DNA of 32,218 bases, from assembly GCF_900109705.1 (NCBI RefSeq), contig NZ_FOAI01000023.1:1-32218 (forward strand). The letters are read 5' to 3'. Shown here piece after piece: positions 1 through 32,218 of the stretch. How positions within the stretch are numbered: the first letter of the stretch is position 1; every line of letters starts with the position of its first letter. The notes under the pieces are model-generated. The model made no database searches and had not been told where the DNA came from. It was given only the letters and a program-made list of their open reading frames with translations. The translations under genes were made by a program, and so were the position numbers. Source of the stretch: Roseivivax marinus. Lineage in GTDB: Bacteria; Pseudomonadota; Alphaproteobacteria; Rhodobacterales; Rhodobacteraceae.

Positions 1-94
1 ATGACGGCTACACCGCATCGGGCCAGCTTCCCGTGCTCCCAAAGGGGTCAGTTTTGGACGCCGATAAGGGGTCCCGATTGGGCGCCGATTGACA
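1..94. mobile_element. IS21-like element, terminal region (partial)
   Basis: Two copies of the 12-mer TTGGRCGCCGAT lie at 54-65 and 78-89, the second running straight into TGACA at 90-94. Sub-terminal repeats ending in TGTCA (read on the minus strand) are typical of IS21-family ends. A short frame open from the left edge stops at TGA 90-92 and could be the tail of a transposition gene, but it is too short to assign. The rest of the element would lie left of the window. The family call is from memory of IS21 ends and is tentative. Confidence 0.4.
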
Positions 95-347
95 CTCTTG
101 CCAGTGACACCACCTATCCGAGTGCTTGGACCACGTTGGAACGCCCCCTCCCGCGGACCTGTCAGAGCGAAGTTCAGGCATCGCCTGATGCAAGTGCCGG
201 GCAAGCGTTTTGCTCCTCGAGCCGATGTTCCACGGACGGTCGGTTTTGGGTCACTCTTGCTTTCTTAGCAATGGGTGCCGGCTTCCCGGCTTTCACCGAG
301 GCTGGTAGCAAAGAGCATCCCTTGATCGCTCGTCTCGAAGGCACTGA
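95..347. other. non-coding stretch, no supported feature
   Basis: I see no convincing gene, terminator or repeat here. Open frames cross it on both strands but have no family-like sequence and no good ribosome binding site. GAAGG just before the ATG at 348 may serve the next gene. Confidence 0.4.
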
Positions 348-1172
348 ATGACATCCCAAAGATCCAAGTCGACGCCAGGAACTACTGACCCGGACACGCC
401 AGTAGACTATTCGATCTACCTTCACATTGACGGCATCAGCGGTGCGATGCCGTGGAGGATCGATGACTACGGGGATGCCGGGGCGCTGAGTGGTACCGAC
501 GTTCGCGAGATAGCTGAGCGTGCCGGCCTCGAAGCAAGCCTGATCAAGGAACTGTCCAGGCGTTTGGGCTACTGTCTCGACAGCGATACCACGGCGAACC
601 TCGTCGAAGTTCACCGCGCTACGGCCAGTGCAAGGGGCCGCAAACTTTTGGATGACCTCAAGCGTCGAGCTGAACGCATGCAGACGCAGTTTTCAAAAAT
701 TGCGGATGGAATGGGCAAGCTCGAACCTCGGTTCGCCTCCGAGGACGTTAGCAATCCACAACTCGCCGAAGCCAAGCAGCTCGCGGCCGACCTCGGACCG
801 GGAATACGACGCCTCGAGCAGCTTCTGAGCGGAATGGAGGATCGACCGGATGTCGCCTTCGACATGTCGCCGCTGGACAAACGTAAGGTCGTAGACAGGC
901 GCCGCCTGGACGTCATCATGCAATGTTGCGCGACTTGGGAAGCCAGCGGTCGTACATTGGCGTACAATACCGCTCCACAAGGGGCGAGCGGCCAACTCGC
1001 GGGACCGCTCCCGGATTTCATACAGTCGGTCGTGGTGAAGCTGACCGATCCTGCGCAAGAGCTTCACGGCGGAACGCTCCGGAATGACCTCGACTACTGC
1101 AGAAGCCGCCCCCAACAGGAGACTTGGGAAGATCTCGATAGTGAGGATATTGGTCTCTCGAGATCAAAGTAA
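348..1172 (+). CDS. uncharacterised protein beside recombinase operon
   Basis: A 274-aa soluble protein of unknown function, with no signal peptide or membrane segment visible. Residues 40-100 are helical, with a possible HTH-like stretch around DVREIAERAGLEASLIKELS. A charged, probably coiled-coil region follows, around residues 95-125. The C-terminal third (about 180-255) contains RRRLDVIMQCCATWEAS and GPLPDFIQSVVVKLTDP and looks like a conserved globular domain, but I cannot name a family. The ATG at 348 is preceded by GAAGG. It stands about 45 nt before the small genes of the recombinase cluster, so it may be cargo or an accessory of that element. That role is inferred from position only. 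Confidence 0.6.
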   Translation: MTSQRSKSTPGTTDPDTPVDYSIYLHIDGISGAMPWRIDDYGDAGALSGTDVREIAERAGLEASLIKELSRRLGYCLDSDTTANLVEVHRATASARGRKLLDDLKRRAERMQTQFSKIADGMGKLEPRFASEDVSNPQLAEAKQLAADLGPGIRRLEQLLSGMEDRPDVAFDMSPLDKRKVVDRRRLDVIMQCCATWEASGRTLAYNTAPQGASGQLAGPLPDFIQSVVVKLTDPAQELHGGTLRNDLDYCRSRPQQETWEDLDSEDIGLSRSK

Positions 1173-1202
1173 TCGATGCTTTAGCGCGGTGATCTCGGGG
1201 TC

Positions 1203-1221
1203 GTCATGGTCATGCCATGAC
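1203..1221. repeat. 7-bp inverted repeat at head of recombinase cluster
   Basis: GTCATGG (1203-1209) and CCATGAC (1215-1221) form a perfect inverted repeat around a 5-nt centre. The right arm covers the ATG (1217) of the small ORF below. It could be an operator for the small HTH protein or a start-codon hairpin. Confidence 0.4.
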
Positions 1222-1390
1222 ACGTGCCCCCGGCAATCCTTCTGAACGCGAGAACGACCTCACCAAGGTCGAGGCGGCTGTTCTGGCACTGGCGCGGCTT
1301 CTCGGTGAGGCCGCGGCGCGGGAGGCGTGTCTGGAGCCAACTCTGAGCGAGGATCGCGCCGATGCCCCCGAAGTTTCCGAAGACCACTGA
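1217..1390 (+). CDS. small 57-aa ORF upstream of excisionase-like gene
   Basis: This 57-aa acidic, helical frame (contains EAAVLALARLLGEAAAREA) overlaps the next small gene by 29 nt in another frame. It has no recognisable domain. Its codon use matches the neighbours and its length is typical of small accessory proteins ahead of recombinase genes. The start codon lies inside an inverted repeat and the ribosome binding site is weak, so translation is uncertain. The most likely role, if real, is in controlling the recombinases. This is inference from position. Confidence 0.4.
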   Translation: MTRAPGNPSERENDLTKVEAAVLALARLLGEAAAREACLEPTLSEDRADAPEVSEDH

Positions 1391-1571
1391 CCGCCCCGTG
1401 CCGCTGAAGACGGTCAAGGATGTCGCGCGAGAGGACAACGTGTCCGAGAAGACAGTCCGCCGCGCGATCACGGCGGGGCTTCTCGAGGTGATCCGTGTCG
1501 GTCCTGGCGGCCGCCTCATTCGCATCCACCCCGACGCGCACGCAGCCTACCGGCGGCGCATGAGCTGGTAG
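1362..1571 (+). CDS. small excisionase-like HTH DNA-binding protein
   Basis: A 69-aa basic protein. Residues 17-45 (VKDVAREDNVSEKTVRRAI, then TAGLLEVIRVG) fit the helix-turn-helix plus wing of excisionase/MerR-like small DNA-binding proteins, and the C-terminus carries GGRLIRIHPDAHAAYRR. Such proteins bind att or promoter sites and bias recombination direction or repress the integrase gene. It lies 166 nt upstream of the tyrosine recombinase on the same strand. The ATG overlaps the 57-aa ORF, so the two may be coupled. The DNA-binding fold is clear from the sequence; the role as recombination directionality factor is inferred. Confidence 0.65.
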   Translation: MPPKFPKTTDRPVPLKTVKDVAREDNVSEKTVRRAITAGLLEVIRVGPGGRLIRIHPDAHAAYRRRMSW

Positions 1572-1667
1572 GCCGCCCTGCCCCCTAAAGTACATTCATG
1601 TCAGCACCTTACGCGCCCTTCGGGAAGACCCCGTCGCCGTAAGTTGCGGACTTTCCATGCTACGGTT

Positions 1668-1682
1668 CTCCCGAATCGGGAG
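1668..1682. repeat. 15-bp palindrome in recombinase leader
   Basis: CTCCCGA-A-TCGGGAG is a perfect palindrome with a single central base, 55 nt before the recombinase ATG. It could be an operator for the small HTH protein or a recombinase arm/core site. No second copy was noticed. Confidence 0.4.
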
Positions 1683-1737
1683 GGCTGTCCACCCGAGGCC
1701 ACCCGAGACCCGTCCTGCCCTTCCGGAGCGTTTCCCG

Positions 1738-3444
1738 ATGACCCATCTGGCACCAATTTCGACCGACCGGATATTCGTCCCCATAGGCACGCCCAGCTTC
1801 GAAGACCTCATCGTGCGCATGACGGCGCAGGGCGAGCTCTTCCCGTCTCGCCGTCGGGACATGATTTCGGGACTGCGTCGCGTGGCCGAAGCTCTCGGCC
1901 TGCCGACGACCGACGTACCAGCCGATCCGGGGTGGCTGCGTCCGCGCATCGCCAAGGTGAGCCCGGTCCTCACGGGGGTGTCCGAGAAGACCTGGCAGAA
2001 CATCCGCAGCAACGCGCAGTCTGCCATGGCAGAATGCGGGATCGTCGCAAAGCGACAGCGCAATATCGAGGATCTCGGGCCGGACTGGCACACGCTTTGG
2101 CGCAGGATCCTCGATCTCAAGGACCCGACGCTGCCGCAGACTCTCTGCCGCTTCGTGCATTACCTGAACCGTGTGGGGACAGGCCCGGCGGACGTGACGC
2201 TCGCGCATGCCGAGGCGTTCCGTGATGCAGTGGCGCTGAACGAGATCAGCAAGGACCCGGAGCGCACCTTCCGTGCGGCGGTCGAAGGTTGGAACCTCGC
2301 GATCGCGCGCGTACCCGGATGGCCTGCGCACCGCATCGAGCTGCCATCGCGCCGGAAGATCATCGCCCTGCCCCGCGAGCGCTTTCCAGACACGTTCATC
2401 GCCGATCTCGACATGCTGATGAACCGGCTCGCCCGGCCCGATCCCCTGTCGGACCAGGGACGTGCGAGTGCGCTGAGACCGGAGACGATCAGGCAGTACC
2501 GCCGGCAGGTCATGCGCTTCGCTTCCGAGCTGGTTGCCGCCGGACAGCGGGCGACCGACCTGAGTGCCGTCACCGATCTCTTGCAGCCAGCGACTGCCGA
2601 ACGGGGTCTGCGTCAGATGCTGGCGCGCAACGAGGGCGAGCCGTCCCGCAATATCGCCGAGACCGCGGCGCTTCTGCGCAATCTCGCGCGCATACTCGCG
2701 GTGCCGCCGGAAGACCAAAACGCGCTCAGGGAGCTTGCGCGCAAGCTCAAGATGCCGCGGCAGGTCGGAATGACCAAAAAGAACAAAGCGCGTTTGCGCG
2801 TCCTACGAGAGCCGGCGCACAAGCGGCGTATTCTCACACTGCCCGAACGCGTTTTCGACCGCGCGGCTGGCAAGTCGAAGCCGCATACGGTGGCGCTCGC
2901 CCGCGAGGACGCGCTCGCCGTGGCGATCCTACTGCATTGCCCCATTCGGGCGAAGAGCCTCGCGAACCTCCACCTCGAGCGCCACATCCAGCGCCCCGGA
3001 GACGGACGTGTCTTCCTCGTACTCGAGGAGGCGGACACGAAGACCAAACGCTCCATCGAGTTTCAGCTCCACGGGGATGTCGTGCGTCTGCTCGACGCCC
3101 ATCTCGCGACGCGTGTGCCGTACATGTGTCCGGCCGGCACTCCCTACCTCTTCCCACAGCGATCCGGCGAGCGGGCAATCGGTCCGCAAGCTCTCGCGCG
3201 CCGGATCTCGAGACGAGTATGGTCGGAGACAGGGCTGGAGATGAACGCGCATCTCTTCCGCCACTTCGCGGTGATGAACTGGCTCGACGCCCATCCGGGC
3301 GAGTACGAGGTCGCGAAGCGCCTGCTCGGGCATTCCGCGCTCAGCCATACGATCAACATGTATTCCGGAATGGAGGTGACCTCCGCTGCCCGGGCGTTTT
3401 CAGATCTCATCACCGGGATGAAGGGTAAGGGAGAGAGCGCGTGA
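1738..3444 (+). CDS. tyrosine recombinase / site-specific integrase (first of trio)
   Basis: A 568-aa tyrosine recombinase that cuts and joins DNA through a 3'-phosphotyrosine. The catalytic set is complete: Arg404 (PIRAKSLANL), His505 and Arg508 (HLFRHF), His532 (LLGHS) and Tyr542 (NMYSG). The N-terminal 380 residues are longer than in phage integrases and probably hold arm- and core-binding domains. I chose the ATG at 1738 because GGAG (1725-1728) sits about 9 nt upstream. An upstream ATG at 1657 in the same frame would add 27 arginine/proline-rich residues and has no clear ribosome binding site. Its stop overlaps the next gene by 4 nt (GTGA). The trio is discussed in the findings. Confidence 0.9.
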   Translation: MTHLAPISTDRIFVPIGTPSFEDLIVRMTAQGELFPSRRRDMISGLRRVAEALGLPTTDVPADPGWLRPRIAKVSPVLTGVSEKTWQNIRSNAQSAMAECGIVAKRQRNIEDLGPDWHTLWRRILDLKDPTLPQTLCRFVHYLNRVGTGPADVTLAHAEAFRDAVALNEISKDPERTFRAAVEGWNLAIARVPGWPAHRIELPSRRKIIALPRERFPDTFIADLDMLMNRLARPDPLSDQGRASALRPETIRQYRRQVMRFASELVAAGQRATDLSAVTDLLQPATAERGLRQMLARNEGEPSRNIAETAALLRNLARILAVPPEDQNALRELARKLKMPRQVGMTKKNKARLRVLREPAHKRRILTLPERVFDRAAGKSKPHTVALAREDALAVAILLHCPIRAKSLANLHLERHIQRPGDGRVFLVLEEADTKTKRSIEFQLHGDVVRLLDAHLATRVPYMCPAGTPYLFPQRSGERAIGPQALARRISRRVWSETGLEMNAHLFRHFAVMNWLDAHPGEYEVAKRLLGHSALSHTINMYSGMEVTSAARAFSDLITGMKGKGESA

Positions 3445-4478
3445 GCCGACCGAAGGTCATGTGGCCGGAGGCTGACCGGGAGATGTTCGAGACCCTGTTC
3501 ACGACCGGCGGACCACTGGACGCGCGAGGTCCGCTCGCGCATGTCCGTTCGACCACGCGCAAGAGCCTCGCAGGCCGCTATGCGCAGTGGTTGAGCTGGC
3601 TCTATCGCGCCGCGCCGGATGCACTCCGATCGCCCCCAGTCGAGCGTTCCGCCATGGACAGGATGACCGATTGGCTAAACGACCGGGAGGACCTTGCGCC
3701 GATGTCGCGGCTCGCTCTGTTCGACGCCATTTTGCAGGTCCTGTCGGCTGCCCACCCCCACCTCGACTGGAACGATCACAAGGCTCTTCGAGCCCGGCTG
3801 CGGCGCGCGGCCGGGCACGGCACGCAGGCCCGCAAGCAGGGCCGGATCTTGTCGAGCCGCGTGCTCCTCGATGCCGGGCTCCGCGTCTCCGAGACCGCCG
3901 CGGCACTGCCCGCCGGGAGAATGGCGCGCGCGATCGGTCTCCGCGACGGGGCGATGATCGCCCTTCTCGCACTCCTGCCGATGCGGCGGCACGCATTGGC
4001 CGGACTGCAGATCGGACCCTCGGTCTTTGTCAGCGAGACCCGCATAACGATCGCACTTCCCGAGCTGCTCGTGAAGTCGGGCCGGCCCTGGGAGACCGAA
4101 GCGCCCGAGCCCTGCCTGTCCGTCCTCCGAAGGTATCTGGACGACGGCCGTCCGGTTCTGGCCGCACGCGGTGCCGGTGACGATCCCCATCTCTGGCTCG
4201 ACCGCTCCGGCAAGGGACTGAGCTACGATTACATCGGGCCACGCATCGCTTCGGTCACGGAGAGGGTTCTGGGCAAACGCATCCCGCCTCATTTCTTCCG
4301 CGACGCAGCCGCGACGACGCTGGCGCGCATGTCGCCCGAGAGCACCAAGCTGATCCGGCCGATCCTTGGCCACAGCAGCGACAGGACCGCAGAACGGCAC
4401 TACAATCACGCAAGGTCAATAGAGGCCGGGCGCAGCTATGCCGCTCTTGTGGCACACCTCAAGGAGACCTCCCGATGA
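3441..4478 (+). CDS. tyrosine recombinase (second of trio)
   Basis: A 345-aa tyrosine recombinase, distinct from and shorter than the first. The active-site residues are Arg182 (PMRRHALAGL), His284 and Arg287 (HFFRDA), His311 (ILGHSS) and Tyr321 (RHYNH), so it should be active. It starts with GTG in a 4-nt overlap with the upstream recombinase stop and ends in a 4-nt ATGA overlap with the serine recombinase. Paired tyrosine recombinases in one transcript recall Tn554 TnpA/TnpB and RIT elements, where the proteins act together. Joint action here is inferred from the coupling. Confidence 0.88.
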   Translation: MSRPKVMWPEADREMFETLFTTGGPLDARGPLAHVRSTTRKSLAGRYAQWLSWLYRAAPDALRSPPVERSAMDRMTDWLNDREDLAPMSRLALFDAILQVLSAAHPHLDWNDHKALRARLRRAAGHGTQARKQGRILSSRVLLDAGLRVSETAAALPAGRMARAIGLRDGAMIALLALLPMRRHALAGLQIGPSVFVSETRITIALPELLVKSGRPWETEAPEPCLSVLRRYLDDGRPVLAARGAGDDPHLWLDRSGKGLSYDYIGPRIASVTERVLGKRIPPHFFRDAAATTLARMSPESTKLIRPILGHSSDRTAERHYNHARSIEAGRSYAALVAHLKETSR

Positions 4479-6133
4479 CCCGCGTCGCCATCTATGCCCG
4501 GTTCTCGTCTGCCCTGCAGCGCGAAGCGTCAATCGAGGACCAGGTCCGCGTCTGCTCCGATCGCGCCACACGCGAGGGCTGGACCGTGATGCACACCTTC
4601 ACCGACATGGCGATCTCCGGCGCGTCGGCGAACCGCCCGGGCCTGCAGAGCCTGCTGGATCATGCCGCGCGCGGTGGCATCAACGTGGTGCTCTGCGGAG
4701 CCCTCGACCGTCTCAGCCGGGACCAGGCTGACATTGCGACGATCTACAAGCAGCTCGCCTTCCAGGGCGTTCGCATCGTGACCGTGGCGGAGGGCGAGGT
4801 CAGCGAGCTGCATGTGGGCCTCAAGGGCACGATGAACCAGCTCTTTCTCAAGGACCTTGCCGCCAAGACCCATCGCGGCCTGCGGGGTCGCGTGGAAACC
4901 GGACGGTCCGGGGGCGGCAATGCCTACGGCTACGATGTCGTCCGCCGCCTGGATCCCGATGGAGAGCCGGTGAAGGGCGAGCGCGCGATCAATCAGGGCG
5001 AAGCGGAGATCGTGCGCCGCATCTTCCGCGAGTTCGCGGACGGCGCGTCGCCCATCGCCATCGCGCACGGACTGAACGCGGAGCACATTCCCGGCCCGCG
5101 CGGCAAGCTTTGGCGCGATACCGCGATCCGCGGACACCGCACCCGCGGCACCGGCATTCTCAACAACGAGCACTATGTCGGCCGCCTGGTCTGGAACCGC
5201 ATGCGCTACGTGAAGGACCCGGCGACCGGCAACCGTGTGTCGCGCATGAACCCCGAGAGCGACTGGACAAGAACGGAAGTACCGGAGCTGCGCATCGTCG
5301 ATGATGTGCTCTGGGACCGGGTGAAGAAGAGGCAGGGCGAGATCGACGCCACGCCCCGTGTGGCCGGCATAAAGAAGAGCCGCTTCTGGGAGAACAAGCG
5401 CGGCAGGTATCTCCTGAGCGGCAAGCTTTTCTGCGGCGCGTGCGGCGGCAGCGTCAGTAACCAGGGTGGCGACTACCTTGCCTGCTCGAATGCGCGCAAG
5501 CTCAAGACCTGCGATCACACCCGCTCGTACAAGCGCGATGATATGGAAGACGCGGTTTTGGACCTGCTGCGGGAACGCCTGATGCAGCCGGATGCGGTGG
5601 CGGAGTTTGTAGTGGCGTACACCGAGGGGGTGAACGGCGACCGCAAGGCGGACGAAGCCGTCCGCAAACGCAAGCAAATGGCCCTGGCCCAGACGGAGCG
5701 GCAGTTGAACGGCCTCTACGCAGCCATAGCGGACGGGCTGCGCACACCGGGCCTGCTGCAGCAATTGCACGATCTGGAGGCCAGGAAGTCGGACCTCAAG
5801 ATCGTGCTCGAGGCCCCTGCCCCGTCACCGGTGCGCCTGCATCCGAAGCTGCCGGAGCTCTACCGCGCAAAAGTCGCCGAGCTTGCGGAGAGCCTGCGCG
5901 ATTCGGAGATCAAGACGCAGGCCTTGGACATCTTGCGGGGATTGATCGAACGCATCGTCGTACGATCCTCCGGGAAGGGCGAGAGTATGACGATCGAGCT
6001 GGAGGGGGCGCTGACGGCGATGCTGGACGCGGCCCAGCCGGGCGCGCTGTCGGATGCCGATGCAAGTTCGATAAAAGTGGTTGCGGGAGGACGCAACCGC
6101 CGTAGCCTACGCGTTTTCAAGTGCCGAATTTGA
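4475..6133 (+). CDS. large serine recombinase (third of trio)
   Basis: A 552-aa serine integrase/resolvase. The N-terminal catalytic domain (1-150) has IYARFSS with nucleophile Ser11, then the EDQVR and LDRLSRD motifs of the family. The recombinase domain follows (about 165-290; GYDVVRR, NNEHYVGRLVWNR). A zinc-ribbon (about 318-350) carries CGACGG with later cysteines (YLACSN, KTCDH), and a coiled-coil and C-terminal region complete the usual large serine integrase plan. The start ATG overlaps the second tyrosine recombinase stop by 4 nt. Finding both chemistries, phosphotyrosine and phosphoserine, in one coupled transcript is unusual. Confidence 0.92.
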   Translation: MTRVAIYARFSSALQREASIEDQVRVCSDRATREGWTVMHTFTDMAISGASANRPGLQSLLDHAARGGINVVLCGALDRLSRDQADIATIYKQLAFQGVRIVTVAEGEVSELHVGLKGTMNQLFLKDLAAKTHRGLRGRVETGRSGGGNAYGYDVVRRLDPDGEPVKGERAINQGEAEIVRRIFREFADGASPIAIAHGLNAEHIPGPRGKLWRDTAIRGHRTRGTGILNNEHYVGRLVWNRMRYVKDPATGNRVSRMNPESDWTRTEVPELRIVDDVLWDRVKKRQGEIDATPRVAGIKKSRFWENKRGRYLLSGKLFCGACGGSVSNQGGDYLACSNARKLKTCDHTRSYKRDDMEDAVLDLLRERLMQPDAVAEFVVAYTEGVNGDRKADEAVRKRKQMALAQTERQLNGLYAAIADGLRTPGLLQQLHDLEARKSDLKIVLEAPAPSPVRLHPKLPELYRAKVAELAESLRDSEIKTQALDILRGLIERIVVRSSGKGESMTIELEGALTAMLDAAQPGALSDADASSIKVVAGGRNRRSLRVFKCRI

Positions 6134-6346
6134 GAGAAACATTCTGGGTGGATACCAGCACGCGGATGGACTTATGTTCACTGTAGGCTTTGACCAAGAG
6201 ATCACATATCTGCACGCACCGTCCCGGGACTCATTACCTGACTAAGTGAGAAAGGCTATGAGAGGGTCGGCCACGGTAGCGGCGGGATGAACCTGCTACT
6301 TCGTAAGTGGCTGGGCGCCGCAAGCATACTGCTTCTAGTCGTGTCC
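6134..6346. other. convergent intergenic region between recombinase and mob genes
   Basis: The recombinase operon and the mobilization operon end facing each other here. I see no strong GC stem followed by a T-run on either strand. A 42-aa frame starting at 6287 with a hydrophobic N-terminus runs into the mob gene end and is not convincing. If the recombinases act at a nearby att site it could lie here, but no matching core elsewhere was recognised. Confidence 0.3.
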
Positions 6347-6589
6347 TCACATCTCTGGGCCATCCAATCCGTGGTTGTCAGTTTCGGCGCGCCGCAGAGC
6401 GTCCGGGTTACCTGAAAGTTGTTCACGAAGAAGCCGCTGCCATGCCAGATCGGGCGTGCCGGACGTCAACTCGAACACGACCTCCTCCGCGCCGACTTCG
6501 ACAACGAGGTATTCCACCGCGTCCGGGCCAGGCTGGAAAAAGACACGCCGCGGTCCTCCGTAAATCTCCCACACGAGGCCTAGCGTCAC
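6347..6589 (-). CDS. small 80-aa gene at 3' end of mob operon
   Basis: An 80-aa frame from GTG 6589. Its start overlaps the stop of the 118-aa coiled-coil gene by 4 nt (GTGA), the usual coupled arrangement. The sequence looks like a compact alpha/beta protein (GLVWEIYGGPRRVFFQ, then VEYLVVEVGAEEVVFEL) and is clearly more protein-like than the stretch before it in this frame. No family recognised. It is in the same frame as the relaxase, which has no intervening stop, so it could instead be a C-terminal domain of a read-through relaxase product. Confidence 0.45.
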   Translation of the reverse strand: MTLGLVWEIYGGPRRVFFQPGPDAVEYLVVEVGAEEVVFELTSGTPDLAWQRLLREQLSGNPDALRRAETDNHGLDGPEM

Positions 6590-8125
6590 TGCGAGCCATT
6601 CGGCTCGCGAGCTGGCGGCAGGCCGAGCATTTCGATCAAGTGGTCGATTTTCGCGGCCATCTCTGCTTGGGTCGCGGCCTTCCGGGCGAACGCCTCCTCC
6701 ATCCGCCGCTCCATGGCCTGGAGGTCGTCCAGCGTCACTGCCCCTGCCAACCTCGGGGCCGCCTCCCCCATCAGCCGCGACGCGCTCGTCATCGCGCGCT
6801 CGACGCGTGAGAGCTGCTCGATGATGTCGTCGAGCCGGTCCGCTAGCGATCCGTCCGTCCGGCGTTCGAGGAGCGTTTCGAGGAGTTCGATCAAGCGTTC
6901 CATGCGGCTGCTGACGGGATTTGCGTCGAGTGAGTTCGTCACAGGTCGTCTCCAATGTGAGTGCGAGGCTTTTCAAGGATTGAGGGGCAAGAGCAGCGAA
7001 CGCGCGCGCGAGCAACAGGTCGGATAGAGTCGTCATCAGGCGCCCGATCAGGCGTCCGACCAGAGAACGCCGCGCGGCGCCGGATGCGATCAGGGGTCGA
7101 GGACGATCGAGTAGTTCTGCAGGATCCGGCAGGATGACGTCCGGCCAGGTGTCGGCCGACAGGTGGCGGCGATTGAACGCCGCCCGGCGTCTATGCGCTT
7201 CGGCGAGCTTCGCCGGAGCCGCGGCAATCTCCTTCTGCCGCACCATCATCGCGTCGAAGGGATCGATCGCATCCTCCGCACCGTCTCCGAGCGCGGCGCC
7301 CCCGAAGGTAACTCGGGTCCCCTGCCCGTAGATCGGCCCGCACGTGATGTCGCGTTCGGACTGGCTGGTGACGGCCCAACCGTATGATCCGAGGCCTGCG
7401 TCAACATGTGCCACGATCTCCTGCCGTGTTGTAAGACCCAGCGCGGTCGCTTGGCGGCAAAGCGACCAGGCCCGGTAGCGAGGATCGTTCTGATCGACGC
7501 CGACCCGCTCGCCGCGCTCGACCCGACGCATCAACTCAGCGGCCTCCTTGGCCATCCATCCCGGCGGCGTCACATGCCGCCGACGCATCGGGCAGCGGGG
7601 ATCGGCCCAGCGATAAGTCGCGTTGACGACGTCGGTGTAGGCATCCCACTCGTCTCGGCTCGCGCGTCCGGGCGGATGAGGGTTGATGCTTCTGAGCTGA
7701 TCGCCAGGCAGTCCGACTGCACGCGGCATGAGAACATTGACTTCGAGCCGGCCGAGATGCGTGTGCGTCGACGCGAGAACCGGCGGTCGCGCGGCGCCCG
7801 GCACGCCGGCATAGGCCACCTCGACCAGCAGTCGCAGGGCACCACTCACGGCTCGAGGTCCAGAACCAACGCGTGCATTAAATGTCCGAACGTCGAGCTC
7901 ATCCGCGCTGAAGCTCAAGACGCACGACCTGTAGCGAGACCGGAACGGCAGAGCGTCGATATACGCACCGACGAGAGATGGAGAGCCGAGCAGAATTTCC
8001 GGCGCGGGATCCCGCCCAGCGATCACCGATCGACCATTGATCTGTTTCCGAACGCGCACGTCCAAGAAATAACCGATCGCGCAAGAGGCCGGTCCGCTCT
8101 GATATTTTGACCACGTAAGGATCAT
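6347..8125 (-). CDS. relaxase/mobilization nuclease-like protein, frame open to 3' end of operon
   Basis: A 592-aa open frame. The N-terminal part resembles a conjugative relaxase: VLSFSADELD, then STHTHLGRLEVNVLMPRAV, whose histidine pair and following N fit a metal-binding HUH-like motif, then RSINPHPP. A relaxase nicks oriT and stays on the 5' end of the transferred strand. The protein looks natural up to about residue 395 (LKSLALTLETTCDEL). Residues about 396-510 become R/G/P/A-rich because a real 118-aa gene occupies another frame there. The last 80 residues again look like protein. The true end is therefore uncertain: a lost stop by a 1-nt shift near 6940, or a genuine overprinted tail. 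The start overlaps the MobC-like gene by 4 nt. Confidence 0.6.
   Translation of the reverse strand: MILTWSKYQSGPASCAIGYFLDVRVRKQINGRSVIAGRDPAPEILLGSPSLVGAYIDALPFRSRYRSCVLSFSADELDVRTFNARVGSGPRAVSGALRLLVEVAYAGVPGAARPPVLASTHTHLGRLEVNVLMPRAVGLPGDQLRSINPHPPGRASRDEWDAYTDVVNATYRWADPRCPMRRRHVTPPGWMAKEAAELMRRVERGERVGVDQNDPRYRAWSLCRQATALGLTTRQEIVAHVDAGLGSYGWAVTSQSERDITCGPIYGQGTRVTFGGAALGDGAEDAIDPFDAMMVRQKEIAAAPAKLAEAHRRRAAFNRRHLSADTWPDVILPDPAELLDRPRPLIASGAARRSLVGRLIGRLMTTLSDLLLARAFAALAPQSLKSLALTLETTCDELTRRKSRQQPHGTLDRTPRNAPRTPDGRIASGPARRHHRAALTRRARDDERVAADGGGGPEVGRGSDAGRPPGHGAADGGGVRPEGRDPSRDGRENRPLDRNARPAASSRAEWLAVTLGLVWEIYGGPRRVFFQPGPDAVEYLVVEVGAEEVVFELTSGTPDLAWQRLLREQLSGNPDALRRAETDNHGLDGPEM
6586..6942 (-). 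CDS. 118-aa coiled-coil protein inside the relaxase reading frame
   Basis: Starts at GTG 6942 with GGAG 7 nt upstream and encodes 118 aa dominated by heptad-like helices (RMERLIELLETLLERR, LADRLDDIIEQLSRVE, MERRMEEAFARKAATQA). It is a likely coiled coil with no signal peptide or membrane segment. It lies wholly within the relaxase open frame on the same strand, in a different phase. The clean ribosome binding site, the amphipathic sequence and the GTGA overlap with the 80-aa gene all say it is real. A role in the relaxosome or in partner binding is plausible from position only. Confidence 0.6.
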   Translation of the reverse strand: MTNSLDANPVSSRMERLIELLETLLERRTDGSLADRLDDIIEQLSRVERAMTSASRLMGEAAPRLAGAVTLDDLQAMERRMEEAFARKAATQAEMAAKIDHLIEMLGLPPAREPNGSQ

Positions 8126-8481
8126 CTCGCGCCCCTTCGTCCGGCACCGCCATCCGCGACGGCCGCGGCGACGTCGTCGAGCCGATCGGCGATCCGGTCG
8201 AGGGCATCCGCGAGTGAGAGGTGGTCGAGTGCGGCGTCGCGCCCTGCGATGCTGTCCGAGATTTCCGTCAAAGTTTGGTAGTATCCAGTCAAGAGACGGA
8301 TCGTATCGGCGTCGACAGGGCGTGAGGTGTGTTCAGGGCGCGCAAGCGCCGCCTCGACGAGATACGCCGACATCGAGAGCTTGGCCGCCTCGGCCCTTTC
8401 GCGCACGATTTGCCATTCCATTTCGGTCGCGTGAATCCTGCGCGGCTTCGTTTCGCTCTCACGATTCCGACGATGTCCCAT
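8122..8481 (-). CDS. MobC-like ribbon-helix-helix mobilization accessory protein
   Basis: A 119-aa protein. After a basic N-terminus (GHRRNRESETKPRR) comes RIHATEMEWQIVRERAEAA, then SMSAYLVEAAL, the strand-helix-helix pattern of MobC/relaxosome RHH proteins. The C-terminal half is helical (LADALDRIADRLDDVAAAV). MobC proteins bind oriT and help the relaxase open the nic site. I chose the ATG at 8481 because AAAGGAG lies 7 nt upstream. The frame is open further, to 8553, but without a ribosome binding site. The stop overlaps the relaxase start (ATGA), so the two are co-translated. Confidence 0.68.
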   Translation of the reverse strand: MGHRRNRESETKPRRIHATEMEWQIVRERAEAAKLSMSAYLVEAALARPEHTSRPVDADTIRLLTGYYQTLTEISDSIAGRDAALDHLSLADALDRIADRLDDVAAAVADGGAGRRGAR

Positions 8482-8890
8482 GCTCCAGCTCCTTTCCTGC
8501 GGGCCCGTCCGAGGGGCCTCGCTCCAGATCGGCAGATACCGATCACGTCTCATCGGATTATCCGAACAAGATGACCTCGCAGGCGAGCTCTGAGTGGCTG
8601 GGCGATCTGCAGATCGAGGCTGCCGAACGAAGACCGGAAAAGAGAATTATTGAGTCTTGCCAGCCTCTTAAAGGAACCGAACGATCTGCTCAGAGCTGGC
8701 ATGGGCCAGTGCCGGACCACTCGACAATTTTGCCATCCGGCCTCACGCTCGGCGGCACTCCATAAAGAATTTCGCGGGAAGTTGGCGGGCCAAACGGACC
8801 ACATAACGCAAAGACACGTAGTGCCCGGTTGCCCCAAACTCGGGCAAGGTGTCGGGCCGCGGGCCCTCGACAACCGGGCGAAACGGCGTG
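8482..8890. other. intergenic region upstream of mob operon, possible oriT
   Basis: About 400 nt without a convincing gene. It must carry the promoter of the mob operon. At its right side GCCCGGTTG (8823-8831) pairs with CAACCGGGC (8871-8879), a perfect 9-bp inverted repeat. Inside lies a second stem, GGGCC/GGCCC (8854-8858 and 8862-8866) around GCG. TGCCCG (8822-8827) can also pair with CGGGCA (8841-8846), so alternative folds exist. A structured repeat next to relaxase and MobC genes is what an oriT looks like. A terminator for the gene ending at 8891 is the alternative, though there is no T-run. Confidence 0.4.
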
Positions 8891-9343
8891 CTAGCCCCCC
8901 TTCGCGCATACCTTGGCGGCATCAACCCGCTCGCTCACGCTGCCAAGGATGCCGTCGACAGACCGCAACCGGTCCTGCATCACGCGCCGCCGTCCGACCT
9001 CACGTTCGAGGCACTGACGCTCTGCCGTCTCGAGCGCCTCAATGACCTTGAGGCGGATGTCCTGCAGACCGAGCAGGGGCTCTTCGGTGACATCAAGCTC
9101 GGCATGGATCACAGTCACGATTGCGGTCACGAAGGACTCGCTCGGCAGGACTGTTGCGGCGCTCGGCCGGTGTTCCACTTCGTTCTTGACTGACTGCAAG
9201 ATGCGGGCAAGGCGATCGTTGCTGGCAGGCCCTGCGAGGACGTCGCGGATCTGCTTGTAAGTCGGCCACTCACCATGCTGGTCGCGGAAGGCAAGGATCG
9301 CCCTGCTAATTTCGCTGTCGGTCTTGGTCGGGTTCTTGGGCAT
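8891..9343 (-). CDS. KfrA-like DNA-binding protein
   Basis: A 150-aa protein. Residues 8-55 (SEISRAILAFRDQHGEWPTY, then IRDVLAGPASNDRLARIL) match the N-terminal DNA-binding domain of KfrA-type plasmid proteins. Classical KfrA then has a very long coiled coil; here only a short helical tail follows (EALETAERQCLEREVGRRR). KfrA-family proteins bind their own promoter and support plasmid maintenance. The ATG at 9343 has AAAGGAG upstream, placed in the loop of a hairpin (next entry). It is upstream of and on the same strand as the mob operon, separated by about 400 nt. It could be autoregulatory. Confidence 0.55.
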   Translation of the reverse strand: MPKNPTKTDSEISRAILAFRDQHGEWPTYKQIRDVLAGPASNDRLARILQSVKNEVEHRPSAATVLPSESFVTAIVTVIHAELDVTEEPLLGLQDIRLKVIEALETAERQCLEREVGRRRVMQDRLRSVDGILGSVSERVDAAKVCAKGG

Positions 9344-9372
9344 CTCTCGTCATCTCCTTTGTTGGACGAGAG
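9344..9372 (-). promoter_or_regulatory. hairpin/operator presenting the ribosome binding site in its loop
   Basis: On the minus strand CTCTCGTC (9372-9365) and GACGAGAG (9351-9344) are perfect 8-bp complementary arms around 13 nt that contain AAAGGAG. The 3' arm abuts the ATG at 9343. As RNA this puts the ribosome binding site in the loop; as DNA it is a symmetric operator for the KfrA-like product. Confidence 0.5.
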
Positions 9373-9532
9373 TGAGGTATGCGCCAAAATTCCGCACTTA
9401 AGCGCGGCGGCGAGGTTATCCACATGTCCGTGTCAGAGACCGATCCGAGCAAAGGCAATTGATGATCCGCGCAGCCCGTCGATGCCGCACGTGTCCTCCG
9501 TCGCCGTCGAACCGAAGCCCATGCGACCCGCG

Positions 9533-9682
9533 TCAAAGCCCATCTGTCTCGTAGGGATCGATCAGCATATTATCCCCAAACGGCGTCGCGCCTGTCGAAA
9601 CACCCTGTCGGCGCTCGCGCAGAAGCGAGAGGATGCCAGAGGCGCTAAAGCGGGCCTTGTCGGTTACACCGTCCAGACTCAT
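9533..9682 (-). CDS. 49-aa ORF coupled to sensor kinase stop
   Basis: Starts at ATG 9682, overlapping the sensor kinase stop by 4 nt (ATGA), and encodes 49 aa (MSLDGVTDKARFSAS, then LLRERRQGVST and FGDNMLIDPYETDGL). The composition is protein-like, unlike the other frames here. No family recognised. The start and coupling suggest the fourth gene of the PepSY-regulator-kinase operon. It may be a complete small protein, or the 5' end of a longer gene cut off where the mobile region begins. Confidence 0.45.
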   Translation of the reverse strand: MSLDGVTDKARFSASGILSLLRERRQGVSTGATPFGDNMLIDPYETDGL

Positions 9683-11004
9683 CCTGCTGCGTTCGCGAGG
9701 CGCAGCGGTGTCGCCGTCCCGGCCAGCGGAAGGCGGACGAAGACCGAAAGCCCCTCATCCGGCGACCGGGTGAAGGCCAGCTTTCCGTCGTTCAGGGCGA
9801 CGAGGTCAGCAACGATGCCGAGGCCGAGACCTGTCCCGCTGGTGGTCTCATCGAGCCTTGCGCCGCGCGCCAGGACGTGGGCGTGGCTCTCTTCGGGGAT
9901 GCCGGGGCCGTCATCGGACACGGACAGCACGAGCGTGCTCCCCTCCGCTCGGGCGGCGATGTCCACCCGGCCATGCGCCCACGCGACGGCATTCTCGACG
10001 ATATTCCCGAGGATCTCCTCGAGATCCTCGCGGTCGCCCGCGAAATACAGCTCTTCGGGGCAGTCGACGCCCATCGAGACATGCCGCTCACGGGCGGCAC
10101 CGCGCAGAACCGTCACGATGTCCTCGGCCACGTCCACGACGGAGGTCCGCGCGCCAAGCAGATGCGCGCTCCCGGCGCCGCGCGCCCGGCGCAAGTGGTA
10201 GCCGATCAAGCGGTCCATGCGCCGCGCGATCGCCGCCTCCTCGCTGCCCTGCGGTGTTCCGTTAACGAGCGCAGCCAGCGGCGTCTTGAGCGCATGGGCG
10301 AGGTTGCCGACATGCTCGCGGGTGCGGGTCAACGTGGCGCGGTTTGCTTCGAGAAGGGCGTTGATCTCGTCGATCGGGGCGTCGATCTCCGAGAGGCCGC
10401 GCCGCGGAACCCGGCCAGCCGTGCCGTCGCGGATCGCGCCGATGCCGCGGCGGATATGGGCAAAACCGCCGAGCGCGAGCCGGCCTTGCAAGAACGCCAG
10501 CGTCGCAAGCCCCGCTCCGAGTGCCGCGAGCGACCAGAAAAGCGGACCGCGGATCGCGCGCCGTGTCGCCGCGAGTTCAGCGTCGGGCGCGGTCACCACC
10601 ACCGTCAGCGCATTCGCGACATCCGGGATCGTCACCTCGCGGGTGATCGCGAACAAGCCCTGACCATCCGGGCCGACGTCGAAGGGAGGACGCAGCGTCT
10701 CGCGGAAGAGCGAGTCGGATGATATGCTCGGCCCTCCGGGACCGGTGACCTGCCAATACCATCCCGAGAGCGGCCGCTCGTAGCGCGGATCGAGGATCGG
10801 AACGCCGAGCTCAGCCCCCGTGCCATCGGGTCGCGCCTCAAGTGCGGCGACGATGGCATCCGAGGTGGCTTGTATCTCTGCGCGGAACCGCTCTGTCACG
10901 AACCGGTCGAGTCCGCCGCCAATCACCAGCCAGGCACCAATCAGAGCGATCCCGATCCAGAGCGCCGAGAGGACGAAGAACCGCCCGGCGAGGCTCCGCA
11001 TCAT
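9679..11004 (-). CDS. sensor histidine kinase of two-component system
   Basis: A 441-aa membrane kinase. TM1 is about residues 10-32 and TM2 about 153-172, enclosing a periplasmic sensor region (about 35-150). A HAMP-like linker follows, then the dimerisation H-box with His237 (NLAHALKTPLAAL). The ATPase domain has an N box (ILGNIVENAV, 331-340), a G1 box (DDGPGIP, 364-370) and a G2 box (GTGLGLG, 390-396). It autophosphorylates His237 and passes phosphate to the regulator encoded just upstream. The start overlaps the regulator stop by 4 nt. Overall architecture is PhoQ/QseC-like; the signal is unknown. Confidence 0.92.
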   Translation of the reverse strand: MMRSLAGRFFVLSALWIGIALIGAWLVIGGGLDRFVTERFRAEIQATSDAIVAALEARPDGTGAELGVPILDPRYERPLSGWYWQVTGPGGPSISSDSLFRETLRPPFDVGPDGQGLFAITREVTIPDVANALTVVVTAPDAELAATRRAIRGPLFWSLAALGAGLATLAFLQGRLALGGFAHIRRGIGAIRDGTAGRVPRRGLSEIDAPIDEINALLEANRATLTRTREHVGNLAHALKTPLAALVNGTPQGSEEAAIARRMDRLIGYHLRRARGAGSAHLLGARTSVVDVAEDIVTVLRGAARERHVSMGVDCPEELYFAGDREDLEEILGNIVENAVAWAHGRVDIAARAEGSTLVLSVSDDGPGIPEESHAHVLARGARLDETTSGTGLGLGIVADLVALNDGKLAFTRSPDEGLSVFVRLPLAGTATPLRLANAAG

Positions 11005-11663
11005 GCCTCGCTGCGCAAGATGTAACCCGAGCCGCGGACCGTCTCGATCCGTTCGGGTCCGAGCTTGCGACGCAGCCGGCCGATGATCACCTCGAGCGAA
11101 CGGAAGTCACGATCGGCGGCACTGTCGTAGAGATGTTCCGACATCTCCGTGCGGGTGACGATCGCGTCCCGGTGATGCATAAGAAAGCTCAGCAGCCGAT
11201 GCTCGAAGGCGGTCAGCCGCACGGCCACGCCGTCCCGCGTCACCGTCCCGGTCTGGGTGTCGAGACAGAGCGCCCCCGCACGGATCTCGGCCTGCGCGTG
11301 ACCGGCCGCGCGGCGCAGAATGGTCTGGATGCGCAGCACCACCTCCTCGACCCGGGCGGGCTTGACCACGTAATCGTCCGCCCCGGCGCGGAACCCGGCG
11401 ATCTTGTCGGTCCAGTCGCCGCGGGCCGTCAGGATCAGCACCGGCATGTCGATGCCGGCGCCGCGCCAGCGGCCGAGGATCTCGATGCCCCCGAGCCCCG
11501 GCAGGCCGAGATCGAGGATCGCGGCAGCATAGGTCTCGGTCGCGCCGAGGAACTCCGCCTCTTCACCGTCGCGCGCCACTTCTGCGAGGAACCCGGCCTC
11601 CTCCAGCGCCGCGGCGAGCTGCGCGCCGAGCGTCGCATCGTCTTCCACCAGAAGGACCTTCAT
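11001..11663 (-). CDS. OmpR/PhoP-family response regulator
   Basis: A 220-aa regulator. The receiver domain (1-115) has acidic pocket Asp8/Asp9, phosphoacceptor Asp51 (ILDLGLPG), Thr79 (LILTARG) and Lys101 (VVKPARVEE). The C-terminal winged helix (about 125-218) ends in RSLEVIIGRLRRKLG and ETVRGSGYIL, the OmpR recognition helix and wing. It would be phosphorylated by the downstream-encoded kinase and act on promoters, probably including the nearby divergent intergenic region. It overlaps the PepSY gene before it and the kinase after it by 4 nt each. Confidence 0.93.
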   Translation of the reverse strand: MKVLLVEDDATLGAQLAAALEEAGFLAEVARDGEEAEFLGATETYAAAILDLGLPGLGGIEILGRWRGAGIDMPVLILTARGDWTDKIAGFRAGADDYVVKPARVEEVVLRIQTILRRAAGHAQAEIRAGALCLDTQTGTVTRDGVAVRLTAFEHRLLSFLMHHRDAIVTRTEMSEHLYDSAADRDFRSLEVIIGRLRRKLGPERIETVRGSGYILRSEA

Positions 11664-11974
11664 GGCCGGATCCGCGCCTCGATCTGGCCGACGCCCTCGA
11701 CCGACAGGAAGTCCCCGGAATCGCCGTCGAGCCGCAGCGTCAGACGATTGTCCCCCGGGGTGAGATACTCGGCCTCGTAGACCACGCGCACCCCCATCCG
11801 TCTTTCCTCCCGCTCGGGTTCTTCGAGCTCGACCTCCATCAGCCGGCCTTTGTAGCGCGCAGCGATGCGCTCCGCGATCTGGGGCAGATCGAGAGCCGGA
11901 ACCGGCGGCGGCGGATCGGCGGCGAGCGGTGACGCGCCGAGGGCCAGAACGAACAGAAGACCATACAGTCGCAT
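11660..11974 (-). CDS. PepSY-domain periplasmic protein, first gene of two-component operon
   Basis: A 104-aa exported protein. The signal peptide (1-19) is MRLYGLLFVLALGASPLAA. The rest is one PepSY-like unit: helix PQIAERIAARYKGRL, then strands VYEAEYLTPGDNRLTLRLDG and SGDFLSVEG. PepSY proteins are linked to protease inhibition or envelope sensing and often sit beside two-component systems. I took ATG 11974 because it gives a proper signal peptide; the frame is open further upstream but reads as basic, unlikely protein and crosses the divergent promoter region. The stop overlaps the response regulator start (ATGA). Confidence 0.8.
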   Translation of the reverse strand: MRLYGLLFVLALGASPLAADPPPPVPALDLPQIAERIAARYKGRLMEVELEEPEREERRMGVRVVYEAEYLTPGDNRLTLRLDGDSGDFLSVEGVGQIEARIRP

Positions 11975-11997
11975 GAAAACATCTTCTGCCACGTGGA

Positions 11998-12040
11998 ACC
12001 CAAATGAAAGCTCAACGACATGTTGCGGCTTCGTTTGGGT
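11998..12040. promoter_or_regulatory. inverted repeat in divergent promoter region (candidate regulator site)
   Basis: ACCCAAATGAAAGC (11998-12011) and GCTTCGTTTGGGT (12028-12040) are inverted copies: seven perfect outer bases, then GAA shared after one mismatch. The pair is centred between the PepSY-regulator-kinase operon and the divergent PepSY gene. It is a likely binding site for the response regulator, controlling both directions. This is inferred from position and symmetry. Confidence 0.5.
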
Positions 12041-12104
12041 GACAGGGGTTAGGACGGCGAACGTGACGCCAAACAGGCGACCGAAACTTGCAAAGGAGAT
12101 CGAC

Positions 12105-12758
12105 ATGACCCTCACCCGCACCCTGATTGCCGGCGCCAGCGCCGCAGCCCTTCTCGCCGCGCCGCTGACCGCCACCGCGCAGATACAGGATCTTCCGCAG
12201 GAGCTTTCCACGCTCGGGCTCGAGGATGTCCGCGACCATCGCGACGACGACGACGACCGCGAGATCCGCGCCACGCTGGACGGCACCGCATTCGAGGCCG
12301 AATACGATGATGGCCGGCTCGAGGAGATCGCGGCAGCCCCCGGCGCGGTCCTGCCGCAGGCTCTGCTCGAGGCGCTCGTGCCCGCAGAGGCCCTGTCCCG
12401 CGCGGCGGACATGAGCATCCGCGAGATCGCCCAGGTGGAGTTCGACGACGACGGCGAAATCGAGATGACCGGTATGGATGACGACGGCCCGGTCGAGGTG
12501 ACCTTCGCCGCGAACGGACAGATGCGCGAGTTCGACCGCAGCGACGACGCCCGCCGTGGGCCTACGGAAGACGCGTTAAATCATAGCCTCGCCGAGGACG
12601 ACGTGCGGCGTATCGCTGCCGATGCGGGATATGCCGACGTGGACTGGATCGAGATCCGCCCGAACCACGTGGAATTCGACGCCACCAATCCCGACGGCGA
12701 AACCGTCGAGGTCCGCCTCAACCGCGACGGGCAGGTCATCCGCGAGGAGCGGCGCTGA
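12105..12758 (+). CDS. PepSY-like periplasmic protein, divergent from two-component operon
   Basis: A 217-aa exported acidic protein. The signal peptide (1-25) has an alanine-rich core and a TATA-Q cleavage site. Two PepSY-like units follow: about 28-110 (RATLDGTAFEAEYDDGRLEE) and about 165-217 (LAEDDVRRIAADAGYADVD, then EIRPNHVEFDAT, EVRLNRDGQVI). An Asp/Glu-rich run (DHRDDDDDRE) could bind cations. ATG 12105 has AAAGGAG 6 nt upstream. It is transcribed away from the PepSY-regulator-kinase operon across a shared control region, so it is probably a target of that system. Substrate unknown. Confidence 0.8.
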   Translation: MTLTRTLIAGASAAALLAAPLTATAQIQDLPQELSTLGLEDVRDHRDDDDDREIRATLDGTAFEAEYDDGRLEEIAAAPGAVLPQALLEALVPAEALSRAADMSIREIAQVEFDDDGEIEMTGMDDDGPVEVTFAANGQMREFDRSDDARRGPTEDALNHSLAEDDVRRIAADAGYADVDWIEIRPNHVEFDATNPDGETVEVRLNRDGQVIREERR

Positions 12759-12859
12759 TAAGGTGCCGCGCGATGAACTGCGATCGTCTGCAATGAGGCG
12801 AGCGCGGTTTACACCGATTTTTTGAGCTGCCCCGGCACCAACCGGGACGGCTCAACAGA

Positions 12860-12955
12860 TTATTCCTCGTCTTCCGATTCACCGCGCTTGCGCAGCACCG
12901 AATTGTATGTAGACCAGTTCGTGCTGCGGTAGCCGGTTGGCGTCGGCTTCGGCAT
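12860..12955 (-). pseudogene. IS5-family transposase, N-terminal fragment
   Basis: A 31-codon frame from ATG 12955. Residues 4-25 (PTPTGYRSTNWSTYNSVLRK) match the conserved IS5-family start, which usually continues after RRG with a hydrophobic stretch. Here it turns into ESEDEE and a stop at 12860, so the element is cut just after the conserved segment. Nothing recognisable follows up to the PepSY gene end at 12758. Not functional. Confidence 0.6.
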
Positions 12956-13021
12956 GACGCCCCACTAACTTTCTGAATTCCGGCGGTGAATCCTCGCCGG
13001 CTCAGGTTCTGCAACAACGCC
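12860..13021 (-). mobile_element. IS5-family element, left-end remnant
   Basis: Reading leftward from 13021, GGCGTTGTTGCAG (13021-13009) matches the left end typical of IS5-type elements (GGCnTTGTTGCA). It is followed by about 50 nt of leader and the 31-codon transposase fragment (12955-12860). The rest of the element is missing; no second end was found between 12759 and 12860. It separates the two-component region from the type I secretion operon. Confidence 0.55.
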
Positions 13022-13087
13022 GGTGAAGTCCAATCCCGTCATCTCGATCTGCCGACCATCGGTCTCTTCGATCGCCTTGCACACCAC
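12965..13087 (-). pseudogene. 5' fragment of unrecognised gene, cut by IS5 remnant
   Basis: A 40-codon frame starting at tandem GTG codons (13087 and 13084) with GGGAAAGG just upstream, 7 nt after the TolC-family stop. The first 23 residues (VCKAIEETDGRQIEMTGLDF) look like genuine protein. From about 13021 the frame runs into the IS5 end and stops at 12965. It was probably the sixth gene of the secretion operon before the insertion. The family is not recognised. Confidence 0.35.
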
Positions 13088-13094
13088 CTTTCCC

Positions 13095-14450
13095 TTAAAC
13101 AGGGTCAAAAGCTAACGGAAATCCATAGAGCGATTGGGCCTCGATATCCAGCTGACCGCGCAGGGTCCCTTCGCGAACCGCACAACGGATGCGTGACTTG
13201 ATCAGGTCCGCTCGTTCTTCGACGAGTTCGGCACTGCGCATCGAGTAGTCCTGCTCTTGCTCCAGCAGTTCGGCTAATCTGCGTGTGCCGAGATCGAAGT
13301 ACTGGTTCCGGTAGAGATCCCGCGTTTCGGCAAGGAGCGCAATCTGACGCTCCAGCAGCCCAACACGTTGTGCGCCGGTTGTGAGGCTTCGGGTCAGTCC
13401 CCTCTCCTCAAGGTCCTGCTCGAGGGCCACGGTCTCGACCCGAGCCGCGGCGGCGGCGAGCGCGTTGCGTGCCGCCCGGGCGCGGGCCGTTAGTGCGCCA
13501 CCCTCCAGAACGTCCGACCGCACGCCGATGTTCAGACCGAAGGAGGTGCTGCCGTCTTCCAAGTCCCCCCTCACCAGAGGCGAGGCGGTGATCCGGGGCA
13601 GCCGCGCCCGCTCGGCCCGTTCGAGCTCGAGGCGGGAACGAAGGAATTCGAGCCTTACCCGCACCATCTCCTCGGACAGCGCCGAGGCGCCGCAGGACCC
13701 TGCTATGAGGTCGATCCGCGCACCCTCAGACTGACCGCTGAGCCGGTACAGCTTATCGCGTGCCTCAGCCAGGGCGAGTTCCGTGTCGAGCACGGTGAAC
13801 TCGGCCGCCTGCACGCGCGAACGAGCTTCCAGCGCCTCGGTCCGGGTGGAAGCGCCATTCTCGATCCGCGCCGCGACCAATCCTTCCAGGTTCCGCAACT
13901 GCCGCAGATGCGCAGTGCGGACGGACAGCAGCTCCTTGTGCATCGCCACGTCCTGCACCGCGAAGAGGACGTCGCTCAGGGTCTCGTCGACCACCGTCTG
14001 AAACTCGAGGAACCTCAGCTGGAGATCGAGATCAGCGACCTTGATCGCCCGTTCGGTGTCGCCGAAGGAGGTGAGTTGCTGCTCTCCGACGAGGTCGACG
14101 GCGGCGTCCCCCTGCCCCGCATCCCCCACCCCGCCGCCCAGCGACAGGCTGAGACTAGGAAATAGCGCGGCCCGGGCGACTCTGACCTCATCGGCGCTGG
14201 CCGAGATGAGGCTTGCGGCTTCGCGCACCGAGGGGCTTATGAGGACCCCGTTTCGGGCCGCATCGGCGGCGGACTTGCCGGACGACCGGCCGAGTGCGGG
14301 CAGGGTGGCCGCATGGTCGCGCATTGCCGCTTCCGTCCCCTCGGGACCACGCAGGCCGGAACAGCCGGCCAGCAGCGCAACCGCCAGGATGGCAAGTCTT
14401 CCTGCCCGGCCGTCTCGCCCGGCCACCACTCTCTCACGCCTCGGGAGCAT
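13095..14450 (-). CDS. TolC-family outer membrane efflux lipoprotein of T1SS
   Basis: A 451-aa outer membrane channel protein. A lipobox at LLAGC gives Cys30 as the likely lipidation site. The body shows two homologous helical halves with TolC/OEP-type sequence (AALFPSLSLSLGGGVGD; EARSRVQAAEFTVLDTELAL; RARLPRITASPLVRGD; ELLEQEQDYSMRSAELVEERADLI). It would supply the outer membrane exit for the adhesin secreted by the ABC exporter and HlyD adaptor encoded upstream. ATG 14450 follows the SmpA/OmlA-like gene stop by 4 nt with AAGG as ribosome binding site. Last intact gene of the operon. Confidence 0.85.
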   Translation of the reverse strand: MLPRRERVVAGRDGRAGRLAILAVALLAGCSGLRGPEGTEAAMRDHAATLPALGRSSGKSAADAARNGVLISPSVREAASLISASADEVRVARAALFPSLSLSLGGGVGDAGQGDAAVDLVGEQQLTSFGDTERAIKVADLDLQLRFLEFQTVVDETLSDVLFAVQDVAMHKELLSVRTAHLRQLRNLEGLVAARIENGASTRTEALEARSRVQAAEFTVLDTELALAEARDKLYRLSGQSEGARIDLIAGSCGASALSEEMVRVRLEFLRSRLELERAERARLPRITASPLVRGDLEDGSTSFGLNIGVRSDVLEGGALTARARAARNALAAAAARVETVALEQDLEERGLTRSLTTGAQRVGLLERQIALLAETRDLYRNQYFDLGTRRLAELLEQEQDYSMRSAELVEERADLIKSRIRCAVREGTLRGQLDIEAQSLYGFPLAFDPV

Positions 14451-14454
14451 TGCC

Positions 14455-14910
14455 TTAGTTCACCCCCCCGGTGACAAGGTCGGCACACTGCGGGCGGCGC
14501 CAGACGGCTCGTTCCAATAGGTCGTCCCCGTCGAAGAAGACCATGTACTGGCAAATCAACTGGTCGTCCTGCAAGAAGGGCAATGCGAGCTGGAATTCCC
14601 ATGCGCCGTTCTGGTGCTGACCGATCGGGCGGCCGAGCACGGTCAGCAGCTCTGCGCGGGTCTGGCCGACGGCGACCTGCCGGACTTGGTCGAGGCTGAG
14701 CTCGGTCCCGACGCGGGAATACTGCTGGTCCATGCTGACGTAGGCGCGGTCGGCCCGGGTGAAGTCGAGACCCGGGTCGACGGCGTTCAGCCGGTCGACG
14801 GCCGGGACCTCTGCCGCGACGGACAATGCGCCGGCGGCCAGGGTGAGCGAAGTGGCCAGCGCGGCGAAGGTGGTGGGCAGGGGACGGTTTTGTCGTGATG
14901 CTTGGGTCAT
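14455..14910 (-). CDS. SmpA/OmlA (BamE)-like periplasmic protein in T1SS operon
   Basis: A 151-aa exported protein. The signal peptide has a hydrophobic core (FAALATSLTLAAGAL) with cleavage near VAA-EV. The mature part ends in the SmpA/OmlA pattern: LDQVRQVAVGQTRAELLTVL, then WEFQLALPF, ICQYMVFFDGDDLLERAVW. BamE-type domains bind outer membrane partners; no lipobox is present here. The frame is open to an ATG at 14982 that overlaps the HlyD stop by 4 nt. I prefer 14910 since the extra 24 residues would give an odd signal peptide, but the coupled start is possible. The role in adhesin export or anchoring is inferred from the operon. Confidence 0.68.
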   Translation of the reverse strand: MTQASRQNRPLPTTFAALATSLTLAAGALSVAAEVPAVDRLNAVDPGLDFTRADRAYVSMDQQYSRVGTELSLDQVRQVAVGQTRAELLTVLGRPIGQHQNGAWEFQLALPFLQDDQLICQYMVFFDGDDLLERAVWRRPQCADLVTGGVN

Positions 14911-14978
14911 GTCAGGGCCTCTAGGTCGGTTGGGTCTGATCCTGTTAAACGCGGCCGCCTGGCCAGGAAATTTCTGAA

Positions 14979-16166
14979 TCATCGCTCACGCAGAGCGTCC
15001 TGCGCGCGGTTGAACGGCTTGATAAGGTATTGCCAGACCGTCTTTTCGCCGGTCTGGATGTCGACGGTGGCGATCATTCCCGGAACGATGGGAAAGCGGC
15101 TCCCGTTGGCGTCCTCGAGGTAGTTTTCCTCGGTCCGGATGTAGATGCGGTAGTAGACCTGCTCGGGGTTCACCTCGTCCCTAACGGTGTTGGGCGAGAT
15201 CGTACGCACCTCGCCCTCGAGCCCCCCGAAGATGGAGTAGTCGTATGCCGACAGGCGCACCGTCGCCTCTTGGCCGGGGTGGATGTAGGCGATGTCTCGA
15301 GGCGAGATCCGGGTTTCGATCACCAGCTGGTCGCCCACGGGCACCACGGTCATCAGCCGCCCCCCCGGCGGCACGACGCCGCCGATGGTCGTCACCTCGA
15401 TGTCGTTGACGATACCGCGCATGGGCGCTTGGAAGGTGAGCCGTTCGAGCTGGTCCGCCCGGCCGCGCAGGATCGAGCCTTGCACCTCGGCCTCGGAGTT
15501 CACGCGCTGGAGCTCCTCGCCGATCTGCACGCTGCGTTCGGTTACCAGCCGGGCGATCTCCAGCTCGACCTGCGCCGCCTCACGCCGTAGCCGGATCACC
15601 TCAACCCTGCTGGTGGCACCTCTTTCCTGGAGCCGTTCGGTGATCTCGAGCTCTTCGCGGGTCAGCTCCAACTCGTCCCGGAGCCCGGAGAGGGATTCGT
15701 CGAGGCTGAGCCGGCGGGACCGGAAGAGCGCGAGTTCATTGGCTCGCAGCTGGTCAAACTCCGCCCCGTCGAGCGCGGCGGGGAAGGTAACGGCTTCGGC
15801 CTCGTCCAGTTCCGCCCGCAGCCGGGCGGCGGCGGCGATGGCGGAATGGTAGCGGGCGGCGGCCTCTTCCAAGTTGGAGGCCGAGCGGGTGGCGTCGAGC
15901 CGGGCCAGCACCTCGCCCGCCTCGACCGTGTCGCCCTCGCGCACGAAAAGCTCCGAGACGATGCCGCCCTCGAGCGACTGGATGACCTGTTCGCGGGAGC
16001 TGGGCACCACCGTCCCCTGCCCGCGCGAGACCTCGACCAGCGGGTAGTACCACGCCCAGCCGAGGAAGGCCGCCAGCATGAGGAAGACCAGCCAGACCAG
16101 CCGCCGCTGCGGGCGGGTGTCGGTGTAGGCCGAAGGCCCGCCAAGGGAGGTGTCGATCACGCTCAT
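14979..16166 (-). CDS. HlyD-family type I secretion adaptor (LapC-like)
   Basis: A 395-aa membrane fusion protein. One TM segment (about 25-42, VWLVFLMLAAFLGWAWYY) follows a short cytoplasmic tail. A biotinyl/lipoyl-like half comes next (SLEGGIVSELFVREGDTVEAG), then a long alpha-hairpin (about 105-235, rich in E/L/R heptads). The beta-barrel and second lipoyl half follow (GGVVPPGGRLMTVVPV, then ISPRDIAYIHPGQEATVRL), with the typical HlyD C-terminus (IVPGMIATVDIQTGEKTVWQ). It bridges the ABC exporter and the TolC-family channel. It overlaps the ABC gene by 4 nt. Confidence 0.92.
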   Translation of the reverse strand: MSVIDTSLGGPSAYTDTRPQRRLVWLVFLMLAAFLGWAWYYPLVEVSRGQGTVVPSSREQVIQSLEGGIVSELFVREGDTVEAGEVLARLDATRSASNLEEAAARYHSAIAAAARLRAELDEAEAVTFPAALDGAEFDQLRANELALFRSRRLSLDESLSGLRDELELTREELEITERLQERGATSRVEVIRLRREAAQVELEIARLVTERSVQIGEELQRVNSEAEVQGSILRGRADQLERLTFQAPMRGIVNDIEVTTIGGVVPPGGRLMTVVPVGDQLVIETRISPRDIAYIHPGQEATVRLSAYDYSIFGGLEGEVRTISPNTVRDEVNPEQVYYRIYIRTEENYLEDANGSRFPIVPGMIATVDIQTGEKTVWQYLIKPFNRAQDALRER

Positions 16167-18304
16167 GCCGCCCGCTTTCCGGCGCGAAGCTGGGCCAGCA
16201 CCTCGTCCTTCGGCCCGTCGAGCAGGACCGCCCCGTTGCTGACCACGATCAGCCGGGTCGCCATCCGCAGGACCGCGGGCCGGTGGGTGGCCACGATGAC
16301 CGAGATGGAGGGGTCGAGCTTGCCCAGAAGGTCGATCACCGCCGCCTCGGAGACCTCGTCGAAGGAGGCGGTGGGTTCATCGAGCAGCAGCACGTTGGGC
16401 CGCCGCAGCAAGAGCCGCGCCAGAAGCAGGCCCTGTTTCTGGCCGCCGGAGAGGCCGAGCCCGCCTTCCTGCACCATGTGGTCGAGCCCGTCGGGCAGGG
16501 CCTGCACGAAGTCCGCCAGCCCCATCTTGCCCAGCAGGCCGAGGATGGCGTCGTCCTGCGCCCCGGGGGCGCCGAGGGTCAGGTTCTCGCGCAGCGTGCC
16601 GTGGAACAGCCGGGCGTCCTGCCCCATCAGGCCGATGTCGCGGCGGATGTCGCCGGGGTCGACAAGGCCCATGACCACGTCGTCGACCCGGACCTCGCCC
16701 GCCATCGGCTCCAGCAGGCCGGCGAGCCCGGCCAGAAGCGTCGACTTGCCCGCGCCGTTGCGTCCGAGGATGGCGATCCGTTCGCCCGGTTCGACCCGAA
16801 GGTCGGCGACCTTGAGCGCGGGGGCCTGCGGGGCGTGGCCGAATACCGCCCCCTTGAGCCGGAAGGACCCGTGGATCACGGGTCGGTGGATGCGCGTGTC
16901 CTCGGCCGTGGTATCGACCGGCAGCGCCATCAGCTGGTCCAGCGCCTTGCGGGCGACCTGCGCCTGCTGCCACCGGCTGAGGACCTGGGTGACCGAGGCG
17001 AGCGGCGCCAGCATCCGCGAGGACAGCATGGAGGCGGCGACCAGCACGCCGGTGCTCATGTCGCCGGCCATGACCATCGGCGTGCCGAAGAAGATGACCA
17101 CCGCAAAGACCCCGCCCTGCACCGTCTGCGCCCAGGACCCCAGCCGCCCGACGAGGTCGCGAAGTTCCATCGCGGAGCCGGAGGTCGTCTCGTTGTAATG
17201 GTTCCACAGGTTCTGGAACCGCGTTTCGGCCTGCAGCGACTTGATGTCGTCGAGCCCCTGGATCGCCTCGACCAACATGGCGCTGCGCAGGGCGCTTTCC
17301 CGGGTGTTCGCCTCGGCCAGCCGCCGCAGCCGTTTCTGCGCCAGCAGCCCCGGCAGGACGAGCAGCACCATCGCCGCGAGCGGGATCCAGACCAGCACCC
17401 CGGCGATGTACCAGAAGAGCACGCAGAAGAGCGCAAAGAACGGCAGGTCCGCGATGGCCGCGACGGTGGTCGAGGTAAGCATCTCGCGGACGTGCTCCAG
17501 CTCCCGGATCTGCGAGATGAAGGTCCCGGTGGACCGGGGCCGCGCGGTGTTGCGCACCCTGAGCGCGTGGCCAAAGACCCTGTCGGAGATCCGCAGGTCC
17601 GCCGCCTTGCCCGCCACGTCGGTGATCCGGCTGCGGGCGAGTTTCATTAGCAGGCCGAAGCCCATCGCCATCATCACCCCGATGAACAGCACCCAGAGCG
17701 TGCTCATCGATTGGCCGGGCACGACCCGGTCGTAGACCTGCATGGCAAAGATGGTGCCGGCCAGAGCCAGCACGTTGGTCACCGCCGAGGCCACCATGAC
17801 CGACCGGTAGGGCCGCATGTCCGCCAGCGCGACGCTGCGCAGCCAGTCCGGGCGCCAGGGTTCGATATAGGCGTCGATCCGGCGGTCGGGCCGGCTGGTC
17901 AGGGGCCGCAGCACGTAGAGCCGGCGAAGCCGGGCGGCGAGGTCGTCCCGCCCTATGGGCGTCTCCAGCCCCCCGTCCCCGGCGAGGACGACGCCGAAGC
18001 CATCCGAGGTTTCGCGTTCGATGACGCCGATTTCGCCGCTCTCGAATTCGGCCACCACCGGCAGGCGCAGCTGGGACAGGGTCCTGTCCCGCTTGTCCGC
18101 CTGGCGGATCGTCAGGCCCGCGGACCGGGCCAGCGTCGCCAGCCTGTCCCCTTCGGCCGCCCAAGACAGGTCGACCCGCACCCGTTCGGGCGACACGGCA
18201 AGACGGTACTGCGCAGCTACGCGAAGCACCGCCTCTGTCCAGCCTTGGTGCGTGCCCCCCGTCGCGGCCGCAGCCGCCCCGGTCGTCGTGGGATGGTCTG
18301 CCAT
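16163..18304 (-). CDS. type I secretion ABC transporter with C39-like domain (LapB-like)
   Basis: A 713-aa exporter half-transporter. Residues 1-130 fit a C39-peptidase-like domain but contain no cysteine, so it is the non-proteolytic docking form seen in RTX/LapB exporters. The six-TM domain spans about 160-460 (VMVASAVTNVLALAG; TLWVLFIGVMMAMGFGLL; LVWIPLAAMVLLVLPG). The ATPase has Walker A GRNGAGKST (about 514-522), signature LSGGQK (about 616), Walker B LLLDEPT (about 637) and a THR switch. It powers secretion of the giant adhesin encoded 4 nt upstream, and overlaps the adaptor gene by 4 nt. Confidence 0.93.
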   Translation of the reverse strand: MADHPTTTGAAAAATGGTHQGWTEAVLRVAAQYRLAVSPERVRVDLSWAAEGDRLATLARSAGLTIRQADKRDRTLSQLRLPVVAEFESGEIGVIERETSDGFGVVLAGDGGLETPIGRDDLAARLRRLYVLRPLTSRPDRRIDAYIEPWRPDWLRSVALADMRPYRSVMVASAVTNVLALAGTIFAMQVYDRVVPGQSMSTLWVLFIGVMMAMGFGLLMKLARSRITDVAGKAADLRISDRVFGHALRVRNTARPRSTGTFISQIRELEHVREMLTSTTVAAIADLPFFALFCVLFWYIAGVLVWIPLAAMVLLVLPGLLAQKRLRRLAEANTRESALRSAMLVEAIQGLDDIKSLQAETRFQNLWNHYNETTSGSAMELRDLVGRLGSWAQTVQGGVFAVVIFFGTPMVMAGDMSTGVLVAASMLSSRMLAPLASVTQVLSRWQQAQVARKALDQLMALPVDTTAEDTRIHRPVIHGSFRLKGAVFGHAPQAPALKVADLRVEPGERIAILGRNGAGKSTLLAGLAGLLEPMAGEVRVDDVVMGLVDPGDIRRDIGLMGQDARLFHGTLRENLTLGAPGAQDDAILGLLGKMGLADFVQALPDGLDHMVQEGGLGLSGGQKQGLLLARLLLRRPNVLLLDEPTASFDEVSEAAVIDLLGKLDPSISVIVATHRPAVLRMATRLIVVSNGAVLLDGPKDEVLAQLRAGKRAA

Positions 18305-18308
18305 CTCG

Positions 18309-21300
18309 CTACACCGCGTATTCGGCGCCCGGCTGAAGCTCGTCCTCGAGCGACGAGGCCGGTTCGGAGCCGGTCATGTCGCCCGGCTCGGAGCTGCCGG
18401 TGCCGCCGGTCCGGTCGCTGTCCTCCTCGGGCAGGAGGTCGGAGAGGTCCTCGTCGCTGCCGCCCTCGGCGACCAGCGTCTCGTAGCTGACCTCCTCCTC
18501 CGGCGCCCCGGGGGTGCCGTCGCCCTCGGCCGCGGGTTCCTGCGCGGGCTCTTCCGCCTCGGCCTCGAGGCTATCGATCCCCGAGAGGCCGATCTCGCCG
18601 CCTCCCGCGCCGAAGGACATCATCGAGAAGGCCGCGAAGGGCGCGGGCGGCGGGGTAACGGCCACGTCCTGGGCCGTCAGGGTCACCTCCTGCCCGCCGT
18701 TGGCGGTGCCGGTCCAGGTACCGTCCCCGTTGTCCGCCCAGTCGCCCGAGAGCGACAGGCTGTCCTCGGCGTCGCCGGTGACCGTCAGGGCCCGGGGGCC
18801 GCTGGTCATGGCGAAGACCTGGTCGGGGGTCAGGTCGGTGATCCCGTTGGCCCCGTCGATGCCGAGCTCCAGCACCTCGATATTGCGCAGGTTGTCCCCC
18901 AGCTCGGTCCCGGTCAGGCTTTCGCCCTGCCGGAAGAGGACGGTGTCGAACCCGCCCCGGCCGTTGATCAGCTCGCCGGTCCAGATCAGCGTGTTGTCCG
19001 CGGCAGAGCCCTGCTGGGCGGTCTGGTTCACCGTCACGAAGCCCTCGACCGGGTCGGATTCGTCCGGCCCGTCGACCGACCGCGCCGTCACCTTGAGCTG
19101 GAGCCCGCCCGTGGTGCCGTCTTGGTCCGTCAGCCCGGTGGAGGCCTGGCGAAAGCCGAGCGTGTCGATCTGATCCTGCGTCAGGCCGGTCACCGTGTAG
19201 GTGCCCGTTCCCGCGTCGTAAGACACCCCTTCCGTCAGCAGCGTGGTGCCGACGTAGAGCGAGGCGTGCTCGCCCAGCCCCTCGATCTGAAGCGTCACCG
19301 TCTCGGTGCTGCCGTCGGCCGCCCCGGGCACGGAGGCATCGCCCAGGTCCGCCAGCGAGGCGTTGAGGTTCATCGGGATGATCCGCCCCTCGGTCCCGAA
19401 GGAGTTGGTCGGATCGAGGGTGACCCCGTTGGCGACGGGCGTCACCACCAGGTCCCCGATCTGCACCCTGTCGACCCGGTCCTCGGAGAGCGCCGTTTCG
19501 CCGGAGATGACCGTGAGGGTCAGGTCCTCGAGCGTGCCGCTCCAGTTCTGGGGCGGCAGTATGCCGATGTACTCGGGCATCGGCTGCCCCTCGGCTGCCA
19601 GCAACCAGGTGTTCGTGGTCCCGTCGCCGCCGGCGTTGACCGCCATGGTCGAGGTGTCCGCATCGGCGCCGGTGTAGACGAGGAAGCCCTCGGGCAGGTC
19701 CGGCAGCAGCACCGTAGTGATGACCTCGGAGCCGTCATCGTCGACCAGCGACAGCGCCAGGTCCAGCCCGATAAGCGAGGCGGGGGTGCTGTCGGCGGCC
19801 TCGGGCCCGGTGAAGGGGGCCTCGGCGTCGACGGTCACCCCGTCGTTGCTGATCTCGATCGGCAGGATCGTGGACCCGGCCGAGGTCAGCGTTTCGCCCC
19901 CGGTCTCGATGTTGCGGACCCATGCGTCCACGGTCACCTCGCCCGCGGTCACGGTGTCGGGGGTGAAGACCATGTCGAGGGGCACGCCCATCTCGGCCCC
20001 TGGGATGACGTAGTAGTCGCCGTCCGTGATGCCCTCTTGCCCGGTGATGGTCGTCGGCTCGTATTCCACGCCATCCACGGTCAGGGTGCCACTTCCCAGC
20101 CCGTTGGTCCCGCTCACCTGTAGGTAGACCTCGCCGCCTTCGATGGAGGCGTCGTCCCCGTCGGCCGGATTGGTCACGGTCAGGGTCAGCGGGATCTCGG
20201 AATCGGTCTCGGTGAGCCTGCCGTCCGCGTCCGCGGCGCCGAGGGCGATGGAGACATTCGCCTCGTCGGTGACCGGCTGCACCGGGATTTCGTTGCTCAG
20301 CGCCTCCTCGTTCGGGGCGCCACCACCGGCAAGCGCGGTGGTCAGCGTCGCGTTGAGCGTGAAGTCCTCGGCGAGGTTGTTGTCGTTGGCGTCCGGCGCG
20401 ACCTGCAGGGTGATGCTGTCGAGCAGCGCGTCGAGCTGTGCCTGCACCGCCGCCGTGTCATCGCCCGGGTTGGTCGTGACCGAGGCCGTCCAGACCGGCT
20501 CTCCGTCCACGCTCGTTTGCACCATGCCATCGACGATGGTGCCGGGGGGCAGGTCCGTGATGGTCACGGTCAGGACGCTGGCCGCGGGATCGGACACGGA
20601 AACCGTGCCTGTCACCACGCTGTTCAGGGTGAAGGCAAGGTCCTCGGTCGCGGCGGCGCCGTTGTACACCCACGCCTCGATCGCCGGCGGCTCGCCGCCT
20701 TCCTCGAAGGTGAAGTCGGTCGTCAGGGTCCAGGTTTCGCTGTCTTGCAGCACCTCGGCCGGGGAGTCCGCCTCGTTGCCGCGGTCCTGGGTCTGGACGG
20801 TGACCGAGATCGGCACCTCATCCTGTCCGCCGGCGGAGCTGCTGACGCTGAGCACGACCGGCAGGTCGATGCCGCCCGCTTCGTTGATCGGGAGGGCGTC
20901 GGCGTTCTCGTAGACGAGCAGCCATGTGCCCTGCCCCACCAACTCGGCGCCCTCGACGGTCACGCCGTTCGGCACGTTGTCGAGGAGGACCCGCACGACA
21001 TGTTCACTGCCGTCGGTGTCGGCGGTGTTCACGTTGAGGGTCATCGTCACCTGTTCGCCGGGGGCGGAGACGGTGATGTCGGTGCCGTCCACGGTGCCGT
21101 TGTCGCCGCCCAGTTCGAAGCCGGCGAGCGTCAGGTCGGGCTGGTCGGTCACCGGGATGCCGGTGATCTCGAAGGTGGAGGACTGCCAGTCGCTGGTCAC
21201 CGGGTCCACGGTCCCGTCGCCCGGGTCGGTGATCCGATATTCCAGCTCGAAGCTGCCGAGCACGCCGTCGAGGTTCTCTGCCCCCTGTGCCGCGAGCGTT

Positions 21301-24300
21301 TCGGCCTGTTCGGGCGTCAGCTCGTAGTAAAGTGTGCCGCCGTCATCGACCGGCGTCAGGTCGCTGATCGGCTGACCACCCACGAAGAGCGTGAAGTCCT
21401 GCTCCTCGGTCTGGCCCACGGCGATGCGGACCGCGTCGATCACCTCGTCGGTGTCGCCGTTCTGGTGGACGATGCCGAAGTCCAGGCTTTGCAGTTCGTC
21501 CTCGACGATGGAGGCCGCGGTGGTGACCGTCGCCTCGGGCGAGGGGGTCACGGTGAAGGTGACAGGCTGCTGTGTCCCGGTCCGGGAGGCGCCGTCGTTT
21601 TCGGTGGTGACCGGTGAGGCACCGAAGGTCACCTCGCCGCTGAAGTTCTGCGGCACGGTGATCTCGACCGTCTCAAGCTGGCTTTCCCGGATGATCCAGA
21701 CCCGATCCTCGCCGGTGGCTTCGGTCCCGGTCAGCAGGGTGCCGTGGGTCAGGTCGAAACCTTCGGGCAGGTCGGTGATCCGCACCGTCAGCGTCTCGGA
21801 GTCATCGGTGTCGCCGAGTTCGATCGCGACGAGTTTGGTCAGCGCGATGGTCGCGGCGCCGCTGTCGATCGCCTGTTCCTCGTAGGTCTGCGGGGTCAGA
21901 TCGACGATGGCCGGGTCGGCGACGCCGCGCACCTCGACGTTCATCGACAGGCTCTCGACCACGGAGCGGTCCTCGAGAACCCCGCCGTCGATCGTCACCC
22001 GGTCCACGGACTGGGCCGAGACCTGGAGGGTGAAGTTTTCGTTGCTGTCGAGCGGCGGGCGCAGGGTCAGCGGCAGGCCGGCGTCGAAGTCGGGGATCGT
22101 GACGGAGCCGTCTTCGACCGGCTGCACGGTCCCGTTGTACGTCAGGACCGCACCTTCCGGGATGTCGTCGATGGTGACGTCGAAGGTTTCCGACGGGTCC
22201 GAGCTGGTCGGCCGGATGTTGAGCGGGATGTCATTGTCTTCGTTCCCGCGGGCGCGGGACGCGAGGGCGAGCGTGACCTCGTCCGCCACGGGTTCGACCA
22301 CGAGGTTCTCGAGGAAGGCCTCGCCGCTGACCGCCTCGACGGTGGTGCCGCCGTCGTCATCCTCGTCCACCGTGTAGGCCTGCACGCGGATGCGGAAGGC
22401 GCCCGAGAAGTCCTCGGCGGCCTTGAACTGGAGCGAGCCCAGGGCACTGACCGGCACGTCGATGGGGGTGACCCCGTCGTAGACTGCGCTCTGCGGGTCG
22501 CCGTCTTCCACCCACTGGAACATGGACCCGGTGGCATCCGCCGCGCTGCCGTCCCCTTCGATCAGCTCGGGGGTCAGGCGGGCGAAGGTCGCCTCCCCCG
22601 CGTCCTCGTTGGACCAGCCGGTCTGGAGGTTGAAGCCGTCGCTGTTGAGGACGAACCATTCATCCTCGAGGGCGGCCGTGCTGTACTCGAACCCTTCGGT
22701 CATCGTCACGTCGAAGTCTTCGTCGCTGTCGGAATCAACGTCCACCCGTTCGGCCACGGGCGTCACGGTGATGGTCAGCTCGTGTTCGGCATCCGTCACC
22801 GTGTTGGTGACCGTGTTGCCGCCGACCTCGGCCTCGTCGGTGCTCGACACCCGCAGGGTGATCGTCGCGTCGCTGCTACTATGGTCGGGCGGCGTGATGG
22901 TGAAGCCGTCGAGGAATTCCTCGCGCTCTGCCTGCGTGCCGTCGGTGAAGGCGATGGTGTAGGTGCCATCAACTTCGGTGATGTCAGCGTTGGAGGCGCC
23001 GTTCACCACGTCCGATGCCGACACCTCCCAGCCATCGGGGATGTCGAAGGAGACGGCGGTGATGAGCTCGGACCCGCCATCCGTGGCCCCGCCGCTGAAG
23101 TCGCCGAGGCGCACCCCTCTCAGGAAGTCCACGGCGTTGTCTTCCTCGGTGGTCACGTCCTCGACGACCACGTCGTCGGCGACCGGGGTCACCCGCAGGT
23201 TCAGCGTCACCGAGTTGTCGGTGGGGTCGGCCTCGGGCAGGCCCGCAACGCCGTCGCCCGTCGGGGTGCCCTCGTCTAGGTAGCCGTCGGCGTCGTAGTC
23301 CTGCGCGTTCAGCGTGACGGTGATGTTGTCGAGGTCACCGGCGAAATTGTCCGTGCCCCCGATCTCGATCTGCGGGAAACCGGTGGTGGAGGTCGACAGG
23401 CTGCCGCCCTCCAGCGTGATGGTCCCGCCGGCCGTGACGGTCTGACCATTCACCAGGATCGGCTCGCCCGAGCCATTGGTGATCGTGATCGACCGCTGCT
23501 CGCTCTCGTCGAGGTCGGTGAAGTTCGCCGCCAGGAAATCGGCCAGGTCGACGGCCGTGTCCTCGGCCAGGGTCACCTCGGCCACGGTGTTCCCGCCCGA
23601 GCCGGAGTAGACGATGTCGGTCGCGTTATCGACCGAGTCGGCATCGACGCCGGTGTCGAAGGTCAGGGTGGCCGGGTCGGTCGCGGCCTGCACGAAGACG
23701 CTGACCGTCTCGGAGCTGTCGGCGCCCTCGGCCACGAGGATCTCGCCGGTGTCGTCCACCTCGTAGCTGGTGACGTCGTAGGTCACCTCGAAGTTCGCGG
23801 AGCTGTTGGCGGGCGGCGTGACCTCGAGGTTTTCGAAGTCGTCGGCGGTCATGCTGATGTCCGTGTCCAGCCCGGTGACCGAGAGGTCCGGGTCGGTCAG
23901 CTCGATGCTGACCTCGCCGGTTGCGTCCACGGTGAAGGTCTGGCCGGCCCAGCCGAGGATCGCCACTTCGGGCAGGCCCGACAGGGTGATGGCGCCGATC
24001 CGTTCGGGCCGGGCGTTGTTGCCGGTCCCGGTTCCGTCGTCGGTGATCACCGGCCGGTCCAGCCCAAGGAGCACCTCCGTATCCTCGACGGTGCCGACCT
24101 CGGCGTTGACCACCGTCACCTCGGCGGGGTCGGCCACAGAGGTGACGTTGGCCGTGACGGCGATTCTGGACTCTACGGCCTGGTCGTCCAGCGTGACGAT
24201 CTCGAAAGGTTCTTCACCGCTGAAGTTATCGTCGGGCACGTAGCTGACGCTGCCGTCCGGGGCAACGGTCACGGTGCCGTGGTCGGTGTCGTAGACGACC

Positions 24301-27300
24301 TCACCGGTCACGGAGTCGGGGATCCCGGTCAGCGCCGTGCCGCCCTGCGAGATGCCGGTGTTGTCGGCGTTGGCGTCGGCCGAGGTGTTGACGGTGAAGC
24401 CGTCGCTGTCCTCGTCCACGGTCCGTTCGATCTCCGTAACGGGTGCGTCATCCCCGACCGCGACGGTGAACTGGTCCGGGTCGGTGTCGCCGTCCGCGTC
24501 GGTGACCTCGACCCCGAAGACCAGGTCCAGGGAGGCCCCGTCGTGGTCGAGCGGGCCGAGCAGGTCGAAGGTGTAACCGGCGTCGGCATTCGTCGGGTCG
24601 GTCAGGGTCACGGTGAAGACCGGGGCGGTCCCCTCGCCGGTGTCGGCGGTCAGGGTCAGCCCGTCCTCGGACAGGGTATAGCGGATGGGGTCACCACCCG
24701 AGGTCAGGCCCGCGGGGGCGCTGTCCGTGGTCAGCTGCACCCCGAAACCATCCTGCCCGGGGGACAGGTTCAGGCTGCCGGACTGGGACAGCTCGCTGAC
24801 ATCGGGGTCCGTGCCGGAGGGCAGGTTTGCCTCGTCGACCACCGCGTCCTCGGGCGTGCCGAACTCGGCCACGGTGTCGCCCACCGTGATGGACTGGGTC
24901 CCCACACCGGCCGAGACGTCGTCGTCCCCGTCGACGGTGTTGTAGGTGAAGCTGTCATCGAGGGTCGTGTCGTTGGCCGGCTGCTGGTGGTCCGCGGCAG
25001 AGAGCGGCTCGTAGCTCCAGGTGCCGTCGCTGCCGACGGTCAGGGTGCCGTACTGGGTGTCGACCTCCTCGCTGCCGCCTTCGGTCAGGGTGACCTGCGC
25101 CGGATTGCCGTCCCGGTCGGTGTAGAAGACGGTGTTCACCCGTCCGCCGTCCGCGCCCAGCGTGTCGTTGGCCAGCAGGTTCGCGCCCTCGGTGGTGGCG
25201 GAGCCGATGGCCGCGCCCCCTTCGGTCACCGACAGGGCCGGGTCGTCCACCGGGGTTTCGGGCGCGTCATCGACGATGCCGACGTTGAGCTGGTCGACCC
25301 AGGTGTCGCCGTCCTGCTCGATCACCGCGATGTTGATAGTCTCGGAGACGACGTCGTTCGCGCTCTCGTCGCTGTGGTCCTCGGTGTTGCCGGACAGGGT
25401 GTAGGTATAACTGACCTCGCCGGTCCCGCTGTCGAAGCCGGTGATCGTCAGGGTGCCGTATTCGGTGGTCACCGGGTCGAGGGGGCCGTCCGTTTCCACG
25501 GATTGCAGTTCCGCGATCGTGAAGGTGGTCCCGCTGGACAGCTCCCCGCCCGAGACGGTGCCGCCGATGACGACGGAGTCCAGGTTCGAGACATCCCCGC
25601 CGAGGGCGAAGGAGGAGGTGGCGGCATCGGCGCCGCTGCCTTCCTGGCTGCCGTCGTCGAGGGCGGATTCCGACACGAGGATGTCCACGGGCTCGCCCGC
25701 TTCCTCGTCGGCGACGGTCACCTCGGTGATGGTCCTGTCATCGGTGTCGGTGTTGCCGTAGGCATCCGTCCCGGTGGCGGTCACGGTGACCTCGTCCGCG
25801 GTGATCGGGTCCGGCAGGGTGACGCTCCAGTTGCCCGAGCCATCGACAGTGGCCTCGTGGTCGGTGCCGTTCACGTTGACCGTGACGCTGCTGCCCTCTT
25901 CGGCGATGCCGGTGATGACAGGCGCCTTGCCTTCCTCGATCAGGACCGGGTCGATGGTGACCTCGGTCACGGTGTCGAGCAGGATGGTGTCCTGGGTTGT
26001 CGCCGGGTTGCCGTTGCCGTCCTGCACGTTGGCGGTGACGGTCAGGGTGCCGTCGTCCAGGTCGCTCAGGTCGGCGGTGACGAAATAGGTGCCGTCGGCG
26101 CCGACGGGGACATCCGTCAGGGTCACGCTTTCGCCCAGGCCGTCCGTGATGACGATCGAGGTGACAGAGCCGCCCACGGCGGCAAAGCCGCTGATCTCGA
26201 CCGCCGTCAGGTCATCGACGGAGGCAAGGACGCCGTCCGGCTCGGCCCCTTCGGTCGGACCGGCGTTGTCCGAGATGGTGACCCCGGCCACGTTCACCAC
26301 CCAGTCGGCCGAGGCGCTGGCATTGCCCGTTCCGCTGCCATCGTCGACGGTGTAGCCGATGGTGACCTGCCCGGTCAGGCCGTCGGCGGGGGTGAAGCTC
26401 AGCTCCCCCTGCCCCGATAGGCTCACGGTGCCCTGACCGCCCGCCAGCGTGATGCTGCCGCCCGGCGCGATCGCCTGGCTGTCGACGAAGGTGACCTGTA
26501 GGGTCTCGGTCTCGCCCGCGTCGACGTCGGTGTCGTTCTCCACCACGTCGAGCACGGCCACGTCGTCCATCCCGATGATCGAGGCGTCGTCGGCCGGGGT
26601 CGGCTGGTCGTTGGTTCCGTTCACGGTGACGGTGATTGTGCCGGTGGCGGTCCCATCGGCGGACGTGACGATGAAGGTCTCAGTCAGGGTCCCGTCCTCG
26701 GGGAGCGACTGGACCGCGGGCAGACTGTTGTCGATCTGGTACGACCAAGTGCCATCGGCATTGACGGTCAGTGTGCCCAGAGGCGAGGCGCCGCCGTGGC
26801 TGCCGCTGTCAAAACGGGTCTCTGCAGGGTCCAGTTCGGCCTCGCCGGTGTCCTTGTCGATCACCTCGACGGAGCCGGAGGTGGTGAGCATCTCCTCGTC
26901 CAGCGGGCCGTCCTCGGTCATGGAACCGGTGTCATTGGTCACTTGGGCGGCGTCGTTCTGGCCGGTCACGGTGACGGTGATCGTCTCGGTGACGGTGCCG
27001 TCGAGGCTGGTGACGTCGAGAGCGTCGGTGATCTCTTGGCCCTCGACCAGCGCTTCTGTCGCCGAGCGCGTGTCGTCGAGTGTATATACCCACTCGCCGG
27101 TTTCGGCATCGAAAGTGAAGGCGCCGTAAGTGCCCTCGAGGCTGTTCGGCTCCCGGAAGACGGACTCCTCCTCGTCCACATCGGTGACCGAGGCGGTGCC
27201 GCTGGCCGTCTGAGTGCCTGGTGTGCCGTTTTCTACGCCGCCGGCTTCTTCGACCGCACCGGTCAGCTCGCCGCCGATGGTGGCCGCATCGTTGACCGGC

Positions 27301-28259
27301 GTAACCGTGATGCCCACGGTCACTGTGTCCGAGCCGCCGTTGCCGTCAGTGACGGTCACGTCGAAGCTGTCCGCGCCGTTGTAGTCCGGGTTGGGCGTGT
27401 AGGTGTATTCGCCGGTCGCGGTGTCGATCTCGACCGTCCCGTTCGCCGGGCCGTCCGTTACCTCGTAGGTCAGCGTATCGCCGTCGACGTCCTCTGCCGT
27501 CACCTGGCCATCGACAGGGGTATCCTCGGGGGTTTCCTGGCTGTCAGGTGTCGCGACGGGAGCATCGTTGACCGGCGTAACCGTGATGCCCACGGTCACT
27601 GTGTCCGAGCCGCCGTTGCCGTCAGTGACGGTCACGTCGAAGCTGTCCGCGCCGTTGTAGTCCGGGTTGGGCGTGTAGGTGTATTCGCCGGTCGCGGTGT
27701 CGATCTCGACCGTCCCGTTCGCCGGGCCGTCCGTTACCTCGTAGGTCAGCGTATCGCCGTCGACGTCCTCTGCCGTCACCTGGCCATCGACAGGGGTATC
27801 CTCGGGAATTTCCTGGCTGTCGGCGGTGACTTCGGGCGGAGAGTTCGGGTCATCTGGCAGCGAGTTCGGGCCGTAGGCAAGTGCGGCCGCGGCCAATCCC
27901 CCGCCCAACAGGCCAAGGCCCTGGGGCATGACCGGCGCGAACGCGGTTCCATGCTCGATCTCCGAAATGTCGAAGCCATCCCAAACCTCGCCATACTGGC
28001 CCCACCAAGTAACACCATTCTCGTCAACGAAAGTAAGGTCGTGCCGCCCCTGCTCGGTGACGACGAAGAAATTGACCAGCCGAAGCACGGAGCCGTCCTT
28101 CAGGACGAGCACAAGGTCATTTCCGTCGCGGTCGAACCGGGCCACTTCTTCGGGACCGATGTGAAGCTGCAGTACTGACGGTTCGCCTAACTCGACGACG
28201 CTGCCTTCCAAGTCGCGAAAGTCGCGGCCCTGAGCTTTCGCAAATAGAGTCATTCGCAT
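18309..28259 (-). CDS. giant BapA/LapA-like repetitive adhesin secreted by T1SS
   Basis: A 3316-aa very acidic protein. Residues 1-110 resemble the BapA prefix domain (LVLVLKDGSVLRLVNFFVV), then a Gly/Ala hydrophobic linker (about 112-130). Two near-identical 92-aa cadherin-like repeats come next, then VCBS-like repeats (GTYGAFTFDAETGEWVYTLD), Ig-like units (GVADPAIVDL) and T1SS-143-like segments (VSESALDDGSQEGSG; LDHDGASLDLVFGVEVTDAD). Near the C-terminus is the secretion-type region (NGRGGFDTVLF, LRNIEVLELG, LTVTGDAEDSLSLSGDW), with only one degenerate RTX nonapeptide. A further acidic tail of about 104 aa follows. It probably mediates surface attachment and biofilm. A second ATG lies at 28253; the ribosome binding site is weak for both. 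Four secretion-related genes follow directly. Confidence 0.9.
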   Translation of the reverse strand: MRMTLFAKAQGRDFRDLEGSVVELGEPSVLQLHIGPEEVARFDRDGNDLVLVLKDGSVLRLVNFFVVTEQGRHDLTFVDENGVTWWGQYGEVWDGFDISEIEHGTAFAPVMPQGLGLLGGGLAAAALAYGPNSLPDDPNSPPEVTADSQEIPEDTPVDGQVTAEDVDGDTLTYEVTDGPANGTVEIDTATGEYTYTPNPDYNGADSFDVTVTDGNGGSDTVTVGITVTPVNDAPVATPDSQETPEDTPVDGQVTAEDVDGDTLTYEVTDGPANGTVEIDTATGEYTYTPNPDYNGADSFDVTVTDGNGGSDTVTVGITVTPVNDAATIGGELTGAVEEAGGVENGTPGTQTASGTASVTDVDEEESVFREPNSLEGTYGAFTFDAETGEWVYTLDDTRSATEALVEGQEITDALDVTSLDGTVTETITVTVTGQNDAAQVTNDTGSMTEDGPLDEEMLTTSGSVEVIDKDTGEAELDPAETRFDSGSHGGASPLGTLTVNADGTWSYQIDNSLPAVQSLPEDGTLTETFIVTSADGTATGTITVTVNGTNDQPTPADDASIIGMDDVAVLDVVENDTDVDAGETETLQVTFVDSQAIAPGGSITLAGGQGTVSLSGQGELSFTPADGLTGQVTIGYTVDDGSGTGNASASADWVVNVAGVTISDNAGPTEGAEPDGVLASVDDLTAVEISGFAAVGGSVTSIVITDGLGESVTLTDVPVGADGTYFVTADLSDLDDGTLTVTANVQDGNGNPATTQDTILLDTVTEVTIDPVLIEEGKAPVITGIAEEGSSVTVNVNGTDHEATVDGSGNWSVTLPDPITADEVTVTATGTDAYGNTDTDDRTITEVTVADEEAGEPVDILVSESALDDGSQEGSGADAATSSFALGGDVSNLDSVVIGGTVSGGELSSGTTFTIAELQSVETDGPLDPVTTEYGTLTITGFDSGTGEVSYTYTLSGNTEDHSDESANDVVSETINIAVIEQDGDTWVDQLNVGIVDDAPETPVDDPALSVTEGGAAIGSATTEGANLLANDTLGADGGRVNTVFYTDRDGNPAQVTLTEGGSEEVDTQYGTLTVGSDGTWSYEPLSAADHQQPANDTTLDDSFTYNTVDGDDDVSAGVGTQSITVGDTVAEFGTPEDAVVDEANLPSGTDPDVSELSQSGSLNLSPGQDGFGVQLTTDSAPAGLTSGGDPIRYTLSEDGLTLTADTGEGTAPVFTVTLTDPTNADAGYTFDLLGPLDHDGASLDLVFGVEVTDADGDTDPDQFTVAVGDDAPVTEIERTVDEDSDGFTVNTSADANADNTGISQGGTALTGIPDSVTGEVVYDTDHGTVTVAPDGSVSYVPDDNFSGEEPFEIVTLDDQAVESRIAVTANVTSVADPAEVTVVNAEVGTVEDTEVLLGLDRPVITDDGTGTGNNARPERIGAITLSGLPEVAILGWAGQTFTVDATGEVSIELTDPDLSVTGLDTDISMTADDFENLEVTPPANSSANFEVTYDVTSYEVDDTGEILVAEGADSSETVSVFVQAATDPATLTFDTGVDADSVDNATDIVYSGSGGNTVAEVTLAEDTAVDLADFLAANFTDLDESEQRSITITNGSGEPILVNGQTVTAGGTITLEGGSLSTSTTGFPQIEIGGTDNFAGDLDNITVTLNAQDYDADGYLDEGTPTGDGVAGLPEADPTDNSVTLNLRVTPVADDVVVEDVTTEEDNAVDFLRGVRLGDFSGGATDGGSELITAVSFDIPDGWEVSASDVVNGASNADITEVDGTYTIAFTDGTQAEREEFLDGFTITPPDHSSSDATITLRVSSTDEAEVGGNTVTNTVTDAEHELTITVTPVAERVDVDSDSDEDFDVTMTEGFEYSTAALEDEWFVLNSDGFNLQTGWSNEDAGEATFARLTPELIEGDGSAADATGSMFQWVEDGDPQSAVYDGVTPIDVPVSALGSLQFKAAEDFSGAFRIRVQAYTVDEDDDGGTTVEAVSGEAFLENLVVEPVADEVTLALASRARGNEDNDIPLNIRPTSSDPSETFDVTIDDIPEGAVLTYNGTVQPVEDGSVTIPDFDAGLPLTLRPPLDSNENFTLQVSAQSVDRVTIDGGVLEDRSVVESLSMNVEVRGVADPAIVDLTPQTYEEQAIDSGAATIALTKLVAIELGDTDDSETLTVRITDLPEGFDLTHGTLLTGTEATGEDRVWIIRESQLETVEITVPQNFSGEVTFGASPVTTENDGASRTGTQQPVTFTVTPSPEATVTTAASIVEDELQSLDFGIVHQNGDTDEVIDAVRIAVGQTEEQDFTLFVGGQPISDLTPVDDGGTLYYELTPEQAETLAAQGAENLDGVLGSFELEYRITDPGDGTVDPVTSDWQSSTFEITGIPVTDQPDLTLAGFELGGDNGTVDGTDITVSAPGEQVTMTLNVNTADTDGSEHVVRVLLDNVPNGVTVEGAELVGQGTWLLVYENADALPINEAGGIDLPVVLSVSSSAGGQDEVPISVTVQTQDRGNEADSPAEVLQDSETWTLTTDFTFEEGGEPPAIEAWVYNGAAATEDLAFTLNSVVTGTVSVSDPAASVLTVTITDLPPGTIVDGMVQTSVDGEPVWTASVTTNPGDDTAAVQAQLDALLDSITLQVAPDANDNNLAEDFTLNATLTTALAGGGAPNEEALSNEIPVQPVTDEANVSIALGAADADGRLTETDSEIPLTLTVTNPADGDDASIEGGEVYLQVSGTNGLGSGTLTVDGVEYEPTTITGQEGITDGDYYVIPGAEMGVPLDMVFTPDTVTAGEVTVDAWVRNIETGGETLTSAGSTILPIEISNDGVTVDAEAPFTGPEAADSTPASLIGLDLALSLVDDDGSEVITTVLLPDLPEGFLVYTGADADTSTMAVNAGGDGTTNTWLLAAEGQPMPEYIGILPPQNWSGTLEDLTLTVISGETALSEDRVDRVQIGDLVVTPVANGVTLDPTNSFGTEGRIIPMNLNASLADLGDASVPGAADGSTETVTLQIEGLGEHASLYVGTTLLTEGVSYDAGTGTYTVTGLTQDQIDTLGFRQASTGLTDQDGTTGGLQLKVTARSVDGPDESDPVEGFVTVNQTAQQGSAADNTLIWTGELINGRGGFDTVLFRQGESLTGTELGDNLRNIEVLELGIDGANGITDLTPDQVFAMTSGPRALTVTGDAEDSLSLSGDWADNGDGTWTGTANGGQEVTLTAQDVAVTPPPAPFAAFSMMSFGAGGGEIGLSGIDSLEAEAEEPAQEPAAEGDGTPGAPEEEVSYETLVAEGGSDEDLSDLLPEEDSDRTGGTGSSEPGDMTGSEPASSLEDELQPGAEYAV
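27286..27545 (-). repeat. 260-bp direct repeat in adhesin gene, copy 2
   Basis: Nearly identical to 27562-27821 at a 276-nt spacing (92 codons). By eye only two bases differ, where GGGGG here is GGGAA there. It encodes one cadherin-like unit starting with EDTPVDGQVTAEDVDGDTL. Confidence 0.9.
27562..27821 (-). repeat. 260-bp direct repeat in adhesin gene, copy 1
   Basis: The N-terminal-most cadherin-like unit, nearly identical to the copy at 27286-27545. Nucleotide-level identity, while the other repeats are diverged, points to recent duplication or gene conversion. Confidence 0.9.
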
Positions 28260-28448
28260 TGTAGAGCCTGCCCCCCTTTTTGTAGCAGACCGACGAAGAC
28301 GATCCGGAGCGGAATGGGAATTTTGAACACATCTACCAATCGCAAACTGCGATCGGCTGGCCGATGCTCCACGCCTATTTCGCCCTAGAGAAGACTGACG
28401 TCAACTGACAACTCTACCAGTTTTATTTGGCCAAAGATTCCGAGCAAC
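28260..28448 (-). promoter_or_regulatory. upstream region of adhesin operon with two overlapping palindromes
   Basis: ATCGCA-AAC-TGCGAT (28339-28353) and ATCGGC-TG-GCCGAT (28352-28365) are two perfect palindromes sharing their junction, 80-105 nt before the adhesin start. They look like adjacent operator sites. Minus-strand TTGACG, with AAATAG 18 nt later, is a weak promoter candidate just upstream of them. An IS3-type end begins at 28449, so the native upstream region may be truncated. Confidence 0.5.
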
Positions 28449-28528
28449 TGAGCTACCCCCCGAATTTCGGACACTGACATAAGCTACGATTTGCAGTCTG
28501 CTGATCTTCGACGAGACGGAGATCAGAG

Positions 28529-28822
28529 ATGTCGAAACGGAAGCAGCACGCCCCTGAGTTCAAGGCCAAGGTCGAGCTGGAAGCCCTGAAAGGCGAGGAA
28601 ACGGCCACTGAGCTGGCGAGCCGGTTAGGGGTGCATCCGACGATGATCCATTTATGGAAGCGAGCTCTGCTCAAAGGCGCGTCCGGCGTGTTCGAGCGCG
28701 GGGGCCGCAAGAAGCCCGAGATTGACGAGGAGCAGGTGAAGGAGCTCCACGCCAAGATCGGGGAGCTGCCGGTGGCCAACTCATTTTTGGAACGAAAGCT
28801 GAAGCCCTGGGACGGGAAGTGA
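28529..28822 (+). CDS. IS3-family transposase OrfA (outer element)
   Basis: A 97-aa OrfA. It has HTH_Tnp_1-type DNA binding: RKQHAPEFKAKVELEALKG, then TATELASRLGVHPTMIHLWKR, and a leucine-zipper-like tail (EEQVKELHAKIGELPV). It binds the IS ends and is fused to OrfB by frameshifting in active elements. The frame is complete and starts at ATG 28529, but its orfB partner is destroyed, so it probably has no transposition function unless it acts in trans. Confidence 0.85.
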   Translation: MSKRKQHAPEFKAKVELEALKGEETATELASRLGVHPTMIHLWKRALLKGASGVFERGGRKKPEIDEEQVKELHAKIGELPVANSFLERKLKPWDGK

Positions 28823-28830
28823 GGCGCGGC

Positions 28831-29270
28831 ATGACCGAGCCGTACCACCCGAACCTGTCGATCGGCCAGCAGTGCAAACTGCTGGCCGATCGCGCGCTTG
28901 TCTTTTTACTACACCCACCAAGGGCGAGACCGAACAAAACCTCGGCCTGATGCGGCGGATCGATGGGCAGTTCCTGGAGGCCCCGTTCTTCCGCGTCCGG
29001 CAAATGACCTGGCATCTGCGTTACGATGGACTCCTCGTGAACTAGAAGCGAATAAGGCGGCTGATGCGCCTGATGAGGCTCATGCCGAGTTACCAGAAGC
29101 CCAACACAAGCAGACCAGCGAAGGGGCACAAGACCTATCCATAACTGCCGAGAGGGTTGCGGGTGGAACGTCCGAACCAGGTCTGGTGCTCGGATATCAA
29201 CTACCTGCTCATGCGGCGCGGGCTCCTATACCTCGTGGCGATCATGTACTGGCACACCCGCAAGGTCCTT
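28831..29270 (+). pseudogene. IS3-family transposase OrfB, 5' part (outer element)
   Basis: Starts MTEPYHPNLSIGQQCKLLAD. A frameshift near 28910 is needed to continue as FYYT, then KGETEQNLGLMRRIDGQFLE, RVRQMTWHLRYDGLL. In that frame there are stops at 29043 (TAG) and 29142 (TAA). The first catalytic Asp survives in VWCSDINYLLMRRGLLYLVA. The sequence ends at TRKVL where the second IS begins. It continues at 30451. Confidence 0.8.
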
Positions 29271-29325
29271 GAACTGGCCTCCGTTTCGACAGGACACTTG
29301 GGCATAGCCATGGAGGCTTAGGCAT

Positions 29326-29721
29326 ATGCCTGAGCACGTGCTTATGCCTGAGACAAAGATCATCACCGACGGCGGCCGTCGGCGCCGCTAGCCTGCCACG
29401 GAGAAGCTACGGATCGTCGAAGAGACGTTGGAGGAGGGCGCCAGCATCTCGGTTGTCGCGCGGCGGAATCGCGTGGCTCCGAACCTGCTGTATCGTCGGC
29501 GTCGTCTGATGCTGGACGGAGGAGCGGTGGCCGTGTCCGAGGATGACGATGTGACCAGCAATCGTGCCGTCCGGCAGATGGAGGATTGTATCCGCGAGCT
29601 CGAGCGCCAGCTCGGCCGCGAGACGCTCGAGGTCGAAATCCTCAAGGAGGCGCTGGACAAGTCGCGCTCAAAAAAACGGACGTGGCTCGCGCAGTCGCAG
29701 CCGAAGGGCGGTTCCCGGTGA
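29326..29721 (+). pseudogene. IS3-family transposase OrfA (inner element), stop-interrupted
   Basis: The frame begins at ATG 29326 or 29344 (two copies of ATGCCTGAG 18 nt apart, in phase). An in-frame TAG at 29389-29391 splits it from the body: KLRIVEETLEEGASISVVARR and RVAPNLLYRRRRLMLDGG (HTH), then REL, ERQLGRETLEVEILKEAL (zipper). The TAG codon could be a single point mutation. The part after the stop could restart only at ATG 29515 or GTG codons. Confidence 0.75.
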
Positions 29722-30416
29722 AGGTCGTGGCCGAGACCCTGGGCGTCTCCCGGTCGAACCTGCATGCCCGGATGAGCGGGAGCGCGAAGCCGCGACGGCG
29801 CTACCACAAGGCGCAAGACGCGGCGCTGCTGCCGATGATCGGGGCGCTGGTGGCGGCGCGGCCGACCTATGGCTACCACCGCATTACGGCGCTTCTGAAC
29901 CGTCGGCTGCGGGCGGACGGCGCGGCGCCCGCGAACCACAAGCGCGTGCATCGCATCATGCAGGCCCATGGCCTTCTGCTGGCACGGACACATGCCGAGA
30001 GGCCGGAGCGCGTCCAAGACGGAAAGGTCGTGGCGATACGCTCGAACCTTCGGTGGTGCTCCGATGGGTTCGAGTTCACCTGCTGGAACAGGGAGATCAT
30101 CCGCGGCGCGTTCATCATCGGCGCGCACGACCGCGAGATCATCTCCTGGCGCGCCGTGGCGGGCGCCGGCATCAGTGGGTCCGATGTCCGCGACATGATG
30201 CTGGAGACCGTGGAGGCCCGGTTCGGCGGTTAACGCACGCCGCATCCCGTCGAGATGCTGAGCGGAAATGGCTCGCCATACACGGCGCACGACACACGCA
30301 TCTTTGCGCGTCAGCTCGGACTGAAGCCCTGCTTCACGCCGGTAAGGCACCCGCACTCACCGCTGAAGATGCGTTCGCCTCGCGAGTTCATCCAAGCTCA
30401 AACCGCAACGGCTTGA
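29586..30416 (+). pseudogene. IS3-family transposase OrfB (inner element), nonsense and internal deletion
   Basis: In the -1 frame relative to orfA. It is recognisable from KKTDVARAVAAEGRF through RSNLHARMSG, ARPTYGYHRITALLNRRLR, NLRWCSDGFEF (first catalytic Asp) to EARFGG. There TAA at 30231-30233 replaces the expected aromatic codon. The same frame continues [30 protein letters not shown], then jumps to [19 protein letters not shown] and a stop at 30414. The usual stretch between TPVR and HPHS, including the catalytic Glu, is missing in frame. Confidence 0.8.
29670..29676 (+). promoter_or_regulatory. A7 slippery site for orfA/orfB frameshift
   Basis: Seven As lie where the orfA frame (RSKKRTW) and the -1 orfB frame (ALKKTDV) overlap. 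This is the standard IS3-family programmed -1 frameshift signal. The element is dead, so the site is a relic. Confidence 0.7.
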
Positions 30417-30450
30417 GTGTCCGGTGAAACGGGGGCAAGACCAGCCCTGT

Positions 30451-30946
30451 CTTGGCGGATCTTGAACACGCTGGAGGCCGACTTCTGCCCTTCTCGGCAG
30501 ATTTGCGTAGCAAATCGCCTGCCAGGCAACGGTGCGAAGCGCTGACCGAAGCCACCCACAAGTTCGGCCCGCCCGAGATCATGAATACGGACCAGGGCTC
30601 CCAGTTCACATCCTTCGCCTGGACGGACCGGCTCCGCCGATCCGGCGTGCGCATCTCAATGAATGGGAAAGGCCGGTTCCTCCCCTCTCATGGTTTGCAG
30701 GCAAACCACTGCCGGGCAGTGGACAACACCTTCATCGAGAGGCTGTGGCGCAACCTGAACTACGAGTGCGTCTACCTGCATGTCTGAGAAACCGGATCAG
30801 AGACGAAGGCGGCCATCCGAAAATGGATGAACTTCTACAACCATCAGCGCCCGCGCTCAGCCCTCGACGGCAAGCCCCCGGCGCTGGTCAATCGGCAGAG
30901 AAATGATATCAACCAACCCGATCAGCAGGCGCAACGAGTAGCTTAA
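30451..30946 (+). pseudogene. IS3-family transposase OrfB, 3' part (outer element)
   Basis: Resumes as WRILNTLEADFC, is disturbed by frameshifts around 30490-30545, then reads LTEATHKFGPPEIMNTDQGS (second catalytic Asp), RRSGVRISMNGKGRF, an inserted stretch, VDNTFIERLWRNLNYECVYL (catalytic Glu). After a TGA at 30785, where TGG would be expected, it continues TGSETKAAIRKWMNFYNHQR and ALVNRQRNDIN to TAA at 30944. Together with 28831-29270 it makes one OrfB. Confidence 0.8.
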
Positions 30947-30985
30947 ATTACGCCAGATCCTGTCCAACGATCGGGGAGTAGCTCA

Positions 30986-31147
30986 GCTCTCCAATCTTGG
31001 CGTCGCGAACCATAGGCCATTCTGGCTTTCGCCGTGTTCGTCGGTTCCTGCGATGTCGCGGGAGGCGTCCCATCACTCAAAGCGATCAGGGTTCATACCT
31101 TGCGTTACAGAGGTAGGATAAACTTGAGCGAGGGAGGCCCCTCCTGA
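30986..31147. other. short intergenic stretch after IS element
   Basis: About 160 nt without a recognised gene. GGAGG/CCTCC-type self-complementarity near 31130-31145 lies just after the stop of the minus-strand RHH gene and could act as a weak terminator; only a short T-run follows. Confidence 0.25.
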
Positions 31148-31318
31148 TCACCCTGCCCGCCGCTCAAGCCACTCCGCGATCATCCGCCTGATCATCTCCG
31201 GCCTCGTAGGTACGTCCTGCTCGACGCGCCTCGCGTCATCTATCGCCTGCAGCATCTCGGCATCCACGCGGACGAGCACGGGAGATGTGTCGACCTTCGG
31301 TCTTCCCTTGGATTTCAT
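31148..31318 (-). CDS. small ribbon-helix-helix DNA-binding protein
   Basis: A 56-aa protein. After a basic KSKGRPKVD start comes VLVRVDAEMLQAIDDARR (strand plus helix A), then PTRPEMIRRMIAEWLER (helix B), the Arc/CopG ribbon-helix-helix plan. Dimers of such proteins bind short palindromes and commonly repress their own gene, as in antitoxins and plasmid copy-control proteins. ATG 31318 has AAGGGA upstream. The TGATAT repeats directly before it are the likely operator. No toxin-like partner is seen downstream; the divergent gene is the only neighbour. Confidence 0.7.
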   Translation of the reverse strand: MKSKGRPKVDTSPVLVRVDAEMLQAIDDARRVEQDVPTRPEMIRRMIAEWLERRAG

Positions 31319-31361
31319 GATATTGATCCCTTGACATTATGATATCAATATCACATGTAAT
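31319..31361. promoter_or_regulatory. operator and divergent promoter between RHH gene and 168-aa gene
   Basis: GATATTGAT (31319-31327) and ATCAATATC (31344-31352) form a perfect 9-bp inverted repeat. TGATAT-CA-ATATCA (31340-31353) is itself nearly palindromic. Plus-strand TTGACA (31331-31336) is a consensus -35 with TGTAAT 19 nt later (31356-31361). On the minus strand CATAAT is a possible -10 for the RHH gene. The repeat covers both promoters. Confidence 0.6.
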
Positions 31362-31428
31362 GCGTGTCGGCGCAAGAGCGGCAACTCATGCACCGACACT
31401 GACCACTTCGATCTGTTAGGAGATCTCT

Positions 31429-31935
31429 ATGGCTGCGCACGCCTCTATCACGACCCCACTTCCGTCTGGAACCTGTTCCGAGAACTTCTTCGGCAACGCC
31501 GACGCGCTGGACGCGATCATCGACCAGCTTCACGCGGCTATCGACGCTGAAGCGCTCATCGGTGAGCGATTTTTTGATATCGAGCTGAGCGAGCTGGCCC
31601 ATCGGGCTGCTCATGCCTGGGCTACTTGCGAGACTGCGACCCTGCGCTTTCTTTCACGGCCGTATCTGGGAGACGTGCATGTCCTTGCTGGAGAGCATGT
31701 GCTCGACGTCCTCCAGGATCGCGGGCTCGATCACGATCGTCTGCGCACCGCGCCTGTCTCGTTGATGCGGGCGGCCTGCCGTGCGGCCGTCAGCGTCGAT
31801 CTCGAGAGCTTGGTCCTGACACGGCAGCTGTCGCACCTTTCCTCGCTCCTTCGGGTCATCATCGAGGATAGCGCGGCGATCGACGATCCGGATCCCGATA
31901 CGGATTTTGAGCCCGGCGCGCCCTCCCACGGCTGA
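31429..31935 (+). CDS. 168-aa protein of unknown function
   Basis: A soluble acidic protein, mostly helical (ALDAIIDQLHAAIDAEALIG, ELSELAHRAAHAWATCETAT, LMRAACRAAVSVDLESLVLT). No signal peptide, membrane segment or known motif. AGGAG lies 6 nt before ATG 31429. It is divergent from the RHH gene with a shared operator region, so it may be repressed by that protein. No function assigned. Proteins of this kind are common in accessory regions; that placement is inference. Confidence 0.6.
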   Translation: MAAHASITTPLPSGTCSENFFGNADALDAIIDQLHAAIDAEALIGERFFDIELSELAHRAAHAWATCETATLRFLSRPYLGDVHVLAGEHVLDVLQDRGLDHDRLRTAPVSLMRAACRAAVSVDLESLVLTRQLSHLSSLLRVIIEDSAAIDDPDPDTDFEPGAPSHG

Positions 31936-32040
31936 ACCCTTTTCCCGTTCACATCTCAAGGCCCCGGGTTCGGCCTGGGTCGCCTTTCTGCATCTCTATT
32001 CCCGGCTTGCTCAGGAGGATCCCCATTCACAGTTCCACAT

Positions 32041-32218
32041 CCCATCTCCTGCATCGTTGATGACTGTAAAGTCACTCTGCGCGCAGGACTCCTGCCCGTC
32101 GCGCTGCACGAGGCCGCCGCCCGCGCCGGCTTCGACATCCTCTCCCGGCTCACGGATCGCAGCCGGCTGCTGATCCGCTGCCGGACCTGCGACACCGTTC
32201 TCGTCAAGCGCCGCAGCG
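32041..32218 (+). CDS. partial gene at right edge, no standard start
   Basis: The frame reads DDCKVTLRAGLLPVALHEAA, ARAGFDILSRLTDRSRLLIR, CRTCDTVLVKRRS and runs off the window. A short Cys-x-x-Cys (CRTC) suggests a metal-binding or zinc-ribbon-like unit. The frame is open back to the stop of the 168-aa gene but has no ATG, GTG or TTG. AGGAGG at 32013-32018 is followed by ATT in another phase. Either a mutated start or a frameshift upstream broke it. The product is not recognised. Confidence 0.35.

Follow-up and report, generated by a model that had tools for sequence, protein, structure and literature searches.

Why a single string of genes should encode recombinases of two different chemistries is the question raised by a contig of Roseivivax marinus, of which we analysed a stretch of 32,218 nucleotides (hereafter, the window). 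An earlier note on this DNA had proposed a composite integration system, in which a pair of tyrosine recombinases carries out integration and a serine recombinase resolution or excision. The sequences compared here support a composite system, its genes for the two chemistries lying in one string that is recurrent in many relatives, but the roles look reversed, on the basis of the att sites found with serine-only elements. The features of the window are the following.

348-1172, plus strand: orfU, a 274-aa protein with no Pfam family above the cut-off
1362-1571, plus strand: HTH, a small excisionase-like protein (HTH_17), partner of the tyrosine pair
1619-1675, no strand: inverted-repeat site, at which the tyrosine pair may recombine or be controlled (candidate)
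1738-3444 (likely; the ORF spans 1657-3444), plus strand: Tyr1, a long tyrosine recombinase
3441-4478, plus strand: Tyr2, a shorter tyrosine recombinase
4475-6133, plus strand: Ser, a large serine recombinase that probably integrates the island at tRNA-fMet
6078-6098, no strand: attP-like joint TGGTTGCGGGAG-GA-CGCAACC, into which Ser reads
6099-8553, minus strand: probable start of a neighbouring element, outside the trio

The HTH, Tyr1, Tyr2, and Ser genes are all intact in the window. Both 4-nt overlaps reported for the recombinase trio are confirmed, GTGA between the Tyr1 and Tyr2 ORFs and ATGA between Tyr2 and Ser. The operon had also been described as led by the HTH gene and coupled from position 1217; the HTH gene is indeed present, but it starts at 1362 and is not coupled to Tyr1. 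Its product matches Pfam HTH_17 above the cut-off (3.3e-6) and the TIGR01764 excisionase model below it (1.8e-4). Tyr1 has an N-terminal extension of ~190 aa, and Tyr2 is homologous to its C-terminal ~350 aa. The start of Tyr1 is more likely at 1738, giving 568 aa, than at 1657, because eight aligned sequences (the window included) have in common a conserved block located between HTH and 1738, as well as CCCGATGA at that position. The full catalytic sets that the earlier note had read in both tyrosine enzymes are kept across divergent relatives in 30-row alignments: in Tyr1, the residues R, K, H, R, and Y are present in 30/30 rows and the second H in 27/30; in Tyr2, R, K, and the second R are present in 30/30 rows, the first H in 29/30, and the second H and Y in 29/30, the remaining row being a gap. 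The catalytic serine also holds, S11 being invariant in a 10-row alignment of Ser. The Rfam scan of the window at gathering thresholds gave no match, and the promoter scan of positions 1150-6500 gave a single one, within tyr2 (shuffle mean 0.6). An AlphaFold2 model of Tyr1, computed from a two-row alignment (pLDDT 55, pTM 0.34), was too poor for a fold search.

Then, we evaluated whether the three recombinase genes travel together. Ser adjoins Tyr2, with the same gene order, in 23 of the 30 readable Tyr1-anchored loci, so it is not a chance neighbour, the outcome that would have undone the earlier proposal. The two genes overlap in 13 of 24 measured trios, with start codons chosen by rule. The association recurs but is not obligatory: 41 of the 58 examined Ser places are without a tyrosine gene (contig ends truncate some of these 41), and Ser-less tyrosine modules are present on plasmids, where Tyr1 matches were found in 16 records, six of them inspected (H1, H2, H3, H4, H6, and H10). 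The 30 loci exclude those cut by contig ends, masked, or decayed (L043, L089, L091, L086, and L055), the second copy of G275 (L040), L085 from a near-identical genome, and 13 genomes in which Tyr1 gave no more than weak or short matches, one of which (G240) came back via Ser. The 24 measured trios include L229 and L236, found via Ser, while the trios L052 and L288 lie outside them. Among 65 Ser places, the 58 examined comprise 15 in trio-labelled loci, including L046, which is rearranged, and L040, a partial copy, and 43 others. These counts are lower bounds, since no more than a few candidates were scored in each genome searched.

Many relatives carry broken copies of the trio, an observation that we counted against our best explanation. 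Ser is split into two frames in L034, L042, L046, L059, L083, and G678, Tyr2 into two frames in L034 and L038, and Tyr1 into five pieces in L052. A phage origin was considered and rejected: Tyr1 had no match among 50,697 phage records, and viral contigs gave one weak partial match.

Evidence on the role of Ser comes from the place where its gene ends. The gene runs into, or ends beside, the 3' half of tRNA-fMet in 20/24 trios, and it ends at the same 3' half in 31 of the 43 further Ser loci. From the window and L084, we predicted a left junction of the form TGGTTGCGGGRG-NN-CGCAACC and sought it in 27 genomes. It was found in eight places in seven of them, with no match in the controls; two of these places are the sources themselves, three are in genomes where a trio is found in cis to the junction (G034, G035, and G666), and three are on draft contigs. 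Furthermore, the junction lies in cis with the serine-only islands of G271, G067, and G203, genomes without a Tyr1 match. Since these att sites are common to serine-only elements in genomes without a Tyr1 match, Ser is very probably the integrase that inserts the island at the initiator tRNA gene, and we infer that Ser, not the tyrosine pair, makes the att joints.

The comparison of integrated and empty sites, suggested in the earlier note as a way to find the att ends, yielded one unoccupied site. In G104, the flanks, once joined, match the second tRNA-fMet locus of the genome without gaps over 466 bp: the 400 tRNA-side bases are identical, as is the repeat, while the left flank agrees in 49/54 positions and, past these 54 bases, has no match to that locus. 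At the left ends of the trios, a direct repeat of 12-18 nt is found at the tRNA acceptor end. It measures 12 nt in G031, G035, and G141, ending just past the centre of the attP dyad, and it extends past the centre by one base in G034 and G666 and by six bases in G104 and G107; G104, G107, and G141 are without the CGCAACC arm. A 2-bp serine crossover at the att dyad would fit these limits, without being proven by them. A tyrosine crossover at the anticodon loop was suggested by 46-nt partial tRNA copies near some ser genes (L040, L051, and L082), and it was dropped for the trio because such copies also end other array elements and the left ends of the trios lie at the 12-18 nt acceptor-end repeat.

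The relatives show what is expected of a tRNA island, with an integrase at the tRNA 3' end and a direct repeat at the far end; in the window, an attP-like joint takes the place of the tRNA at the right end, and the contig does not reach the far end of the island. As for Ser itself, its domains are those of a large serine integrase, with a resolvase domain containing the catalytic serine, a recombinase domain, and a zinc ribbon. Its putative integration at an attB, which would give attL and attR with a short common core, is predicted from the element ends and the unoccupied site in the sequences.

At the joint, the right end of the island (repeat 6078-6089) and the left end of an element are fused. 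Because the end of ser meets this attP-like joint, it is probably the neighbouring element that owns the genes for the relaxase and the adhesin on the right side of the joint. They include a relaxase-like gene (6347-8125, minus strand; relaxase profile 1.6e-10, below the cut-off) and a NikA-like gene (8122-8553, minus strand; profile match above the cut-off), and copies 82-85% identical are found elsewhere in the same genome, with the similarity starting at 6306 or 6583, to the right of the joint. The window was also considered as a circular contig, which was rejected since the contig ends do not overlap; on the left, the contig ends in a sequence of ~95 bp that also occurs elsewhere in the genome. 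An excised circle is a possible source of the joint, but tandem insertion is simpler, because G000 has two serine-only tRNA-fMet elements (C28 and C35) and in G141 the end of ser is duplicated immediately beyond the island (267 bp, 99.6%). In general, the tRNA-fMet site is crowded with tandem islands, some of them flanked by direct repeats of 46 nt that stem from a different crossover; the alternative offered in the earlier note, a stacked defence of one attachment site, was neither supported nor contradicted by anything found here.

What, then, do the tyrosine enzymes do? On gene content and tree comparisons, HTH-Tyr1-Tyr2 is a module separate from Ser. HTH lies upstream of Tyr1 in 29/32 loci (L043 and L046 have no HTH and orfU is the adjoining gene, while L090 is cut), whereas the 41 serine-only loci gave a single weak HTH match (E 0.004). 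Homologues of orfU are found upstream of Tyr1 in 10/32 loci, namely the close clade and a Ser-less Pukyongiella plasmid, and in none of the 41 serine-only loci. The tree distances of Tyr1 and Tyr2 agree (0.63, 0/2000 permutations), while those of Tyr1 and Ser, which are partly saturated like the former, disagree (0.09, 444/2000 permutations). The trio label needs at least five changes on the Ser tree, and the Ser-less label is unclustered on the Tyr1 tree (seven changes, against a shuffled mean of 6.5). A rival idea is that HTH and the tyrosine pair are accessories of Ser, with all three enzymes acting at the tRNA-fMet att sites, for instance in excision or directionality. Such a role would agree with the tight coupling to ser that recurs across differing Ser lineages, as in L042, where the genes overlap by 1 nt while the trios of its Ser clade have gaps of 116-153 nt. 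We consider it unlikely, given that serine-only elements have the same left junction and plasmids carry tyrosine modules without Ser, so that neither needs the other.

The module has a candidate site of its own, between HTH and tyr1. In the window, it is an inverted repeat of 57 bp (1619-1675) with the arms TTCGGGA/TCCCGAA and a possible inner dyad. When total lengths of 24-97 were searched freely, 17 of the 29 loci had exact 7-base arms at 53-59 bp, and the other 12 did not. At a spacing of 45, the inverted-repeat score over the 29 loci was 234, against a mean of 184.4 (sd 4.7, highest 196) for eight shuffles of each; the inner dyad, in 14 hand-picked sites, has 35/56 pairs against 23.5 when permuted (2/5000). 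We withdrew a single exact length of 55 bp, as the search that had given it had 55 as its lower limit; among its 23 passing loci, four (the window included) passed on another stretch. The copy in the window is the sole one found in its genome at up to one mismatch, and no second copy was found in the eight genomes where the search found one. The inverted repeat is a candidate site for resolution or control by the tyrosine pair, although it sits where the tyr1 promoter is expected and a plain operator explains it equally well. In the tyrosine resolvase systems Tn4430 TnpI-IRS and TnpS/TnpT-rst, too, a single inverted-repeat site lies just upstream of a recombinase gene, with a size and arm spacing that differ from those here. 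For the tyrosine pair, a candidate resolvase, the observations concern the symmetry, place, and copy number of the site.

Were the repeat simply the operator of HTH, the tyrosine pair could be the leftover integrase of an older element, captured beside Ser at a tRNA hotspot. Excisionase-like proteins bind repeats, tRNA-fMet is a hotspot with tandem islands and more than one type of crossover, and the changes of the trio label on the Ser tree fit such a capture. Passive capture, on the other hand, should decay and vary, whereas the active sites of both tyrosine enzymes are kept in ~30 divergent rows, the dN/dS is 0.26-0.30 (for both tyrosine genes between two Salipiger bermudensis records, 0.29-0.30), and one order prevails in the 23 loci reported above; we therefore regard this origin as improbable. 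Still less credible to us is that the pair integrates the element at a second chromosomal target, providing two alternative entry routes. Its precedent is in GInts and, as proposed, RIT elements, described as moving via several tyrosine recombinases (PMC5385486, PMC3414803); it is countered by the position of HTH, directly upstream of tyr1 across the repeat in 29/32 loci, and by the failure to find a second copy of the site in the eight genomes.

Compared with known systems, Ser shares the Resolvase-Recombinase-Zn ribbon order of the large serine integrases of phages and ICEs (TP901-1 integrase, TnpX, and CcrB), with PF00239, PF07508, and PF13408 (Zn_ribbon_recom) all above the Pfam cut-offs. 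Its profile matches TP901-1 integrase (2.6e-19) and also TnpX in the PDB, the CcrB profile (9.5e-26, below the cut-off), and the PHROG 95 integrase (4e-87). The likeness would extend to the att site, a dyad whose common core is putatively short; the differences are the link to the tRNA-fMet 3' end, with the gene often reading into the tRNA, and the coupling of a subset of Ser to two tyrosine recombinases. In Tn554, the short tyrosine recombinase precedes the long one, the reverse of the trio. By gene content and order, the trio is therefore not TnpA, TnpB, and TnpC: its third gene encodes a serine recombinase, which Tn554-type elements and strand-biased circularizing elements (SEs) lack, and the long enzyme comes before the short one. 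The likeness described for Tn554 relatives is an adjacent pair of long and normal tyrosine recombinases, with a small third protein in many (PMC3414803). RIT elements, according to the same source, occur mainly in alpha- and betaproteobacteria and have three adjacent recombinase genes with overlaps of 4-8 bp, in ~3.5 kb, all encoding tyrosine enzymes with no serine enzyme among them (PMC3414803); the trio does not have three consecutive tyrosine recombinases, as the third gene is of the serine type. GInts (ginABCD) similarly combine several recombinases and a small protein in one operon at the island end, with imperfect direct repeats of 10-17 nt, but all three recombinases are described as tyrosine type and the small gene is last, while HTH is first here (PMC5385486). 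The word "serine" is absent from the main text of that paper (PMC5385486), and the two tyrosine and one serine recombinases of the trio differ from the three tyrosine recombinases plus GinD of a GInt. SEs are described with two integrases and two auxiliary proteins in one operon, in synteny blocks reported only in Gammaproteobacteria (PMC10214605). As described in these sources, the multi-recombinase islands (GInts, RITs, and SEs) are all-tyrosine, unlike this two-chemistry operon, and we found no published description of a mixed set of serine and tyrosine recombinases.

The reading that we prefer, with a probability of roughly 0.57, joins Ser as tRNA-fMet integrase with a tyrosine pair that resolves at the inverted repeat. 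It builds on what can be read from the sequences, that is, gene order, active sites, Ser-associated att sites, the unoccupied site, the differing histories of the modules, and the conserved repeat. The trio would occupy the end of an integrated island that lies next to the tRNA. Recombination by Ser between attP (TGGTTGCGGGRG-NN-CGCAACC in the type of the window) and the initiator tRNA gene, at its 3' end, would produce direct repeats of 12-18 bp. Directly upstream of ser, and often translationally coupled to it, HTH-Tyr1-Tyr2 would form a second, self-contained recombination module. Tyr1 and Tyr2 may act as a two-subunit enzyme on the inverted repeat, which would come into play when the element dimerises, resolving multimers or tandem copies; action only on dimerisation is proposed because the site is seen once per genome. 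We infer resolution as the outcome, and the pair, with its own HTH and candidate site, is a candidate resolution or control enzyme, the repeat possibly doubling as the operator of the operon. A more elaborate life cycle encoded by a single operon, which we put forward tentatively and hold to be rather doubtful, would have Ser moving islands in and out of tRNA-fMet and a heteromeric Tyr1+Tyr2, with HTH as architectural factor, resolving circular or tandem multimers at a nested ~57-bp site, the modules having been recombined among lineages several times and re-coupled.

If true, this repeated re-coupling of the two modules would suggest that the pairing itself is selected. As a role can be assigned to Ser by its att sites, and the tyrosine pair has a separate conserved site, the question of why an element carries several recombinases becomes testable with short, defined DNA sites. 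The analysis also points to a serine recombinase family whose target has been mapped to the initiator tRNA, a gene present in every bacterium.

The window spans an entire contig, C8, of 32,218 bases. As the earlier note had described, it carries two tyrosine recombinase genes (tyr1, tyr2) followed by a large serine recombinase gene (ser), and the open reading frames overlap by 4 nt at both the Tyr1/Tyr2 and the Tyr2/Ser joints.

Features of the module in the window
348-1172, + strand: orfU, encoding a 274-aa protein (gene map)
1362-1571, + strand: HTH protein, small and excisionase-like (HTH_17 family match)
1619-1675 (57 bp): inverted repeat, candidate site, with exact 7-base arms in a free search
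1657-3444, + strand: Tyr1 reading frame, start indicated at 1738 (XerC profile below its cut-off; no Pfam match)
3441-4478, + strand: Tyr2 (Phage_integrase match)
4475-6133, + strand: Ser (Resolvase, Recombinase and zinc ribbon matches)
6078-6098: attP-like joint at the ser end

The last ~350 residues of Tyr1 are homologous to Tyr2, and its extra N-terminal ~190 residues gave no family match at the thresholds used in the family and profile searches. The catalytic residues of both proteins are invariant or nearly so across 30 aligned rows, many at 25-30% identity. The Tyr1 start is placed at 1738 because a block between HTH and tyr1 is conserved in eight aligned close modules, one of them on a plasmid that lacks Ser.

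Then, we evaluated if the same gene order recurs in other genomes, and it does (hereafter, L, G and C numbers denote fetched loci, searched genomes and contigs of one genome). A search with Tyr1 gave matches in 29/295 family genomes and 15/385 class genomes, and 16 of 72,556 plasmid records, from Roseomonas, Azospirillum, Pukyongiella, and Microvirga, matched as well; 13 of the matching family and class genomes gave weak or short matches and were left out as Tyr1 loci. Wide loci around the matches were retrieved and their genes mapped, the count being limited to the 30 with a readable 3' side. Among these, Ser adjoins Tyr2 on the same strand in 23, is missing from six (Pukyongiella plasmid p4, three Roseomonas plasmids, L045, and L092), and lies ~9 kb off in the opposite orientation in L046. 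In this last locus (G024:C5), Ser faces a tRNA at one contig end, Tyr2-Tyr1-orfU is inverted at the other, and a search for the HTH gene at the locus found none. The Tyr2-Ser distance, measured in 24 trios including two found through Ser, is an overlap in 13, 1-9 bases in five and 116-975 bases in six. In L037, on an Azospirillum oryzae plasmid, ~22 kb separates Tyr1 from Tyr2-Ser.

Starting from Ser, homologues (E ≤ 1e-70) occur in 53/295 family genomes. Of the 65 Ser places listed, 15 are in known trio loci, and 43 of the other 50 were examined: a tyrosine gene lies upstream in two, both contig-cut, and none is in view at 41.

What follows ser in relatives is the 3' half of tRNA-fMet (CAT anticodon), and in several of them 5S rRNA comes next. 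The ser frame enters the antisense tRNA and stops at a TGA beside the anticodon in 19 of 24 trios, with a protein C-terminus like ..VAGAGFEPATFRL; the L050 frame terminates 28 bases short of the tRNA. The 3' half of tRNA-fMet also ends 31/43 examined Ser places, and in L256, L263, and L264, ser ends, by eye, in apparently other tRNAs. The Ser C-terminus varies with element state (window 4475-6133; L039, L044, L058, and others): in integrated copies, the last ~15 residues and the stop codon are supplied by the antisense tRNA-fMet, and in fused copies, the C-terminus is supplied by an element's left end.

In the window and in L084, the ser end meets TGGTTGCGGGRG-NN-CGCAACC in place of the tRNA. 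We took this sequence as a putative fused end (attP), a reading that predicts the same sequence at the far end of integrated islands, away from the tRNA and ser. Searches located it in cis in three genomes, 35 kb from the tRNA in G034, 11.6 kb from the ser-side repeat in G035, and at 28 kb in G666. Draft contigs of two more, G031 and G137, carry it too; G031 has both a far end and a ser-end fusion, with ~140 bases in common. The whole-genome search matched 7/27 genomes (reversed control, 0), and the family-wide search, at ≤1 mismatch, 19/295 (reversed control, one). In G271, G067, and G203, absent from the Tyr1-matching family genomes, islands without tyrosine genes have the far-end sequence in cis, the distances to the end of ser being 29, 44, and 75 kb; thus, far ends go with Ser. 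Those of G104, G107, and G141 share the same 12-nt repeat with a different left arm.

Occupied and empty sites, whose comparison the earlier note had proposed for locating att ends, could be matched in G104. There, when the left flank and the tRNA side are put together, they align gap-free over 466 bp with the genome's other tRNA-fMet locus, which is an unoccupied site: the repeat and 400 tRNA-side bases are identical, and the left flank matches at 49/54 positions, with no match beyond. The direct repeat ends just past the attP dyad centre in G031, G035, and G141, which would fit a 2-bp serine crossover; this point is suggestive only, since the repeat runs one base further in G034 and G666 and six in G104 and G107. 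Overall, the case that Ser is the integrase is strong (probability about 0.85).

Other repeats were seen at these sites. In the window's genome (L298, G000:C21 near 380005; L195), two far-end-like repeats lie ~100 bp apart; their left arms differ, and they may be what is left of stacked islands. Elements at the same tRNA-fMet have left 46-nt repeats that stop at the anticodon loop (L051 6178 (-), L082 13865, L110, L113, L121, L128, L129, and L135); these are perhaps a second island class using a different crossover in the same gene. TTGAT motifs were noted by eye in several sequences beside tRNA-fMet.

By gene content and trees, the tyrosine pair and HTH are a module separate from Ser. HTH lies upstream of Tyr1 in 29/32 loci (absent in L043, L046, and contig-cut L090), and 41 serine-only loci gave one weak HTH match. 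Tyr1 and Tyr2 tree distances agree across 23 loci (0.63; 0/2000 permutations as high), whereas Tyr1-Ser (0.09; 444/2000) and Tyr2-Ser (0.09; 307/2000) show no agreement, with saturation a caveat. On the Ser tree (66 rows), the trio state takes 8 changes to explain, with no fewer than 5 on starred branches, versus 20.2 when shuffled; it is clustered, yet not one clade. The clearest exchange between the modules is L042, where the tyrosine genes come from the window's clade, Ser from another, and the genes still overlap.

Between HTH and tyr1, divergent modules differ in the letters of the conserved block and keep its symmetry. The inverted-repeat score, taken over 29 loci, has its maximum at a single spacing (234, versus a shuffled 184.4, sd 4.7, highest 196), and a free search found exact 7-base arms, spanning 53-59 bp in total, in 17 of these loci and not in the other 12. 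An inner dyad at offsets 4-7 pairs 35/56 cells versus 23.5 permuted (2/5000 as high), in 14 hand-picked sites found with no part played by the dyad offsets. The arm search matched nine of 24 genomes: eight gave a single match each, at the tyr1 site, and G141 gave one stray. HTH and tyr1 keep flanking the repeat on opposite sides, which would be unlike an attP used for integration. The repeat can be read as a candidate resolution site or as an operator, and the data fit either; that the tyrosine pair acts in resolution is a tentative suggestion, somewhat short of even odds.

Genes for a relaxase-like and a NikA-like protein lie right of the joint, along with a two-component system and a type I secretion operon. 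Two features adjoin there, and together they form a type I secretion adhesin cluster.

Features of the secretion region in the window
13095-18304, - strand: ABC transporter, HlyD and outer-membrane efflux genes
18309-28259, - strand: BapA-like protein, 3316 aa, with Ig/cadherin repeats

Copies of the relaxase region, 82-85% identical and starting right of the joint, are present at other places in the genome, and the same genome holds two serine-only elements at tRNA-fMet (C28 and C35). The simplest picture is a trio island outside another island in a tandem array; that the joint derives from a free circle is possible. At the left edge, positions 1-95 are 98-100% identical to sequence near other contig ends (C7 twice, C17), probably a repeat that broke the assembly and perhaps an insertion-sequence end.

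In the accessible portions of the open literature, we found no description of an operon that combines two tyrosine recombinases with one serine recombinase; GInts, SEs, and RITs are presented there as all-tyrosine sets, whereas the trio mixes tyrosine and serine enzymes. Apparently undescribed in those sources, this two-chemistry module is real and recurrent.
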